Shown here piece after piece: positions 1-64,000 of a DNA stretch of 64,000 bases. The stretch comes from Chitinophaga sp. MM2321 (lineage in GTDB: Bacteria > Bacteroidota > Bacteroidia > Chitinophagales > Chitinophagaceae), in NCBI RefSeq assembly GCF_964033635.1, contig NZ_OZ035533.1:3162001-3226000 (forward strand), in the 5' to 3' direction. The notes under the pieces were generated by a model. The model saw only the letters and a program-made list of their open reading frames with translations, was not told the DNA's origin and searched no databases. Both the position numbers and the translations under genes were made by a program. The stretch's first letter is position 1, and every line of letters starts with the position of its first letter.

Positions 1-159
1 TATCGGGACAAGCAACTAAAGACGAAGATCCTGCTCACACATGGCAGTTTCTTACTAATGACAGGAGCAACCCAACACAACTGGTTACACAGTATTCAAA
101 AAGAGCCGAAAATTACCGGTGGCCGTATCAACATCACATTCCGGACGATAACCCGATAA
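1..159 (+). CDS. AlkB-like 2OG-Fe(II) dioxygenase, C-terminal end (5' cut by window)
   Basis: The frame is open from the first base and stops at 157-159, leaving 52 residues. Seen: a His in QHNWLHSI (residue 30), which fits the third iron ligand, followed by RINITFR, the RxNxTxR motif of AlkB enzymes whose two Arg residues bind 2-oxoglutarate and shape the active site. AlkB enzymes oxidatively remove methyl groups from N1-methyladenine and N3-methylcytosine. An ada-like gene begins 67 bases downstream on the same strand, a common partnership in alkylation repair, which supports the call. The N-terminal half, including the HxD iron motif, lies outside the window, so activity cannot be judged. 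Confidence 0.82.
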   Translation, partial: YRDKQLKTKILLTHGSFLLMTGATQHNWLHSIQKEPKITGGRINITFRTITR

Positions 160-226
160 TACAACTTCGCAAGAAACGGGTTTTAATTCCCTCATACAGT
201 TCTTAATTTTGAATAAATTCAGGATC

Positions 227-1072
227 ATGGAAACACAACAGGAATTGGATTATAAAAGGATAGCAGAAGCCATCAGTTTTATCAGGGAAAATTTCAAGGA
301 ACAACCCGGACTGGATGAAACAGCGGAACATGTTCACATGAGTCCTTTTCATTTTCAGCGGATGTTCCGGGAATGGGCAGGTGTAACACCCAAGCAGTTT
401 TTGCAATACCTGAGTGTAGAACATGCAAAAGCCATCCTGAAAACCACCGGCGCCAGCCTGTTTGATACTGCTATAGAGAGCGGGCTTTCCGGCACGGGAA
501 GGTTGCATGATCTGTTCATCAAAGTAGAAGGGATGACACCCGGTGAATATAAAAATGGCGGGGCCTCCCTGCAGATCAATTATTCTTTTGCTGATAGTCC
601 GTTTGGTAAAATCATTGTTGCTTCCACTAATAAAGGCATCTGTCATATGGCGTTTGCCGACGAAGGGGAAGAAAAGGCATTTGCCGGGTTAACAGCGATC
701 TTCCCCAATGCGCATTACAGCAGGATCGTGGATATGATCCAACAAAATGCGTTGTTCGTATTCACCCAGGACTGGAGCAAACTGGATGAAATCAAGCTGC
801 ACCTGAAAGGAACGGATTTTCAGATAAAAGTATGGGAAACCCTGTTGCAGGTGCCTTCCGGCGGTCTGACCACTTATGCGAACCTCGCGAAAAAAGCGGG
901 CTATGAAGGTGCATCACGTGCCGTAGGTACTGCTATAGGCAACAATCCGGTGGCTTTCCTGATACCTTGTCACCGGGTGATCAAATCTACCGGGGAAATA
1001 GGCCAGTACCACTGGGGAGCCATCCGCAAGAATGCAATAATAGGCTGGGAAGCATCTCACCAGAACCGGTAA
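227..1072 (+). CDS. Ada-like AraC regulator / methylated-DNA-cysteine methyltransferase
   Basis: 281 residues from the ATG at 227, which has AGGA just upstream; a TTG at 209 is in frame but less likely. Residues ~10-110 form an AraC-type double helix-turn-helix. Residues ~115-275 form the O6-methylguanine-DNA methyltransferase domain with the PCHRVI motif; Cys248 accepts the methyl group, and the Arg-finger region GASRAVG lies just before it. The N-terminal zinc domain of E. coli Ada, which senses methylphosphotriesters, is absent, so any regulation must work differently from classical Ada. It sits between an AlkB-like gene and a second 2OG oxygenase and probably regulates and repairs within that cluster. 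The family call is firm; regulation of its neighbours is inferred. Confidence 0.9.
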   Translation: METQQELDYKRIAEAISFIRENFKEQPGLDETAEHVHMSPFHFQRMFREWAGVTPKQFLQYLSVEHAKAILKTTGASLFDTAIESGLSGTGRLHDLFIKVEGMTPGEYKNGGASLQINYSFADSPFGKIIVASTNKGICHMAFADEGEEKAFAGLTAIFPNAHYSRIVDMIQQNALFVFTQDWSKLDEIKLHLKGTDFQIKVWETLLQVPSGGLTTYANLAKKAGYEGASRAVGTAIGNNPVAFLIPCHRVIKSTGEIGQYHWGAIRKNAIIGWEASHQNR

Positions 1073-1103
1073 AATATATAAATACCACTGAAGAAAATAA
1101 CAC

Positions 1104-1814
1104 ATGAAAAATATACAGGAACGGTTGGAGAATTATAACTGGAAAGATATAACAAGCGATCTTCACGACAACGGTTTTACCATCGTAAAAAATGTATTGC
1201 ACAAAGCCGAATGTGATAACCTGGTAGCTGAATATAATGCAGATGATACCTACCGGAAGACCATCAATATGGAGCGTTACCGTTTCGGTAGCGGCGAATA
1301 TAAATATTTCCGGTATCCGCTGCCGGATATCATTACAACCCTCAGAGAAAACGTATACGCCTATATCGCGCCCGTTGCCAATACCTGGATGGAAGAACTG
1401 GGGCTGGAAAAGCGTTTCCCTTCAACACATGCCGCCATGAAAAAGCTGTGTCATGATAACGGGCAGACCAAACCAACTGCATTGATCCTGCAATATGGCA
1501 AAGGAGGTTTTAATACCCTCCACCAGGATCTCTACGGTGAGATATATTTCCCCCTGCAAATCGTATTTATGTTGGATCAGACCGATGAGGACTACACAGG
1601 AGGAGAATTTGTTATAACAGAGCAGATCCCCAGGGCTCAGTCCAAAGCCAATGTGCTGAAACCCAATCGCGGTGACATGTTAATCCTTACTACCAACTTC
1701 CGTCCCGTAAAAGGCAGTAAAGGCTATTACCGGGTAAACATGAAACACGGTGTAAGCCCTTTACACAGTGGCAACCGGCATAGCCTGGGCATTATTTTTC
1801 ATGATGGACTATAA
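1104..1814 (+). CDS. 2OG-Fe(II) oxygenase
   Basis: 236 residues, starting 31 bases after the ada-like gene and probably co-transcribed with it. Seen: the iron motif H140-Q-D142, a distal His215 in MKHGVSPL, and Arg225 (GNRHSLGIIFH), placed to bind 2-oxoglutarate. These make a complete facial triad on a double-stranded beta-helix. There is no signal peptide, so it is cytoplasmic. It does not carry the AlkB RxNxTxR ending, so it is not a second AlkB. Proteins of this type are often found beside Ada/AlkB in Bacteroidota, suggesting a role in alkylation stress, but the substrate is unknown. Confidence 0.78.
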   Translation: MKNIQERLENYNWKDITSDLHDNGFTIVKNVLHKAECDNLVAEYNADDTYRKTINMERYRFGSGEYKYFRYPLPDIITTLRENVYAYIAPVANTWMEELGLEKRFPSTHAAMKKLCHDNGQTKPTALILQYGKGGFNTLHQDLYGEIYFPLQIVFMLDQTDEDYTGGEFVITEQIPRAQSKANVLKPNRGDMLILTTNFRPVKGSKGYYRVNMKHGVSPLHSGNRHSLGIIFHDGL

Positions 1815-1847
1815 CGGATGCCAACTGTGTTACAACTATAATTATTG

Positions 1848-4364
1848 CTATTCTGCTGTTATTAAATAACTTCCTGTAGCCAGGTCAAATGCACAGGTAC
1901 CATCCGCATGTACTTCCGGTGAAAAAGCGGTATTCGTGTTCACTTTCTTTACAGAAATTTTCCGGGGATTTTTAGTGGGTAATTGAAAGGTCGCCACACT
2001 TCCTGCGGGTACTGTCACCGTGAAAATGCTTTCTGTTCCCTTTTTATCCCAGTTGGCTACAATGGTCCCCTGTGGCGACTCATAGGAACATTTCACCTGT
2101 GAAAGATGCGCCGGTAATACAGGCGCGATCACAAATTTTTTGAACCCTGGTGTCACGGGTCTGATACCTGCCAGCCATTTGTAAAACCAACCTGACACGG
2201 AGCCAAACATAGGATGACAATTGGAAAAAATGTTATCACTTTCTTTCCAGGTTTCCCATTGCGTGGTAGCGCCATTTTTGATCATAAATCCCCAGCCCGG
2301 AAACTCCGTGCTGTTCACGATATCAAATACTTTATCTGCATGTCCGTATTCCGACAATACTTCCAGGATATATTTTGTTCCGAAAATGCCCGTGGTTAGA
2401 TGTCCGGCTGGTGCTTCATCAATCGCTTTTAACAGCAGCTCTACCGCCGCTGGCTGGTCTTTCTCCGGGATAACGCCACAGTACAACAGCAATGTATAAA
2501 GTGTTTGTTTATTCAATGCGCCTTTGGTATTCAGTTTCGTGATGGCGGCTGCTTGCTCTTTCTCCGGCAGGGTATTGATATATGCCATAGACGCTTCCCT
2601 TGATTGCTGATCTGCCATCTTTCCGGAGGTATCCCCTCTCCAGTACATATCCCTTAAACTATTTCTGATCTTTTCTTCCAGCGCCGCGAAGCGTTTTTCG
2701 TTTTCCGGGTTGTTCAGCACCGCAGAAAACTCCTTCATGATTTGCGCAGTTTTAAGATAGGCGGCCGTGCCCAGTAGCAGAACAGGTACATCCACCAGGG
2801 ATTCATGATCGCCCAAACCCTTACCTACTATACCTGATGGGTGGATACGGGCGGCCTTGTCCATCCATTTCAGGTCAAAATCGTATAGCTCCCGGATAAG
2901 GGCGGTATCGCCATAATATTGAAACAGGTTCTGCTGCAAATCAAAAATGGCAGATTCATAATTCAGTCCGCAGTACTTTAATCCAACATAAGGAGCTGCA
3001 TCAATAAATACGGTATCCTGGTAGGCATCTACCCAATCATACAATACTTTTTTATAAAAAGAATGCATATTGAAATTGTAAACAAATGCATCGCTGGTCG
3101 CTTTTATATCTCCTCCATAAGGGAATTTCTCGCGGCCCGGACAATCTGATTGTATGCTCATCAGGTTACTCAGGAAAGTACGGCTTATCATCTGTTGAAT
3201 GGAGTTGATAAGATCGTTTGAAGAAGAAAAACTATTTTTTCTGTCCACATTGGCGCTGAGTGCAATGCCTTCCATATCGCTTTTGAGTGGTGGATGGCGG
3301 AGCCCTGAAATTTCCATGTAGCGGTACACCCTGTAAGAGAAAAGAGGGCTGTATTCTACTTCTCCGCTCTTACCAAAAATATACATCCCTTCCTGATCTG
3401 CCAGTGCAGGGGCTCCCGGTCCGCCTCCTCCCTTCTTTTTAATCTGGCCGGCAACGGCTGTCATAGGATTTAAGGTGTTGTTGTCATAGATCCTTTCACC
3501 AAAACGGAATCTTATTGTATCACCAGCTCTCCCGTACAACTTAATTTTAAACGTTCCGGTAAAGTTGACGCCCATGTCCGCTACATATACACCCTTAGGC
3601 GCTTCTACTATTTTTACCGGTTTTTTTACATCGATCACCTGGATATGCGGGAAGAATGTTTTTTGCAGTTGGCCGCCTGGTCCCGCTTTCTCCACAGCCA
3701 CTTTCCACTGCGTGTCATTAAAGCCGGGCAGGGTGTTTCCCTTGATTTCTTTACGGGCATCGTATACTTCGCCGAGGTAAACATTATTCCGGATAACCGG
3801 CCCATAAGCATACTTCCAGCTTTTATTGGTCACAATTTCTGCTGTCTTTCCGTTGGTATATACTACTTTAATCTTTGCTAGTAGCATAGGCCGCCCGGTT
3901 ACCAAGGCATCCCGCAGGTTGTATACGCCCCAGAAACGCAACGGTAAAGGATTGTAAAAACCGTTACCCAGTGTTACACTGATACAGTTCTTTCCTTTCA
4001 GCAGGTTATCTTTAATATCATATTCAGCATAATAAATTCTTTCGCTGAAATCCGTCCATGCAGGGTCGCAATAATTCTTCTCTAAAATTTTGCCGTTCAC
4101 TGTGGCGCTGTAGTAGCCCGCTGCCGTAATAAAAAGTGTGGCAGATTGAATTGTTTTGTCTGCTATAAATTCTTTACGGAATATAGGCGCCGGGTCGTCT
4201 TCATACATCAGCGAGTCCAGAACAGGTTGTACACGCGCATCTCCGATCCATATTGCGTTTTCCAGGTCAGTCGCTGTCTGCGCGCCTGCCATCATGCTCC
4301 CCAACAGGAAGATGCCTGTAACAGGTAGAAAAAGTATTCTTTTTACTTTACTTAAATGAGTCAT
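1848..4364 (-). CDS. alpha-L-rhamnosidase, GH78
   Basis: 838 residues from the ATG at 4364, which gives a clean signal peptide ending near MAGAQT; an in-frame ATG at 4400 would put 12 odd residues before it. Family known: GH78 hydrolyses terminal alpha-L-rhamnose. Seen: DCPGREKFPYGGD at about 407-419, whose D/E/D spacing (+5, +12) equals the Asp567/Glu572/Asp579 set of the Bacillus RhaB structure, and a WETW motif (Glu ~704) matching the general-base glutamate. N-terminal beta domains precede the (alpha/alpha)6 barrel. Exported, probably periplasmic. It stands alone, with no SusC/D or transporter beside it, so its substrate (rhamnogalacturonan, flavonoid or other rhamnoside) is unknown. Confidence 0.9.
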   Translation of the reverse strand: MTHLSKVKRILFLPVTGIFLLGSMMAGAQTATDLENAIWIGDARVQPVLDSLMYEDDPAPIFRKEFIADKTIQSATLFITAAGYYSATVNGKILEKNYCDPAWTDFSERIYYAEYDIKDNLLKGKNCISVTLGNGFYNPLPLRFWGVYNLRDALVTGRPMLLAKIKVVYTNGKTAEIVTNKSWKYAYGPVIRNNVYLGEVYDARKEIKGNTLPGFNDTQWKVAVEKAGPGGQLQKTFFPHIQVIDVKKPVKIVEAPKGVYVADMGVNFTGTFKIKLYGRAGDTIRFRFGERIYDNNTLNPMTAVAGQIKKKGGGGPGAPALADQEGMYIFGKSGEVEYSPLFSYRVYRYMEISGLRHPPLKSDMEGIALSANVDRKNSFSSSNDLINSIQQMISRTFLSNLMSIQSDCPGREKFPYGGDIKATSDAFVYNFNMHSFYKKVLYDWVDAYQDTVFIDAAPYVGLKYCGLNYESAIFDLQQNLFQYYGDTALIRELYDFDLKWMDKAARIHPSGIVGKGLGDHESLVDVPVLLLGTAAYLKTAQIMKEFSAVLNNPENEKRFAALEEKIRNSLRDMYWRGDTSGKMADQQSREASMAYINTLPEKEQAAAITKLNTKGALNKQTLYTLLLYCGVIPEKDQPAAVELLLKAIDEAPAGHLTTGIFGTKYILEVLSEYGHADKVFDIVNSTEFPGWGFMIKNGATTQWETWKESDNIFSNCHPMFGSVSGWFYKWLAGIRPVTPGFKKFVIAPVLPAHLSQVKCSYESPQGTIVANWDKKGTESIFTVTVPAGSVATFQLPTKNPRKISVKKVNTNTAFSPEVHADGTCAFDLATGSYLITAE

Positions 4365-4547
4365 TAAACCGATTTTGGAATCATATAAAGGCGGTGTCAC
4401 CGGGTACTATCCGTTTAAGCATCTTCCGGAACCAATACTGAATACATGATCCCCAAAGAGAAAAACGGCACGGCAAAATAAACTTTTCTTTAAGAAGTTG
4501 TCAGGAAAATAAAACGGGGAGAGCGGACGTAAGGGGGATAAATACTG

Positions 4548-4973
4548 TTATTCCCTGTTAATGTTATCGGTAATGAATTGTTGGCAGTATGTTTTTATTT
4601 GCTGGCGCACATCCCGGAATGCCTGCGCCACTTCTTCCAGTGTACCGGTTACTTTTGCAGGATCGGGGAAGTTTTCATGAAATTTTATGGCGTTTGTCGG
4701 AAAGAAAGGGCAACGTTCTTTGGCGTGGTCGCATACCGTAATCACATAATCGAAATCAATGTCCCGATATTCATTTACATGATTCGAAGTGTGACCTGAA
4801 ATATCAATACCGTCTTCTGTCATGGTTGCTATCGCCTTTGGATTTACCCCATGCGTTTCTATGCCGGCGCTATAAACTTTTGCTTTATCTCCTGCAAAAT
4901 ATTGCAGGTAGCCTTCTGCTATCTGGCTGCGGCAGCTGTTACCGGTACACAGTACCAAAATATTCTTCATCAT
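4548..4973 (-). CDS. arsC: arsenate reductase, thioredoxin-coupled (LMW-PTP fold)
   Basis: 141 residues. Reduces arsenate to arsenite so that it can be exported. Seen: the phosphatase-type loop C9-TGNSC-R15 near the N-terminus, and two further cysteines in VCDHAKERC with spacing 7, the same as Cys82/Cys89 of the S. aureus pI258 enzyme that form the disulfide relay to thioredoxin. The PDPAKVTG segment supplies the catalytic Asp. Last gene of the arsenic operon, 24 bases after acr3. A second Met directly follows the first, so the start could be one codon later. Confidence 0.93.
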   Translation of the reverse strand: MMKNILVLCTGNSCRSQIAEGYLQYFAGDKAKVYSAGIETHGVNPKAIATMTEDGIDISGHTSNHVNEYRDIDFDYVITVCDHAKERCPFFPTNAIKFHENFPDPAKVTGTLEEVAQAFRDVRQQIKTYCQQFITDNINRE

Positions 4974-4997
4974 TTCTTCATTAGATTTACTGATTAT

Positions 4998-6077
4998 TTA
5001 TTTTATTTCCTGCAACACTGCTGTGTGATGATAGTATTTCTTTTTCAGCCAGAACGCTACATTTACCAATGCGATGAGTGCCGGTACTTCTACCAATGGC
5101 CCGATTACGCCAACAAATGCCTGACCACTATTGATACCGAATACACCGATGGCTACCGCAATGGCGAGTTCAAAATTGTTGCCTGCCGCCGTAAAAGCAA
5201 TAGCGGCATTCCTGGAATAATCAGCACCCATTACTTTCCCTAAGAAGAAACTGACCAGGAACATGATTACAAAATAGATCACAAGCGGGATGGCTATACG
5301 TACCACATCAAAAGGAATCTGAATCATCAATTCACCTTTAAGACTGAACATCACTACAATAGTAAAAAGCAGGGCGATTAAAGTGATGGGAGAAATAAAG
5401 GGGAGGTACTTTTCCCCGAACCACTGCTCTCCTTTCCAGGCAATCAGTGTATACCTGCTGATCACGCCCGCTGCGAAGGGGATACCAAGATAAATACCCA
5501 CGCTTTTAGCGATGTCTCCAATGGAAACAGCTACCGTCATACCTTTCAATCCAAAAACGGTTGGCAGCCAGGTAATGAACACATACGCATACACGCTATA
5601 CAGTAATACCTGGAAGATACTGTTCACTGCTACCAACCCGGCAGCATACTCCCGGTTACCATCTGCCAGTTCATTCCAGACCATTACCATGGCAATGCAC
5701 CTGGCTAATCCGATCAGGATAAGGCCAGTCATATATTCAGGGTATCCGTGCAGGAAAAGGACGGCCAAACCAAACATTAATACGGGGCCTATCACCCAGT
5801 TCAGCACCAATGATACCGTCAATACTTTTGTGTTGCGGAATACTTCCCCCAAATGCTCATACTTCACTTTGGCTAAAGGCGGGTACATCATCAGGATCAA
5901 CCCTATAGCCAATGGGATATTGGTAGTGCCGCTGGAAAAAGAATGAATGAATGTGGAAGAAGAAGGAAAGAAATAGCCAATACCTACACCGATGGCCATT
6001 GCCAGGAAGATCCATAATGTCAGGTAGCGATCTAAAAACCCTAGTTCTTTACGTTGAGCCGGATTACAATTTTGCAT
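4998..6077 (-). CDS. acr3: ACR3-family arsenite efflux permease
   Basis: 359 residues with about ten hydrophobic segments; inner membrane. Pumps As(III) out of the cell using the membrane potential. Seen: the conserved Cys in [12 protein letters not shown] and the conserved Glu in [10 protein letters not shown], the two residues known to be essential in ACR3 proteins. This makes it ACR3 rather than ArsB. It lies between the ArsN-like acetyltransferase (21-base gap) and arsC (24-base gap), so it is in one transcription unit with the product (arsenite) of ArsC as its cargo. Confidence 0.94.
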
Positions 6078-6098
6078 AATTAATTTTATAACGAAGTG

Positions 6099-6587
6099 CT
6101 ACACGCCAATCACGGTACTTCTTCTTTCCAACAACAGGGTATCCCGCCAACGATTACCCATTTTGCCTATCTTTTCACGGCGACCGATAATACGGAAGCC
6201 GCAGTTTTCATGAATTTTTACACTGCCGGTATTCTCCGGGAAGATGCCAGCCTGCAGGGTCCAGAAATTGTTTTGTTCACTTTCCTTTACCAGTTCGGCC
6301 AACAGCCTTTTACCGATACCTTTACCTTGCGCAGCTGCAGCCACGTACACACTTACTTCCGCCACGCCTGCATACACACAACGCCCGGAAACGGCCGTCA
6401 ATGCAGCCCATCCCAATACCGTATCATGCTCAACAGCTACCAGGCGGCAACTGCTGATATGTGACTGATCCCATTCCGCCCACTGCGGGGCGGTTGTTTG
6501 AAAAGTGGCATTGCCGGTAGCAATACCAGCTTCATAAATAGATAATACCTCTTTTGCGTGTGCCGCTGTCATTGGCAGAATAACCAT
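6099..6587 (-). CDS. GNAT acetyltransferase, ArsN1/phosphinothricin-acetyltransferase type
   Basis: 162 residues with the complete GNAT fold. Seen: an N-terminal IYEAGIATGNATFQT segment typical of the phosphinothricin/methionine-sulfoximine acetyltransferases, the acetyl-CoA loop AAQGKGIGKRLL, and the ending IHENCGFRIIGRREKIGKMGNRWRD common to Pat-like enzymes. ArsN1 members of this family acetylate and inactivate arsinothricin, an organoarsenical antibiotic. The position inside the arsenic operon, between arsM (33-base gap) and acr3, favours an ArsN role over plain phosphinothricin or amino-acid acetylation, but the sequence alone does not decide the substrate. Confidence 0.78.
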   Translation of the reverse strand: MVILPMTAAHAKEVLSIYEAGIATGNATFQTTAPQWAEWDQSHISSCRLVAVEHDTVLGWAALTAVSGRCVYAGVAEVSVYVAAAAQGKGIGKRLLAELVKESEQNNFWTLQAGIFPENTGSVKIHENCGFRIIGRREKIGKMGNRWRDTLLLERRSTVIGV

Positions 6588-6620
6588 AAAGCATACTTTA
6601 ATGATAATAAGATCGGCTTC

Positions 6621-7460
6621 CTAGCAGCATCCCGGAGGGCAACAGGCAGCATCGGCGGGTTTCTCCGCAAATACGGTGATGCTGTAGATACCTGTTTCTC
6701 CTGCGCGGAAGGCCGCTATTTCGGCTTTGCTCAGGTAATTGGAAAGAATGTCATCCGGTATGGTGATCGTTTTTTCGCGCTGAATAGTAATATTCTTAAA
6801 GCCATTCGTTTCAATCAATTCCAGGTAAGTTTGTTTTTGTATGGCGCCGGATACGCAACCGGCATACATTTCAGCAGCTTCCTGGATACTGGCAGGTAAT
6901 GCACCCTGCAATACAATATCTGAAATGCTAAAATGACCGCCTGGTTTCAGTACACGAAATATTTCCTTAATCACCCCGTCTTTGTTTGGCACCAGGTTCA
7001 ATACGCAATTGCTTACTACTACATCCGCAACATTGGCGGTAACAGGCATCTGTTCAATATCTCCCTGGCGGAATTCCACGTTGTGAAATTGTAGCTTCTC
7101 TGCATTGATCCGGGCCTTTTCAATCATAGCCGGGGTGAAGTCTATACCAATCACTTTTCCCGTTTCTCCCGTTTCCTGGCGGGCAATAAAACAGTCGTTG
7201 CCGGCGCCGGCACCCAGGTCTATAACGACATCACCTTTTTTAATTTTTGCAAATTGTGTAGGCAGTCCGCATCCCAGGCCCAGGTCGGCATCGGGATTGT
7301 AACCTTCGAGTTGGGTATAGTCATCACTCATGATGTTATACACTTCTGTAGAGCAGCAGCCGGAGCCACAACAGGAGGATTCATTGGTCGTTTTATCCTG
7401 TAGTGCGATCTCGCTATATTTCTGCTTTACCAATTCTTTTATTTGTTCGTCTGTAGACAT
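6621..7460 (-). CDS. arsM: arsenite S-adenosylmethionine methyltransferase
   Basis: 279 residues. Methylates As(III) to mono-, di- and trimethylated species. Seen: the SAM-binding glycine motif VIDLGAGAGND, followed by the acidic end IGIDFTP, and three cysteines placed as in the known arsenite-binding triad (LGCGLP, VSNCVLNL, YAGCVSGA). Extra Cys clusters lie near the N-terminus (CCGSGCC) and at the C-terminus (CCPPGCC), also typical of ArsM. It begins 67 bases after arsR; that gap holds its own candidate promoter and operator (7492-7522), so it may be expressed separately from arsR. Confidence 0.94.
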   Translation of the reverse strand: MSTDEQIKELVKQKYSEIALQDKTTNESSCCGSGCCSTEVYNIMSDDYTQLEGYNPDADLGLGCGLPTQFAKIKKGDVVIDLGAGAGNDCFIARQETGETGKVIGIDFTPAMIEKARINAEKLQFHNVEFRQGDIEQMPVTANVADVVVSNCVLNLVPNKDGVIKEIFRVLKPGGHFSISDIVLQGALPASIQEAAEMYAGCVSGAIQKQTYLELIETNGFKNITIQREKTITIPDDILSNYLSKAEIAAFRAGETGIYSITVFAEKPADAACCPPGCC

Positions 7461-7491
7461 AATTTTATTTATTTTGTTATTTACTTATTTT

Positions 7492-7522
7492 CTATTGTAA
7501 TATTGCGATTGATTTCAGCAAA
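7492..7522 (-). promoter_or_regulatory. candidate arsM promoter with ArsR operator
   Basis: Read on the minus strand: TTTG (7519-7522), 19 bases, then TACAATAG (7492-7499), a weak match to the Bacteroidota -7 box TANNTTTG. The near-palindrome ATTGTAATATTGCGAT (7494-7509, plus-strand reading) overlaps the -7 box. It differs by one base from the reverse complement of the site upstream of arsR. The same element before both genes suggests that ArsR represses both. Inferred from sequence only. Confidence 0.6.
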
Positions 7523-7527
7523 AAATT

Positions 7528-7857
7528 TTAACAGCAGGATTTTAACAGATCTACATCCTGGAAGAACCCGGAAAATAATTGCTGGTATTGTTTCCAGACC
7601 TTTGGATCAATGCAATAACATACGCTGGCCCCTTCAATGGTTCCTTGTATGAGCCCCGCTGTTTTGAGTTCTTTCAGGTGTTGGGAAGTTGTTGCCTGTG
7701 CCAAACCTAATTCCTCCACCAGATCACCGCAAACGCAGGCGTTCTTTTTAACCAGGTATTGCAGGATGGCAATCCGGGCCGGATGACCTAATGCCTTGGC
7801 CATATTGGCCATATCATTCTGTTCTTTTGTAAATAAGTCTGTTTTTGTAGCACCCAT
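7528..7857 (-). CDS. arsR: ArsR-family arsenite-responsive repressor
   Basis: 109 residues, a winged helix-turn-helix regulator. Seen: the recognition helix region LGLAQATTSQHLKELKTAGL, a Cys-Val-Cys pair at the start of the DNA-binding region (ACVCGDLV, like ELCVCDL of classical ArsR), a second CYC pair in the wing, and CC at the C-terminus. Such Cys pairs bind As(III) and release DNA. First gene of the operon. The palindrome at 7876-7891 overlaps its own -7 box, the classical autoregulated arrangement. Confidence 0.92.
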   Translation of the reverse strand: MGATKTDLFTKEQNDMANMAKALGHPARIAILQYLVKKNACVCGDLVEELGLAQATTSQHLKELKTAGLIQGTIEGASVCYCIDPKVWKQYQQLFSGFFQDVDLLKSCC

Positions 7858-7875
7858 ATTTTAATTCGTTATCAC

Positions 7876-7910
7876 ATCGCAATATTACGATTATAGATTT
7901 AAACCACAAA
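7876..7910 (-). promoter_or_regulatory. candidate arsR promoter with overlapping ArsR operator
   Basis: Minus strand: TTTG (7907-7910), exactly 19 bases, then TAATATTG (7880-7887), seven of eight bases of the Bacteroidota -7 consensus TANNTTTG. The near-perfect 16-bp palindrome ATCGCAATATTACGAT (7876-7891) covers this -7 box, so a bound repressor would block initiation. The ATG of arsR follows at 7857. Confidence 0.68.
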
Positions 7911-7981
7911 TTTTTTTATTAACAAGAGATGAAATCCTTCTTCAGGAATAAAACATTTGCTGTAAAGCAAGCGGCTGCCGC

Positions 7982-8917
7982 TTAATTCAGGCGATAAGAC
8001 ACAAAAGCAACCTGCTTCCCATCCGGCGACCAGGAAGGCACATTAATCGTTCCCTGCCCGCCAAAGAAAACAGGGGTCAGATCGCTGATAGCCTGCGTAG
8101 CCACATCAAGGATACGGAGTTGTACATTTTTGCCGAAAGGATGATCTTCTCCCTGGTCATCTATAAAACTCAGGAATACGACCTGTTTTCCATCGGGTGA
8201 CGGATGAGGAAACCAATTGGCATACTGGTCGTTTGTAAGCTGCACCGGATGTTGGCCGTCGGCATCCATGCGCCATATTTGCATCCGCCCTGTACGGTAA
8301 GAATTGAAATAAATATATTTCCCATCCGGTGAATAATCAGGTCCATCATCCAGCCCTTTGGCACTGGTGAGTTGTTTTTCATCTCCCCCGGTCACCGGGA
8401 TCGTATAAATATCGAAATCGCCATTACGCTTTCCCACAAAAGCCAACGTATGACCATCAGGGCTCCAGCCATGCCAGTAAGAAGGTGACTGCTGCGTAAG
8501 CCGTTTTAACTCTCCTCCGTTAACCGAAGCGGTATAAATAACGGATGAACCGGTATGCCGCAACGGATCATCTGCTTCCACCACCCCACTGCTGATAGCC
8601 AGCATATGGCCGTCCGGCGAAATGCCATGATCATTATTGGCAGCTAATCCGGGTGGAAAAGGCATCTCTTCCATCCGTCCATTATGTAGCCATACCTTAT
8701 GTAACTTTCCCTTTTTATTAATGAGCAGGTATTTTCCATCTTTCGACCAGTTGGGCGCTTCAAAATGCGTACTGTCGCTGTATACGACCGTTCTTTCCCC
8801 CGTGATTACATGGATGGTTTCTAAAAAGCTGCTGATTTTATGCGGTGCCTGGGCGTAAGTGGACATGGACAGAATTCCGGTACATATGCTTACAGACAGT
8901 GTGAGGAGGCTGTTCAT
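7982..8917 (-). CDS. TolB-like PD40 beta-propeller protein, exported
   Basis: 311 residues. Residues 1-23 form a signal peptide ending at TYAQA. The rest is a run of PD40/WD40-like blades marked by repeats such as [54 protein letters not shown] and [14 protein letters not shown]. It resembles TolB propellers and the N-terminal half of prolyl-oligopeptidase-like proteins, but no peptidase domain follows. Likely a periplasmic binding or scaffold protein; partner unknown. A candidate -7 box, TAATTTTG, lies 22 bases before the ATG (8940-8947, minus strand) without a well-spaced -33 box. Confidence 0.8.
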
Positions 8918-9167
8918 TGTAATTCAATTCAGGTATAAACAAAATTACTTGCCGGGAGAGTTGTTGTGAATCAAGGTAACTGTTTCACCGTAAATCCATT
9001 CAAATCGAATATAACAAAAAAAACCTAATTTTAATTATCACTGACAAGGGCATCTTACATTTCAACCTCCTATTCTGTATTTAATTTTAATTATAAGGTT
9101 ATCACATTGAGCCAATACTGGCGTTGTGTTCAGTGCTATTGCTATTTACACTAAACAAACCTGAATT

Positions 9168-10565
9168 ATGAAAATACCCATCCATTCACTCATAGACCTG
9201 ATGACAGCATTAGGTAATAATACGCCAGCAAATTTAGTACTGCAAACCTCTATACTTTGTCCGTATTCAATTGTGTTGCCGGTAGGATTTAGTATAACGG
9301 GGCTGGACAAAGAACGTTGCATCATCAGTTTTAATAACAGCGATGGTATCGGACTGACTGCCAACAATGAAATTGCGGATCTTACTATTCAGACGAATCC
9401 CAACAACAGGGCTATCTATACTTTAAGTAATCACGCGGATCTGGGAATTTTATCTTTAAAGAACCTTGTCATAACGGGGCAGGTTCAAATATTGACCAGG
9501 GCAGGCACTTCCAAAACAACACTGCTGGCAGACAACATTGATATTGTGGCTTGTGATGCCCGCAGGTATTCCGAACAACCACAGAAATATGGGGTGAACG
9601 TTTACCAGGGCGCTTTTACCGTTTATAATTTTAACAGCACACCGGATAGTGTTATCAACGCCACCTTAACCAATATCAGCTTAGGGCGCAAAGGCGCGCC
9701 GGTAATTGGTTCTGGATTGTTCATCTGCGGATTTGGCGACAATGGAGGTTGGGTAATTGCAGACACCATTACAACAGGTGATATTTATTCCAATGGCATG
9801 CTACCTTATGGACAACCGGATATGATTACAGCAGCAGTTTTTATTGTAAACGGAACTAAAATAAAAAACATCACACATAAGGGTGCGGTGACTACCTATG
9901 GTGTAAACGATATGGTATTAGACACCTGGGGAGAAGTAGAAAAATGGATAGCAGAAAAACCAATCACCTCTTATGGGCCAAGTGGTATCGGCTTTGTGAA
10001 TTTTGGTATCGTTGATGAATTTGAAGCCAAAGATAAAATTGAAACGTTTGGTTTAGGTGCAAGAGGTTTCAATCAATATGATGGCACTGTTACAAAAGCA
10101 ACTTTTCACAGTATTACCACCCACGGCGACGGTTCCATTGGTATGCAGTTTAGCAAAGCAGTTGGCAGTATTGAAGTAAAAAACGGCGTAGTAACCAATG
10201 GTGCGAAGGGACAAACACTTGTAAAAGGAGTGCTGATGAGCCTTCCCGCAGATGCTATCAGTATCAAGCCCGGTGGAGAAATCCGGCAATTAAATATTTC
10301 AGGTGGCATCACTACTCATGGCGACAACGTGCATTCTTTTAATGTAGAAGGCGGCGTTGTGCATGCATTAAAGATCAAAGGAGATGTGACAGCCAATGGT
10401 AATAATTCAATTGCGGTGGCTGTTACCAATGGTGGACAAACACCCCTGACCAATATTGCTGCCATATCAAAGAAAGGAATAGCTGTGCAGATTGATAAGG
10501 GAAAAGTTAGTGACCGTGCGGGGCTGACTGCTAAAGGAGCAAAAGGAAATATTGTTGAGCATTAA
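9168..10565 (+). CDS. right-handed beta-helix-like repeat protein of unknown function
   Basis: 465 residues, no signal peptide, no membrane segment and no recognised catalytic motif. It is rich in Asn, Gly, Thr and Ile/Val, in the pattern of parallel beta-helix rungs (pectate-lyase-like fold). In the second half a short motif recurs: VTTYG, ITSYG, IETFG, ITTHG, VTNGA, ITTHG, VTANG, LTAKG, each at the same turn of an apparent coil. Such proteins are polysaccharide lyases, hydrolases, adhesins or phage-tail-like binders, but without an export signal an enzyme acting outside is not supported. It is flanked by unrelated genes; the upstream gap holds a 13-bp repeat, TAATTTTAATTAT (9026-9038 and 9082-9094). 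Function unknown. Confidence 0.75.
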   Translation: MKIPIHSLIDLMTALGNNTPANLVLQTSILCPYSIVLPVGFSITGLDKERCIISFNNSDGIGLTANNEIADLTIQTNPNNRAIYTLSNHADLGILSLKNLVITGQVQILTRAGTSKTTLLADNIDIVACDARRYSEQPQKYGVNVYQGAFTVYNFNSTPDSVINATLTNISLGRKGAPVIGSGLFICGFGDNGGWVIADTITTGDIYSNGMLPYGQPDMITAAVFIVNGTKIKNITHKGAVTTYGVNDMVLDTWGEVEKWIAEKPITSYGPSGIGFVNFGIVDEFEAKDKIETFGLGARGFNQYDGTVTKATFHSITTHGDGSIGMQFSKAVGSIEVKNGVVTNGAKGQTLVKGVLMSLPADAISIKPGGEIRQLNISGGITTHGDNVHSFNVEGGVVHALKIKGDVTANGNNSIAVAVTNGGQTPLTNIAAISKKGIAVQIDKGKVSDRAGLTAKGAKGNIVEH

Positions 10566-10578
10566 GTATCGTTTTACA

Positions 10579-11127
10579 TTACTGCAAAAGCATACCGGAA
10601 CGGGCAAAGTCTATCGGTTTATTATCCGGTATTTCCAGGAAAAAATCCAACTGCCACTGCTGCGTTTTTTGCGCCTGCCGGCTGGTGGTTTCATCCCATG
10701 GCGGGTATACACGTATTCCCCGTTTACCTCCTTTACCATTACCTGCTACAATATCATGCGCACACAAAACAGTTTTGGGGAAGATAAATTGTCCAAAATG
10801 ATTGTCTTTCCGCGTACTGATAATAAACAGATCTACGGGGTCTGAAAGATCATATGGCTGAATGGGGCCTTTTTGATTCCGCTTCCATATTGTAACGAAT
10901 TGGCCGGTCTTTGTTGGCGTGATCTTAGCCACGCGGAACCTGACAGCGCGGCCATTCAGTTCAAAAGTACAGGCACCGTATTCAGCACTTTCTGCTTCCA
11001 TTAACGGCTCCGTATATTTATAATGGCACTTATCATACACCAGCTTCCTGGCTGCAATAAGATCAGCAGGGATTGTCAGGGAATGCGGAATGATGCTATG
11101 ATTATCTGAAGATTTTTTATGCTCCAT
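10579..11127 (-). CDS. MepB-family protein
   Basis: 182 residues, cytoplasmic. Seen: the family's central stretch YGACTFELNGRAVRFRVAK and the ending GKRGIRVYPPWDET followed by a QKTQQWQLDFFL segment, which match MepB, the small protein encoded beside the MepA drug exporter in S. aureus. Biochemical function is unknown. It starts 24 bases after the SDR gene on the same strand, so the two are probably co-transcribed. It converges with the beta-helix gene, with only 13 bases between their stops. Confidence 0.8.
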   Translation of the reverse strand: MEHKKSSDNHSIIPHSLTIPADLIAARKLVYDKCHYKYTEPLMEAESAEYGACTFELNGRAVRFRVAKITPTKTGQFVTIWKRNQKGPIQPYDLSDPVDLFIISTRKDNHFGQFIFPKTVLCAHDIVAGNGKGGKRGIRVYPPWDETTSRQAQKTQQWQLDFFLEIPDNKPIDFARSGMLLQ

Positions 11128-11151
11128 CCTGTTGTATTTTTAGCAGGGACA

Positions 11152-12081
11152 TCAACGGTATCCCGTTACATCCGCAGGTTTACCGGCATCCTGTACTTCC
11201 GTGATGTAACGCCAGCAATCTGGCCGTGAGCCGTCGAGGTCATTGAAATGATAGATTTGGGCCAATTGGCCACTGGAAAGGGATTGGCCGCTCCAGCGTT
11301 GCTTGTCCTCATCGGCGGCCAATGCTGCTATGGCACGACCAACAAAATGCGGTGATTCTGAAATGGCGAAATGGGGTTCTTTTTTAACAGCGTCCTGCCA
11401 GTTTTCCTCTCCTACCTCAAATACCTCCAGCATTATTTCAGAGCGCATCCATCCGGGCGTTACAGCTACCGCCGTACAATTGTATGGCGCCAGGTCTTTG
11501 GCATGTGCCCAGGCCATCCTGATGACTGCGGTCTTTGCCAGATCGTAAAATACGGACAGGCGGTAATGATCGGCATTGTATTCGGCAGTGCCGTCTGTCA
11601 CCTCCACCAATAAGCCGCCTGGCTGTTTGATCAGTAGCGGTAATGCATAGTGTGCCGTAATGAGGTGGGTATTAACGCCCAGGTCCAGCAGGCGGAGACC
11701 ATTTTTCAGTGAGTGCTCCCATACCGGTTTGTTCCATTCCATCAGCTTCTCTCCTCCCCAGATATCATTCACGAGGATATCCAGTCTGCCCTGTTCTTTT
11801 TCGATCCGTTGCACCAGTTGCGCTACTTCTTCGTGTACCAGGTGATCCACCCTTACAGGAATGCCATGTCCGCCGGCGGCATTTACCAGCTCTGCTGTTT
11901 CTTCAATCGTTTCCGGGCGGTCGTATTCGGATCTTTGTTCACGTGTAGTCCTGCCTGTTACATATACGGTTGCGCCGGCTGCACCCAGTTCCACCGCAAT
12001 TCCCCGGCCACCGCCACGTGTTCCACCGGCTACCAGGGCTACTTTCCCTTTAAGGGCTGTATGGTTAAATGATGTATCCAT
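11152..12081 (-). CDS. SDR-family oxidoreductase
   Basis: 309 residues, Rossmann fold. Seen: a glycine-rich cofactor loop AGGTRGGGRGIA (~18-29), an Arg-containing TGRTTREQR after the second strand (suggesting NADP), and the catalytic pair Y179-DLA-K183. The usual NNAG is replaced by VNDIWGG, and the Ser that normally lies about 13 residues before the Tyr is not clear (TDGTAEY), so activity may deviate from classical SDRs. Longer than the ~250-residue standard because of a C-terminal extension. The AraC regulator gene lies 86 bases upstream on the same strand and may control it. Substrate unknown. Confidence 0.85.
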   Translation of the reverse strand: MDTSFNHTALKGKVALVAGGTRGGGRGIAVELGAAGATVYVTGRTTREQRSEYDRPETIEETAELVNAAGGHGIPVRVDHLVHEEVAQLVQRIEKEQGRLDILVNDIWGGEKLMEWNKPVWEHSLKNGLRLLDLGVNTHLITAHYALPLLIKQPGGLLVEVTDGTAEYNADHYRLSVFYDLAKTAVIRMAWAHAKDLAPYNCTAVAVTPGWMRSEIMLEVFEVGEENWQDAVKKEPHFAISESPHFVGRAIAALAADEDKQRWSGQSLSSGQLAQIYHFNDLDGSRPDCWRYITEVQDAGKPADVTGYR

Positions 12082-12094
12082 CTTACCTGTTTTT

Positions 12095-12123
12095 CAAAAT
12101 TAAAAAAGGGTAAAGGTCTGCAA
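12095..12123 (-). promoter_or_regulatory. candidate promoter of the SDR-mepB unit
   Basis: Minus strand: TTG (12121-12123), 18 bases, TAATTTTG (12095-12102), a full match to the Bacteroidota -7 box TANNTTTG, 13 bases before the ATG at 12081. The short leader and 18-base spacing make this plausible, not certain. Confidence 0.4.
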
Positions 12124-12167
12124 TTTTATGTAATGGTTATTTATTATTCGCCGGATATCCGTCTCCG

Positions 12168-13049
12168 TTAGGAAAATGTTTTTACCTGTAGATAATTCCG
12201 TTTATAATTAACTGGTGTAAGGCCGGTTACCTTTTTAAATTGTCGGTAAAAATTGGAGATATTAAGAAATCCGCACTGACTGGAAATATGAGGAATGGAC
12301 AATTTATCTTCTATCAAATGCTGGCATACATGGCTGATACGTACTTCCGTCAGGAAATCGTAATAGGTTTTATGCGTCATCAACTTGAAATAACGGCAAA
12401 AAGAGGTAACGGTAAGATTGCTGATAGCCGCTATTTCTTCCAGTGTAATGGCCTGTTTGAAATTTGATAATGTATAATTGTACACGGCGTTTAATCTATC
12501 CTTTTCCTGCTTGTCCGGCGGATGAAAAGAATAGGTGGCGCTGATAAAAGTATAATCTTCTGTTTCGGAGAGCAGGTTGAGAATGGAAAGCAGCATCACC
12601 ACCTTTTCCAGTCTTTCCGCATTTACCATCTGGAACAGCAAACCGGAAAGCTTCTTATGTGTATCGCCATGAATAACCATTCCCTTCTTCGCTTTTTCAA
12701 AGAGCTTTAACAACAGGTGTGCTTCAGGCAGGAACAGGAAATCGCTTCCCATACAGTTTGGCAGAAACTGTAATACGATGGCCTCTACGCGCTTGTTGGA
12801 CCCCTCCTCGAAATATTCTTCCTTACAATGCCAGGTATGTGGCATATTTTCACCCAGCAGGATCATCTCCCCTGCTGAAAAGTTGCTGATCTTATCTCCG
12901 GTAAAACGAACACCTTCTCCCCGGATAATATAATGTAACTCCAGTTCAGGATGATAATGCCATATAGTACCAAAGTTAGGTTCTACATCATGCCGTATGC
13001 TGAAAGAAGTCTGAATCGACTGTGGGACTTTATGAAAATGCGGTTTCAT
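12168..13049 (-). CDS. AraC-family transcriptional regulator with cupin sensor domain
   Basis: 293 residues. N-terminal ~130 residues form a cupin-like ligand-binding domain (HYHPELELHYIIRGEG, FSAGEMILLGENMPHTW). The C-terminal ~100 residues form two helix-turn-helix units: ITLEEIAAISNLTVTSFCRYF, then a second ending in FLNISNFYRQFKKVTGLTPVNYK, the standard AraC ending. Cupin-AraC regulators usually respond to sugars or small molecules. The SDR and MepB genes downstream are the nearest possible targets. Effector unknown. Confidence 0.9.
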   Translation of the reverse strand: MKPHFHKVPQSIQTSFSIRHDVEPNFGTIWHYHPELELHYIIRGEGVRFTGDKISNFSAGEMILLGENMPHTWHCKEEYFEEGSNKRVEAIVLQFLPNCMGSDFLFLPEAHLLLKLFEKAKKGMVIHGDTHKKLSGLLFQMVNAERLEKVVMLLSILNLLSETEDYTFISATYSFHPPDKQEKDRLNAVYNYTLSNFKQAITLEEIAAISNLTVTSFCRYFKLMTHKTYYDFLTEVRISHVCQHLIEDKLSIPHISSQCGFLNISNFYRQFKKVTGLTPVNYKRNYLQVKTFS

Positions 13050-13293
13050 GGCTTGTGGGCAATAATATAGTTTTACTAAAAATAAGGTAAAAAAAATGAT
13101 TCATCACCCTTCTGTGGGCAGAATAATATTCAGGAATAGTTTAGGAATCCAATTGATAATATAGTACAGAATAAAGCCAATGAAGGGCAATAATCACGTT
13201 CCTTTTTACTATATTTTAGCGTGCTTTTTTGAATGAAGCTTTAGCAGTTGTATTGTTGGAGCCATCATATATTTTAAAAACCGAATCAAGCGT

Positions 13294-14007
13294 ATGCAGA
13301 TTTTAAGAGGACTTTATCAAGTTGGCGGCGACATAAATGGTATTACTTTCGATGAGCCGGGAGCGTTATGGAACGATGCAAATTCTTATATACTGGAAAC
13401 GCCGCAAGGCTTAATCATGTTTGATTCTGGCTGTGGCGATACCATGGAACAGATATTTGAAAACATGAAATATTGGGGATTGCAGCCCGGGCAAATCAAA
13501 TATTGCATCCTTACCCATCCTCATTTAGACCATGCCGGCGGCGCACATATCCTGAAAAAAATGGGCGTTAAATTGCTGGCCATAGAAGAAACGGCCAATT
13601 CGGTCGCTTCCGGTGATGAGCGTTGTTGCGGCTATTTATACCATAAAATTTTTACGCCTGTAACCGTAGATGAAATACTGACTGACGGCCAAACCCTGCA
13701 TTTACTGGGCGTGGAAATCGGGGTGATGCATCTGCCAGGTCATAGCATGGGCTGCACCGCCTATAATTTTATCCTGGACAATAAAAAGGTGGTGATCAGT
13801 GGCGACGTAATCGGTACTTTACTGGCAGGCGATTTTGGATGGGGCGGCTCCATTGATTTCAACAAAAAAATCTATATCGAATCGCTGCGGAAATTTGCGC
13901 GCGTTGATATGGATATAATGGTTCCCGGACACGGTATGATCTCTTTTCATAAACCACGGCGACGTGTAGAGGAAGTACTGAATGCAGCACTCATGCAATG
14001 GAGATAA
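13294..14007 (+). CDS. metallo-beta-lactamase-fold hydrolase
   Basis: 237 residues, no signal peptide. Seen: the zinc motif H75-P-H77-L-D79-H80, a third ligand in MHLPGHSMGC, a bridging Asp in ISGDVIG and a last His in VPGHGM, so both zinc sites are complete. The wider family covers glyoxalase II, quorum-quenching lactonases and others; nothing seen narrows the substrate. The amidohydrolase lipoprotein gene starts 13 bases after the stop, implying co-expression. Confidence 0.85.
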   Translation: MQILRGLYQVGGDINGITFDEPGALWNDANSYILETPQGLIMFDSGCGDTMEQIFENMKYWGLQPGQIKYCILTHPHLDHAGGAHILKKMGVKLLAIEETANSVASGDERCCGYLYHKIFTPVTVDEILTDGQTLHLLGVEIGVMHLPGHSMGCTAYNFILDNKKVVISGDVIGTLLAGDFGWGGSIDFNKKIYIESLRKFARVDMDIMVPGHGMISFHKPRRRVEEVLNAALMQWR

Positions 14008-14020
14008 ACTACCCACAGCT

Positions 14021-15133
14021 ATGCTTATTAAAAAACACAAATACCTGCTTTGTCCTCTGCTGCTGCTTATATGCAGCTGCGGCGGACAAACAACCAACCA
14101 GGAAACAACTGCCGACACGGCCACCTATTATACCACCGCTGATTATGCAGCTGTAAGGAAAATAGATGCACATGTGCATATCCGTACTACCGATACCACT
14201 TTAGTACATATAGCCAGGGAAGATAATTTCCGGCTGTTAACGATTGTAGTGGATGAAGAACCCGGAATGGAAGCGCAGGAACAATTTGCCATACAGCAAA
14301 AGACACAATTTCCTCAGTATGTATCGTTTGCCACTACTTTTTCTGTAGATGGCTGGAATAACCGTGACTGGAGCAGTAAAACCATTGACAAGCTGAAAAT
14401 GTCCATAGACAAAGGAGCTATCGCCGTTAAGATCTACAAGAATATCGGTATGGACCTGAAGGATACGAAAGGACATTTTGTGATGATAGACAATCCCCGG
14501 TTTGATGAAGTGCTGGACTTTCTCACCAAAGCAGAAATCCCTGTAATCGGCCACCTGGGCGAGCCTAAAGATTGCTGGCTGCCACTTGATCAGATGCAGA
14601 TGAATTCCAACAGGAAATATTATACCCGGCACCCGGAATATCATATGTTCGCTCATCCCGACCATCCATCTTATGAAGAACAGATGGCGGCGAGAGATCA
14701 TATGCTGGAGAAACACCCCGGACTACGGTTTGTAGGCGCCCATTTGGGCAGCCTGGAGTGGAACACCGATACATTGGCTATGCACCTGGACAAGCTGCCT
14801 AATATGGCCGTAGATATGGCGGCAAGAATATCGGACCTGCAATTTCTTGCCATGAAGGATTGGCAGAAAGTACATGATTTCTTTATCCGCTACCAGGACC
14901 GGCTGCTATATGGCACCGACCGGATTACAGACGACAGCAAACCTTCAGCCGAAGCAGGCAAATTCATACACGAAGCCTGGCTGCGGGACTGGGCTTTTCT
15001 GGCTACCGGCGACACCCTGCATTCATCTTCATTTGAAGGAAAATTTACGGGGCTGAAACTACCCAAATCGGTCATAGACAAAATATACCGCAAGAATGCA
15101 GAAGCGTGGTTCAAGGGTTTGAACATACAGTAG
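14021..15133 (+). CDS. amidohydrolase-family lipoprotein (amidohydrolase_2 type)
   Basis: 370 residues from the ATG at 14021, which yields a lipoprotein signal (LLLLICSC, Cys20 lipidated); a start at 13982 overlaps the previous gene and spoils the signal. Metal-dependent TIM-barrel hydrolase: IDAHVHIR gives the first HxH ligands, IGHLGEP and VGAHLGS give later His residues, and YGTDRI the catalytic Asp. Bacteroidota proteins of this type sit on the periplasmic face of a membrane. The preceding MBL hydrolase may act in the same pathway. Substrate unknown. Confidence 0.83.
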   Translation: MLIKKHKYLLCPLLLLICSCGGQTTNQETTADTATYYTTADYAAVRKIDAHVHIRTTDTTLVHIAREDNFRLLTIVVDEEPGMEAQEQFAIQQKTQFPQYVSFATTFSVDGWNNRDWSSKTIDKLKMSIDKGAIAVKIYKNIGMDLKDTKGHFVMIDNPRFDEVLDFLTKAEIPVIGHLGEPKDCWLPLDQMQMNSNRKYYTRHPEYHMFAHPDHPSYEEQMAARDHMLEKHPGLRFVGAHLGSLEWNTDTLAMHLDKLPNMAVDMAARISDLQFLAMKDWQKVHDFFIRYQDRLLYGTDRITDDSKPSAEAGKFIHEAWLRDWAFLATGDTLHSSSFEGKFTGLKLPKSVIDKIYRKNAEAWFKGLNIQ

Positions 15134-15239
15134 TTTTATAGCCACGGTGACTGCTTTCATGGCAGCACACCATTCCACAATAGCGATATGAAAACGGTAT
15201 GGCACAACACTTGCTACCTGTTTCATTAAATTATCTACT

Positions 15240-15452
15240 ATGAAAATATTAGCTATTGTTCTGATTATTGCAGGTATTACCATGGTCATTATCCGTGGCT
15301 TTTCTGTTCAAACCCAGAAGAAAGTACTTGATGTTGGTCCGTTGGAAGTGAACAAAACAGAAAATAAATGGGTAGGCTGGCCTACATATGCAGGCGGCAT
15401 AGTAGCTATAGTAGGCGTGGTGCTGCTCCTGGGCGCCAATAAAAAACGCTGA
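15240..15452 (+). CDS. small two-helix membrane protein
   Basis: 70 residues with hydrophobic helices at ~2-20 and ~45-63, joined by a short charged loop (KKVLDVGPLEVNKTENK). Similar small proteins are widespread in Bacteroidota without a known role. ATG chosen because the first helix begins at residue 2. It lies between the amidohydrolase and a strong hairpin at 15479-15525 that ends its transcript. Confidence 0.7.
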   Translation: MKILAIVLIIAGITMVIIRGFSVQTQKKVLDVGPLEVNKTENKWVGWPTYAGGIVAIVGVVLLLGANKKR

Positions 15453-15478
15453 GATATACTCCTGATCAAAACAACATA

Positions 15479-15525
15479 TACGTAGTTGTAAAACCTGTGC
15501 CGTGTACAGGTTTTACAACTGCGTA
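15479..15525. terminator. bidirectional hairpin terminator
   Basis: Arms 15479-15498 and 15506-15525 pair at 19 of 20 positions around a 7-base loop. It lies between two convergent genes (small membrane protein, + and DedA protein, -) and has A/T-rich flanks, so it probably ends transcription from both sides. Confidence 0.8.
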
Positions 15526-15557
15526 ATTATTAAGTGCATTAATTTCATCACTCCTGT

Positions 15558-16193
15558 TTATTTACTGCTTTCTCCCCGTTCATTTCCACCGGTTGAACGT
15601 TTTCTGAATTCACGGAAAACTTTGATGGCAACCGGTAGTGTTACTGCAAACACAATCCCGATAACAACATATTTGAGATAAGGCTTTAAGAAGGGCATAC
15701 TCCCTATCAGGTACCCCGCCATTGTAAAACTTACCACCCAAAACAGTGAGCCAATAAAAACATACAGCAAAAAGTGCCCGAATCTAAGTCTGAGGATACC
15801 GCCAACGATAGGACCAAATGTGCGGATAAGGGGAAGAAACAATCCAATAGACAAAGCTATACCTCCATACTTTTTATAAAATCCTTCCGCAGCCAACAGG
15901 TATTGTTTCTTAAAAAACCTTGAATCTTCCCGCCGGTACAGCAACGGGCCCGCTTTCCGACCGATCCAGTAACCAGTTAGATTACCCAGTACTGCTGCTA
16001 AAGTAGCTAAGCCGCAAACCGTAACCAACCCATCATCCAATAGTCCCGTAGCTACCAATACCCCTCCCATAAAAAGAAACCCTCCGCTGGGTAAGAAAAA
16101 GCAAAAGAACAATCCTGTTTGTCCATATACTACCAGAAATATAAGCAGTGATCCTCCCAGTTTGATCAACGATGCCGTATCGAACATGTACAT
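15558..16193 (-). CDS. DedA-family membrane protein
   Basis: 211 residues, polytopic inner-membrane protein. Seen: FFCFFLPSGGFLFMGGVLVATG and, in the second half, the family signature around LIRTFGPIVGGILR with conserved Arg and Pro. The DedA superfamily includes lipid scramblases that recycle undecaprenyl phosphate and phospholipids; the particular role here is unknown. The C-terminus is basic and hydrophilic (FREFRKRSTGGNERGE). It is transcribed alone. Confidence 0.87.
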   Translation of the reverse strand: MYMFDTASLIKLGGSLLIFLVVYGQTGLFFCFFLPSGGFLFMGGVLVATGLLDDGLVTVCGLATLAAVLGNLTGYWIGRKAGPLLYRREDSRFFKKQYLLAAEGFYKKYGGIALSIGLFLPLIRTFGPIVGGILRLRFGHFLLYVFIGSLFWVVSFTMAGYLIGSMPFLKPYLKYVVIGIVFAVTLPVAIKVFREFRKRSTGGNERGESSK

Positions 16194-16345
16194 GATTTTA
16201 AATTTATCCCGTCCGGGAAATAATCTAATGGTATGTCAAAAGTACTTTTTTTAAGTATTTCTTCCTCTGAGCCTGCTTCAGCCAACCGCTTTCAGACATG
16301 CAACAAATGTCGCATTTACCCCCTTTTCTTGTCGTTTTACCACCC

Positions 16346-16375
16346 TTGTAGTTGGGTATAGAACAAATACTTTTG
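16346..16375 (+). promoter_or_regulatory. candidate promoter of the VOC gene
   Basis: TTG (16346-16348), 19 bases, TACTTTTG (16368-16375), a full match to the TANNTTTG -7 box. The gene's ATG follows at 16440, giving a leader of about 55-60 bases. Confidence 0.55.
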
Positions 16376-16439
16376 TGACAGGCAGGCGTAAAATCTTATT
16401 CACTTCATACCTTTTTTATCATAAAATAAATCAATAACA

Positions 16440-16862
16440 ATGGCGCAATTAAATCCTTATCTAAATTTTGATAACAATTGCCGCGAAGCAATGAATTTTT
16501 ACCAGGCATGTTTAGGTGGGCAACTTGATCTACAAACCGTTGGCGAAATGCCGGCAATGGCGAAACAAATGCCCCCTGAAATGAAAGACCATATATTGCA
16601 TTCATATTTAAAATCTGGTGATATCGTAATAATGGCTTCTGACCTGAGCAGAGAAAAAAGAATAGAAGGTAATACTGTACACCTTTGTATTAATTGTGAA
16701 GATGAAGATCAGATAAATTCCTTCTTTACAAAATTATCTGCTGGCGGTAAAATAACAGAACCATTAACAGATATGCCCTGGGGCGCAAAGTATGGGGCAC
16801 TCACCGATAAATATGGCAAGCATTGGGTATTTAACTATCGGAAAGAAGAAGGGAAAGTGTAG
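16440..16862 (+). CDS. VOC-family (PhnB-like) protein
   Basis: 140 residues, cytoplasmic. Begins LNPYLNFDNNCREAMNFYQ and contains HSYLKSGDIVIMASD and PWGAKYGALTDKYGKHWVFNY, the usual order of the PhnB/3-demethylubiquinone-methyltransferase-like branch of the vicinal oxygen chelate fold. Such proteins are common, and their reaction is mostly unknown. It has its own promoter and a terminator hairpin at 16926-16948, so it is monocistronic. Confidence 0.85.
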   Translation: MAQLNPYLNFDNNCREAMNFYQACLGGQLDLQTVGEMPAMAKQMPPEMKDHILHSYLKSGDIVIMASDLSREKRIEGNTVHLCINCEDEDQINSFFTKLSAGGKITEPLTDMPWGAKYGALTDKYGKHWVFNYRKEEGKV

Positions 16863-16925
16863 GTGTTATTCAGGGCAACAATATGATAATTTGCGGGGAG
16901 GGTTTATGTGCTTTGATATGGCGAA

Positions 16926-16948
16926 AGTCCGACCCTATGGGTCGGACT
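16926..16948. terminator. hairpin terminator between convergent genes
   Basis: A perfect 10-bp stem, AGTCCGACCC / GGGTCGGACT, with a 3-base loop, between the VOC gene (+) and the DUF2961 gene (-). No long T-run follows, so efficiency is uncertain. Confidence 0.6.
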
Positions 16949-16972
16949 ACTGCTACTGTCGATGATAGCCAT

Positions 16973-18172
16973 CTATGGAACTTCCGGTGTAATACCTTCC
17001 AGACGTTCTGCCAACGGGGCTAATGCAGGCAGGTTACTTTCCGGTTTGTCGAGATAGAAATATGCGGTGGAAGAATAATTATCCAGCCGGTAAAAATTTA
17101 CCCATCCATCAGGGAATTTTTCATCTGAGAGATTTGGAAAAGAGGGTTGTTCCAGTATTTTCACCAACGCGGCAGGTGTTGATACCGTAACAGGTTTCAG
17201 GCGAGCGCCCTTGCCCACCACTTCTCTTACCTGGTCTCTTGCGCCGCCGCCAATCTGTTGTATAGTTACCCGGCAACCACTGTGAAAATAAACTGGGTCG
17301 GGAATATGATAACGATAAAAAGCATAGGCTCTCGTTGGTCCGTCTGCAATCAGGCAGCCCTGGTATAAATGGGCAAAGGTGCCCTGGCTCCAGCCTGTAC
17401 CGATGTAGTCTTCTGTTCCCGTACCAGCCAGCGTAGGATATTGCGTATCACCATCCAGGTACATTTTTACCTCTCCTTCGCCAAACCAGGTATTGCCATA
17501 CGTTTTATCTGCTATTACTCCCATATTGCTGCCGAGGTAACGGCCTTTACCAGTAACAGCCGGCAGCATTTCAAAATCATCTCCCAGCTTTGTATGTTTG
17601 TTACTGTTCCAGTAAGCGTGGAAATATAGTAAGTCCTTTTGTGGCTTTTTCTGTGCCGTAAGATTTATCTCATAAAACAACGATGCTGTTTTTGAGGATT
17701 CATTTACCAATACAATCCGTGCCTTCTTATTAAAAGGCATAGGAATGTTGCAGTTAAATGATCTGCCTTCCGGATCGGAAAACAAGGCACATTGAAAGGG
17801 TGTTTTTAGTCCTAATCCAATACCAAAGAAATCGCCCAAAGGTGCAGATACCGCGGGCTTTGTAGCACCTTCCCAATACATATCAATACGAATGGACCTT
17901 AAAACTTCCGGCTTTCTTTCCGAGATAGTTAACCAGATCCTGTTAATGACCCCGGCACCCTGGTAGTCCATCAGCGTTACACTGGCTCCTGCTTTCAAGG
18001 TATCGCAGGGATGACCCTTTGCACCTTTGTTTTCTATACCCGCTATACCTTTGCCACCGGAACTGTTTTCAAAGGTGATCCAGCGGGTATCAGCATCCGC
18101 AGGGAACTTGTACAACTCCTGCGCCATCAAACCAACAGGCAGGAGGATCAGGATCATCAGTATTCTTTTCAT
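16973..18172 (-). CDS. DUF2961 (GH172-like) exported enzyme
   Basis: 399 residues from the ATG at 18172, which gives a signal peptide (MKRILMILILLPVGLMAQ); an upstream in-frame start at 18259 adds 29 unlikely residues. Seen: WITFENSSGGKGIAGIENKG at the N-terminus and a GTGTEDYIGTGW segment holding the acidic residue region used in this family. DUF2961 defines GH172, which includes difructose-anhydride and D-arabinofuranoside/D-fructofuranoside-acting enzymes. It is single, with no PUL partner beside it, so its substrate is not known. Confidence 0.82.
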   Translation of the reverse strand: MKRILMILILLPVGLMAQELYKFPADADTRWITFENSSGGKGIAGIENKGAKGHPCDTLKAGASVTLMDYQGAGVINRIWLTISERKPEVLRSIRIDMYWEGATKPAVSAPLGDFFGIGLGLKTPFQCALFSDPEGRSFNCNIPMPFNKKARIVLVNESSKTASLFYEINLTAQKKPQKDLLYFHAYWNSNKHTKLGDDFEMLPAVTGKGRYLGSNMGVIADKTYGNTWFGEGEVKMYLDGDTQYPTLAGTGTEDYIGTGWSQGTFAHLYQGCLIADGPTRAYAFYRYHIPDPVYFHSGCRVTIQQIGGGARDQVREVVGKGARLKPVTVSTPAALVKILEQPSFPNLSDEKFPDGWVNFYRLDNYSSTAYFYLDKPESNLPALAPLAERLEGITPEVP

Positions 18173-18298
18173 GTGATAAACATTATTACCAGCTGGCTTC
18201 AATACCATCTGGGATTGGGGAAATAGTGTCTTTCTGACAATATATATAATTAGCAGCAAATTATCATAGGGTGGGGATATATTTCAGGACCAAATGCG

Positions 18299-18387
18299 GA
18301 TGCTTTACTGGCATAATAACAATAGCCGGGGTTTTAACCCAGGCTATTGCGCTGGAAGCTCGTTAATTATTATACCAGTAAAGCATC
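18299..18387. repeat. nested inverted repeat (long hairpin)
   Basis: Outer arms 18299-18319 and 18367-18387 pair at 20 of 21 positions. Inside, arms 18320-18331 and 18338-18349 pair at 11 of 12, leaving a small A/T loop and a 17-base bulge on the right side only. The whole could fold as one ~89-base stem. It is unlike a terminator (too long, bulged, no T-run). It could be a REP-like element, a small RNA or an excised element's scar. Confidence 0.75.
18351..18386. repeat. 36-bp direct repeat, copy 1
   Basis: Matches 18414-18449 at 32 of 36 positions, 63 bases apart. This copy includes the right arm of the nested hairpin. The shared core contains CGTTAATTATTATA and AGTAAAGCAT. Confidence 0.75.
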
Positions 18388-18413
18388 TGAATTTCTTGGT
18401 CGGCTCCTATCAT

Positions 18414-18449
18414 GCAGGAAGCCCGTTAATTATTATAGTAGTAAAGCAT
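18414..18449. repeat. 36-bp direct repeat, copy 2
   Basis: Second copy of the repeat at 18351-18386. It ends AGTAAAGCAT and could therefore also pair with the left hairpin arm at 18299-18319, as an alternative fold. Confidence 0.75.
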
Positions 18450-18687
18450 TTGGGGTCGGTCCACTGTATAGCTACCTATTGCGATGTTATACGCCTGTTT
18501 TTACTACTCATTACTTTTTTGCATATCTTCTACGAACTGTTTTGATTCTGAACAGTACATTGATCATATATAAAACTATTTCAAAAAAGTTCAACATAAT
18601 TATCAATTTATGAACATCTATTCTGAATGGGATTTTAAAAAGTCTGATAAATCAACAATGATCACTTATATAGCCTGATTTACATCA

Positions 18688-19194
18688 TCAAAGTTTTATT
18701 GTTTTAAGAACATTTTTCTTTTCCTTCTTCCTTAAATCACTACTTGTATTTATATAATAGGCTCTCTCTTTTTCCGCCAGCATGAACCAGTTTAATGCTG
18801 GTATAGTATTTCTGGAATGCAATTCCAGCCTAATAAACAACTCATCATTGGGGGATTCCTTTCTATGAATGATACGGCTTAAACGAGTTTCATCAAGACT
18901 TATTTCCTGTGCAAATTCCTTTTGTTTTTTGCGAATTATTTGAATATAAGAGGAAAGAAAGTAACCAAAATGCAGCTCTTCCTGGTATAGTAAAGCACCA
19001 GTTACACTTTCCATTTGATATTTCAGCTGTAATAGCTGATCTCTTAATTGTTCCTGCGTACTCCTCTTATTCCATCTTTCTATACGTAGCGCCAACAATT
19101 CTTTATCTGCTGCTGCCTTTTCTTCTTCAGAAAGACCATGAGGAAATATATTTGCCTCCGCAAGCTCCTTATCGGTATGTTTTATCGTTTTCAT
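18688..19194 (-). CDS. HTH (Xre-like) protein, candidate antitoxin
   Basis: 168 residues. The N-terminal ~60 residues are charged and probably helical; residues ~80-145 look like an Xre-type helix-turn-helix (KEFAQEISLDETRLSRII, then HRKESPNDELFIRLE). A basic tail follows (LRKKEKKNVLK). Its ATG overlaps the TGA of the preceding gene in ATGA (19191-19194), so the two are translationally coupled. Toxin-first order with an HTH partner second is the higBA-like layout. Calling it an antitoxin is inference from order, size and fold; no family name is claimed. The gene is visibly more A/T-rich than its neighbours. Confidence 0.65.
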   Translation of the reverse strand: MKTIKHTDKELAEANIFPHGLSEEEKAAADKELLALRIERWNKRSTQEQLRDQLLQLKYQMESVTGALLYQEELHFGYFLSSYIQIIRKKQKEFAQEISLDETRLSRIIHRKESPNDELFIRLELHSRNTIPALNWFMLAEKERAYYINTSSDLRKKEKKNVLKTIKL

Positions 19195-19664
19195 TTACTA
19201 TCGTTTTCAAGGTATTCAGTAATAAGTGTAAATGAAGCATCGCCGTCAATTGCAAGATGCTTTCCTTGCGGGAAGAAGTTATACTTTGCAATATAATGCG
19301 CTATTAATTCCGTTTTAGGTACCAGTGAAACGAATCCACCAAATCCCCTCTTAAAAGCCAGCTTACAAGCAAAAGCAATCAAGCAGCCAGCAATTCTATC
19401 ATATACTTTAGCACTACCTATATTTTCCCTGGCAGATTCCAACAATCTAATCTCGAGCCGAAGTTCGGGTGCTATAGTTAGTAAAGACATTAATCCTTGA
19501 ATACTATTATCTCCGGTAACCGTAATCTTATAAACTTCATACTGTTCCTCCTTTTCCCAATCAAAATCGAACCTTTTCTTTAAGGTACCTGTCCATTCAC
19601 CTTTCTGAAGGAGAGAAACGCTGGCTTCCTGGTATTTACCAGCAGCTATATGTAATACTCTCAT
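19191..19664 (-). CDS. GNAT-like protein, candidate toxin of a two-gene module
   Basis: 157 residues, cytoplasmic. The C-terminal half resembles the acetyl-CoA-binding half of GNAT enzymes: a beta strand (ELRLEIRLLES), a helix (RIAGCLIAFACKLAFKRGF), a strand (GFVSLVP), then IAHYIAKYNFFPQG, like the usual Y-x-x-x-GF ending. The classical Q/RxxGxG/A loop is not clear, so catalysis is uncertain. First gene of the overlapping pair. Possible roles are an acetyltransferase toxin acting on tRNA or protein, or a harmless GNAT relative. Upstream lies a pair of ATCAATT repeats that could be an operator. Confidence 0.6.
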   Translation of the reverse strand: MRVLHIAAGKYQEASVSLLQKGEWTGTLKKRFDFDWEKEEQYEVYKITVTGDNSIQGLMSLLTIAPELRLEIRLLESARENIGSAKVYDRIAGCLIAFACKLAFKRGFGGFVSLVPKTELIAHYIAKYNFFPQGKHLAIDGDASFTLITEYLENDSK

Positions 19665-19693
19665 AAATAAAGTTACCGAAATTTATGTAAAAA

Positions 19694-19721
19694 ATCAATT
19701 AATTTATGAATTTAATCAATT
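19694..19721 (-). promoter_or_regulatory. candidate operator of the GNAT/HTH pair
   Basis: ATCAATT occurs at 19694-19700 and 19715-19721, 21 bases (two helical turns) apart. Between them lies an imperfect palindrome, ATTAATTT-ATG-AATTTAAT (19698-19716). It is 30 bases before the first ATG, a fitting place for autoregulation by the HTH partner. The region is very A/T-rich, so chance is possible. Confidence 0.35.
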
Positions 19722-19739
19722 TAATACATAACACCTCCC

Positions 19740-20633
19740 CTACACCACCACCCTTTGCCGGTTAAAAGTCCCCTTAAACTCTTTTGGCGTGCATCCTTTC
19801 CTTCTTTTAAAAAGCTTATTAAAGTTCGCCATGTTATTGAACCCACACTTATACGCAATTTCTGCAATAGACTGCTGCGTGGATATCAGCATCCGGGTAA
19901 CATGACCAAACCGGATTTCCGTAAGATTTTCCGTAAACGTATAGCCGGTATGCGTTTTAATAAACCGACTAAAAGCTGCTTCCGACATATTGGCGATGCG
20001 GGCAATTTCTGTAAGGGTAATGGGTGAACCATATTTACGGTTCATATAATCAAACGCCTTTTCCAACCGCCCGCTGTCATAGCTGATGATCTCTTTGCAA
20101 AAAGAGGGGTCTGACAGGTACCGGGTGTTCCGGGCAATAGACAGGTCATGTAATAAAGATAACAGCTGTAGAAAAGAGTCGAAACCATTTTTCTTTTCCA
20201 GTGCAATGATAGCTGGCGCGATGGCCTTTATGGTTTCCTCATCGAAGAGGATGCCCCGTTTGGCGTTATCGAACAGTTTCCGGATAGGTAATAACTGGTT
20301 TTTATCCAGGAAGCCCTGGGAAAACAGTTCCCGGTTAAACTGGATGGTTACTTCCAGGATCTCTTTATCCGCCAGGCCCTGTGTAAACCAGCCATGCGGC
20401 AAATTAGACCCAACCAGGACCAGCTCCGCATCTGTAATGTCGCCCATGTGATCACCGATGATCCGCTGCGTGCCCGCGCCACCCAGGATCAGGTTCAGTT
20501 CCATTTCTTCATGGCTATGCAAAGGAAAAGTAAACTCTTTCTTCCTGCGGGAGAAAATAGAAAAACAATCATTGGCTGTCAGCGGAGTAATTTCCCGCAT
20601 CACTTTCTTGAACAGGTAGCTTTCGTTTAACAT
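19740..20633 (-). CDS. AraC-family transcriptional regulator with cupin sensor domain
   Basis: 297 residues. N-terminal cupin (FPLHSHEEMELNLILGGAG, ELVLVGSNLPHGW). C-terminal double helix-turn-helix: ITLTEIARIANMSEAAFSRF, then a second unit ending FNNMANFNKLFKRRKGCTPKEFK. It resembles the regulator at 12168-13049 in layout. Encoded apart from other genes; the sensor kinase gene 297 bases away is divergent, so it might control that locus, but nothing in the sequence shows it. Confidence 0.9.
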   Translation of the reverse strand: MLNESYLFKKVMREITPLTANDCFSIFSRRKKEFTFPLHSHEEMELNLILGGAGTQRIIGDHMGDITDAELVLVGSNLPHGWFTQGLADKEILEVTIQFNRELFSQGFLDKNQLLPIRKLFDNAKRGILFDEETIKAIAPAIIALEKKNGFDSFLQLLSLLHDLSIARNTRYLSDPSFCKEIISYDSGRLEKAFDYMNRKYGSPITLTEIARIANMSEAAFSRFIKTHTGYTFTENLTEIRFGHVTRMLISTQQSIAEIAYKCGFNNMANFNKLFKRRKGCTPKEFKGTFNRQRVVV

Positions 20634-20930
20634 GGAATTTCTGTTTTAAACAATAACATGGAAATAATACGGCCGTTTCCAATATTATGATTACCCCTCA
20701 TTTCCAACTTGCTCCACAGTCCCGTTTTCTTGAAAACCAGCCAATAAACCTTGTTGTACAGTGCAGAATTCTTGAACTATGGTTCAGAGAAAAATCATGG
20801 ACCAATAGATATTTACATCTCAATAAAATACATATAACATATATAATAAATACTAAATCACAGATGATCACAACAGGATATTTAAATACATTTGATCAGA
20901 TCATTAAAAAATTCAGGCCGTCATTCCATC
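20634..20930. other. intergenic region between divergent regulators
   Basis: 297 bases between the AraC gene (-) and the hybrid sensor gene (+). A short plus-strand frame at 20687-20941 has no recognisable features. The only element seen is a TACATTTG -7 box at 20887-20894. Confidence 0.5.
20887..20894 (+). promoter_or_regulatory. candidate -7 box of the hybrid sensor gene
   Basis: TACATTTG, a full match to TANNTTTG, 36 bases before the ATG at 20931. No TTTG at the proper upstream distance. The same octamer precedes the GH5 gene (25219) and susC (36345). Confidence 0.45.
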
Positions 20931-23900
20931 ATGTTATTTAAAACTCTCCGGACAATTGTACTGGTGTTAATGGTGTCTGCTGCCAGCGCACAAACCACGA
21001 ATTATAATTTTTACAACCATTCCACGGATAATGGTCTGCTGACAAACGACTATCAGAAGATTATTCACGACTCTTACGGTTTCATCTGGCTGGCATCCTT
21101 CGACGGACTATTCCGCTGGGACGGATATTCTATTAAAAAATACGGACACCAGGAAAAGGATAGTCTCAGTTTAAATAATAACATCGTTTATTCCATTTTT
21201 GAAGACAGCCACCGGCGGTTATGGGTAGGCACCATCGATGGACTGAACCTGTACGACCGCTCACGGGATGTTTTTGAAAGAATGCCCATCAACGGACAAA
21301 AGAATAAAACACCCATCAATGCCATCATAGAAGATGCGCAGCAACAACTCTGGCTCGGCACCTCCAATGGCCTTTGCCGCTACGATGCCGCGAAAAGGAA
21401 GGGCGACTGGTTCCTGGCGCAGGGCGATGAAAACGTTATCTTCTGCATGGCTGCGGGCCCCGATAACAATATATGGGCAGGCACCTTCAATAAAGGAGTG
21501 CTTAAATTCAATACCCGCACCCACTCCTTTCGTTCTTTCCGGAATTCACCTGATAATCCTAACGCCCTCCCCAGTAATAAAATTCAGAGCATCCTGCTCG
21601 ATAAAGCACAACGCGTATGGATAGGTACAGAAGATAAAGGTGTTGGCGTACTCGATAGCCTGGGAAACCTGCTCGGCGCCTTCGACAACCTTTCCCATAG
21701 TCCCCGCTTCACACACAGCAATATCCGCTGCATCTACCAGGATGCCGATGAAAATATATGGATAGGCGTTGGCCGGGAAGACCTCTGCCTGGTAAATAAA
21801 GGCACGTTTACACCCATGCCCGTATCCAGTCAGGCGCAAAACAACGGGCATGACCGGGTGAATTCCATTACATCTATCACCGAAGACCAGTTTGGAAATA
21901 TATGGTTTGCCTCCGCAGGCTATGGCATTTTTACTACCAACAGTAAAAAAAATGTATTCAGTAATTACCTGACCAGCAACAATGACATCCCCGGTTTACG
22001 TACCACCGTTGTGACTTCTTTTTATGAAGATATACAACACCGTTTGTGGATAGGTACCGCCGGCAGCGGTGTTGTACTATATGACCCTGCAAAACCCAAT
22101 CATGCTTTGCAGGCCGGCCCCCTCTTCGGTTCCATGGCCGTAAATGATGTAAAAGGTGACCGCGCCGGCCACATCTGGGTAGCCACCTGGGCAGAAGGGC
22201 TGAAAGAATATGATCCGGCTACCGGTCAAACACACAGCTACCTGCACGATCCCCTCAATGCCAATTCCCTCATCAATAACGATGTAAAAACCATCCTGCC
22301 GGACGACAGCGTTCTATGGATCGGCACGCACGGCGAAGGACTCGTAGCCTACCAACTGAACAACCGGCAGTTTATCCATTATAAAAATAATACGGTCTAT
22401 CCTTTTAATATGCAGGAACCTGCCTGGGTAAACCATCTTTTTAAAGACAGCCGGAAAAGAATATGGATCAGCACTTACAGCGGACTATTTATCTATAATG
22501 GTAAAACCCTGCAACACTATGAACATAGCGACAACCCCGCCAGTATTAACGGCAATTCCGTGAATATGGTGGCGGAAGATCAGCAGGGCCGCATATGGGT
22601 AGTCACCGAACAGGGGCTGGACAGGTTTGACGAAACTTCACAGTCGTTCACCCACCTGAACAAACAACTCCCCCTGCCAGAGTCCATGAAATCAATCATC
22701 TGCGATGCAGAAAATAAATTATGGATCAGCACCAACGAAGGACTGATATCACTGGACCCTGCCACCCTGCAAACACACCGCTATGATAAAAACGATGGAC
22801 TCTACGAAAAAACATTCTTCCAGAAGGCAGCTTTAAAAGGTGATGACGGTACCTTGTACTTTGGCGGCCCCAAAGGATTCAGCGGGTTTAACCCCGCACG
22901 CATTACTCCTGTCAACACGCCGGTATATTTCTACTTCACCGACCTGTATATCTTTGGGGAACTGCAACAACCGGGTGCGCCGAAGTCGCCGCTACAAAAA
23001 ATACTGGGACTCACCGATACACTAACACTCACGCAGAAACAGTCCTACTTTTCTATCGGGTTTGCGGCTATTAACCTCTACGCCCCTCCGAAAATAAAAT
23101 ACAGCTACCGGCTGGAAGGTTATTATGATGAGTGGATAGATGTGATCGATGAGCGCAAAATATCTTTCGCACACCTGCAACCCGGCACCTACCGGCTACA
23201 GGTACGCTATACCGATACCTACGGCGCCTGGCAACCTCCAGGCAGGGCCCTTACCATCATTATCCAGCCATACTGGTGGCAAACCTGGTGGTTTAAAACC
23301 GGGCTGGCCATGATCATCATCCTGGGCATAACCACCATCTTCTATCAACGGATTGCTACCGTAAAAAAACGCAACCAGCAACTGAAAGAAGAAGTGCGGC
23401 GACAAACCGCCCGGTTGCAGGAAACCAATAATTCCCTCGTGGAGCAGAATGATGAGATCACCATGCAAAAAGAAAAACTGGAAGTCTCCTATTCTGAAAT
23501 AGTGCGGCAAACAGATAAAATTCTTGTCCAACAACAACAGATCTCCAACCAGAACCAGGAACTGGAAAAAGCCGTGGAAGAACTGGAAAAAGTAAATAAA
23601 TCAAAAGATTATTTTTTCTCTGTACTGGCGCATGACCTGAAAAACCCGGTGGTGGCCTTAAAAGAGCTCTCCGGGTTTATGGAAGCGCAGCTGGGCAAAA
23701 CAGATACCCGCACCCTGCAACAGTACGTAGCCAATATGCACGCGTCCTCATCGGCCGTGTTTGACCTGCTGGTAAACCTGTTAAGCTGGTCCATGTCGCA
23801 ATCCCAACGCATGGACTACGCCCCCGTTGACGCCAACGTGGCGGCGATTGTTCAGAATAACCTGAAGCTGTTATCCCCGCAGATCACGAATAAAAATATT

Positions 23901-25157
23901 GCGGTTACCCAGCAGCTGGATGAACAGCACTGGATCTATGCTGACCAGCAGATGGTGGATGTAGTGATCCGCAACATCCTTTCCAATAGCGTAAAATTTA
24001 CCGGCTACAATGGCGCAATCACGATCACGTCAACGACTACACCGGAAAATATTATGCTTCGTATATCCGATACCGGTATCGGTATGACACAGGAACAGCT
24101 GGATGAATTATTTCACATTAATAAATCATCCGTACAAACCGGTACTGCCGGTGAGAAAGGAACAGGACTGGGTTTACTGATCGTAAAGGATTTCCTGGAA
24201 GTAAATCATGCATCCATTACCGTTAGTAGTGAACCCGGAAAGGGTTCCATCTTCACCCTCACGTTTCCTATTTCCAATAACCCGCCCGTTGCTTTACCGG
24301 TAGCCGAAGAAAGTGGTAGCAATGCGCTTACAGCAGAGTTCTGGCAGGCGTTGCCTACCGAAACCTACCTGAAAATTAAAGGTAAAAAAATACTGATTGT
24401 AGAAGACAGTAAGGAAATGCGCGACTATCTGCGCCTGTTATTATCTGATGTATTTGAAATATTTGAAGCAGAAAACGGGGAGCAAGGGCTTTCACTGGCA
24501 TTGGAAGAATTACCTGCGATCATCGTCACCGATCTGCTCATGCCCGGCATGAACGGATTACAGTTCTGTAAATCCATAAAATCACAAACCGTTACCAGTC
24601 ATATCCCGGTCATTATCCTCACCAGCCAATGGGAAACAGGTATGCAGGCAAGCGGCTACGAAGCGGGCGCAGAAGCCTATCTCACCAAACCCATTAAAAA
24701 AGAAGTGCTCCTGCAAGTACTACTCAATTTCCTGCAAAAACAGGACACCATTTACCAACGCGTGAGGGATCAGATCTTCAATGATACACCGCTGCCGGCA
24801 GACAGCCACATGATCAGTGATATGGATCAGCAGTTCCTGCATGACCTCATTCATTTTATAGAAGCCAATATGTCCAATGCAGAACTGGATGCAAAGCTGA
24901 TCAGCAAAGCATTGTGCGTGAGCCGCACCGTGTTGTACAATAAAGTAAAATCACTCGCCGGTCAAACCGTTCATGAATTCATCAAAGCTATTCGTCTGCG
25001 CAAAGGCGTGCAACTGCTGCTGGAAGGTAATCTTACGATTAACCAGGTAGCTTTTGAAGTAGGATTTAACAGCCACTCCTATTTCGATAAATGCTTTATC
25101 AAACAATATGGCGTAGGCCCCAAAGAATTTATTGCACGAAAAAAAGCAGTACGGTAA
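20931..25157 (+). CDS. hybrid two-component system sensor/regulator (HTCS) of the mannan locus
   Basis: 1408 residues from the ATG at 20931, which starts a signal peptide (MLFKTLRTIVLVLMVSAASAQ); a TTG 13 codons upstream is less likely. Order: two seven-bladed propellers of Reg_prop repeats (LWVGTIDGL, IWIGTEDKGVGV and others) to ~700, a Y_Y_Y domain (~715-780), a membrane helix (~786-806), a coiled coil, a histidine kinase with His901 in AHDLKNP and ATPase boxes, a receiver with phospho-accepting Asp1201 (TDLLMPGMNG), and an AraC-type DNA-binding end. All steps of signalling are thus in one protein: the periplasmic part senses an oligosaccharide and the C-terminus activates PUL genes. The adjacent mannan genes are the obvious targets. 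Confidence 0.95.
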   Translation: MLFKTLRTIVLVLMVSAASAQTTNYNFYNHSTDNGLLTNDYQKIIHDSYGFIWLASFDGLFRWDGYSIKKYGHQEKDSLSLNNNIVYSIFEDSHRRLWVGTIDGLNLYDRSRDVFERMPINGQKNKTPINAIIEDAQQQLWLGTSNGLCRYDAAKRKGDWFLAQGDENVIFCMAAGPDNNIWAGTFNKGVLKFNTRTHSFRSFRNSPDNPNALPSNKIQSILLDKAQRVWIGTEDKGVGVLDSLGNLLGAFDNLSHSPRFTHSNIRCIYQDADENIWIGVGREDLCLVNKGTFTPMPVSSQAQNNGHDRVNSITSITEDQFGNIWFASAGYGIFTTNSKKNVFSNYLTSNNDIPGLRTTVVTSFYEDIQHRLWIGTAGSGVVLYDPAKPNHALQAGPLFGSMAVNDVKGDRAGHIWVATWAEGLKEYDPATGQTHSYLHDPLNANSLINNDVKTILPDDSVLWIGTHGEGLVAYQLNNRQFIHYKNNTVYPFNMQEPAWVNHLFKDSRKRIWISTYSGLFIYNGKTLQHYEHSDNPASINGNSVNMVAEDQQGRIWVVTEQGLDRFDETSQSFTHLNKQLPLPESMKSIICDAENKLWISTNEGLISLDPATLQTHRYDKNDGLYEKTFFQKAALKGDDGTLYFGGPKGFSGFNPARITPVNTPVYFYFTDLYIFGELQQPGAPKSPLQKILGLTDTLTLTQKQSYFSIGFAAINLYAPPKIKYSYRLEGYYDEWIDVIDERKISFAHLQPGTYRLQVRYTDTYGAWQPPGRALTIIIQPYWWQTWWFKTGLAMIIILGITTIFYQRIATVKKRNQQLKEEVRRQTARLQETNNSLVEQNDEITMQKEKLEVSYSEIVRQTDKILVQQQQISNQNQELEKAVEELEKVNKSKDYFFSVLAHDLKNPVVALKELSGFMEAQLGKTDTRTLQQYVANMHASSSAVFDLLVNLLSWSMSQSQRMDYAPVDANVAAIVQNNLKLLSPQITNKNIAVTQQLDEQHWIYADQQMVDVVIRNILSNSVKFTGYNGAITITSTTTPENIMLRISDTGIGMTQEQLDELFHINKSSVQTGTAGEKGTGLGLLIVKDFLEVNHASITVSSEPGKGSIFTLTFPISNNPPVALPVAEESGSNALTAEFWQALPTETYLKIKGKKILIVEDSKEMRDYLRLLLSDVFEIFEAENGEQGLSLALEELPAIIVTDLLMPGMNGLQFCKSIKSQTVTSHIPVIILTSQWETGMQASGYEAGAEAYLTKPIKKEVLLQVLLNFLQKQDTIYQRVRDQIFNDTPLPADSHMISDMDQQFLHDLIHFIEANMSNAELDAKLISKALCVSRTVLYNKVKSLAGQTVHEFIKAIRLRKGVQLLLEGNLTINQVAFEVGFNSHSYFDKCFIKQYGVGPKEFIARKKAVR

Positions 25158-25187
25158 TCACTTCCGGATAACATTAACATTCATCAA

Positions 25188-25217
25188 AAAAGCATCGAAA
25201 GCCCCTTCGATGCTTTT
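25188..25217 (+). terminator. rho-independent terminator after the hybrid sensor gene
   Basis: A perfect 12-bp stem, AAAAGCATCGAA / TTCGATGCTTTT, with a 6-base loop, 30 bases after the stop, ending in a short T-run. It separates the sensor from the GH5-GH130 unit. Confidence 0.8.
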
Positions 25218-25218
25218 C

Positions 25219-25226
25219 TACATTTG
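25219..25226 (+). promoter_or_regulatory. candidate -7 box of the GH5-GH130 unit
   Basis: TACATTTG followed by TCTTATT, 23 bases before the ATG at 25250. The -33 position falls inside the preceding terminator and has no TTTG, so an activator may be needed. Confidence 0.5.
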
Positions 25227-25249
25227 TCTTATTCAACAATCAACGACAA

Positions 25250-26914
25250 ATGAAACTTACCGCAAGGTTATTGCTGCTTTGTTCCCTGCTGGCTGTTTAC
25301 AGCCATTCATGGGCTGACCCGGTTATTCACTCCGTTAAAAAGCTAAACAATACCATTACACAATTTGAAAGATCAGCCTGGGAGATTACCCTTACAGCCG
25401 CTTACACGAATCCCTACAATCAAAAACAGGTAAGCCTGGATATGCTGCTGGTATCCCCCACCGGAAAACCACTGCTCCTGCCCTGTTACTTCGATAACGG
25501 CACCTGGAAAGCCCGCTTCACTCCGCAGGAAGCCGGTATCTATCAATATACTTTTCGTTTAACCGACAGCAGTGCAGTGACCACTACAGTAAATACCCGA
25601 TTCACCGTGCAACCCGGTACCGGCAAAGGTTTCCTGCATAAAAATGATCTGTGGACTTTTCGTTTTGATAATGGTGAATTATTCCGCGGCATCGGTGAAA
25701 ATGTAGCGTGGGAGTCCCGCAGCTTTGAAGATGATAAATGGACTTACGACTACCTGCTGCCATCACTGGCCCGCAACGGTGCCAATTTCTTCCGCACCTG
25801 GATGTGCTACTGGAACCTGCCGCTGGAATGGAAAAAGCCACATGGTACCAAACGTTATCAATCTTCCGACGCCTACTTCAATCCCGGCGCTATCAAAAGA
25901 ATGGATGAACTGGTGGATATGTGCGATTCCCTCGGATTATATTTTATGCTTTCCATCGACTGGCACGGTCATCTCATGCAGGGCGGTGGCTGGAACAACA
26001 GCAACTACAACCAGAAAAATGGCGGCCCCGCAAAAGATCCGGCAGACTTCTTCACCATGCAGGCCGCACAGGAGCAGTATAAAAACAAGCTTCGCTACAT
26101 CGTAGCCAGGTGGGGTTACAGTCCCAGCATTGCAGTGTGGGAATTTTTTAATGAAGTAGATAATGCCGCCTTCACACCACAGGACAGCATCATCATTCCA
26201 CTGGGCACCATTGCGCAATGGCATCTTGAAATGAGCCGCTACCTGAAAGATATTGATCCCTATCAGCACCTGGTCAGCACCAGCGTTTCACACCGGGATA
26301 TCATCGGTTTAAACAGCATTCCATACATCGATTTCAATCAGAAACATATCTATAAACACACGGAAAAAATACCGGGCATCTACCCCGATTATATACAGAC
26401 CTATAACAAACCATACGTAGTTGGCGAGTTCGGTTTCCGTTGGGAAGACCAGGACGTGAAATACGCCAAAGAAGCAAACTACGACTATAAAAGAGGTTTG
26501 TGGTACGGGATGTTCAGCCCTACACCCATACTACCTATGTCGTGGTGGTGGGAGATGTTTGACAATGAAAAAATGACGCCCTACTTCAGAAGTGTAAGAA
26601 TGATCAGCGACCGCATGCTGCGCGATGGGCAGGGCAATTTCGAAAAAATAACCGTGAGCGCCGGTACACTCGAAGCTTATGCGCTGAAATGCGGTGACAG
26701 TTATTATGTGTACCTGCTCAATCATAACGACAGTACACAAACAAGCAGTATCCGCTTGTCGCTACCCGCCAACTACCGGTTGCAGCAGTTTTCCCCGGCA
26801 ACCCATTCCATGGAAAACAAAACTTTTGCTGTTGCTGATAATGATATCAGGATACCGGGATTTGCATTGGCAGGAAAACAGGAAACCATTTTAATTTTTT
26901 CAAAAGATAAATAA
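25250..26914 (+). CDS. DUF5060 + GH5-like glycoside hydrolase (putative beta-mannanase/mannosidase), exported
   Basis: 554 residues. Signal peptide ~1-22 (ending SHSWA). Residues ~25-120 form a DUF5060 beta-sandwich, a domain typical of the N-terminus of such hydrolases. Then a TIM barrel: the acid/base Glu302 lies in WEFFNEVD and the nucleophile Glu393 in YVVGEFGFRW. Trp-rich loops (SWWWEMFD) and a C-terminal beta domain follow. Retaining cellulase/mannanase-type mechanism expected. It is followed after 6 bases by the GH130 phosphorylase and lies in a locus with a GH26 mannanase, so beta-mannan or manno-oligosaccharide is the likely substrate; this is inferred from context. Confidence 0.84.
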   Translation: MKLTARLLLLCSLLAVYSHSWADPVIHSVKKLNNTITQFERSAWEITLTAAYTNPYNQKQVSLDMLLVSPTGKPLLLPCYFDNGTWKARFTPQEAGIYQYTFRLTDSSAVTTTVNTRFTVQPGTGKGFLHKNDLWTFRFDNGELFRGIGENVAWESRSFEDDKWTYDYLLPSLARNGANFFRTWMCYWNLPLEWKKPHGTKRYQSSDAYFNPGAIKRMDELVDMCDSLGLYFMLSIDWHGHLMQGGGWNNSNYNQKNGGPAKDPADFFTMQAAQEQYKNKLRYIVARWGYSPSIAVWEFFNEVDNAAFTPQDSIIIPLGTIAQWHLEMSRYLKDIDPYQHLVSTSVSHRDIIGLNSIPYIDFNQKHIYKHTEKIPGIYPDYIQTYNKPYVVGEFGFRWEDQDVKYAKEANYDYKRGLWYGMFSPTPILPMSWWWEMFDNEKMTPYFRSVRMISDRMLRDGQGNFEKITVSAGTLEAYALKCGDSYYVYLLNHNDSTQTSSIRLSLPANYRLQQFSPATHSMENKTFAVADNDIRIPGFALAGKQETILIFSKDK

Positions 26915-26920
26915 GTCAAT

Positions 26921-28108
26921 ATGTCCTTTACTGAAAGACTGACAGCATTACAACAGGCACATGAACGATTGCTTAACCGTCCTAACCGGAAAGAAGAAAC
27001 CGGCAACGGTATTTTCTCTCGCTATGAATACCCGGTACTCACCGCAGAGCATACACCCCTGTGCTGGCGCTACGACCTGGACCCCGCCACCAATCCGTTC
27101 CTGATGGTACGTTTTGGTATCAATGCCGTTTTCAATGCCGGTGCTGTGAAGTTCAATGATAAATATGTACTGGTAGCCAGGGTGGAAGGCTGGGACAGGA
27201 AATCATTTTTTGCCATCGCAGAAAGTGACAACGGTACCAGTGGGTTTGCTTTCCGTCCGTTCCCGCTGCATATCGGCGAAACCACCCAGCCGGATACCAA
27301 TGTGTATGATATGCGGATCACCGCGCATGAAGACGGATGGCTATACGGACTTTTCTGTACCGAACGCCGGGACCCCGCTGCCACAGCGGGTGACCAGACT
27401 GCTGCCATTGCGCAATGTGGTATTGTGCGTACCCGCAACCTGGAGCAGTGGGAACGTCTTCCCGACCTGAAAACTACGGCCGCGCAACAACGAAATGTAG
27501 TATTGCATCCCGAATATGTACAAGGAAAATATATGCTCTACACCAGGCCACAGGATAGTTTTATTGAAGCAGGGAAAGGTGGTGGTATCGGCGTGGGCTT
27601 TTGCAGTAGTATGGAAAATGCCGTAATAGACCAGGAGCAGGTGATTGACAACAAAGTATATCACACCATTGCAGAAGCCAAAAATGGCCAGGGACCTGCG
27701 CCCATCAAAACTCCGCAGGGCTGGCTGCACCTGGCGCATGGCGTTCGCAATACTGCTGCCGGTTTGCGTTATACCCTTTATTTATTCATGACAGACCTGC
27801 AAGATCCAGCCAAAGTGATTTACAAACCAGCCGGTTATTTTATGGCGCCGGAAGGCAGCGAAAGAGTGGGCGACGTATCCAATGTAGTATTCGCCAATGG
27901 CTGGATTGCTGACGACAACGGACAGGTATTTATTTATTATGCTTCCAGTGATACCCGCGTACATGTAGCTACTTCCAGTATTGATCAGCTGGTAGACTAT
28001 TGCATACACACTGCCGCAGACGGTTACCGCTCTGCTGCTTCCGTTGAAACATTATCTAAACTGATCCAAAAAAACCAGGCTTTCTCTTTGTCTGAAACCG
28101 TGAAGTAA
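26921..28108 (+). CDS. GH130 4-O-beta-D-mannosyl-D-glucose phosphorylase
   Basis: 395 residues, no signal peptide, so cytoplasmic. It splits Man-beta-1,4-Glc with phosphate to give mannose 1-phosphate and glucose, the last step of the mannobiose-epimerase route of mannan use. Seen: [26 protein letters not shown] and VYDMRIT, whose Asp130 matches the catalytic proton donor of the Bacteroides fragilis enzyme, plus Arg/Lys-rich loops and the [11 protein letters not shown] ending. The length fits GH130 subfamily 1 rather than the shorter mannooligosaccharide phosphorylases. The stop of GH5 is 6 bases upstream. The partner epimerase is not in this window. Confidence 0.9.
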
Positions 28109-28166
28109 CGCGTAGTGCACAAAGCCTTTTCATATCGTTTTTTATTACACCCTCAATAAATATGTT

Positions 28167-28835
28167 ATGAAAACACGCACAATTGCTTCCGCCTGTGCCC
28201 TGCTGATCTTCGTGGGCACCGGTTGTAAAAAAGATGTTGCTTCCAACGGAGAAGCAACCAACACTATTGCACGCGCTGCAGTACCTCAAAGCGCCTTTAG
28301 TCTATGGGGTACCTGCAACGGTGTTCCTTACAACATTTCCGGCTCCAATGGAATCTGCGTACCGGTAGGCAACTGCAGCACGGACATTGATGCTGCGCAG
28401 CAAAACGGCGGACAAACCGCCACCGGGTTACAGTTTTATGGTTGTTTTAAAGGTGGCAGCAATGCCTACAGCAGCGCCAGCGAGCAGGCAGTATTCCTGG
28501 CCGACAATGTATCACAGTGGAATGGCAATGAAATGGGATTTGTAAAAACGCTGAACGATAATGTCCTGAAAGGATATCTCCAGGGAGGCGGGCAATACAA
28601 GTATCAAACCATTTCCGTAAACGACAACGGCTACCACACTTTTAAATGCCAGGCGAAAAGCAGTAACACGCACCAGGTAGATTTCTACGTGGATGGCAAC
28701 TACCAATTTACCCTTACCAACAACAGCGGCAGCTACTACAACAACTGGTTTTATTTTGTAGGTACCAACCACTGGTATGGTGGCTCCAGCCCTACTGGTC
28801 AGCAGATTGAAATGTACAGCATGACGACTTTCTAG
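28167..28835 (+). CDS. lipoprotein of unknown function in the mannan locus
   Basis: 222 residues. Lipoprotein signal with Cys20 (LIFVGTGC) followed by KKD, like the lysine/acid-rich export signal that sends Bacteroidota lipoproteins to the cell surface. Four Cys residues lie between ~50 and 95 and could form disulfides. The rest is rich in Gly, Asn, Tyr and Trp, in alternating beta-like strands (YHTFKCQAK, VDFYVDGNYQF, WFYFVGTNHW), which would suit a jelly-roll carbohydrate-binding fold. No catalytic motif was recognised. It starts 58 bases after GH130 and probably belongs to the same unit. Function unknown; glycan binding is a guess from context. Confidence 0.7.
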   Translation: MKTRTIASACALLIFVGTGCKKDVASNGEATNTIARAAVPQSAFSLWGTCNGVPYNISGSNGICVPVGNCSTDIDAAQQNGGQTATGLQFYGCFKGGSNAYSSASEQAVFLADNVSQWNGNEMGFVKTLNDNVLKGYLQGGGQYKYQTISVNDNGYHTFKCQAKSSNTHQVDFYVDGNYQFTLTNNSGSYYNNWFYFVGTNHWYGGSSPTGQQIEMYSMTTF

Positions 28836-29728
28836 TGCCCCTTCCTTTGTAGAAATCTTGCAGTGAAGCCAATGCTGAGCTGCAAGATTTTTTGTTCCGC
28901 TCCGTTGAACTGTGTTTCTTTTATTGCTCCCGTATTCAAATATAATTTTTCCACACCCCTTCCCGTAGTTCGGTAAGTATATGCGCAGGAAACGTACAAA
29001 GCTCTATAACCCAGTTGCAGGGAAGGTTCCAGCGTATAGCCATTTGCGTTGTGTGCAAAGCTTAATGGGTGGTTAAATTGTGGGATTAAGTTCCAGTTGG
29101 CCGTAGCCAGATATTTTAACTGGTAATAGCGAATACCGGGCTTAACAAAAAGATTTGACGTAATATATTTTTTTAGGGAGATGCCTGTCATGATTCCTTT
29201 CCAGGTAACGGTATAGGTAGAACGAAGATCAGCCGGCGCAAACGCATCTGCCGGCAGGAGATACAACGTTTCCCTGCTAAAGGTGTACCCCGGATAAAAC
29301 GTGAGACTGCTATTCCCGCCCAGCGGAAGCGTGTAGCCTGCACTGACTGCCAGCAGCGTATGATTACCCTTGTTACTGTTAAATGTGCCGTGATAGGCGA
29401 TGTTATGCCTGTTATCTTCCTTATAATCTGTATCAGTGGCTTCTCCTGCGATCGTATAATTTTCAGCAAGCTGGATGCTCACATCGAAGCGTTTCATAAA
29501 ATGCCAACTGGCGGTAATGCCAAGGCCTGCACGCTGTATATTGTTCCAGCGCAATTCGGAGTATACATTGGGGTTAGTGCCTGCGTTGTTGCCGGCAATG
29601 GACCATTGAAAGTTACTGGTACTGAAAGTCGGTGCAACACTCACGGATAAACGATGCTGCGCCTGCACAGGAAGTAAATATCCCCATACAAGCGCAGCAC
29701 TCATCATTCTTTTAAAATTTATTTCCAT
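28832..29728 (-). CDS. outer-membrane beta-barrel protein
   Basis: 298 residues. A signal peptide ends at VQAQ; the rest has repeated amphipathic beta strands with aromatic girdles (RLSVSVAPTF, NHTLLAVSAGYTLPL, SLTFYPGYTF, LFVKPGIRYYQLKY, LQLGYRALYVSCAYTYR) and a C-terminal strand ending in LSIGFTARF. This pattern marks a small barrel of about 12 strands. The start overlaps the GH26 stop by 10 bases, so it is translationally coupled and is the last gene of the SusC-SusD operon. Its stop overlaps that of the convergent lipoprotein gene by 4 bases. A porin or accessory barrel is possible. Confidence 0.75.
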   Translation of the reverse strand: MEINFKRMMSAALVWGYLLPVQAQHRLSVSVAPTFSTSNFQWSIAGNNAGTNPNVYSELRWNNIQRAGLGITASWHFMKRFDVSIQLAENYTIAGEATDTDYKEDNRHNIAYHGTFNSNKGNHTLLAVSAGYTLPLGGNSSLTFYPGYTFSRETLYLLPADAFAPADLRSTYTVTWKGIMTGISLKKYITSNLFVKPGIRYYQLKYLATANWNLIPQFNHPLSFAHNANGYTLEPSLQLGYRALYVSCAYTYRTTGRGVEKLYLNTGAIKETQFNGAEQKILQLSIGFTARFLQRKGH

Positions 29729-30753
29729 CCAGGCATCTTATCCAGTGTAATGATATTATCTGCTGAATATAGATTATTGATTTCTGCGGTTGAATTTTTG
29801 GAGAAGGTCAGTTCAGACCATCCCATAAAAAACACCCAGCGTGACTGATTCCTCAATTCCGCTGCGGTAGGCAACCGCTGGCACTCCCCTATGGCCATAG
29901 GTTTGCCGGCAGCGGCTTTTACCATTGCTTCATATTTAGATTGGGAATAACCGCTTCCGTCATCATAAATGTCCAGTGCTACCATATCAAAATATGCTGC
30001 ACCCGGATTATAGCCGCTTACATCGTTGGCCAGTGAAGGGAAGTCCTGGATATCCCATACCCAGATCAGGTTGGAGAGTCCTTTTGTTTTGGTCATGTAG
30101 TCGCGCATGAGCTGCCATAATTTACGGGTGCCATCAGGACCGGAGCGGCCGCCCCACCAGAATACGCCCTGGTTCATTTCATGGAGCGGGCGCCAAAGCA
30201 CTTCCACGCCTTTATCTTCCAGCTGTTGCAGGTACACGCATACTTCATCCATCATCACTTTCCATTTGCCGTTGAGGACAGTGCCGTCTGTACACAGTTC
30301 TGTCCACTGCTCATTGGTAAGACGGCTTTGTACACCTTTGCCATCATCCCAGCCACAGGGTTGTGTATTGGCCGGGTTGCAGGCATGCCACATCAGGTTG
30401 ATCACGGCGCCTTTGTTCCACTGCCGTACGGCTTCATCTATCATGATCTGCCGGTTGTTGATGTTATCTGCCTGGAACAGGAAGTCACCGCTCCACAAGG
30501 CCGGGTATTTGCCGGTCGTATTTTTTATTTCTTCCGTCCACCGGGCGGGAGTAGCATTGGGTTCCCGGTTATGGATACCGGACAACGTTTTTTTGCCCGA
30601 AATACTATACAGGTAATCCAGTGTTTTGAACCCGGTATTGATGACAGTATCTTTTTTCTCCGGCGGCGTTGTAGTGGTGTTATTACTTTTACTACACGCC
30701 GCCATACTGAGTACAGCGGAAAATAATAAGGTATAAAAACTCATCTGCTTCAT
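29719..30753 (-). CDS. GH26 endo-beta-1,4-mannanase, lipoprotein
   Basis: 344 residues. Lipoprotein signal with Cys20 (LSMAAC), so anchored at the membrane, probably at the cell surface. Seen: the GH26 signature WRPLHEMNQGVFWWGG with acid/base Glu192, the nucleophile Glu290 in AIGECQRLP, and IDEAVRQWNKGAVINLMWH early in the barrel. These features are specific to GH26 and close to known mannanases. It cleaves the mannan backbone outside the cell for SusC/D import. Downstream of the glycan-binding lipoprotein by 12 bases. Confidence 0.94.
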   Translation of the reverse strand: MKQMSFYTLLFSAVLSMAACSKSNNTTTTPPEKKDTVINTGFKTLDYLYSISGKKTLSGIHNREPNATPARWTEEIKNTTGKYPALWSGDFLFQADNINNRQIMIDEAVRQWNKGAVINLMWHACNPANTQPCGWDDGKGVQSRLTNEQWTELCTDGTVLNGKWKVMMDEVCVYLQQLEDKGVEVLWRPLHEMNQGVFWWGGRSGPDGTRKLWQLMRDYMTKTKGLSNLIWVWDIQDFPSLANDVSGYNPGAAYFDMVALDIYDDGSGYSQSKYEAMVKAAAGKPMAIGECQRLPTAAELRNQSRWVFFMGWSELTFSKNSTAEINNLYSADNIITLDKMPGWK

Positions 30754-30765
30754 ATTAATTTTAAA

Positions 30766-31689
30766 TTACGGGTTCTTTTTTACTTCAATCCAGTATCTCC
30801 GGGGATTTTTGACGAACTTGTCATAATCTGAATAAATATTTCCCCAGTCATCTACCCCGCTTAAAGTAAAGTCGAAAGCGTTATCGGTAATTGTTTTTGA
30901 TTGACCATTTCCCAGGTCAATGGTTTTTGCACCGGTAAAAATGGCACTGCTCCTTTTACCTTCGGGGCTGATAAATGTTACGGTATTATTGGCGTAATCC
31001 CTTTCCCAGGTGCTCACTCCTTTGGGGATAGTTCTGTAAAAACCATTTACATCGGTGAGCGGGTTGTTAAAGATAAAATTCGCGTAGGCCCCATCCGCTC
31101 CGGCTTTGTTATCTACCGTACCGGTAGTTTTTCCATCGGGTGTGATACCGGTATATTCAAAGGTAAGTGTGTTATCCAGTTCCTTTTCCGGACCATCGTT
31201 GGCGGGCCATACCCAGGGTTTGTCGGTGAGCTTCATCACAGCGCCTCCGCCATATTCCGGACCCGTACCGCCATATAACGATAACGCCTGTACGGAGTAA
31301 GTGCCCAGCAGGGTTTCGGTAAAGGGAATAATCTCTACAGTCCATTCGCGGGTATCGCCTGCTTCGGAAGTGATGGTATATTTGTATTGGTTGTTGCTTG
31401 CGGTAAAATCCAGTGGCTGATCACTACCGGGGCTTACCCCGGCTTTGTAGGAAGTCTGGATCTCTGCCACCACCTTACTCAGGTCTGTATTGGGTTGTAC
31501 CAGCACCTTCACGGATGCTTTTGCGGCGGCCCTGTCAATAGCAGCCGGACCTACCTGTATGAGTCCACCACCTAGTGTAATAGCCTCTATAGCCCGCTCA
31601 TGGCTTTGTATGCCTTCAAAAGGATCTTTGGTGCATCCGCTGAAAACCAAAGTGGCGGCAACAGCTATAAAAGAAAGTATATATCTCAT
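30766..31689 (-). CDS. surface glycan-binding lipoprotein (SusE-position, DUF5018-like)
   Basis: 307 residues. Lipoprotein signal with Cys19 (VFSGC). Residues ~25-125 resemble an Ig-like/DUF5018 module (IEAITLGGGLIQVGPAAID ... REWTVEIIPF), then a beta-rich C-terminal domain rich in Trp, Tyr and Asn (WVWPANDGPE, YRTIPKGVSTWERDY), good material for glycan binding. It is encoded directly after SusD, where surface glycan-binding proteins normally sit. Expected to hold mannan at the cell surface; non-catalytic. Confidence 0.78.
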   Translation of the reverse strand: MRYILSFIAVAATLVFSGCTKDPFEGIQSHERAIEAITLGGGLIQVGPAAIDRAAAKASVKVLVQPNTDLSKVVAEIQTSYKAGVSPGSDQPLDFTASNNQYKYTITSEAGDTREWTVEIIPFTETLLGTYSVQALSLYGGTGPEYGGGAVMKLTDKPWVWPANDGPEKELDNTLTFEYTGITPDGKTTGTVDNKAGADGAYANFIFNNPLTDVNGFYRTIPKGVSTWERDYANNTVTFISPEGKRSSAIFTGAKTIDLGNGQSKTITDNAFDFTLSGVDDWGNIYSDYDKFVKNPRRYWIEVKKNP

Positions 31690-31701
31690 GTAAAATCTTA
31701 T

Positions 31702-33216
31702 TTATTGCATTAAGGGATTGGTATCTATTTCGCGTTGCGGAATCGGGAAAAAATAAGCACCGCTGGTAATGGTTTTACCATATTGCTGCACCAGCACTTT
31801 TTCTATGCTGTTGGTTCTCCGCAGATCAAACAAACGATCGCCTTCAAAGGCCATTTCCAGGCAGCGTTCTTTGATCACGGCATCGCGGAAAGCCTGCACA
31901 CCCAATGAGGGATTCAGGTCACCGATACCGGCCCTGTTGCGCACCTTATTCACAGCGGCATAACCATCCGTTGTCGGGCCGCTGGCTTCAGCCAGCACCA
32001 GCAGGATATCGGAATACCGGATGATCGGTGAATTGGCGCTGGACGCATCACCGATGCGGGCAGGATCAATAAACTTACGCGAAAAAGGACGGGAGCTGCT
32101 GTTGATGTCCAGCTGATAAGTATTGCCACCATTGGTATACTGCGATACGATGAGCTGCGATTTGCGTTTATCGGCATTGGCAAAGTTGGCATAAAATCCG
32201 GCTTCGGTGCGGAAGTGTCCCCAACCCTGACCTATATTGGTAGGCGCACTGGCGGGGTCCAGGGCATCATACAAAATAGTCATAGGCCGGTCTGCCGGCA
32301 GGAACATATTCGGCAATTTGGAGAAGCTGCCTTCGCGGTCGCCGCTACGATCTACTGCGGCATCAAAGATGTGTTCTGTAACAGCCGCTTTCTTGTAGAT
32401 ATCAATGTTATAAATATCCGGAAGACTGTTTGTAAAATTAAACGTGGTTTGTTCGTTGATCACTTTACCGGCGTACAATTTCGCCTGTGTATACATTTCA
32501 TCTGCATTGGCAACAAATTCATAACCGGGTGCGCCGGATACTTTCGCTGAAGCCAGGTATAGGTATACCTTTGCCAGCAAACCCTGTACAGCAGGCTTGT
32601 TAGCACGACCTTCGCTGATCCGTTCTTTGGTAATAAGTCCTTCCGCTGCTTTCAGGTCGCTGATAACCTGGTCATACACATCACTGATGGAAGACAATGC
32701 TATAGGTATCTGCGAAGCGTTTTCAATGGTGGTAGTCCGCAGTGGTACTTTACCAAACATACGTACCAGGTTGAAGAAATGCAGGGCCCTTAAAAAATGG
32801 GCTTCACCGGTGATCTGATTGCGTTCCGTTTCGTCCATACCGGGAATGCCAGGCACATTGCTGATAACGGCATTTGCACGGGCTACACCGCGGTACATAT
32901 AGGTCCAGATATTATCCAGGTCTGAGTTGGTGGAAGTAGTTCTCCATTCATCCAGTTCCAGGTTACCTACGCCCGCATCGCCTTTCTGAGAAAGGATTTC
33001 AGTAGGCAGTTCTGTAACGATGTAATATCCTCTTGAATAATATCCTACTTCCGGTAATATAGCGTAAGCATAGATAATAGCCGACCGGGCATCATCTGCT
33101 GTTTTATAAAAAGTTTTGGAGTTGATCATACCGTATGGCTGTTCCTCCATTTTAGAACAACCACTGCACAGGGCTATACTGATCAGTGCTGTTAATGTAT
33201 ATTTTCTGAATATCAT
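31702..33216 (-). CDS. SusD/RagB-family glycan-binding lipoprotein
   Basis: 504 residues. Lipoprotein signal (LCSGC, Cys20). Mostly helical TPR-like fold with the family's hallmarks: HFLRALHFFNLVRMFGKVPL, YSDILLVLAEA and the ending region KERCLEMAFEGDRLFDLRR with FPIPQREIDTN. SusD caps the SusC channel and delivers oligosaccharides to it. It is encoded 18 bases after susC and is the first of three lipoproteins in a row. Substrate inferred as beta-mannan from the neighbouring GH26, GH5-like and GH130 enzymes. Confidence 0.95.
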   Translation of the reverse strand: MIFRKYTLTALISIALCSGCSKMEEQPYGMINSKTFYKTADDARSAIIYAYAILPEVGYYSRGYYIVTELPTEILSQKGDAGVGNLELDEWRTTSTNSDLDNIWTYMYRGVARANAVISNVPGIPGMDETERNQITGEAHFLRALHFFNLVRMFGKVPLRTTTIENASQIPIALSSISDVYDQVISDLKAAEGLITKERISEGRANKPAVQGLLAKVYLYLASAKVSGAPGYEFVANADEMYTQAKLYAGKVINEQTTFNFTNSLPDIYNIDIYKKAAVTEHIFDAAVDRSGDREGSFSKLPNMFLPADRPMTILYDALDPASAPTNIGQGWGHFRTEAGFYANFANADKRKSQLIVSQYTNGGNTYQLDINSSSRPFSRKFIDPARIGDASSANSPIIRYSDILLVLAEASGPTTDGYAAVNKVRNRAGIGDLNPSLGVQAFRDAVIKERCLEMAFEGDRLFDLRRTNSIEKVLVQQYGKTITSGAYFFPIPQREIDTNPLMQ

Positions 33217-33234
33217 GACTGTTTTTTTGGCGGA

Positions 33235-36200
33235 TTAAAAAATAACGTTTAAACCGAGAGACACTGCGCGGGGCCGTGGATAAGCACCGTTATTAATACC
33301 GCTTTCCCCCACTTCCGGATCAAAGCCTTTATTGAATCCGGTGAATGTGTACAGGTTGTTGGCCGACAAATAGAGGCGCAGGCTTTTGATATATTTTATT
33401 GTTTCCGGGCTCAGGTTGTAACCAATGGTTACATTCTGAATGCGCAGGAAAGAGCCGTCTGTCATGTAAAAATCAGAAGCACGGTAACCGCGGGTAGCAT
33501 TGGCCCGTGGATATTCGTTACTGGGGTTATCAGGTGTCCAGCGTTGCAGTTGCCGGCTGGGCGTCATTTTCTGAAAATCCCATACATCACCACCCTGTAC
33601 ACCATATAGCTGGAGTGACAAATCAAATTGTTTGTATTTCAGGTTTGTATTAAAACTGTAGAAGAAATCAGGATTTGGATTACCGATGATGGTACGGTCG
33701 TATGAATCGATGATACCATCGGGCTCACCAGCCGGCCCTGAAATATCGAGGTATTTAATTTCGCCGGGTTGTGCATCTACGCCAGTCAGCCCTGTTTTAA
33801 TACCTTCATCCAGTGTTTGTATGATACCATCTGTTTTATAACCATAGAATGCAAACATAGGCTGATCAACAGTATAGGTACTGATCTGTTGTCTTACAGA
33901 TTCATATAAAGTACCTATCATCACCTGGTTACTTTCACCCATCGACAGTACTTTGTTGCGGTTCTTGGTGAAGAGTCCACCTACGCTCCAGTTCAGATCG
34001 CGGGAGTTGATGATATTGGCATTCAGTCCCAGTTCTATCCCGCGGTTTTCAATCTCTCCATCGTTGATCCACTGGCGGTCGTAACCGGCACTTGGCGCAA
34101 TGGTTTTCAGGCGTAGCAGGTTATTGGTGTGTTTGATATAATAATCTGCCGTAAAAGTAAGCCGTTGGTTAAAGAAGCCTATATCCACACCCACGTCGAG
34201 GGATTTGGTGGTTTCCCATTTCAGTGCATTGTTACCCAAGCCAGCTACAATGGTTCTGCCCTGTTCATCATTGGCGCCTGCCAAACCAGGACCAAAACCG
34301 GTTTCAAAAACAGACCCCGTATAGTATTTATTGGAACCATAGCGATCCAGTGTCTGATATGGACTGATACCCTGGTTACCGGTATAACCATAGCTACCAC
34401 GGAATTTCAGTTCAGAAAATAATCCGAGGTTGCGGATAAAATCTTCTTCACCTGCTTTCCAGGCCAATGCACCGGAGGGGAAGAATGCCCATTTATTATC
34501 CGATCCAAACTTGGTGGAACCATCTGCACGTGCAGTGATAGTAAGGAGGTAACGGTCTTTGTAGGCGTAGTTACCACGGCCATACCAGGAGGATAAATTA
34601 AACCGTTGCAGATCGTTTGAGATGAGCATGGTACCTGCAGTAGCGAGGTTTTCATTGGTAAGCACATCGTTCACAAAATTCTGACCGGTCAGGTTACTGA
34701 AGCGGTTTTCAGATTTCTGAAAAGAATAACCGGCTACCAGTGAAGCGCGGTGATCTTTGCCAAAATCTTTGGTGGCTGTGAAATAATTTTCTGTAAGCAG
34801 GTCCGTATAATTTGCATTGGCGATAGCACCGTAGCTGCCTTTATTATCCAGGGCGCGCTGCGTGCTGTTTTTCGGATCATACAGGTCCTGTACACTGTTA
34901 CCGAATTTAGAATTCAGCTGGGTATGAAATTGCAGCCAGGGCAGGATTTTTATATTGAGATAAATATTACCGAGGATATCTGTTGTTTTGGATTTATTCA
35001 GCAGCTGGTTGGCCAATGCCACCGGATTTCCAAAATCGGTGTTGCTGGTCCGGAAGAAGCTGCCGGTAGAATCATATACCGGGAAGATCCGGGAGCGGCC
35101 TACGCCGAGCTGTTGTCCCTGGTTGTTCGTATAGGCCAGTATTACATTGGTACCGGCAGTAATGGCCTTACTTAATTGTTGTTCCAGGTTAAGCCGGGAA
35201 GTATATTTTTTATACCCGTTTTTTATCACCATTCCTTGTTCATCATAATAATTTCCGGAGATCGCATACCTGGTTTTTTCATTACCGCCATCGGCAGTCA
35301 GCGTATAATTTTGCGACAGCGGGTTGCGGTAAACTTCGTTTACCCAATCGGTATTAAACGGCCACTTAGGTTTGTTGGGGTCCAGTCCGCGTAATTCTGC
35401 AATAGAAGGAAAATACACCATTCCGTTGCCTACCGGGCGGGAGATGCCGATATAAGGTACATCGGTGGCGATAGCGCCGCCGGTGATGGCAGCTTCATTC
35501 GCATAGGTAGCATCTTCTACCGGATCGCGCCAGATATCGGGTTTGTTGGCCCGGAAAGAAACGGTTTGCAGGGTACTGAAAGTGATCCTGGCCTGCCCTT
35601 TTTTTCCTTTGCGGGTAGTGATCACAATTACGCCGTTGGCGCCGCGGGAGCCATAAATGGCAGCAGAGGAAGCATCTTTCAACACTTCAATAGATTCAAT
35701 ATCATCCGGGTTGATTTGTTTCAGGTTACCGGCATCTCCCCAGGGATAGCCATCTACTACGAGCAACGGATCTTTGGAGCCGTTGAGAGAGCTGGCACCG
35801 CGGATGCGGATGGTGGCGCCTGCGCCGGGTTGTCCGCCGGAAGTGGTTACCTGTACCCCGGCAATTTTGCCTTGCAGCAACTGATCTACTGAAGAAGCAG
35901 TGGTCCTGTTCAGGTCACTGCCTTTGATAGTAGCCACAGAACCGGTCAGGTCACTTTTCTTCACCGTACCATATCCTATCACCACCACATTATTCAGGTT
36001 ACCCGGAGATGGTTGTAAATTGATAGAGAAGGAAGTCTGGCTACCAAGAGCTATTTCTTTCTTCAACATTCCAAGATAAGTGATAACGAGCGTATGGGCT
36101 TCTGGTGGCGCATTCAGGGTAAACTTACCATTTGCATCACTAATAGTGGCAACTTTTGTATCCTTCAGCGCAACAGAAGCGCCGGCAAGGGGGTTTGCCT

Positions 36201-36306
36201 GATCATCGTACACGCTTCCTGTAATCTTTTTCTGTTGCGCATTGGCAACGAAGGCATGGAGGAATAAAGTAAGGAGCATAATACAGCATGCAATGAAATT
36301 TTTCAT
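33235..36306 (-). CDS. SusC/RagA-family TonB-dependent outer-membrane transporter (mannan locus)
   Basis: 1023 residues. Signal peptide ~1-23 (HAFVANAQ). Residues ~27-105 form a carboxypeptidase-regulatory-like domain (ITGSVYDDQANPLAGASVAL), ~115-225 the plug (SDLTGSVATIKGSDL, DDIESIEVLKDASSAAIYGSRG), then a 22-strand barrel ending in YPRPRAVSLGLNVIF. No STN domain, so it does not signal to a FecR. Energised by TonB/ExbBD, it imports manno-oligosaccharides delivered by SusD. First gene of a five-gene unit to 28832. A TACATTTG -7 box lies 39 bases upstream. Confidence 0.95.
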   Translation of the reverse strand: MKNFIACCIMLLTLFLHAFVANAQQKKITGSVYDDQANPLAGASVALKDTKVATISDANGKFTLNAPPEAHTLVITYLGMLKKEIALGSQTSFSINLQPSPGNLNNVVVIGYGTVKKSDLTGSVATIKGSDLNRTTASSVDQLLQGKIAGVQVTTSGGQPGAGATIRIRGASSLNGSKDPLLVVDGYPWGDAGNLKQINPDDIESIEVLKDASSAAIYGSRGANGVIVITTRKGKKGQARITFSTLQTVSFRANKPDIWRDPVEDATYANEAAITGGAIATDVPYIGISRPVGNGMVYFPSIAELRGLDPNKPKWPFNTDWVNEVYRNPLSQNYTLTADGGNEKTRYAISGNYYDEQGMVIKNGYKKYTSRLNLEQQLSKAITAGTNVILAYTNNQGQQLGVGRSRIFPVYDSTGSFFRTSNTDFGNPVALANQLLNKSKTTDILGNIYLNIKILPWLQFHTQLNSKFGNSVQDLYDPKNSTQRALDNKGSYGAIANANYTDLLTENYFTATKDFGKDHRASLVAGYSFQKSENRFSNLTGQNFVNDVLTNENLATAGTMLISNDLQRFNLSSWYGRGNYAYKDRYLLTITARADGSTKFGSDNKWAFFPSGALAWKAGEEDFIRNLGLFSELKFRGSYGYTGNQGISPYQTLDRYGSNKYYTGSVFETGFGPGLAGANDEQGRTIVAGLGNNALKWETTKSLDVGVDIGFFNQRLTFTADYYIKHTNNLLRLKTIAPSAGYDRQWINDGEIENRGIELGLNANIINSRDLNWSVGGLFTKNRNKVLSMGESNQVMIGTLYESVRQQISTYTVDQPMFAFYGYKTDGIIQTLDEGIKTGLTGVDAQPGEIKYLDISGPAGEPDGIIDSYDRTIIGNPNPDFFYSFNTNLKYKQFDLSLQLYGVQGGDVWDFQKMTPSRQLQRWTPDNPSNEYPRANATRGYRASDFYMTDGSFLRIQNVTIGYNLSPETIKYIKSLRLYLSANNLYTFTGFNKGFDPEVGESGINNGAYPRPRAVSLGLNVIF

Positions 36307-36344
36307 ACAGCATTTTGGTTTTTAAAAACGTAGAATAATATAGA

Positions 36345-36352
36345 CAAATGTA
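36345..36352 (-). promoter_or_regulatory. candidate -7 box of the susC operon
   Basis: TACATTTG on the minus strand, followed by TCTATATT, 39 bases before the ATG at 36306. No TTTG at -33. The octamer and the next bases resemble those before the GH5 gene. Confidence 0.5.
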
Positions 36353-36563
36353 ACTTACAAGGTAAGGCGGTTTTGGTGCTATTTTATTCGTTTATAATGC
36401 TGAGATGATGAGGCGCTATGCGGTATGGGTAAGTGGATTGGGGCTACAAGAAAAGAAGAGGAAAATGTATGAGTGGGAATGATGTTATGATGTTATACAG
36501 ATTATTGCCAGGATGCACAATGGCTGGAGATTCTTTCAGGACGAGACACGCGAAATATCAACA

Positions 36564-36591
36564 TCCTGCCCGGGAAAATTCCCGGGCAGGA
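36564..36591 (-). terminator. perfect hairpin ending the PLC operon
   Basis: A 13-bp stem (CCTGCCCGGGAA core) with a 2-base centre, 12 bases after the PLC stop. The very stable GC-rich stem lacks a T-run on either strand, so it may act as a terminator, an RNA 3'-end stabiliser or a protein site. Confidence 0.6.
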
Positions 36592-36602
36592 AAATTATAC
36601 GG

Positions 36603-39167
36603 CTATACCACTCGTCCCATAGCCGGGTCTGTAAAGCTGTCGCGACCTGTTTCCACATGCCCTCCAAATCGCCGCTCAAAATGGGTGAAGCCATCTATCA
36701 GAATACTGAAATCGTACCATCCGTGATTTTTGCCAAGATCCAGTACAATACTGGACGATTGGTTCCCGGAAAGCACTTTCCGGATAGTTTTATGCTGATA
36801 TGCGTTATCTTTTATTTCCACTGTATAATTGCCCGTATGATGGCTGCTGAGTGTTAATGTCAGGTTACCTGTCAGCTTTTTTCCCAGGCTCCTGGCCCGT
36901 TCGTACTCGCAGGCAATGGTAACTACCGGATCTGCTGTATTGCCTTTCACTTCACGGAAGAAGCCATTGGGGCCATATGTGCGCAGGTGATAAATACCGT
37001 TTTCAAAGGAGGCTACCGGCCACGCATCGCTGATATTATCGCCTGCCCGCACTGCGTAGGAGCGGCTTCCGGCAGCTTCAAAAGCTTCTTCGCCGCTTCC
37101 GGATTTTTGCAGGTATTTGCCAGGGAAATGTACATTAAAGGGCGCCCCTGCGGCCTGCGCTCCGAAAATTTCATTGCCTGCCCGGAACACCAGTGCAATA
37201 CTTTTTTTATCTGCACTGAGTTTGCTGTCGACATACAACTGATAGGGTGACGGACAAGCAGGCCGGATACCGGATTCCTGCCGGGGCATAGCCTTTGAAG
37301 AAGCCGGAGCATGATTGATCTCTGCTATTTCCTCCCGGGTCAGAGATTTAAAATCATCCGGATCTTTCTTGAATTTTGCGCTATTGATTTTTTCAATAAA
37401 AGGATCTTTTTTCAGAAAGGGAAGTGTGTCAATCTTCGCCCCGTTATACGGCTTGAACACAGCCGTCAGATCACCGGTTATTGTCCGGCGCCATGTGCTG
37501 ATATTTTCTTCACGTATATCTTTGCCAAATTTTTTGTTCAGGAATTTTTCCAGGAACTGTAAGGTGGAGGTATGATCATATACTTCGGAACATACATTGC
37601 CCCCTCTCGTCCATGGTGAGGCCACAATGAGCGGCACACGGAAGCCTAATCCTATGGGACCACCGCGGGCTTCCCTTTTTGGTATTTCTTCCGCCAGTTC
37701 CTGTTCCAGTGTAATGTATTCCACGGTAGTATCTATCCCATCCGAACATTTTCCGGAGTCCGCGTTAAGGGGATCAGGCGCTACAAACGGTGGCACATGA
37801 TCGAAATAACCATCATTCTCATCGTAGGTGAGGATAACGATTGTTTTTTTCCATACTTCCGGATTTTTGGTAAGAATATCCAATACTTCCGATACATACA
37901 ACTGGCCATACCAGGGCGCACTGGGATGATCCGAAAAATTCTGTGCCCCTGCCAACCATGATACCGTAGGTAGTTTGCCGTTATCTACATCCTCCCGGAA
38001 CTGATGCAACACGTCTCCTTTAGGAACAAAAGTCTGCCGTTTAGTATCGCCATCTGTATAATCAAGCGTAGTGATCTCATGAAAATGCGGGTCGCCGGCG
38101 TTTGTTGTAAATGCATTATTGTACAGGTCTTTTTCTGCCTGTGATAATTTTTCAAAATTCTCCGGTGTAAATGTAACCAGGTCTTTTTGCGCGGTGGCCA
38201 GTACTTCCTGTTTTTTTGCGATGGCCGTCTTCGTCTTTTGATAAGCATCGCTTCCCTGCGACAGAGAAGCAAGCTTTGCTTCCAGCTCTTTGATCTCACC
38301 GGGAAGTGTTGCTGTTTGTTTTTGCAATGCCTGGATATAACGGGGAGAAAACTTTACTGCGTAGCTGGCAAACCATTCCAAAGGATTACAGCCGAAGTTG
38401 GCCAGCCAGGCTCTTTCTTCACCAGTAAATCCGCCGCCTGTGTCGATATCGTTTTGATAAAATTTCCAGGAGATGTTATTTTTTGCAAGACGTTCGGGAA
38501 ATGTATCGTATGTCAGATTGGCTATCCGCCAGTTCCCCAGGTTCCGGATAAAAGTTCTTCCCCCCTGATCCGGCTTTTCCCTGATGGTACCGGTCCAGAA
38601 AAATAACCGGTTGGGATTAGTGCTGGTCATAGCAGAGCAGAAGTTTTGGTCGCATATGGTAAATGCATCTGCCAGCGCATAATTGAAAGGAATATCTTCG
38701 CGGGTATAATGTCCGAGGGTCATCGGAATATTCGCATATTTTTTATCATAAGGCTGTTTGGCTATCAGCCACTGGTCGTATTTACCCAGATTAAAAGCAT
38801 CTACCTGGCTTGACCGGGAATGAGGCGTAGATCCCATCCAGGTAGCTTTGGTATCCTTCATATCAAATCTGAAGGGGGTATATGTTTCGCCGGCAGCATT
38901 GGTTTGCAGCCATACCAGGTTTTTATTGGGTAAGGTAATGGCCCGTGGATCGTTGAATCCACGTACGCCCTGCAACGTGCCGAAGCAGTGATCAAAAGAA
39001 CGGTTTTCCTGCATGAGGACCACTACATGCTCCGCATCCATGAAAGTGCTGCCCGGTTGTGGGTTAATGGCCAGCGCCCGTTGGATAGAAGCCGGTAATA
39101 TACCGGAGATACCCGCTGCACCCGACAGCAGCATACTCTTTTTTAGAAAATCTCTTCTTGAATCCAT
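36603..39167 (-). CDS. phosphocholine-specific phospholipase C, Tat-exported
   Basis: 854 residues. Twin-arginine signal (SRRDFLKKS, then a hydrophobic run ending QRALA). Phosphoesterase domain to ~560: VVVLMQENRSFDHCFGTL, CSAMTSTNPNRLFFWTG, ILTYDENDGYFDHVPP, and the late SPWTRGG region, all acid-phosphatase/PLC features that bind metal. Two C-terminal beta domains of the DUF756 type follow (~620-710, ~740-830). The family hydrolyses phosphatidylcholine and often sphingomyelin, releasing phosphocholine. Starts 25 bases after the PIG-L gene and is the last gene of the FecI-led SusC/D operon, which is unusual company for a phospholipase. Confidence 0.9.
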   Translation of the reverse strand: MDSRRDFLKKSMLLSGAAGISGILPASIQRALAINPQPGSTFMDAEHVVVLMQENRSFDHCFGTLQGVRGFNDPRAITLPNKNLVWLQTNAAGETYTPFRFDMKDTKATWMGSTPHSRSSQVDAFNLGKYDQWLIAKQPYDKKYANIPMTLGHYTREDIPFNYALADAFTICDQNFCSAMTSTNPNRLFFWTGTIREKPDQGGRTFIRNLGNWRIANLTYDTFPERLAKNNISWKFYQNDIDTGGGFTGEERAWLANFGCNPLEWFASYAVKFSPRYIQALQKQTATLPGEIKELEAKLASLSQGSDAYQKTKTAIAKKQEVLATAQKDLVTFTPENFEKLSQAEKDLYNNAFTTNAGDPHFHEITTLDYTDGDTKRQTFVPKGDVLHQFREDVDNGKLPTVSWLAGAQNFSDHPSAPWYGQLYVSEVLDILTKNPEVWKKTIVILTYDENDGYFDHVPPFVAPDPLNADSGKCSDGIDTTVEYITLEQELAEEIPKREARGGPIGLGFRVPLIVASPWTRGGNVCSEVYDHTSTLQFLEKFLNKKFGKDIREENISTWRRTITGDLTAVFKPYNGAKIDTLPFLKKDPFIEKINSAKFKKDPDDFKSLTREEIAEINHAPASSKAMPRQESGIRPACPSPYQLYVDSKLSADKKSIALVFRAGNEIFGAQAAGAPFNVHFPGKYLQKSGSGEEAFEAAGSRSYAVRAGDNISDAWPVASFENGIYHLRTYGPNGFFREVKGNTADPVVTIACEYERARSLGKKLTGNLTLTLSSHHTGNYTVEIKDNAYQHKTIRKVLSGNQSSSIVLDLGKNHGWYDFSILIDGFTHFERRFGGHVETGRDSFTDPAMGRVV

Positions 39168-39192
39168 AATTCTTAAGTTAATGTTTATTTCT

Positions 39193-39951
39193 TCAGGAAA
39201 TAATTAAACCACCTTGTTGCTTTCCGTTCATCCTGACAAAAGCCTCTCCTGCTTTTACACCTAATTCCTGTCCTCTGAATATTTCCATAGCAGCATGCCC
39301 GCGGCTATATATTTTATCAGGATGCTGACTGGTGTGACAGTACACTGCTTTTCTTTTTTGTTCCTGCGTGTCGCTGATATCCACATAGTCGGTAGGATGA
39401 AAAATCATTGTCTGATCGCCGGTCAGCACTTCGAAAAAATAGAGCGAGAATTTTTGCTGCATCTTCCTCCATGCCTGTATTGTCAACAGGCTGGCCGCCT
39501 GGTGATCCGGATGTGTATCCACAGGCCAATGCGCGAATACGATATCCGGCTGCTCCGCTTCGAGCAATGCCTGTATTTTATTTATCCATTCGTTATTGAC
39601 GATTGTTTCCCCATCTGTTTGTCCTGCAAACACCGGCCTGGCTTTCAGCACACGACATGCATTGATAGCTTCCTGTTTCCTCACAGCAGCAGCTTCGGCA
39701 TGTGAACTGCCGCGGATACCACCTTCTCCCTGTGTTAAATAAATGATTGTTATGTCATGACCAGCATTGGCAAGTCTTGCCAGGGTACCGCCACAACCGG
39801 TTTCAGGGTCATCCGGATGCCCGCCTACGCAAACAATTTTCCGTTGATTTATTTTCGCACCGGCTTGTGCCTGCAACAGGGATGGAAGGGATAAAAAGCC
39901 TGCACCCGCTATTGTATTTTTTATAAATGTGCGACGATTGTTTGCTGACAT
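39193..39951 (-). CDS. PIG-L-family deacetylase, Tat-exported
   Basis: 252 residues. Twin-arginine signal (NRRTFIKNT; hydrophobic stretch to QAQA). Seen: the metal/catalytic motif H45-P-D-D48 with PETGCGGT, and a second metal motif HPDHQAAS. These zinc enzymes remove N-acetyl groups, as in GlcNAc-phosphatidylinositol, GlcNAc-Ins or chitobiose derivatives. Encoded between a GH127-like enzyme (44 bases) and phospholipase C (25 bases). An N-acetylated sugar in the target glycan, perhaps linked to a lipid, is the simplest inference. Confidence 0.88.
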   Translation of the reverse strand: MSANNRRTFIKNTIAGAGFLSLPSLLQAQAGAKINQRKIVCVGGHPDDPETGCGGTLARLANAGHDITIIYLTQGEGGIRGSSHAEAAAVRKQEAINACRVLKARPVFAGQTDGETIVNNEWINKIQALLEAEQPDIVFAHWPVDTHPDHQAASLLTIQAWRKMQQKFSLYFFEVLTGDQTMIFHPTDYVDISDTQEQKRKAVYCHTSQHPDKIYSRGHAAMEIFRGQELGVKAGEAFVRMNGKQQGGLIIS

Positions 39952-39995
39952 ACTTTAGTCTGATTTTTTAAATGAATATATTCATCACGATCTTT

Positions 39996-41936
39996 TCAAT
40001 GCTTTCTTGGATCATACAATTGCGGCATCCATACCTGGAAAGTAGCAGGCACCTTCCCATTTCCTGCGGAGGCATAATCACATAACGTAATCTGCGCAGG
40101 CTTGGGTGCTTCCGTAGCATCCTTATAAAATTCCGGGAAAAAGGCTGCCTGGTATTGCAGCCAAATATTATCCGTAGATGCTGATGCCGGTGTAAGCGTA
40201 ATGTATCCTTCTTTATCCTTTGCCGGCGTGTTCGTAGTGCCAAGGTCCGGGCCCGGCAGCCGCGTATCGCGGGCCAGCACAACAGGGCCTCTCAGTATGG
40301 CCGCATATTGATGATCGGTGCCTTGTGTAATTACCCGGCCACGCATGTCGAGTTGGAGAGAAATAACATCTTTCGCCGTCCATACTTTTTTCAATGTTGC
40401 ATATTCTCCGGGTGTAACCGGGATAGTTTCGTCATTTATCTTCAGCGTCGTTTGCCTGCTCCATGCAGGAATCCTGATGCGTATCATCATTTCTTCCGGT
40501 GCATCCATGGCCATGCTGAGATTGATCTTTCCTGAAACAGGATAATCTGTTTGCTGCAACAGGGTTACTTTTTTCCCTGAAGGCGTTTTCAACACGTAAG
40601 ATCCTTCCACAAAAAAGTTGACCGACAATCCTTCTTTCATCGACATGACAGTGGTGAGTGGCAGCGTAAACTGACCGCGCGGACCACTTGCAACGCAGCA
40701 ATTCAGCTCCATGCCGCATTGCCCGCTTCCCGGCAGCCGCTCACCGTTCAATGGTGTGTATTTCGCCCAATCCGAGCCATCAGCATTCAACGCGCCCATT
40801 AAGGCATTGTAATAGGCTTCCTCGATGGCGTGCGCATATTTTACGTTGCCGGTAAGGCGTAACAATTGCTGACTGAATTTTATCCAGGTCACCGTAACAC
40901 AGGTTTCCTGGTAATGAACCACGGGAGAGGTTTGTAGTTTTTTCCCGCCGAACCACATTTCATAAGAAGCACCTGAACCGGCGATATTGATCTCGGTATC
41001 GCGGATATTGTTCCAGGTATCTTCTGCTGCTTTCAGATGTTCTTTCTTTCCGGTAACCCGGTATAATTCGATCAGCCCTTCGTAACACGACATCATCTCG
41101 TATGCTTTCTGTCCCTGATCCCAGCTATACCAGGATTCCGGTTTGGGAAAACGTTCGCTTACATTTACACCCGCTTTGCTGATCAGCATCGGACCGCCAG
41201 GTGTTTCCCATTGCGCCACGATCTTTTCTGCAAATGCGAGATATTTTTTATCCCCGGTAAGACTATACAAGCGCACAATGCCCTCCAGGATGGAGGATGC
41301 TGCCATGCCCCGGTAGTTTCCTTTATTCACGATAATACCGTCTTTCTCATTGATCTCCCGGATCAGGTGATCGGTCAATTTGCGAGCGGCCCGGAGACTA
41401 TTGGTATCACCGGTAAGATCGTGATAGTCCAGCAGGCCAAGCAGGCAATATTTCCGGCCCCATATATCCCATTGTTCCAGGCGGTTTTCCGGCTTATAAT
41501 TCCCGATGTAGCCATCTGGTGTTTGCGTAGCTATCAGGTCTTTCACGGCAGTTTGCAATACCTTTTTCAGGGCAGGCTCCGGGCGGTACTTATAAGCCAG
41601 CACGGCCGAAGTGAACCATTTCCCCCAGAATTCTGTTTGCCATAAACGTGTTTCTGTCCGATGTCTGAAAGGTGTTACCAGGGTATTTACATCCTGGGCG
41701 AGGATCCTGTTCTGATAAGACAGGTCCAGCTTTCTGCCAATAAATCCTTTCATGACAGCACTTTCCGATGGCTGCAAATAATCCCGCATGCCGCTGCCTG
41801 TATCAGAAGAAAGAAAAGAAGCGCCTCCCAGCGCCTGGCGGGATGCAAACAGTAAGCCGGCGGCAACCACGCCGCTGTTCCGGATAAAGCTTCTTCTTGA
41901 AAGTTCACTGCATTGACTTGTTCGATTAACACTCAT
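39996..41936 (-). CDS. GH127-like beta-L-arabinofuranosidase (DUF1680), Tat-exported
   Basis: 646 residues. Twin-arginine motif (SRRSFIRNS) and hydrophobic run to about residue 37. (alpha/alpha)6 barrel with HYQETCVTVTW: Glu344 and Cys346 match the Glu338/Cys340 pair of the Bifidobacterium GH127 enzyme HypBA1, and Cys413-Cys414 (LNCCVASG) match Cys417/Cys418; together they hold zinc, with one Cys as nucleophile. The CC is followed by VASGPRG where many relatives have PPN, so substrate preference may differ. Downstream beta domains include LPGSGQCGMEL. It could act on other furanosides or 3-C-carboxy-sugars (GH127/146/142-type). Same operon as PIG-L and PLC. Confidence 0.83.
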   Translation of the reverse strand: MSVNRTSQCSELSRRSFIRNSGVVAAGLLFASRQALGGASFLSSDTGSGMRDYLQPSESAVMKGFIGRKLDLSYQNRILAQDVNTLVTPFRHRTETRLWQTEFWGKWFTSAVLAYKYRPEPALKKVLQTAVKDLIATQTPDGYIGNYKPENRLEQWDIWGRKYCLLGLLDYHDLTGDTNSLRAARKLTDHLIREINEKDGIIVNKGNYRGMAASSILEGIVRLYSLTGDKKYLAFAEKIVAQWETPGGPMLISKAGVNVSERFPKPESWYSWDQGQKAYEMMSCYEGLIELYRVTGKKEHLKAAEDTWNNIRDTEINIAGSGASYEMWFGGKKLQTSPVVHYQETCVTVTWIKFSQQLLRLTGNVKYAHAIEEAYYNALMGALNADGSDWAKYTPLNGERLPGSGQCGMELNCCVASGPRGQFTLPLTTVMSMKEGLSVNFFVEGSYVLKTPSGKKVTLLQQTDYPVSGKINLSMAMDAPEEMMIRIRIPAWSRQTTLKINDETIPVTPGEYATLKKVWTAKDVISLQLDMRGRVITQGTDHQYAAILRGPVVLARDTRLPGPDLGTTNTPAKDKEGYITLTPASASTDNIWLQYQAAFFPEFYKDATEAPKPAQITLCDYASAGNGKVPATFQVWMPQLYDPRKH

Positions 41937-41960
41937 GGTACAATAAGGTAAAATATTTTT

Positions 41961-43028
41961 TTATTTTTTTATAATCGCTTTTCTTATTCCCTGTAAAAGA
42001 CTATCTCCCAGGATCTTTGAAGGCGTGAGCCACCCCCCTTCCCCATTTTCATTCCAGGCATACAATAAGGCGATGCGTTCTTTTGGTGTTTGCCCGGGAT
42101 GCTGTGCTATCCATTCCTGCAGCGCAGTGATATCATTGTAAACGGACTGCTGTGAGTAGCCGGTGAAGCGTTGCACCACTTCATCTGTTTTTCTCCAGGG
42201 GCGCGGGTCCCAGTTTAAAGTGGCCACGGGGATATAGGGTAAGGAGGTAGTACCACTGATCTTTTCCCATATGCTACGATCGCCGGCGAGCATTTGTTGA
42301 ATGGGATTTTCTGCCTGACCCGGCGTAAAGCCTACTACATGATAATTGTAACCGGTGAGTATATCAAACCCGCAGGCTTCTGCGTCACGTACTTCTGAGG
42401 GCCCTACGCAAACCGCCATCGTTCCCCCTTTCAGCCCTTCCGCTACTGCAACATGCCTGAGCGAATCCAGCGCCTTGTGCACTGCCGCCGCATCACCAAA
42501 TTCCGTTACGAGCGAAGAAACACTGAAGAAGATCAGCAAGGGTTTTTCATTCACTTTCAGATAGGTAGGGTCCTTGAAAAGTTTGATCCATTGTCCTGTA
42601 AGGGTTTTCCAGCTTTGAGGTGTGGTTAGATAAGGTTTATGATTGGCTACCATCAGGCAAAACTTTAGCCGCTGCTTGTTTGGCGCGTCCAGATATAAGC
42701 TCAGGGCATTGTTCAGGGGTATATTACTTAACCCTTCCCTGTAATACCAATCGAAGCTGAAGAATTGAATGCCTGCATCTGCAGCGGCATCAATCTGTTT
42801 TTTCATAATATCGGGTGTGCTGGTTACCCAGCCCCATATGGGTTCCCGCTCGGGGAACCCATTCTTCAGCAATGGTGTGATATGATGTGACCCTTCGGTC
42901 CAACCGTCAAAATAATAGGCGCCGAGGTTTATAGCCGGCCCCTTCATATGATTAACGGATTTACCCTGAGCGAGATCCTTTTTACAACTCAACAGTATCA
43001 AGGCCCCCAGGAGAAAATATCTGATCAT
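41961..43028 (-). CDS. GH99/WbsX-like glycan-acting lipoprotein
   Basis: 355 residues from the ATG at 43028, which gives a lipoprotein signal (LLGALILLSC, Cys15); a start at 43061 is less likely. TIM-barrel pattern of the GH99-like/WbsX group: LGAYYFDGW, PIWGWVTSTPDIMKKQIDAA, IQFFSFDWYY, EKPLLIFFSV, GYNYHV, and the ending RIALLYAWNENGEGGWL with an acidic pair. Such proteins are endo-mannosidase relatives or putative glycosyl hydrolases found in rhamnogalacturonan and other PULs. Starts 98 bases after SusD, with a hairpin in the gap. Exact substrate unknown. Confidence 0.78.
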   Translation of the reverse strand: MIRYFLLGALILLSCKKDLAQGKSVNHMKGPAINLGAYYFDGWTEGSHHITPLLKNGFPEREPIWGWVTSTPDIMKKQIDAAADAGIQFFSFDWYYREGLSNIPLNNALSLYLDAPNKQRLKFCLMVANHKPYLTTPQSWKTLTGQWIKLFKDPTYLKVNEKPLLIFFSVSSLVTEFGDAAAVHKALDSLRHVAVAEGLKGGTMAVCVGPSEVRDAEACGFDILTGYNYHVVGFTPGQAENPIQQMLAGDRSIWEKISGTTSLPYIPVATLNWDPRPWRKTDEVVQRFTGYSQQSVYNDITALQEWIAQHPGQTPKERIALLYAWNENGEGGWLTPSKILGDSLLQGIRKAIIKK

Positions 43029-43088
43029 CGTAATAGATTTAAATACATACTGAAGCAGCAAAACCGTTCAGCTATGCAGTGATAGTTT

Positions 43089-43111
43089 GCAATGCCCGGA
43101 TAGGGCATTGC
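43089..43111 (-). promoter_or_regulatory. intra-operon hairpin between susD and the GH99-like gene
   Basis: A perfect 9-bp stem, GCAATGCCC / GGGCATTGC, with a 5-base loop, 14 bases after the susD stop. No T-run on the minus strand. Likely an mRNA-stability or partial-termination element that lowers expression of the downstream enzymes relative to susCD. Confidence 0.55.
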
Positions 43112-43125
43112 TTTGATCATTCATT

Positions 43126-44910
43126 TTAAAGGCCCTGGTAGCCCGGGTTTTCAACAAGGTTTGGATCTATTCCTATCCGGCCGGGCGTTATCGGGAAATA
43201 ATAGTTGGCATCATAAAAACGTGGATCACTGGTAGACCCATCCATTTTAGGAATGACGGTTATTTTGTACTTGCCGGTATTAGCATCGTGGATATATCGC
43301 AGACCTGTACGGTTAACAGTAAGTACAGACTTTGCCACCCTCCATCTCCGGAGATCCCAGTAACGGTGACCTTCGAAGGCGAGTTCCACCTGTCTTTCAT
43401 GCCGGATCTTGTCGCGGTCTATCGCATCCAGCTTTTTTATTCCTGCTCTCAGCCTCACCTGATTTACCGCATCCAACGCATCATTCGACTTTCCAAGATT
43501 GAATGCCGCCTCTGCGTAGTTGAGCAGTACTTCTCCATAACGGAATATGATCCAGTCCTGTTGAGAAGTGGTGAAATCACCGAGGTTGTTATGTTTCTCG
43601 TCAAGATATTTCAGCACGCCAAAGCCGGTCTTCATCGTAGAAGGTCCTTTACCCAGCACGCCGTTATAGGAATCAGTAGTGATGCTTCCGTCCGGCTTTA
43701 CGATGCCGTTATGGCAATCCAGGATGATGCCTTGCCAGGCAGTATTCAAAGTATATATGCTTGCATAAAAGCGGGGATCTTTGTTGGCCCACAGCTCATC
43801 TGTTGTCCATAGTTTGCTTTGAAGCAAAGTGCGGTCCAGTGTACCCGGCGTGCCATCTGCTTTCTCGAATGCTTCGGCTGTTTCCAGGTAAGGGCCGTCG
43901 TTGTTTCCCTGTGCCCATGCATTGGGAGTAGGACATTGCATAAAGTCGTATGTCCAGCCGCCGCCGCCCTGATCGCAACTGATCTGATCATGTGGTCTTA
44001 CAAAGATCCTTTCCGGGTTATCATTTTCATCCAGGAAAACGTCTTTGAAGTTGGCTATCTTATCCGGGTTTTTATCGTACAGTTTGAATAGTCCGCTCTT
44101 GATGATCTTGTCTGCAGCATCGTAAGCAAGCTGGTAATATGCATTCGTTTTACCTGCATCAATACCCACTACGCCTTCTATCTGTACGGTTCCGAATTTT
44201 GCAATGCTGGCAGCATAGAGGGCAGCCCTGCTTTTCAATGCCCATACCGCAAACTGGGAAGGTCTTCCCACTTCCGTAGCAGGACGGGAAGGCGGCAGGT
44301 CGGCCTGGATAGCATCACATTCAGACAGGATGAAGTCATAAATCTCCTGCTCTTTTGCGCGCTTCGGATACAGGCTTTCATGAGGATCAGTGATCTGTTG
44401 AGGTACCAGGATGAGCGGAACACCGCCGTAACGTTTTACCATCGCGAAATAGGCAAATGCCCTGAGAAACCGGGCTTCCGCCACCCTGCCTTTTTTGAAC
44501 GCATCATCTACCGGTGATTCAGGCACGCGCTGTATAAATTCATTCAACACACGTATGGTGGAATAGGCAGACTCCCACCATTCCAGCATACCACCGGAAC
44601 TTCTTATGCCGCCCTGTTTGAATGCATTGGCATTACCCGCCCACGTATGATTGGAGATGCATTCATCGCTTACGCAATTTAACATCAGCATCGTAAAGTG
44701 GTTGCCCGAACTGGAAATGTGGTGATCGTTATCATTATCAAAAACGAACATCCCCATATAAGCGTTCGTAAGATATGCTTCTATCAGCGCCTGGTCATTC
44801 CATACCACTTTATCTGTAATGATGTCCAGCGGGGCTTTGTCCAATACTTCCCTGGTACAGGATGTAGCAGCCACCAGCGTGATTATAAGGATTGAGATTA
44901 TCTTTCTCAT
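43126..44910 (-). CDS. SusD/RagB-family glycan-binding lipoprotein (FecI-led operon)
   Basis: 594 residues. Lipoprotein signal (LVAATSC, Cys18). Family hallmarks: ARFLRAFAYFAMVKRYGGVPLIL, IIFRYGEVLLNYAEA, ALDAVNQVRLRAGIKKL, and ERQVELAFEGHRYWDLRRW, with YYFPITPGRIGIDPN at the end. Larger than the mannan-locus SusD (594 against 504 residues). Binds the oligosaccharide and lids the SusC channel. Encoded 26 bases after susC. Confidence 0.95.
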   Translation of the reverse strand: MRKIISILIITLVAATSCTREVLDKAPLDIITDKVVWNDQALIEAYLTNAYMGMFVFDNDNDHHISSSGNHFTMLMLNCVSDECISNHTWAGNANAFKQGGIRSSGGMLEWWESAYSTIRVLNEFIQRVPESPVDDAFKKGRVAEARFLRAFAYFAMVKRYGGVPLILVPQQITDPHESLYPKRAKEQEIYDFILSECDAIQADLPPSRPATEVGRPSQFAVWALKSRAALYAASIAKFGTVQIEGVVGIDAGKTNAYYQLAYDAADKIIKSGLFKLYDKNPDKIANFKDVFLDENDNPERIFVRPHDQISCDQGGGGWTYDFMQCPTPNAWAQGNNDGPYLETAEAFEKADGTPGTLDRTLLQSKLWTTDELWANKDPRFYASIYTLNTAWQGIILDCHNGIVKPDGSITTDSYNGVLGKGPSTMKTGFGVLKYLDEKHNNLGDFTTSQQDWIIFRYGEVLLNYAEAAFNLGKSNDALDAVNQVRLRAGIKKLDAIDRDKIRHERQVELAFEGHRYWDLRRWRVAKSVLTVNRTGLRYIHDANTGKYKITVIPKMDGSTSDPRFYDANYYFPITPGRIGIDPNLVENPGYQGL

Positions 44911-44936
44911 GAATATTCTTTTATCGTTGAAATAAT

Positions 44937-47900
44937 TTAGAATGAAACATTAGCACCAATACTGATGGTCCGCTGTTGCGGGTAATAGAAAGTGCCGTTC
45001 ATCCCCGATGGTGCTTCCGGATCAAGTCCGTATTTTTTCAGCTTATCGAAAGTCACCAGGTTGGTGCCTGCCACATACAACCGGGCCTGGACCAGTTTTA
45101 CTGCCTGCGCCCATCTTTGCGGAAGGTTATAGCCCAGGGACAAAGTTTTCAGCCGCAGGTATCCCGCTTTTTTATAGCGGTAATCTGAAAAGCCGGCTCC
45201 TTTACCCCCCAGTCTGGGTACTAATGCATTCCCATTATTATTCTCTTCTGTCCATCTTTCATTATATAAAACAGTTGTGTACACGCTACCAAGAGACACA
45301 TTAACGTCTTTATAGTAACCAAATGCTCCCTGGAAGAGGGCGGAAAGATCGAAGTCCTTATATTTTAAATTTGTACTAAAGCCAAACATCCAGTGAGGCG
45401 TAGCGCCTTTACCGATCAGCCACTGGTCCTGCCAGTTAAGTATTGAATCGGGGACCATATCTTTATACCGGAGATCGCCGGGGCGCAGGGATGAATTTGG
45501 AGCGGCCGTATTACCATCCTGGTTGAATCCCAGGTCGTCGATCTCCTTCTGACTGGTGAACAGGCCATCAGACAGATAACCGAATACTTCATCGGTCCAG
45601 CGACCGGATTTCTGATTGATTCTTTTCTGTTGCGGGTCATTATTATAATCAGGTTCTTCGTAGTGCATCCACTTCGACCTTGACCATGAAATATTGCCGC
45701 TTACATTCCATACCAGGTCGTTAAGACGGCCGGTGGTACCCAGTTCCAGTTCAAAGCCCCTGTTGTTTAAACTATTGAGATTTTGTGGAGGCAATGTAGC
45801 CCCGAAGCTGGCTGGCAGGGTGGTGATAGCAGTAGCCGGAATCCCGGTTTCTTCGCGATAAAACACATCTCCTGTTCCATACAGTTTGCCTTTCCAGAGA
45901 GAAAATTCAAAACCGGCATTGTATATCTTGATCTTTTCCCAGGTGAGGTTTGGATTAGCCAGCCCCTTTGATATTAAAGCCGGTACAGACCCGCTGTTAC
46001 CAAACAGGTAAGACAATCCGGTTACACCATTAGAGGCTATCTGATAGCCTGTCAGGTACTGGAAATTACCTACGCCGTCATCGCCGGAGGTTCCGTAACT
46101 GGCCCGCAGTTTCAGCTCATCAAGATTTCTGAGGCGCTTCATAAAGTTTTCTTCCGTTAGCCGCCAGCCAAGGGAAATGCTGGGGAAATATCCCCATCTT
46201 TCGCTAGCAGGAAACTTGGCAGAAGCATCTGCCCTGATAGAAGATTCCAGCAGATATTTATCTTTATAAGAATAATTCAGTCGTCCTACATAACTGGCCC
46301 TTCCCATTTCGGAAGCGGAACCGTTGTTGCTCATGCCGCTCAAACTTCCGGCATACAACTGATCGATAGCGTCGGTCATGAAATCCTGCCGCCTTGCAGA
46401 CAGATAATCGTTGTAATAATCGATCACTTCATAAAGCGCCAGCACACGCAGATGGTGGTCAGTTGCAATTGTTTTATCATAGTTCAGCGACATCTGACCG
46501 GTAATGGTTCTGCTCTTTGTATCCGTAACCGTCATGTTTGCACGCGCATTATAGGAACCCGCCTGCGTATAAGTTTGTGTACTGTAATCGTAGGTAAAGT
46601 ATTTATATGGCTTCTCGAAAACTGTTCCAGTGGTATAATTCTGGGCATAGTTCATAAATATTTTTGCAGAGAGCCCTTCAACAGCGTGCGACTGGTATGT
46701 GAGGGCCATGGTGCCCCTGAGGTCCTGTGATACAGATTTAGCATATCCTGCAATATCCATGTTGGTGGTCATTTGAGCACCACCGGTTCCACCGCCGTCG
46801 GCAAAGGAGTTTTTGTCCGGATCAGGCAATGCAGCGGGATAAGTAGGTAAAGTACGCCAGAAGTCTTCCCAGGCGGCCGTTTTTGTTGCGCTTGTACTGG
46901 CCAGGCGCGGGGGATATTTCCGTTTTCCAACAGACGAATACAGGTCAAGTTGTAAAGAGAAATTATCCGAAATTTTTGCATCAACATTCGACATCAGGTT
47001 ATAGCGATTGTAATTGCTACCGCTTTTTTTCCAAAGCGTTCCCTGGTCTTCATAACCAAAAAATCCATAGTATTTTATCTTTTCAGAACCTCCCCTTACA
47101 GCAATATTATGCTGCCACATCGGCGCCCAATCGCGGATCAGTTCATCATACCAGTTGGTATTGGGGTATTGCGGATCTGTTCCTGCATAATACTTTTGTA
47201 TCTGTTCGGGCGTATAAGGAGCATTGGCTTCGGGTTGCCCGGACTGGATATAGGCTTCCCTGGCCAGTTCCGCCTGCTGGCCGGCATTCACAGGCTTGGG
47301 CATCATGGTAATGCCCTGCATGCTGTAGGAGCTGTTCAGCGTGATGACAGGCTTGCCGAGCTGGCCTCTTTTTGTCGTGATTAATATTACACCGTTGCCT
47401 GCACGCGAGCCATAGATGGATGCTGCGCCGTCTTTCAGAATAGAAATAGATGCAATCTGGTTAGGATCAAGGGTATTAAAATCGGCTTCCACACCGTCAA
47501 CAATTATAAGTGCATCTCCAAAGCCACGGATACTCAGCTTGGCCGCATCAAAGCCTGGTTGTCCGCTTGACTGCAATGATACCAGCCCTGGCAGGCGGCC
47601 CGCGAGACTGTTCGCCACACTAGCTACCGGCGCTACACTCAGTTGTTCCCCTTTCACGGAAGCGATGGATCCTGTAATACTTTCTCTTTTCTGCGTACCA
47701 TAACCTACAACCACTACTTCATCCAGCCCTGAAGAGGAAGCTGTTAACCGGATGAGGAGACTGGCCTGGTTGCCCGGGGATATTTCCTGGGTTTGGTAGC
47801 CGATAAAAGAAACAGTCAGTACAGCGTTTTCGGGAATCAACAGGGTAAATTTACCGTCGGCATCTGTGGTGATACCCTGCGCGGTACCTTTCACCTGAAC

Positions 47901-48335
47901 GGTTACACCGGGTAGCGGCGTTCCTTTCTCATCCAGCACCGTGCCCTGTATCTTATGCTGACTGGAAAGGTCGTCACGGGGTGAAATCACCACCATGTTA
48001 CTGTCTACAATCCTGTAGTAGAGGGAACTTCCCAGCACATTATCCAGGACTTGCTCCAGGGTAGCCTGTTTTACACTGATACTTACAGGAGCAAGATGCT
48101 TCAGGTTTTTTTCATTGTAAAAGAAACGATAACTGCTCTGACGCTGTATTTTGGTGAGTACCTGGTCTACCCCCACTTTATCCATTTTTAGCGTGAAAGT
48201 TTCCTGTGGATATACTTTGGCGGAAATCTGAAGGCAGCATAGAAGGACGAGCGGGAAGGTTAGCTTCATACATCGTACAAGTTTACGGACCAATCCATCG
48301 CCCTGTGAGAGGGATGACTGTAATTTTTTTTTCAT
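44937..48335 (-). CDS. SusC/RagA-family TonB-dependent transporter with STN domain
   Basis: 1132 residues from the ATG at 48335; a start at 48401 would add 22 residues of no known type. The hydrophobic signal lies at ~23-40 (MKLTFPLVLLCCLQISAK). An STN/secretin-like domain follows (FTLKMDKVGVDQVLTKIQRQ, ~48-120), the part that contacts FecR in the periplasm. Then the CarboxypepD_reg domain (IQGTVLDEKGTPLPGVTVQV), the plug (ITGSIASVKGEQLSV, ILKDGAASIYGSRAGNGVILI) and the barrel ending in RTISIGANVSF. Fits the cell-surface signalling scheme: loaded receptor to FecR to sigma factor to this operon. Confidence 0.94.
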   Translation of the reverse strand: MKKKLQSSLSQGDGLVRKLVRCMKLTFPLVLLCCLQISAKVYPQETFTLKMDKVGVDQVLTKIQRQSSYRFFYNEKNLKHLAPVSISVKQATLEQVLDNVLGSSLYYRIVDSNMVVISPRDDLSSQHKIQGTVLDEKGTPLPGVTVQVKGTAQGITTDADGKFTLLIPENAVLTVSFIGYQTQEISPGNQASLLIRLTASSSGLDEVVVVGYGTQKRESITGSIASVKGEQLSVAPVASVANSLAGRLPGLVSLQSSGQPGFDAAKLSIRGFGDALIIVDGVEADFNTLDPNQIASISILKDGAASIYGSRAGNGVILITTKRGQLGKPVITLNSSYSMQGITMMPKPVNAGQQAELAREAYIQSGQPEANAPYTPEQIQKYYAGTDPQYPNTNWYDELIRDWAPMWQHNIAVRGGSEKIKYYGFFGYEDQGTLWKKSGSNYNRYNLMSNVDAKISDNFSLQLDLYSSVGKRKYPPRLASTSATKTAAWEDFWRTLPTYPAALPDPDKNSFADGGGTGGAQMTTNMDIAGYAKSVSQDLRGTMALTYQSHAVEGLSAKIFMNYAQNYTTGTVFEKPYKYFTYDYSTQTYTQAGSYNARANMTVTDTKSRTITGQMSLNYDKTIATDHHLRVLALYEVIDYYNDYLSARRQDFMTDAIDQLYAGSLSGMSNNGSASEMGRASYVGRLNYSYKDKYLLESSIRADASAKFPASERWGYFPSISLGWRLTEENFMKRLRNLDELKLRASYGTSGDDGVGNFQYLTGYQIASNGVTGLSYLFGNSGSVPALISKGLANPNLTWEKIKIYNAGFEFSLWKGKLYGTGDVFYREETGIPATAITTLPASFGATLPPQNLNSLNNRGFELELGTTGRLNDLVWNVSGNISWSRSKWMHYEEPDYNNDPQQKRINQKSGRWTDEVFGYLSDGLFTSQKEIDDLGFNQDGNTAAPNSSLRPGDLRYKDMVPDSILNWQDQWLIGKGATPHWMFGFSTNLKYKDFDLSALFQGAFGYYKDVNVSLGSVYTTVLYNERWTEENNNGNALVPRLGGKGAGFSDYRYKKAGYLRLKTLSLGYNLPQRWAQAVKLVQARLYVAGTNLVTFDKLKKYGLDPEAPSGMNGTFYYPQQRTISIGANVSF

Positions 48336-48410
48336 ATTTTTGCTTTGAGATTGAATATTTGGAGCAGGCATGCTGTCAACGTCCCATGCTCCTTTATACA
48401 TTTCAGACTA

Positions 48411-48440
48411 AGGGGAAAGCTGCACGCTTTTCCCTTTTTT
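48411..48440 (+). terminator. hairpin with T-run in the gap upstream of susC (plus-strand reading)
   Basis: AGGGGAAAGC / GCTTTTCCCT pair at 9 of 10 positions around a 5-base loop, followed by a run of six T. As read, it would stop plus-strand (antisense) transcription; in the minus-strand leader of susC it could form a hairpin without a T-run, acting as an mRNA structure in the FecR-susC gap. Confidence 0.4.
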
Positions 48441-48579
48441 ATTTTACGTTACCCGGGTAGCGGGTGTGGCAAATGGAATGGCCTATGTATTCTTGTAAAA
48501 GAACATACACCCTTCAACGTGGAAGTATTCATGTCGGTATTGGTTTGGTTGATATACGCTAATTTTATTTATCAATAAA

Positions 48580-49680
48580 TTACTGGCTAAGGAAAACAGT
48601 GTCGTGCTGTATCCGGTAATGGAAAGGCGTTGCCATCTGTAGCACATTTAAGGCCTTCCCTATATTTTCGTTTTCAAATGTGCCATTCAGGCTTTCATTT
48701 TTTAGTAGTGTATCTGTAAATTGGATGGTGACCCCATAACGTCTTTCCATTCTTTTGGCTAAAGCGTCGAATGGTTCGTTGAGGAAAGTCAGCTTATCAT
48801 CCAGCCAGGCAACTTCCCTGATTTGCGCATCCTTCCGCGGCGACACATCCTGAACCTGGAAACTCAGTGCTTCCTGTCCTTCGGGCGCCTTTGGCCTGAC
48901 GAAAACTTTATTAATAACAGTCAGCTTTTCATTAGGTGTCAGTGTAATTTCGTGATCCGGCTTTCCGTCAATCTGTACCTGTACTTTTCCTTTTATCAGG
49001 GTTGTTTCTATGCGGCCTTCGTGGGGATAGGCCTGCACATTAAATTCCGTACCCAGTACCTTGATCACAACGTTGCCTACATGCACCAGGAAAGGATGGG
49101 CTTCATCATGTTTCACATCAAAATAGGCTTCCCCGTCGAGGAATACTTCACGTTTGTTGAGGATAAAATTGCTGGCATAACGGATGGAACTTCCGGCATT
49201 GAGCCACACTGTTGAGCCGTCTGGCAATATTGTTTTTTCAGGTGCGCCATGTGGCAGGCTTACCTGCTTCAGGACGGCAACAGCAGTTCCCGCTGCATGT
49301 TGCTTTGCTGCGTAGTTCCACCATAAAAAGGAACCGCCGGCTATCGCTGCTATACCAGTCCAGATGGCAGCATAACGAAGCCATTGTACCCGTGATTGCC
49401 GGATGTGTTTTATACGCTCCCCGCCTGCTGTTGCTTCAGCGGTCGTTTGCATTCCAACCAACTCATGCTGAAGTTTTGACCAATTCTCCTGTATTAGCTT
49501 TTCCTTATCTGCTGCGGATTCCTCCGCTGGTCTTACCGCTTCAATGTTATGCAACATTTCTATGAAGGATTGCTGTTCGGGGTGCCGTAACAACAATTCC
49601 TTTAATTCGGCCATTTCACTGTCCGACATAGCTTTCCCCATTGCTTTTGCAAGTAAGCGGAGTGTTTTTTCTGCTTCCAT
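48580..49680 (-). CDS. FecR-family anti-sigma factor
   Basis: 366 residues. The cytoplasmic N-terminal ~95 residues bind the sigma factor; a membrane helix lies at ~100-122 (WLRYAAIWTGIAAIAGGSFLWW); the periplasmic part begins with the FecR domain (VSLPHGAPEKTILPDGSTVWLNAGSS, RKVFLDGEAYF-like, VLGTEFNV) and ends in a DUF4974 module (ALAKRMERRYGVTIQFTD). Encoded between the sigma gene (55 bases upstream) and susC. The STN domain of the adjacent SusC is its expected partner. Confidence 0.93.
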   Translation of the reverse strand: MEAEKTLRLLAKAMGKAMSDSEMAELKELLLRHPEQQSFIEMLHNIEAVRPAEESAADKEKLIQENWSKLQHELVGMQTTAEATAGGERIKHIRQSRVQWLRYAAIWTGIAAIAGGSFLWWNYAAKQHAAGTAVAVLKQVSLPHGAPEKTILPDGSTVWLNAGSSIRYASNFILNKREVFLDGEAYFDVKHDEAHPFLVHVGNVVIKVLGTEFNVQAYPHEGRIETTLIKGKVQVQIDGKPDHEITLTPNEKLTVINKVFVRPKAPEGQEALSFQVQDVSPRKDAQIREVAWLDDKLTFLNEPFDALAKRMERRYGVTIQFTDTLLKNESLNGTFENENIGKALNVLQMATPFHYRIQHDTVFLSQ

Positions 49681-49735
49681 AATCGTGACTTAACCTAAGC
49701 TGTTCTATATAGGAAACATTTTTTGGTAAAACTCC

Positions 49736-50350
49736 TTAAGGCTGGAACAACTTTTTTTTGGGGAGGGATGAACCAGCAGAAGATTTAGAAGGTGGTGTGG
49801 GTTTGGCGGTGTAATCCTGCCATACCGAATGGAGGGCAAAGGAGAGCTTTTTCAGGGCCAGGTAAAGCTGTGTATCTACTGTTTTTACAGATATATCAAG
49901 GATGGCAGCGACTTCCTTGTAGCTCAGGCCATCTTCCTTAATGAGCTTAAAGACCAGCTTGCATCGCGTTGGCAGTTGCGCTACCGCTTCCCGGATGCGG
50001 GCCTGTAATTCCCGGTTAATCAGCACTGATTCAGGGTTTATGGAAAGCTGCAATTGCTGTTGTGGTAGTTCGTCGATAGGAATCAGCAATCCTGTTTTCT
50101 TTTTTCGCAAAGAATTACAGGCAGCATTTCTGACGGACACATAGAGATATACACTGATGTTCTCAATTGTTTCCAGCGTTTCCCGCTGTTGCCAGAGTCT
50201 TAAAAAAACGTCATGGACTACTTCTTCTGCAATTTCCTTTGATTGCACATAACTATAGGCAAACTGGTACAACTGATAAAAAAATGACTCGTATAGTTGC
50301 TGGAATGCTGTTTGGTCGTCACGCTGTATTCTTTGCAAAAGATCAATCAT
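49736..50350 (-). CDS. ECF RNA polymerase sigma factor, FecI-like
   Basis: 204 residues from the ATG at 50350; a TTG two codons earlier also opens the frame. Region 2: FQQLYESFFYQLYQFAYSYV and EEVVHDVFLRLW. Region 4: QLPTRCKLVFKLIKEDGLSYKEVAAILDISVKTVDTQLYLALKKL. The Pro/Ser/Lys-rich tail (TPPSKSSAGSSLPKKK) is unusual but short. The FecR gene follows. It is expected to drive the SusC/D operon and perhaps its own gene when the receptor is loaded. Confidence 0.93.
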   Translation of the reverse strand: MIDLLQRIQRDDQTAFQQLYESFFYQLYQFAYSYVQSKEIAEEVVHDVFLRLWQQRETLETIENISVYLYVSVRNAACNSLRKKKTGLLIPIDELPQQQLQLSINPESVLINRELQARIREAVAQLPTRCKLVFKLIKEDGLSYKEVAAILDISVKTVDTQLYLALKKLSFALHSVWQDYTAKPTPPSKSSAGSSLPKKKLFQP

Positions 50351-50636
50351 CGGCAAAAAAATCTGATCCCAATATAGGGATAAATATTTTAGAAAGATCC
50401 AAATTATTTCCCGGACAACCGCCTTAGCAGAGAAAGCACATTCATTAAGATAAAAGTATAATGGTATTCCGTACGCTGCTAATATTTCGAAAGTAACACA
50501 TTGGTTTCATCCATAGAAAGGATTTCAGTTTGGACACCACTATCTTCTCTTCATATATTATTTACATAAATATAAATGTCAATTATCCTGCTTAATTCAA
50601 AATTGTTTATTTTCAGTGAAACATCGACTGTAAGCT

Positions 50637-51494
50637 ATGCAACACCCCCTTCCATTTAAACCTATCTTATTATTATTTTTGGCTGTTACCTGCTATTTTA
50701 CGTCATCCGGTCAAGCTGACAAAAAGCATGATGTTGTAATAAAGCTAAATGGCGACCAACTCAACGGTGATGTCATTGAAATTAACGATAGCACCATCCG
50801 CTTTACTTATACCGGGGAAAAACTGGTTTATAACATAAAGAAGTCAGAAATTCAGAAAATAACTTTTGCCAGCGGCAGGATTGAGACCATTAATGTACCA
50901 CCAACTGTACAGAACGCTCCTGCAAATACCACGGTGACTGTTCAGCAGAACGCTGAAGAACGCCGTAACAAGGTGGCTATTCTGCCATTTTCATTTGTAA
51001 AGGACGGTCAAAATGCAGCGCAGGAAGTGAGCGACGAAATACAAAATGAATTATATGCCCTGTTAAGCAAACATTCAGGCGTATATACTGTTGTTAGCCC
51101 CCGGGGCACCAATGTTCTGCTCAGTAAAGCAGGGATTACCAAAGCGAATATACTCAACTATACAATGGCGGAAATATGTGAACTCCTGGGGGTTGAATAT
51201 ATCGTGGATGGAATGATTACCCAAAACCGCACCACGCAGACCAATTACGGAAATACCACCTATAGTGATAAAACCAAGCAAAAGGATAATTCTGATGATA
51301 AAAAAAGCAGTGGTTCCGGAAGTACTACTTCCACCAGTATTCAAAACTATGAAACAACGATGGACATGAAAATATATAATGACAAAAGTGAGATTATATA
51401 TAACCAAAATAGAAAAGCCTTTTGGAAAACCGGGGACGCTTATAAGAATACCATGGAATACCTGATAAAACGTTCCCCTCTTTATACTAAATAG
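50637..51494 (+). CDS. exported CsgG-like protein of unknown function
   Basis: 285 residues with a signal peptide (LLLFLAVTCYFTSSGQA). Residues ~28-85 form a small beta domain (VIKLNGDQLNGDVIEINDSTI, IQKITFASGRIE). From ~108 on, NKVAILPFSFVKDGQNAAQEVSDEIQNELYALL is the opening of CsgG/TolB-N-like domains that act in export or outer-membrane assembly, followed by CELLGVEYIVDGMI. A Ser/Lys-rich linker (~219-240) and a C-terminal strand end the protein. No lipobox, unlike true CsgG. It is encoded 85 bases before the MscS gene. Role unknown. Confidence 0.7.
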   Translation: MQHPLPFKPILLLFLAVTCYFTSSGQADKKHDVVIKLNGDQLNGDVIEINDSTIRFTYTGEKLVYNIKKSEIQKITFASGRIETINVPPTVQNAPANTTVTVQQNAEERRNKVAILPFSFVKDGQNAAQEVSDEIQNELYALLSKHSGVYTVVSPRGTNVLLSKAGITKANILNYTMAEICELLGVEYIVDGMITQNRTTQTNYGNTTYSDKTKQKDNSDDKKSSGSGSTTSTSIQNYETTMDMKIYNDKSEIIYNQNRKAFWKTGDAYKNTMEYLIKRSPLYTK

Positions 51495-51579
51495 CCCATA
51501 CGCTTAAAAAACAGGTTATGCGAACACTTCACTTACGCTCACCGGGCATTACACTTTTGAATTTTAATCTCGATAGCGA

Positions 51580-54036
51580 ATGAGAAACTTATTGCTTGCA
51601 TTCATCCTGGTATGGCCTTCTATATTGATTGCGCAATCGGATACTACACCTCCTCAGAAGCCAGACATGGTGAAAGCCTTAAAGCAAATTGGTGTCAATG
51701 CTTCTGTGGAAAGTACAAAAAAACTGGCGGAGGAGCGAATCACCAACAGGCAACGGGTTACCCTCGAAAATATACGCAGTGTTAACCAACAAGCAAAAAT
51801 ATTATTAAAAAGAGGTATAGACACCATCTCTTTTAATAAATTCCTGACAGCTGCAAAACATTCCCTAGAAACGGCGAAGGATGGTATTCTGCACAATAAA
51901 GGTACGAGTCAGACACAGCGAAACCTGGATGTATCAGCTGCTATCCTCAATGAACTCTATGCACGAATTTCGGACAAAAAGCATCTGCTCCAGAATTATT
52001 CTGCAAAAGTAACATCGCTGAACTTCCAGATTGACTCCCTTATAAGCGATCCATCCCTTTATACCTTTCCTGATGATTCCGCGGACGTTGTACATCATGC
52101 CAAGCGCATGTTAGTTACAGCCATGGAAATGAGTCCTATTGACAGTGCTCTCAATAAAGCGACTACACTCATTGAAGAACAGCAATTAAAAACGGACCTC
52201 CTGCTGTTTGACATTAATTCTACCAGGGAAGATATAGATATTTATAGCAGTCACCTGGCCAGTCAATCCTTTAGCAATGAATTCCCCTTTTTATGGCAGG
52301 ACCCAATATTTTCAAGACCGTTAAAAGACATTATCAGATTCTCTATTGCAAAGGAAACTATACTGCTACGGTTTTACATGGAAGATCACCTTATCAGGAT
52401 ACTCTTTATGTTTCTTTTACTGACCGGCTCCTGGTACTTTTTTAAATCACTCAGAAAACAACTGCAGGCAGCAGCGCAGCAGCAATACCCTAATGCCGGC
52501 CTTGTAACCGTGCATCCTCTGGCGGTCTCCGTAGTCATTACCTTTTCTATTTTCCAGTTTTTATTTGCAAATCCTCCCTTCATTTTCAATTTCGTTCTAT
52601 GGCTGGCTACCGTCATTAGTTTGGCTATTATCTTCAGGAACTATATCAGTGTTTACTGGCAAAGATTCTGGATATTTATTACCCTCCTTTTTATTTTAGC
52701 CGGTATTGACAATATGATCTTACAGGCATCCCGCCCGGAGCGGTACTTCACACTACTGATATCCATTACCGGAAGCATTTATATAACTACGTTGCTGATA
52801 AGTAAAAAGAAGGCTGAACTTAAAGAAAAAAAGATCCTATACTTTATTACGATATTCCTGTTGTTTGAAATTAGTTCGTCCCTGCTGAATCTGTTTGGAC
52901 GGTTCAATATAGCAAAGGCGCTCATGATCAGCGGGTATGTGAGTTTGATAATGGGGATCGTTTTTCTATGGGTGATCCGCCTCATCGATGAAGGATTAGT
53001 GCTGGCTTCCAGTATATACAGACAGCCCAGTCGCCAATTGTTCTATCTGAATTTTGAGAGGGTTGGACAGCGAACGCCCCCCATCTTCTATATCATATTA
53101 GCTGTTGGCTGGCTGCTCATAGTTGCCAGAAACTTCTATCACCTGAGAATCTATTCGGCATCGGTCAATAATTTTGTGACGATGGAACGAACCATAGGTG
53201 ACTATAAATATTCCATCGCCGGCATTTTTATTTTTATTTTTGTACTATTCTGCTCGCTGTTTCTATCGCGCCTGGTGTCTTACTTTGCCTCAGAGCAAGA
53301 TACTTCGGGTGTCAGCAACAAGCGTGGAAAAACCTTTTCGTTGGGAAGCTGGATTTTAGTAATCAGGATCATTATTATTACAACGGGGTTAATCCTTGCA
53401 TTTGCCGCAGCAGGTATACCGATCGATAAATTTGCCATTATTATCGGTGCACTTAGCGTAGGCGTGGGCCTCGGTTTGCAGGGATTAGTAAATAACCTGG
53501 TAAGCGGGTTGATTATCTCCTTTGAAAGACCTGTAAATGTGGGTGATGTCATTGAAATCAATGGCAATTTTGCTACTATAAAATCAATCGGGTTTAGAAG
53601 CAGTATAGCGAGAAGCATAGATGGTGCAAACCTGATTATACCCAATGGAGATTTACTGAGTCAACAATTGACTAACTGGACTATGCACAACCATTTGAGG
53701 CGATGTCATTTAACTGTTGGTGTGGCGTATAATACGGAGATTGATCAAGCGAAACTTTTATTAATTGAGATACTAAAGGCGGATGAAAGGATACTCACCA
53801 CTCCTGCACCAGATGTGTTTTTTAAAGAATTTGGCAGCAGTTCCATAGAAGTGGAATTGATTTACTGGATCAGGGATTTAAAGGAATATCTTCCGGTAAG
53901 AAGTGACACTATATCAAAGGTATTCAACGCATTCAGAAAGGAAAACATAACTATTCCCTTTCCACAGCAGGACATCCACATCAAAAATAATCCCGGCAGT
54001 AAAAATGAAGAAATGGCCGAAGGCAATGAGGGGTAA
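51580..54036 (+). CDS. large MscS-family mechanosensitive channel (MscK-like layout)
   Basis: 818 residues. A signal peptide (ending LIAQ) and a ~250-residue helical periplasmic domain precede about ten membrane helices. The MscS core follows: the pore helix region VGVGLGLQGLVNNLVSGLII, then FERPVNVGDVIEINGNFATI and the beta domain with NGDLLSQQLTNWT, then the alpha/beta ending (FPQQDIHI). It releases solutes on osmotic downshift. The long N-terminal part resembles MscK/MscM, where it may sense ions or other signals. Follows the CsgG-like gene and converges with the GH95 gene. Confidence 0.9.
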   Translation: MRNLLLAFILVWPSILIAQSDTTPPQKPDMVKALKQIGVNASVESTKKLAEERITNRQRVTLENIRSVNQQAKILLKRGIDTISFNKFLTAAKHSLETAKDGILHNKGTSQTQRNLDVSAAILNELYARISDKKHLLQNYSAKVTSLNFQIDSLISDPSLYTFPDDSADVVHHAKRMLVTAMEMSPIDSALNKATTLIEEQQLKTDLLLFDINSTREDIDIYSSHLASQSFSNEFPFLWQDPIFSRPLKDIIRFSIAKETILLRFYMEDHLIRILFMFLLLTGSWYFFKSLRKQLQAAAQQQYPNAGLVTVHPLAVSVVITFSIFQFLFANPPFIFNFVLWLATVISLAIIFRNYISVYWQRFWIFITLLFILAGIDNMILQASRPERYFTLLISITGSIYITTLLISKKKAELKEKKILYFITIFLLFEISSSLLNLFGRFNIAKALMISGYVSLIMGIVFLWVIRLIDEGLVLASSIYRQPSRQLFYLNFERVGQRTPPIFYIILAVGWLLIVARNFYHLRIYSASVNNFVTMERTIGDYKYSIAGIFIFIFVLFCSLFLSRLVSYFASEQDTSGVSNKRGKTFSLGSWILVIRIIIITTGLILAFAAAGIPIDKFAIIIGALSVGVGLGLQGLVNNLVSGLIISFERPVNVGDVIEINGNFATIKSIGFRSSIARSIDGANLIIPNGDLLSQQLTNWTMHNHLRRCHLTVGVAYNTEIDQAKLLLIEILKADERILTTPAPDVFFKEFGSSSIEVELIYWIRDLKEYLPVRSDTISKVFNAFRKENITIPFPQQDIHIKNNPGSKNEEMAEGNEG

Positions 54037-54102
54037 AAAAATTCCCCTTATAACCGAACGGCCATTTCCTGTTTTATGGTGCTCAATCTATTTACCTCAT
54101 TC

Positions 54103-56559
54103 TTACAAGCCCTCAAAAGTATACTGCTCTCCTGGCTTTGTATCAACATCGTATAGGTAGCTTTCTTTCAGTGTCGTTTTTTCCAGATGTGCCTGATCGG
54201 CTATTAACGGCGCCTTAATGTCGGGCACTTCATAAAATGGGTTAGGGTTCTTTCCCTGTGCTGTTTTGAGTCCTTTCAGCTTATTGTATACCCGGATCCT
54301 GCAATTTCCACCCAGAGCTGAATAGATCGTCAGGTTGCTGATCTTCCCATCACGCCAGGTTGCATCTACTTTAAATCCGCCCCTTGCCAATAGTCCTTTC
54401 ACGCTGCCATTTACCCACCGATCGGGCAACGCGGGCAACATAAATATAAAACCATCATGGCTTTGTAACAGCATTTCCGCCACACCCGCCGTATAACCAA
54501 AATTACCGTCTATCTGGAATGGTGGATGTGCATCAAACATATTCGGGTAGGTACCTCCACGTCGTTTCCCATTCTCGTCGATAGTGGGTTTTAACTGGTC
54601 GCCGATAAGCTTCAATACATGGTTACCATCTAACAGCCGTGCCCAAAGATTTATTTTCCATGCCATAGACCAGCCGGTAGATTCATCGCCCCGGTATAAC
54701 AGGGAATTTTTTGCCGCTTCAAATAGCGCCGGTGTTCTGAAGGGAGATATCTGATCACTTGGATATAATCCATACAAGTGTGAAACATGCCGGTGATGAT
54801 CAGTGGAATCATCCCAATCTTTTATCCATTCCTGTAACTGGCCATATTGCCCGATCTGCATAGGCGGTAACCTGTCCCGCATTTGTTGTAAGGTATCGGC
54901 AAACAACTTATCCCTGCCCAAAATACGGGAGGCTTTGATCACTTCTGAAAAGAGGTCAAATATAAGCTGGTTATCCATCGTTGCACCAGCCGCAACAGAA
55001 ACCCCTTTCTGATAGGCATGTTCGGGGGAATTTGAGGGAGTTACTACCAACCAATGATGTTCAGGGTCTTCCTGAAGTTCGTCCACAAAATAAGTAGCGG
55101 CTTCTTTTATAAAAGGATATATTTTTTGCAGATATTTTTCATTACCGGTAAAAAGATAATGTTGCCAAAGTGGCTGACATAGCCACGCTCCTCCTGAAGG
55201 CCACATACCAGAGAAGGCGCCATCCACAGGGCCCGTGATCCGCCAAAGATCTGTATTATGATGTAACATCCATCCTCTTGCGCCATACATTTTCTGAGCA
55301 CTTTCCCGGCCGGTAACAGACAGGTCCTGTACCATATGTGTGAGTGGTTCTATCAGTTCTGAAAGATTGGCCACTTCTACTGGCCAATAGTTCATTTCTG
55401 TATTAATGTTGATGGTATACTTACTATCCCATGGCGGACGTACCTTATCATTCCATATTCCCTGTAAAGTAGGCGGCTGTCCGCCCGGCTGCGAACTGCA
55501 TATCAGCAAGTACCGGCCAAACTGGAAATATAAAGCGGCCAGTTGCGGATCATCACCCTTTTTAAAGTCACTGATCCTGGTATCTATCGGATTCTTCACG
55601 GAGTCTGTTACACCAAGATCAAGATGCACACGGTCATAATATTGCTGATAAGCTGCGATGTGGTCATTGAGCAGGTGGTCATACTTTTTATTCCAGGCTC
55701 CATTTAAATATTTCGCCGCCTGCTTCGTTTCGTTACCTGTCAGATCCTTATAACTTTTGAAGTTAGTGGCTATGGATACATAGATCGTTGCAGTATCCGC
55801 CCCTTTTATAACAATGCTGCTATCCGTTACGGTACTTTTACCTCCCGATGTTTTAACCCTGACCTGTGCACTGAATTTTACTTTTCCGGACTGCCCTTCA
55901 AGATCGCCGGAAATACCTGAAAGCCTCAATTCATTATTCGTTATGGTATTAACCTGGTGTTTTTGAGGGCTGCTCATCCTGAGTTGACAGGTGATCATAC
56001 CTGGTTTGTCGGCAGTAAGGCGCATAACAATCACCTGGTCCGGGAAAGAAGAAAATATTTCTCTTTTGAAACCAACATCTCCTACCTTATACCTTACCGA
56101 AGCTACCGCTTTGGAAATATCCAGTGTTCTTGCATAATCATGAAAATTTTCATGACCGGGAAAATTGACCAAAAGATCTCCCACCGGCTGGTAAGCCATG
56201 CCATTGTTGGGTTTCTCTTGCATCATCTTATTGGCCAGCTCCTGTGCTTCCTGGTATTTCTTTTCGAAAAGCAATTTACGGATAACGGGTATGATGTTCC
56301 GCATGTCGGGCTTTATGTTATTATTCGGGCCACCTGACCAAACAGTTTCTTCGTTTAACTGGATATTTGCTTCGCCGGGATGACCAAAAATCATCGCTCC
56401 CAAACGCCCGTTACCGATGGGCAGTGCTTCATTCCAGTTTTCAGCAGGCTGACGATACCAAAGCGTGTTGTTATTATACGCTGGTACTGCTTTCTGTTGT
56501 GACCAACTGCTAAGAGGTAAAAGAAACAGCACCGCTAAAAACAGCATATTTATTTTCAT
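54103..56559 (-). CDS. GH95 alpha-L-fucosidase/alpha-L-galactosidase, exported
   Basis: 818 residues. A signal peptide ends at SWSQQ. Seen: the GH95 N-terminal signature LWYRQPAENWNEALPIGNGRLGAM and IQLNEETVWSGGPNN, then the barrel motifs PPTLQGIWNDKVRPPWDSKYT, NINTEMNYWPVEVANLSEL, and the WKINLWARLLDG and PFQIDGNFGYTAGVAEML region. Inverting enzymes of this family act on alpha-1,2-L-fucosides and, in some members, L-galactosides of plant glycans. Last gene of the sulfatase operon, 57 bases after the SGNH gene. Confidence 0.93.
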   Translation of the reverse strand: MKINMLFLAVLFLLPLSSWSQQKAVPAYNNNTLWYRQPAENWNEALPIGNGRLGAMIFGHPGEANIQLNEETVWSGGPNNNIKPDMRNIIPVIRKLLFEKKYQEAQELANKMMQEKPNNGMAYQPVGDLLVNFPGHENFHDYARTLDISKAVASVRYKVGDVGFKREIFSSFPDQVIVMRLTADKPGMITCQLRMSSPQKHQVNTITNNELRLSGISGDLEGQSGKVKFSAQVRVKTSGGKSTVTDSSIVIKGADTATIYVSIATNFKSYKDLTGNETKQAAKYLNGAWNKKYDHLLNDHIAAYQQYYDRVHLDLGVTDSVKNPIDTRISDFKKGDDPQLAALYFQFGRYLLICSSQPGGQPPTLQGIWNDKVRPPWDSKYTININTEMNYWPVEVANLSELIEPLTHMVQDLSVTGRESAQKMYGARGWMLHHNTDLWRITGPVDGAFSGMWPSGGAWLCQPLWQHYLFTGNEKYLQKIYPFIKEAATYFVDELQEDPEHHWLVVTPSNSPEHAYQKGVSVAAGATMDNQLIFDLFSEVIKASRILGRDKLFADTLQQMRDRLPPMQIGQYGQLQEWIKDWDDSTDHHRHVSHLYGLYPSDQISPFRTPALFEAAKNSLLYRGDESTGWSMAWKINLWARLLDGNHVLKLIGDQLKPTIDENGKRRGGTYPNMFDAHPPFQIDGNFGYTAGVAEMLLQSHDGFIFMLPALPDRWVNGSVKGLLARGGFKVDATWRDGKISNLTIYSALGGNCRIRVYNKLKGLKTAQGKNPNPFYEVPDIKAPLIADQAHLEKTTLKESYLYDVDTKPGEQYTFEGL

Positions 56560-56616
56560 CCGTACATAATTGTGTTGAAAAAATAAGTTTATCGTAACCG
56601 GGATTATCCTGGTATA

Positions 56617-57330
56617 TTATTCAAACCATTTCATGATTTCGTTGGCAATAACCTCATGTCCTTTCTCATTGGGATGGTTATACTGCGCCATGTAACTTTG
56701 CAGATCTTTACCGGATTTCGCAAGGTTTACGAATGCGGCATAGCTGTTTGCCAACCCAATATGATATTTCTCTGCCAGAGCAATCAACTGGCTGGTATAT
56801 TGCTCCAATATATTGCCGGACGCAGTGATATCTACCTTCAAATCCGGAGAGGGCGTGATTAATATTACTTTGATATGTTTTCTCAATGCCATTCTTATCA
56901 TCTTTTCAGTCGCCTCTTTTGTTTTTTCCAGGCCGATTCTTCTGTCATTCAATGCATAATCAATAAAAAGCACGTCAGGTTTATGTGGTAAGACCTCTTT
57001 CTTAAAACGCTTTTCCCCTTGTGCTGAATTTTCTCCACCAATAGCGGTGGTGATAGTATTGGCAACCGAATAAGGATAATGTTTTTGCAATTTATTTAAC
57101 GTAAGGAACGGATATGATTGTGGCCTGTGTACATATGGCGTGTTGGCATATCCTGCCGGAACAGAGTGGCCATGAAACACTAAATTGACCGTGCGGTTGT
57201 CGGGCCATTTCTTATTCAGCTCCGATTTTATATCAGCCAGATAAGTATCGGGATCAGCTTGTGCCATCCCCCTCTCTCCAATTAAACAGAGGAAGAAAAG
57301 AGGAAGAATGGAAAGGAACATTTTTCTCAT
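56617..57330 (-). CDS. SGNH/GDSL-family hydrolase, exported
   Basis: 237 residues. A signal peptide ends at GMAQA. Seen: block I FHGHSVPAGY (Ser in HS), a Gly/Asn region TAIGGENSAQG, block III DYALNDRRIGL, and block V NHPNEKGHEVIA with the catalytic Asp/His pair region. Family members are carbohydrate esterases (O-acetyl removal) or lipases. In this sulfatase/GH95 operon an O-acetyl esterase is the likely role. 37 bases after the larger two-module esterase. Confidence 0.82.
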   Translation of the reverse strand: MRKMFLSILPLFFLCLIGERGMAQADPDTYLADIKSELNKKWPDNRTVNLVFHGHSVPAGYANTPYVHRPQSYPFLTLNKLQKHYPYSVANTITTAIGGENSAQGEKRFKKEVLPHKPDVLFIDYALNDRRIGLEKTKEATEKMIRMALRKHIKVILITPSPDLKVDITASGNILEQYTSQLIALAEKYHIGLANSYAAFVNLAKSGKDLQSYMAQYNHPNEKGHEVIANEIMKWFE

Positions 57331-57367
57331 TATTGATTTTTTAAACAGTTACAATTTTTTATTCCAT

Positions 57368-59128
57368 CTATCTCCCGGCATTCACCATATGTGGTTGTAT
57401 AGCCTTTGCCAAAACCTGATACCCTTCCGCACCGGGATGCAGTCCATCTGCAAAAAATGATTCCTTTATCTTTCCGGAAGTATCCAATAAAAGTTTGCCT
57501 GGATTGATATAAGGAATGTTTTCATGAACACATAGCTCGTTGATTTGCTTGTCAAGAGCTGCCACCCTTGCCTCTTTTCCACGTCGTGGTAATATGCCTA
57601 CCATCAGCATCCTGGCTGAAGGTTGCCTTTCCTTCACCCCTTGTAGCAACAACTTCAGCCCTGCAATGATTTCTTCGTCTGAATTGAAGCCGATATTATT
57701 AGTGCCGGCCATGATAACCACTTGTTTTGCATGATAGCCATCCAGCTCACCATGATAAACACGCCATAATATATTTTCAATGCAATCGCCTCCGAATCCA
57801 AAATTATGTACACCCAGGGGAGCGAAATATTTTTCCCAGGAATCTTCTCCGCGGTGAACTTTCTTATCCAGCTTTCCACCCCAGTGCTGAACAATAGAAT
57901 TTCCCAGCAACACGATCTCCGGCGGGTTCTCCCTATTAGCCCGGAGTACAAGTTCGTGACGTTCGTTCCAGTTATAACTCCGATCCCTAAACTGCCTGCA
58001 TGGCTGCGTAGTTGTATATTGCCCTACCGGTTCATGCAGGATCCGGCGAATCGCTTTTTCGTAAGCTACTCCATACAATTCCATTCCGGATACATCCGGA
58101 TGTACGCCATCTACGGCCAGGTTTTCCTCTTTTAGTCCAATGGAATCTGCGGATAAATAGAAAATATTTTTTACTCCGGATGCTTTCAGTTGTTCAAAAG
58201 TTTCCCGGGATGCGTCATTGGCTTTTTGGTATTGCTCCCGCTGGGCTGTATTTAATGAAACAGCCTGCGCAGCTGCATGATCTACGATCAATACAGGCAC
58301 TCCTGGTTGTTTCTGTTGTAATATTTTTACGGCGGTGATCAGCCGGGTTTTAATAGCCTCTTCCCGGCCTAATAAGTTAGGAAGACAATCAAGCACGTAC
58401 ATTTTAGCTTCCATTTCCCCCATCAGATTCACCACGGATTCATCCAGTCTTCCACATCCTGCAAATCCAAGATTGATCACCGGTGTTTGAAGTCTGCGCC
58501 CGAGGATAGCGGGCCAGGTGAGGCCTGGCCGCGGTGCAGCAGTGCCCTGCGTAATGGAGGTGCCATAAACAACGATTGGCTTATCCTGGCTTACCGGTAA
58601 GGGTGTTAGCTGTGCATCCTCCGGCACGCCGATCTCCAGCCATTTTACCTGGTTGTGGTACGGCAGGTACAGGTTATACTCCCGGAAAAAATCATGTTTC
58701 AACGAGGAATACTGGTACTCAATGGTATCACCAAAATGATATTTACCAGGACTCCATTCCCATTGTCCACTTCTATTCATGGCATACAAATCCAGGCCAC
58801 TCATGCCTGTAGCCGGTATATGCGGCTTATTTAGCTCACGCGATGCGGTGTAACGTACACGTATATACGGTGACTTGGAATAAAACCTGATCATTAAACC
58901 GGCAGATTCCTGAGATTGATACCAAACAGACGCGTCAACCACTCCTTTTGCCTTCGCGGGCAAGCGATCATAAAATTGCGCCACTTCTTTTGGCCATGCC
59001 TGCCCCTCGATCACAGGAAAACTACTCTCCGCCGGATTCCACCATTTATATGGCATGATTTGTCGGCAAAGGGCCACTTGTACTGACAGCATGGTTATCA
59101 GCACAAAAAGAAAATATTGTTTCTTCAT
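57368..59128 (-). CDS. two-module SGNH hydrolase (GxDLY-type esterase fused to a second SGNH domain), exported
   Basis: 586 residues. A signal peptide ends near ALCRQ. Residues ~30-175 form a beta domain with the SGLDLYAMN stretch (GxDLY). First SGNH module ~185-365: VVYGTSITQG, NLGFAGCGRLD, DCLPN, DGVHPDVSGMELYG. Second module ~395-580: IVLLGNSIVQHWGG, NFGFGGDCIENILWR, MAGTNNIGFN, and DGLHPGAEGYQVLA. Both have the full catalytic set, so it should remove two ester groups or act on both ends of a substrate. Acetylated carbohydrate is the likely target, from context. The fusion of two complete SGNH modules is less common. Confidence 0.84.
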   Translation of the reverse strand: MKKQYFLFVLITMLSVQVALCRQIMPYKWWNPAESSFPVIEGQAWPKEVAQFYDRLPAKAKGVVDASVWYQSQESAGLMIRFYSKSPYIRVRYTASRELNKPHIPATGMSGLDLYAMNRSGQWEWSPGKYHFGDTIEYQYSSLKHDFFREYNLYLPYHNQVKWLEIGVPEDAQLTPLPVSQDKPIVVYGTSITQGTAAPRPGLTWPAILGRRLQTPVINLGFAGCGRLDESVVNLMGEMEAKMYVLDCLPNLLGREEAIKTRLITAVKILQQKQPGVPVLIVDHAAAQAVSLNTAQREQYQKANDASRETFEQLKASGVKNIFYLSADSIGLKEENLAVDGVHPDVSGMELYGVAYEKAIRRILHEPVGQYTTTQPCRQFRDRSYNWNERHELVLRANRENPPEIVLLGNSIVQHWGGKLDKKVHRGEDSWEKYFAPLGVHNFGFGGDCIENILWRVYHGELDGYHAKQVVIMAGTNNIGFNSDEEIIAGLKLLLQGVKERQPSARMLMVGILPRRGKEARVAALDKQINELCVHENIPYINPGKLLLDTSGKIKESFFADGLHPGAEGYQVLAKAIQPHMVNAGR

Positions 59129-59162
59129 TTATATTCTATTTGAGCACAGGCAGTTTATAACA

Positions 59163-60629
59163 TTACGGATGTACATTTGTGGCTTCTCCTCCTGTCATCT
59201 TTACTGGATACCCCCATCCGGTTTTATCCAGGTCACAAAAATCACCCAATTGTTTCATCGATCCTGACAACAGGGATGTCATGGATTTTACCTTATGTTG
59301 ATATTGTGGTTCATCTGCCAGGTTATGCGTTTCCCATGGATCTTTATTAAGATCAAAAAGTTGTACCGGATGCTGCCCCTTCACATTATAACATGCCAGT
59401 TTAAAACTGTCTTTTACAACAGCGCGTTGCAGATTTGAATAAGCAAAGAATACCTGATCGCGCCCTTTAAAAGATCCTTTATCAAAGGCGGCTTTCAGCG
59501 ACATGCCTTCTACAGTAGCCGGCACAGGTACCTGTGTCAGCTCACATAAGGTGGGATAAATATCATTTAAATAAACATATGCATTTACTCGCTTGTCCTT
59601 TGGTATTCCCGGGCCCGCGAATACCAATGGTACGCGTATGGCTGATTCATACGGATTTTGTTTTCCCAGCAGCCCATGCTGCCCTACAGACAAACCATTG
59701 TCGCCCGCAAAAACAATAATCGTATTCTTATCTCTTCCTGTTTGTTTTAATTCGTCCAATATCCTTCCCACCTGATAATCTACTTCACTGATCATGGCAT
59801 AATATTTTGCGATCTCTCTTTTTACCGCTTCTTTTGTCCTCGGAACGGGTAATAGCATTTCATCTCTTATGTCCAATTCCCCGTTATCGAACGGATGCAC
59901 GGGTAAGTAATTGGTCGGTAGCGAAACTTCATCGGTACGGTAACTATGGCCATACCAGGTAGGAGCCGTCCGTGGATCATGTGGTGAAGTGAAGGCCACA
60001 TACATCAGGAAAGGCGCTTGTTGATGCTGCTGGCTTTTCAAAAAATCAATGGCGGCATCTGCAAAATAAACAGAGGAAAAATCATCTCCCCAAAACGGTT
60101 TATTATATTCTCCGCTACTATCATAATGATGCAGGTGAGGACGGTATTGCCCGCCGGCATCAGGCGGGTTCATTCCTCCAAAAAAGATATTCCCCCCGGT
60201 AGAAAACGATCGTTTAAAAGACGCTTTATCCTGGTGCCATTTTCCTGTTTCAAAAGTAGTATACCCATTCGTACGGAATAATTCAGGGAAGGTGGTATCT
60301 GATGCCGGAATATACGCCCCGGCTTTGTGCAGCCGGAACAAGCTTCTGCTGGTGAGGATCATATTCCTGCTGGGGCTGCATATCGCACCAATCAATCCAC
60401 CCATGATATGCGCCTGGGTAAAGGTGGTTCCTGCTTTTACCAGCTTATCCATGTTAGGGGTAACTATCTCCTTGTTTCCCAAGGCATGAATAGTATTGAA
60501 TGTCTGGTCATCGGTTAATATGAAAAGAATATTCGGCTTACCGGCAACAGGGGGCTGGGCTTTCAGTACTGTTATGTTACCTGCAACAGCTACCGCAAAA
60601 AACATGGTAACGAAAAACGTTTTCTTCAT
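59163..60629 (-). CDS. sulfatase, copy A of a tandem pair
   Basis: 488 residues from the ATG at 60629 (an upstream in-frame start at 60683 is in the gap). A signal peptide ends at LKAQ. S1-type sulfatase: metal-binding ILTDDQ (Asp40-41), formylglycine Cys84 in C-S-P-S-R, ETGKWHQ, a SPHDPRTAP loop, and FAGDNGLSVGQHG. Needs a maturase, which is not in the window. About 40 differences from copy B in 488 aligned residues by hand count, mostly in the N-terminal half; the C-terminal ~220 are nearly the same. Removes sulfate esters from the glycan handled by this operon. Confidence 0.92.
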   Translation of the reverse strand: MKKTFFVTMFFAVAVAGNITVLKAQPPVAGKPNILFILTDDQTFNTIHALGNKEIVTPNMDKLVKAGTTFTQAHIMGGLIGAICSPSRNMILTSRSLFRLHKAGAYIPASDTTFPELFRTNGYTTFETGKWHQDKASFKRSFSTGGNIFFGGMNPPDAGGQYRPHLHHYDSSGEYNKPFWGDDFSSVYFADAAIDFLKSQQHQQAPFLMYVAFTSPHDPRTAPTWYGHSYRTDEVSLPTNYLPVHPFDNGELDIRDEMLLPVPRTKEAVKREIAKYYAMISEVDYQVGRILDELKQTGRDKNTIIVFAGDNGLSVGQHGLLGKQNPYESAIRVPLVFAGPGIPKDKRVNAYVYLNDIYPTLCELTQVPVPATVEGMSLKAAFDKGSFKGRDQVFFAYSNLQRAVVKDSFKLACYNVKGQHPVQLFDLNKDPWETHNLADEPQYQHKVKSMTSLLSGSMKQLGDFCDLDKTGWGYPVKMTGGEATNVHP

Positions 60630-60669
60630 AATGATTCTTTTTGAATGCCTATAAAAACAGTTGATGCCA

Positions 60670-62136
60670 TTACGGAAGCACATTTGTAACTTCCTTCAAT
60701 GTCATCTTTACTGGATACCCCCACCCGGTTTTATCCAGGTCACAAAAATCACCCAATTGTTTCATCGATCCTGACAACAGGGATGTCATGGATTTTACCT
60801 TATTTTGATATTGTGGTTCATCTGCCAGGTTATGCATTTCCCATGGATCTTTATTAAGATCAAAAAGTTGTACCGGATGCTGCCCCTTCACATTATAACA
60901 TGCCAGTTTAAAACTGTCTTTCACAACAGCGCGTTGCAGATTTGAATAAGCAAAGAATACCTGATCGCGCCCTTTAAAAGATCCTTTATCAAAGGCGGCT
61001 TTCAGCGATATTCCTTCTACAGTAGCCGGCACAGGTACCTGTGTCAGCTCACATAAGGTGGGATAAATATCATTTAAATAAACATATGCATTTACCTGTT
61101 TGTCCTTTGGTATTCCCGGGCCAGCGAATACCAATGGTACGCGAATGGCTGATTCATATGGATTTTGTTTTGTGAGCAGCCCATGCTGCCCTACAGACAA
61201 CCCATTATCTCCCGCAAAAACAATAATCGTATTCTTATCTCTTCCTGTTTGCTTTAATTCATCTAATATTCTGCCTATCTGATAATCCACTTCACTGATC
61301 ATGGCATAATATTTTGCGATCTCTCTTTTTACCGCTTCTTTTGTCCTCGGAAAGGGTAACAGCATTTCGCCCCTTATGTCCAATTCCCCGTTGTCGAACG
61401 GATGCCTGGGTAAATAATTGGGTGGTAATGAAACTTCATCGGCACGGTAACTATGGCCATACCAGGAAGGAGCCGTCCGTGGATCATGCGGTGAAGTGAA
61501 AGCCACATACATGAGAAAAGGCTGTTGTTGATGCTGCTCGCTTTTCAAAAAATCAATGGCAGCATCCGCAAAATAAACGGAGGAAAAATCATCTCCCCAA
61601 AACGGTTTATTATATCGGCCGCTACTATCGTAATGATGCAAGCGAGGACGGTAATGCCCGCCCGTATTGGGTGAACTCATTCCCCCGAAAAGGATATTCC
61701 TGCCGGTGGAAAAAGACCGTTTAAAAGACGCTTTATCCTGGTGCCATTTCCCTGTTTCAAAAGTAATATAGCCATTAGCACGGAATAATTCAGGGAAGGT
61801 AGTATCCGATGCCGGAATATACGACCCGGCTTTATGCAGGCGGAACAAACTTCTGCTGGAGAGGATCATATTCCTGCTGGGGCAGCATATTGCACCCATT
61901 AACCCGCCCATGATATGCGCCTGGGTAAAGGTGGTTCCTTCTTTTACCAGCTTGTCCATGTTAGGAGTAACTATCTCCTTGTTCCCCAGGGCATGAATAG
62001 TATTAAAAGTCTGATCATCGGTTAATATGAAAAGAATATTCGGTTTACCGGCAACAGAGGTCTGCGCTTTCAGTGCTGTTATATTACCTGCAACAGCTAC
62101 CACAAAAAACATGGCAATGAAAAACGTTTTCTTCAT
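60670..62136 (-). CDS. sulfatase, copy B of a tandem pair
   Basis: 488 residues, the near-duplicate of the gene at 59163. A signal peptide ends at LKAQ. Formylglycine Cys84 is in C-C-P-S-R, so the second position is Cys where copy A has Ser; the CxPSR recognition pattern stays intact. Other changes cluster at 130-230 (GRNILFGGMSSPN against GGNIFFGGMNPPD, and SSGR against SSGE), in loops that could contact substrate. So the copies may differ in specificity. Starts 26 bases after the upstream sulfatase gene stops. Confidence 0.92.
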   Translation of the reverse strand: MKKTFFIAMFFVVAVAGNITALKAQTSVAGKPNILFILTDDQTFNTIHALGNKEIVTPNMDKLVKEGTTFTQAHIMGGLMGAICCPSRNMILSSRSLFRLHKAGSYIPASDTTFPELFRANGYITFETGKWHQDKASFKRSFSTGRNILFGGMSSPNTGGHYRPRLHHYDSSGRYNKPFWGDDFSSVYFADAAIDFLKSEQHQQQPFLMYVAFTSPHDPRTAPSWYGHSYRADEVSLPPNYLPRHPFDNGELDIRGEMLLPFPRTKEAVKREIAKYYAMISEVDYQIGRILDELKQTGRDKNTIIVFAGDNGLSVGQHGLLTKQNPYESAIRVPLVFAGPGIPKDKQVNAYVYLNDIYPTLCELTQVPVPATVEGISLKAAFDKGSFKGRDQVFFAYSNLQRAVVKDSFKLACYNVKGQHPVQLFDLNKDPWEMHNLADEPQYQNKVKSMTSLLSGSMKQLGDFCDLDKTGWGYPVKMTLKEVTNVLP

Positions 62137-62162
62137 AATGATTCTTTTTGAATGCCTATCTG

Positions 62163-63617
62163 TTATAGCTTTCCGGCGGGCCGTCTGTTTTTCCCCGGCC
62201 TGTTGGTAAGATCGTCTCCCAAATCTTCACGCGCCTGTTCTAACAGTTGCTGTAATTGTTTTACGACATCGGGGTTTTGTTCTTTTACATCATATCTTTC
62301 TCCCGGATCGCGGCGAAGATCATACAATGCGAGGCCTGTGGAATCCGCATGTGCTTTTCCCGGCCAAGCATCCTTCCCCGGCACTCCGCCTACAAAAGAT
62401 GGGTAGCGATGTGGCAATACTAATTTCCAGGGGCCTTGTCTTACCGCTTGCAGGCTGTTCTTATTGATATAATAGTATAAATGATCACGCGGGTTTGCAT
62501 TTTCATCTCCCTTTAATAAGGATAAAAAATTAATACCGTCAATTTTACGGGAGGGCAGCGGAGCACCGGTAATGGTAGCCAACGTAGGGAGGATATCTAT
62601 ATTGGCAGCCAGTTTATTACAAACGGTACCAGCAGGGATAACACCCGGCCAGCTCATAATAGCAGGCTCTTTTTGTCCACCATCCCAGGTAGTACCCTTA
62701 CCTTCCCTCAAACCGCCTGCAGAACCGGCATGGTTACCAAATACCAGCCAGGGGCCGTTATCAGCGGTAAAAATGAATAAGGTGTTTTTTGCCAGCCCAT
62801 TCTCTTTCAATGCTTTCATTACCTCTCCTACCGACCAGTCTATTTCCATCATGACATCACCAAACAATCCCTGTTTACTTTTTCCTTTGAACTTATCAGA
62901 TACCGCGAGCGGCACATGCACCATAGAATGTGCCAGGTAAAGAAAGAAAGGTTGATTCTTATGCTGACTTATAAAACTGACAGCCTTTTGCGTGTACCAG
63001 GTGGTAAGCATGCCCTGGTCTTGCATAGTATGGACGTAGCGGATTGGATTGTTTCCTTCTATCACGGGAAGCGGTGGGAAACGCCCTCTCCACTTGGTAG
63101 TATCATTAAAAGGTTTCCCATCATAATCTACCGGCCACATATCATTAGAATAGGGTAATCCGAAATAATAATCAAACCCATGTTGCAAGGGCAGGAATTT
63201 TTGTGCATCTCCCAGGTGCCATTTGCCGATGATCCCTGTGAAATATCCTCTTTTCTTCAACATGCCGGCAATGGTTTCTTCCTGATCACTCAGCCCGATA
63301 TCTGAATTAGGGAATAAGGCATCGTGAATGCCTATACGATTGGGATAGCACCCTGTCAGGATAGCTGCCCTGGAGGCGCTGCATATGGGTTGTGCCGAAT
63401 AGAAATTGGTAAAGCGCATTCCCTGCGCTGCCAGCTTATCTATGTTGGGAGTGATATAATCAATCCCACCGTAAGCAGCTACATCGCCATAGCCCATATC
63501 GTCCATATAAATAATGACGATATTGGGTCGTGATGTATTTTGTTGGGCAACACAATGCGTAGTAGCCCCGGCAAGGACAAGGGCCGTCAATTTGCTAAAT
63601 AAAAATGATCTTCTCAT
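62163..63617 (-). CDS. sulfatase (arylsulfatase type)
   Basis: 484 residues. A signal peptide ends near HCVAQ. Seen: VIIYMDDMGYGD metal site, formylglycine Cys79 in C-S-A-S-R (PICSASRAAILTG), GKWHLGD, and FTADNGPWL. Distinct from the tandem pair in sequence and motif (CxASR, not CxPSR), so probably a different substrate position. The C-terminal region contains AQPGKAHADST-like loops and LYDLRRDPGERYDV. Begins 41 bases after the partial GH97 gene stops. Confidence 0.93.
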   Translation of the reverse strand: MRRSFLFSKLTALVLAGATTHCVAQQNTSRPNIVIIYMDDMGYGDVAAYGGIDYITPNIDKLAAQGMRFTNFYSAQPICSASRAAILTGCYPNRIGIHDALFPNSDIGLSDQEETIAGMLKKRGYFTGIIGKWHLGDAQKFLPLQHGFDYYFGLPYSNDMWPVDYDGKPFNDTTKWRGRFPPLPVIEGNNPIRYVHTMQDQGMLTTWYTQKAVSFISQHKNQPFFLYLAHSMVHVPLAVSDKFKGKSKQGLFGDVMMEIDWSVGEVMKALKENGLAKNTLFIFTADNGPWLVFGNHAGSAGGLREGKGTTWDGGQKEPAIMSWPGVIPAGTVCNKLAANIDILPTLATITGAPLPSRKIDGINFLSLLKGDENANPRDHLYYYINKNSLQAVRQGPWKLVLPHRYPSFVGGVPGKDAWPGKAHADSTGLALYDLRRDPGERYDVKEQNPDVVKQLQQLLEQAREDLGDDLTNRPGKNRRPAGKL

Positions 63618-63658
63618 AACAGCATTTTTTTAGTCGCTTATTTATCGTATCCGCCGAT

Positions 63659-64000
63659 CTATTTCTTTTTGATAATCAGACAAGCACCTCCGCCGGGAGC
63701 AAGCGTGACGGGAATGCCATCTGATGACTTTACTATCTTTTTATTCACTTTATATGTTGTCCGGTTTGTCTGGTAATGCGCATCATCGCCATCCTGTATA
63801 ATTGTTGCTTCGTACTTACCTTTTCCCAGGAAACTTAAAGGAATATCTAATTCGCGCAATGATTCATTGTTTGCAACACCCACCAACCAGGTGTCGTCAG
63901 CAGCCTGCCTGGCCATTACTATATACTGACCAATTTCACCCATCAGTGTTTCACTTTGTTTCCAGGGCATCTTTTCTGCCGCGACAAATGAAAACAGTTC
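63659..64000 (-). CDS. GH97-type glycoside hydrolase, C-terminal end (cut by window)
   Basis: The frame stays open to base 64000, leaving 113 residues of the C-terminus. Seen: FSFVAAEKMPWKQSETLMGE, QYIVMARQAADDTWLVGVANN, IPLSFLGKGKYEATIIQDG and the ending VTLAPGGGACLIIKK, which match the C-terminal beta domain of GH97 enzymes (alpha-glucosidases and alpha-galactosidases). The catalytic barrel lies outside the window, so substrate cannot be judged. It is the first gene of the operon seen here, and others may lie upstream. Confidence 0.8.
   Translation of the reverse strand, partial: ELFSFVAAEKMPWKQSETLMGEIGQYIVMARQAADDTWLVGVANNESLRELDIPLSFLGKGKYEATIIQDGDDAHYQTNRTTYKVNKKIVKSSDGIPVTLAPGGGACLIIKKK

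Follow-up and report, generated by a model that had tools for sequence, protein, structure and literature searches.

Within the window, a stretch of 64,000 nucleotides of a Chitinophaga genome, we found eight genes on the minus strand (36603-50356) coding, in order, for an ECF sigma factor, a FecR-type anti-sigma factor, a SusC-type transporter with an STN domain, a SusD-type lipoprotein, a WbsX-type protein, a GH127-type glycosidase, a PIG-L deacetylase and a phosphocholine-specific-type phospholipase C (PC-PLC). Judged by spacing and signals in the DNA, these genes form a well-supported single operon, most likely a PUL core whose cargo has been swapped, and the eight-gene combination is rare. 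We put at about even the prospect that this PUL-type operon directs its unusual enzyme cargo at a GlcNAc-containing, phosphodiester-bearing glycan or glycolipid, and we infer that the operon's enzymes share a substrate.

The genes reported by the first-pass annotation were all recovered on one strand and in the same order, each with family matches above curated cut-offs (Table 1); the STN domain of SusC scores 29.4 against a cut-off of 28.4. The tight spacing described earlier also stood, but not its exact range: rather than 18-250 bases, the gaps from the ECF sigma gene to the PLC gene measure 55, 178, 26, 64, 24, 44 and 25 bp, with those from SusC through PLC lying between 24 and 64 bp. These figures were computed from the ORF starts used here, which for the ECF sigma gene is a TTG at 50356; the operon boundary previously placed at 50350 fits an in-frame ATG of the same gene. 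As in a PUL, SusC is adjacent to SusD and carbohydrate-active enzymes lie within the unit, the PF14307 and PF07944 genes standing directly behind SusD across gaps of 64 and 24 bp.

The PLC gene looks like the last of the operon, because the gaps measure 24-178 bp and the gene is followed directly by a strong terminator-like hairpin. This hairpin has the highest number of G-C pairs among 30 candidates, where shuffling gives an expected 15.0 candidates (sd 4.5), and 296 bp separate PLC from the next SusC gene. With gaps of 44 and 25 bp before them and the hairpin behind, PIG-L and PLC appear, as had been claimed, to belong to the transcription unit, and all eight genes would presumably be co-regulated. 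The next SusC/D set, which has GH26, GH5 and GH130 genes and a hybrid two-component regulator beside it, appears to be a beta-mannan locus of its own; membership of PLC in that set was rejected on account of the hairpin and the 296-bp gap with its TAnnTTTG box, and the enzymes and regulator of the set also argue against it. TAnnTTTG, which we take to be the Bacteroidetes -7 box, has four minus-strand matches between 29 and 51 kb, of which only this one is intergenic. Since no match was found on that strand upstream of the ECF sigma gene either, inner promoters may exist despite its absence inside the operon. A sigma-70 consensus scan found 41 sites where 24.4 were expected, including minus-strand sites inside PIG-L and PLC. 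The GC content of the eight genes is much like the rest, the lowest GC3 being that of PIG-L (0.423), and gives no mark of foreign origin for PIG-L or PLC.

Table 1 Features of the operon and its downstream boundary (scores in bits, given against the model cut-off)
Feature	Coordinates	Strand	Evidence or remark
ECF sigma factor (FecI-like)	49736..50356	-	TIGR02985 151.5 vs 126.4; Pfam sigma70 r2/r4
FecR-type anti-sigma factor	48580..49680	-	PF04773, PF16344; FecR 60.6 vs 24
SusC-type TonB-dependent outer-membrane transporter, N-terminal STN signalling domain	44937..48401	-	TIGR04056 860.6 vs 368.25
SusD-type surface glycan-binding lipoprotein	43126..44910	-	PF07980 (SusD_RagB) 180.5 vs 23.1; 26 bp after SusC
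GH99-fold WbsX-type protein, probable hydrolase, lipoprotein-like N-terminus	41961..43061	-	PF14307 62.4 vs 25.1
GH127-type six-hairpin glycosidase, twin-arginine signal SRRSFIRNS	39996..41936	-	PF07944 138.4 vs 24.9; PF20736 66 vs 24.2
PIG-L/LmbE-type deacetylase, twin-arginine signal NRRTFIKNT	39193..39951	-	PF02585 97.3 vs 28.2
Phosphocholine-specific-type phospholipase C, twin-arginine signal SRRDFLKKS	36603..39167	-	TIGR03396 771.1 vs 580.25; PF04185, PF05506
Terminator-like hairpin	36564..36591	-	Directly 3' of the PLC stop codon; 12 pairs, 9 G-C, loop 4
TAnnTTTG (-7 type) box	36345..36352	-	Upstream of the next SusC; neighbour-locus boundary, outside the operon

The last three enzymes of the operon retain their catalytic motifs: ETC-344 and NCC-412 in GH127 (aligned with solved GH127-type chains), HPDD-45 and HPDH-147 in PIG-L (aligned with archaeal diacetylchitobiose deacetylases), and TNPNR-183, ENRSFDH-54 and DENDGYFDH-449 in PLC (aligned with solved PLCs). 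All three also carry a twin-arginine signal at the N-terminus and would thus be periplasmic after Tat export. For GH127 this is unusual: a strict twin-arginine test of the first 60 residues was positive in none of 36 other GH127 relatives, and a wider test gave one RR pattern, in L172, which appears Sec-like. (An earlier, looser pattern had been run on 40 GH127 rows, four of which were the window's own gene and were dropped.)

The name PIG-L does not imply GPI-pathway activity here, because the protein's best solved relatives by sequence (3we7, 3wl4, 8bgn and 8bgo; E 2.7e-24 to 8.7e-21, residues 36-243) are archaeal diacetylchitobiose deacetylases, 8bgn and 8bgo being named diacetylchitobiose deacetylases in the PDB matches and 3we7 and 3wl4 being, we presume, archaeal enzymes of this kind. 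Both metal motifs align in the two alignments with solved structures that were displayed. Assignment as a bacillithiol deacetylase (BshB1 97.5 against 182.5; BshB2 59.3 against 195.25) or a mycothiol deacetylase (MshB 24.1 against 224.35; Mca 24.8 against 277.15) was rejected on equivalog cut-offs. By identity, the nearest proteins are P0122 (84%), P0123 (83%) and then P0124 (79%), the last of which is the tree sister of the window PIG-L (support 99/88, bootstrap not settled).

Membership of TIGR03396 points to a phosphocholine-specific type for the window PLC, which is the third copy in its genome; the other two (L156 and L157) also pass this model. All 79 genus genomes have a PC-PLC, which therefore has a general role; 20 of them gave one match, 55 gave two and 4 gave three, the two matches in G006 being pieces of a single gene. 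We placed the window PLC in a tree with 37 rows from loci (36 from the genus, plus L073) and 60 of 120 listed proteins, a set without the second copies of most genus genomes, for which there was no locus. It fell into a 61-row group (SH-aLRT 87; 98 for a 57-row core) consisting of itself and 60 collection proteins, outside the more than two clades formed by the sampled genus PLCs. Since this group contains none of the 36 genus rows, the genome's own L156 and L157 included, a recent duplication within the genus is unlikely. In a search that scored 8000 candidates, the nearest PLC among the 120 of 5942 matches listed is P0241 (88%), which is also the tree sister (SH-aLRT 99, quick method). A distant sequence relative has a solved structure, 8hav, a non-specific phospholipase C4 (E 2.2e-12).

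For the gene directly behind SusD, an earlier description as GH99-like agrees with the predicted structure, and the top-ranked VIA-align match is 5ngw, a 'glycoside hydrolase-like protein'; at family level the description fits less well, the score against Pfam GH99 (PF16317) being 21.3, under the cut-off of 33. The E-x-x-E pair is intact, and a copy in the protein collection (P0001, 355 aa) begins at a later ATG. A literature search pairing WbsX with GH99-like found nothing. Against the aceric acid hydrolase equivalog (NF049879) the GH127-type enzyme scores 129.5, below the cut-off of 950. Both types of gene fit PULs of this kind, because they follow SusD in related loci: among the 20 related SusD loci examined, a WbsX type stands behind SusD in three and a GH127 type in two (three of these genes were confirmed by Pfam), and in L175, from the same genus, SusC/D is followed by a GH127 gene and by two of WbsX type.

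How unusual the cargo is becomes clear from the comparison with other genomes. Besides the window we located at least 33 places with a related SusD (matches at 1e-80), of which 20 were examined and 13 were not; neither PIG-L nor PLC was present in any of the 20, and the cargo genes of this group are highly variable. These SusD counts are lower bounds, because the best 4 or 16 candidates per genome were scored; the comparison drew on a sample of 294 genomes from the family and one of 395 from the phylum, and thresholds vary between searches. In a comparison of 30 loci (23 for GH127 and 7 for PLC), PIG-L and PLC were likewise absent from all 23 GH127 loci. The window's WbsX lineage and PIG-L are each present in one of 79 genus genomes. 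When 41 loci were scanned for PIG-L, 32 held an orthologue of at least 58% identity, in every case apart from WbsX and GH127, although this absence is weak evidence in four of the 32, whose contigs are shorter than 8 kb. A SusC-type gene occurs in the stretch at three PIG-L loci (L062, L073 and L075), none of which has the window's arrangement, and the PIG-L of L007, the sole locus from a contig scan of genomes, has no window-type partner. In L073 a PLC lies 4.4 kb from a PIG-L, a proximity that we put down to chance, given four intervening genes on both strands and a broken PIG-L.

A second organism probably does link the pair, because PIG-L P0124 and PLC P0241 sit on ENA contigs of identical size (both 21601 bases, 7 members). 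The contigs of P0122 and P0123 match none of the listed PLCs in size, and no WbsX on a 21601-base contig was found among the 120 listed of 613. The proposed linkage of PIG-L and PLC to the PUL draws support from apparent operon membership and this probable pairing, while gene order in relatives went against it.

From the families present, bound ligand would be sensed by the ECF sigma factor, FecR and the SusC STN domain, which would turn the operon on, and SusC/SusD would import it to the periplasm. An endo cut may come from the GH99-fold lipoprotein; the GH127-type glycosidase would then act in the periplasm together with the deacetylase, on terminal GlcNAc, and the PLC, on a phosphodiester. 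Both the locations and the order of action are provisional. Given this enzyme set, the substrate is most likely a GlcNAc-containing heteroglycan with a phosphodiester, which could be a phosphocholine substituent or a lipid anchor. The first-pass view that this is not a plain plant polysaccharide is a reasonable one.

A more specific but unlikely version holds that the locus imports and dismantles the head groups of plant or fungal glycosylinositol-phosphoceramides or GPI-type molecules. Here the PLC would cut the phosphodiester, the deacetylase would take the acetyl off the GlcNAc that such heads bear in Solanaceae, and the outer sugars would fall to the GH99-fold and GH127-type enzymes. A distant plant relative of the PLC, NPC4, is reported in PMC11496612 to contribute to the hydrolysis of glycosylinositol phosphoceramides. 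Our literature search found no SusC/D locus for such heads, and queries pairing PULs with PIG-L (with or without GH127), PC-PLC, WbsX or glycosylinositol phosphorylceramide returned nothing, on a spelling that would miss 'utilisation'. Less probable than our preferred reading, yet a serious competitor, is shared expression on separate molecules, with the operon feeding on mixed debris of cells, for example of fungi or plants: glycan would go to the glycosidases and deacetylase, and the PLC would remove phosphocholine from the membrane phospholipids of this debris to obtain phosphate, choline and diacylglycerol. The presence of PC-PLC throughout the genus, the phosphocholine-specific match of all three copies in this genome and the PIG-L orthologues that occur elsewhere without these partners are consistent with such a division of labour, which nonetheless leaves unexplained a third PLC from outside the sampled genus clades placed 25 bp behind PIG-L, the probable linkage in a second organism and the Tat signal of GH127.

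That the system is instead built for phosphate, with SusC/D importing organic phosphorus, the PLC as key enzyme and the glycosidases trimming a phosphorylated glycan, seems improbable. Flavobacterium offers a precedent: in PMC8115612, SusCD complexes induced by phosphate depletion adjoin phosphodiesterases or a phosphatase. In the window three genes stand between SusD and PLC, and the related SusD locus L231 carries a metallophosphoesterase; however, the operon also holds GH127-type and GH99-fold genes, unlike the PUSI and PUSII clusters as that paper presents them. Very unlikely, in our estimation, is that PIG-L and PLC landed by chance downstream of a WbsX/GH127 PUL that was already there and are transcribed with it although they serve no function. 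Their absence from the 20 related loci and the variability of cargo there would suit it, but the pair has probably been kept, because its frames and motifs are intact, the hairpin follows the pair rather than preceding it, and the two genes are apparently linked elsewhere at 79-88% identity.

PULs are usually taken as carbohydrate machines. If the preferred reading of a phosphodiester-bearing substrate is true, a PUL with its own PLC and de-N-acetylase as co-exported cargo would extend SusC/D substrates to glycans linked to a phosphodiester or a lipid, of which the debris of plants and fungi contains large amounts, and the locus offers a compact four-enzyme set for testing such wider substrates. 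The order of its sensor-transporter core is kept while the cargo is exchanged.

Compared with known systems, the deacetylase shares its metal motifs with archaeal diacetylchitobiose deacetylases, its closest solved relatives, and differs from them in its predicted export signal. The WbsX-type protein differs from GH99 endo-alpha-mannosidase/mannanase, with 14-19% identity to GH99 enzymes, a sub-threshold Pfam GH99 score and membership of PF14307. The PLC resembles TIGR03396 PC-PLCs in passing their model; the glycosylinositol phosphoceramide role is reported for NPC4, of which it is only a distant sequence relative. Likeness to the Flavobacterium PUS clusters of PMC8115612 lies in SusCD standing by phosphoesterases and in the FecR-like regulator of one cluster, PUSII; PUSI and PUSII are there set against traditional CAZyme-holding PULs, and their phosphoesterases belong to other families than the window PLC. 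With PULs under ECF sigma/FecR and STN-SusC control the operon shares the SusC/SusD pair, the ECF/FecR regulators, the STN domain and glycosidase-type genes behind SusD, and it departs from them in adding a PC-type PLC and a PIG-L, absent from 20 of 20 related SusD loci examined.

Gene calls and family profiles bore out the gene row described in the first-pass annotation, in its eight genes, their order, strand and families, and every one of the eight gene products meets the curated cut-off of its family. The intergenic gaps measure 55, 178, 26, 64, 24, 44 and 25 bp, in gene order, and the row is a real, unusual and probably co-transcribed polysaccharide utilisation locus (PUL). The upstream genes listed in the table suggest a further locus, whose target may be a glycan bearing fucose and sulfate.

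Features of the window bearing on the operon, its borders and the predicted export signals.
Feature	Position	Strand	Description
Operon	50356-36603	minus	ECF sigma, FecR, SusC with STN domain, SusD, PF14307 (WbsX), GH127-type, PIG-L deacetylase, phosphocholine-specific-type phospholipase C
Hairpin	36591-36564		12 pairs, 9 GC; directly 3' of PLC stop codon
TAnnTTTG box	36352	minus	sole intergenic box of four; just ahead of next SusC
Downstream locus	20892-36306		SusC/D pair, GH26, GH5, GH130, DUF5018-like lipoprotein (below cut-off), hybrid two-component regulator
Upstream genes	54103-63617	minus	GH95, two GDSL-type esterase genes, three sulfatases
GH127 signal start			SRRSFIRNS (twin-arginine)
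PIG-L signal start			NRRTFIKNT (twin-arginine)
PLC signal start			SRRDFLKKS (twin-arginine)

A scan of the minus strand from 29 to 51 kb found four TAnnTTTG boxes, three of them within genes of the downstream locus, which is probably separate and concerned with beta-mannan. None lay within the operon or upstream of the ECF gene, and because even the latter lacks a box, the pattern leaves room for inner promoters; sigma-70-type consensus sites are more numerous than expected in the region (41 against 24.4), some of them within the operon. Taken together, the hairpin behind the PLC gene, the boxes and the separate-looking beta-mannan locus suggest that PLC is most likely the last gene of the ECF/SusC/D transcript. 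The gaps and the hairpin do not bear out the earlier caution that PLC could be a neighbour without a link to the operon, though the gene could still have a promoter of its own.

The genes of the row differ in their distribution (counts include the window's own genome). PC-PLC matches occur in all 79 genus genomes (a single match in 20 of them, a pair in 55 and three matches in 4), GH127 relatives in 10/79 at 1e-120, and related SusD genes at 1e-80 in at least 16/79 genus and at least 15/294 family genomes (best candidates scored). PIG-L was found in a single genus genome of 79 at 1e-30 and in 38 of the 294 sampled family genomes at 1e-20, 32 of these at 58% identity or more. The WbsX lineage is represented in 1/79 genus (1e-40), 3/294 family (1e-30) and 3/395 phylum genomes (1e-50), the window's gene being the only PF14307 gene of its genome. 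Its closest relatives in the sampled genomes (38-53%) lie outside PULs: one (L178) amid glycosyltransferases, with Wzy and flippase matches below cut-off, another (L179) amid glycosyltransferase, sugar transferase, Wzy, flippase and Wzz genes, and by eye two more (L216, L217) have similar surroundings. These GH99-type relatives within polysaccharide synthesis clusters carry signal-like N-termini, and L178 also has a canonical WbsX (411.7 bits) nearby.

Neighbourhoods were read, by gene label, at 20 of the 33 other places with a related SusD. SusC adjoins SusD in all 20, with FecR nearby in 19 and ECF in 14, but the cargo varies between loci: WbsX-type genes (L219, L220, L221), GH127-type genes (L222, L232) and, at some others, rhamnosidase, GH5, GH2, GH141-like or metallophosphoesterase genes. 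A same-genus locus (L175) unites SusC/D, one GH127-type and two WbsX-type genes in one row. In L219 (4210-9702), four successive WbsX-type genes follow SusD (by label, one confirmed by Pfam). Neither PIG-L nor PLC occurred at any of the 20 loci, the absence that the first-pass annotation had named as refuting its proposal; this is softened by the probable linkage of the two genes in another organism.

The nearest relative of the window PLC among the matches listed (best 120 of 5942) is the collection protein P0241 (88%), its sister in a quick-method tree (SH-aLRT 99). The tree sister of PIG-L is P0124 (79%; support 99/88, bootstrap not settled), which ranks third by identity, after P0122 (84%) and P0123 (83%); neither of these two comes from a contig equal in length to that of a PLC among the best 120 of 5942 listed. 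P0124 and P0241 each derive from one ENA contig of 21601 bases with 7 member sequences, a match in size, source and member count that makes their co-location very likely; PIG-L and PLC thus seem to go as a pair in at least one further organism. Of the 120 WbsX relatives listed (from 613), none is assigned to that contig, and P0003 (84%) lies on an ENA contig of 19647 bases. Elsewhere, PIG-L orthologues stand apart from WbsX and GH127 in 32/32 loci, three of which (L062, L073, L075) have a SusC-type gene within the stretch. In L062 the orthologue lies upstream of a FecR/SusC/SusD row on the same strand, with three genes between; in one family genome the gene is split in two pieces (L073:9844-10531).

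In the PLC tree (98 rows, including 36 genus rows and 60 collection proteins), the window PLC and P0241 group with P0242 and P0244 (support 100) amid the collection proteins and outside all genus rows, the genome's own other copies (L156, L157) included. No PLC in the 79 genus genomes exceeds 61% identity except the window's own gene, and the collection matches listed include PLCs at 64-69%. This placement and these closer relatives point to a probable acquisition of the extra PLC from a different lineage; base composition gives no sign of foreign origin. The L157 copy also belongs to a row of same-strand genes (L157:7980-16606); ECF sigma, FecR and an STN/carboxypeptidase-regulatory protein stand at the head of this row, and SusC/D is absent from it.

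An RR-x-hydrophobic pattern was absent from the first 60 residues of all 36 other GH127 relatives; extending the search to the whole leader ahead of the aligned region gave one, in L172 (MRRLFFLLVFPFAVQAQ), that resembles a Sec signal. Given this rarity, it seems that the window GH127 switched its signal to the type carried by the two proteins encoded after it, PIG-L and PLC, and the predicted signal type common to the three is a sign of integration, short of proof. A neutral insertion is one rival to the integrated pathway proposed next; in another, PLC would act as a parallel lipid scavenger beside the PUL; a third is a phosphate system like the Flavobacterium phosphate utilisation system, as presented in PMC8115612.

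Our best guess at an integrated pathway is that ligand bound at SusD/SusC would signal via STN, FecR and the ECF sigma; the GH99-fold lipoprotein would cut the substrate at the outer membrane, SusC would import the product, and GH127, deacetylase and PLC, after Tat export, would complete breakdown in the periplasm. The combination of glycosidases with a GlcNAc deacetylase and a PLC-type phosphodiesterase points, again as a best guess, to a phosphodiester-bearing GlcNAc glycan. Among the candidates are glycans substituted with phosphocholine and lipid-linked heads, for example glycosylinositol phosphoceramides; the substrates suggested in the first-pass annotation (a glycosylated sphingolipid, a GPI-like molecule or a phosphocholine-decorated polysaccharide) are possible too. 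The lipid-head reading is a hypothesis made concrete by statements in PMC11496612: tomato lipid heads contain GlcNAc, with ions differing by an acetyl group, and NPC4 of plants contributes to the hydrolysis of these lipids when phosphate is deficient.
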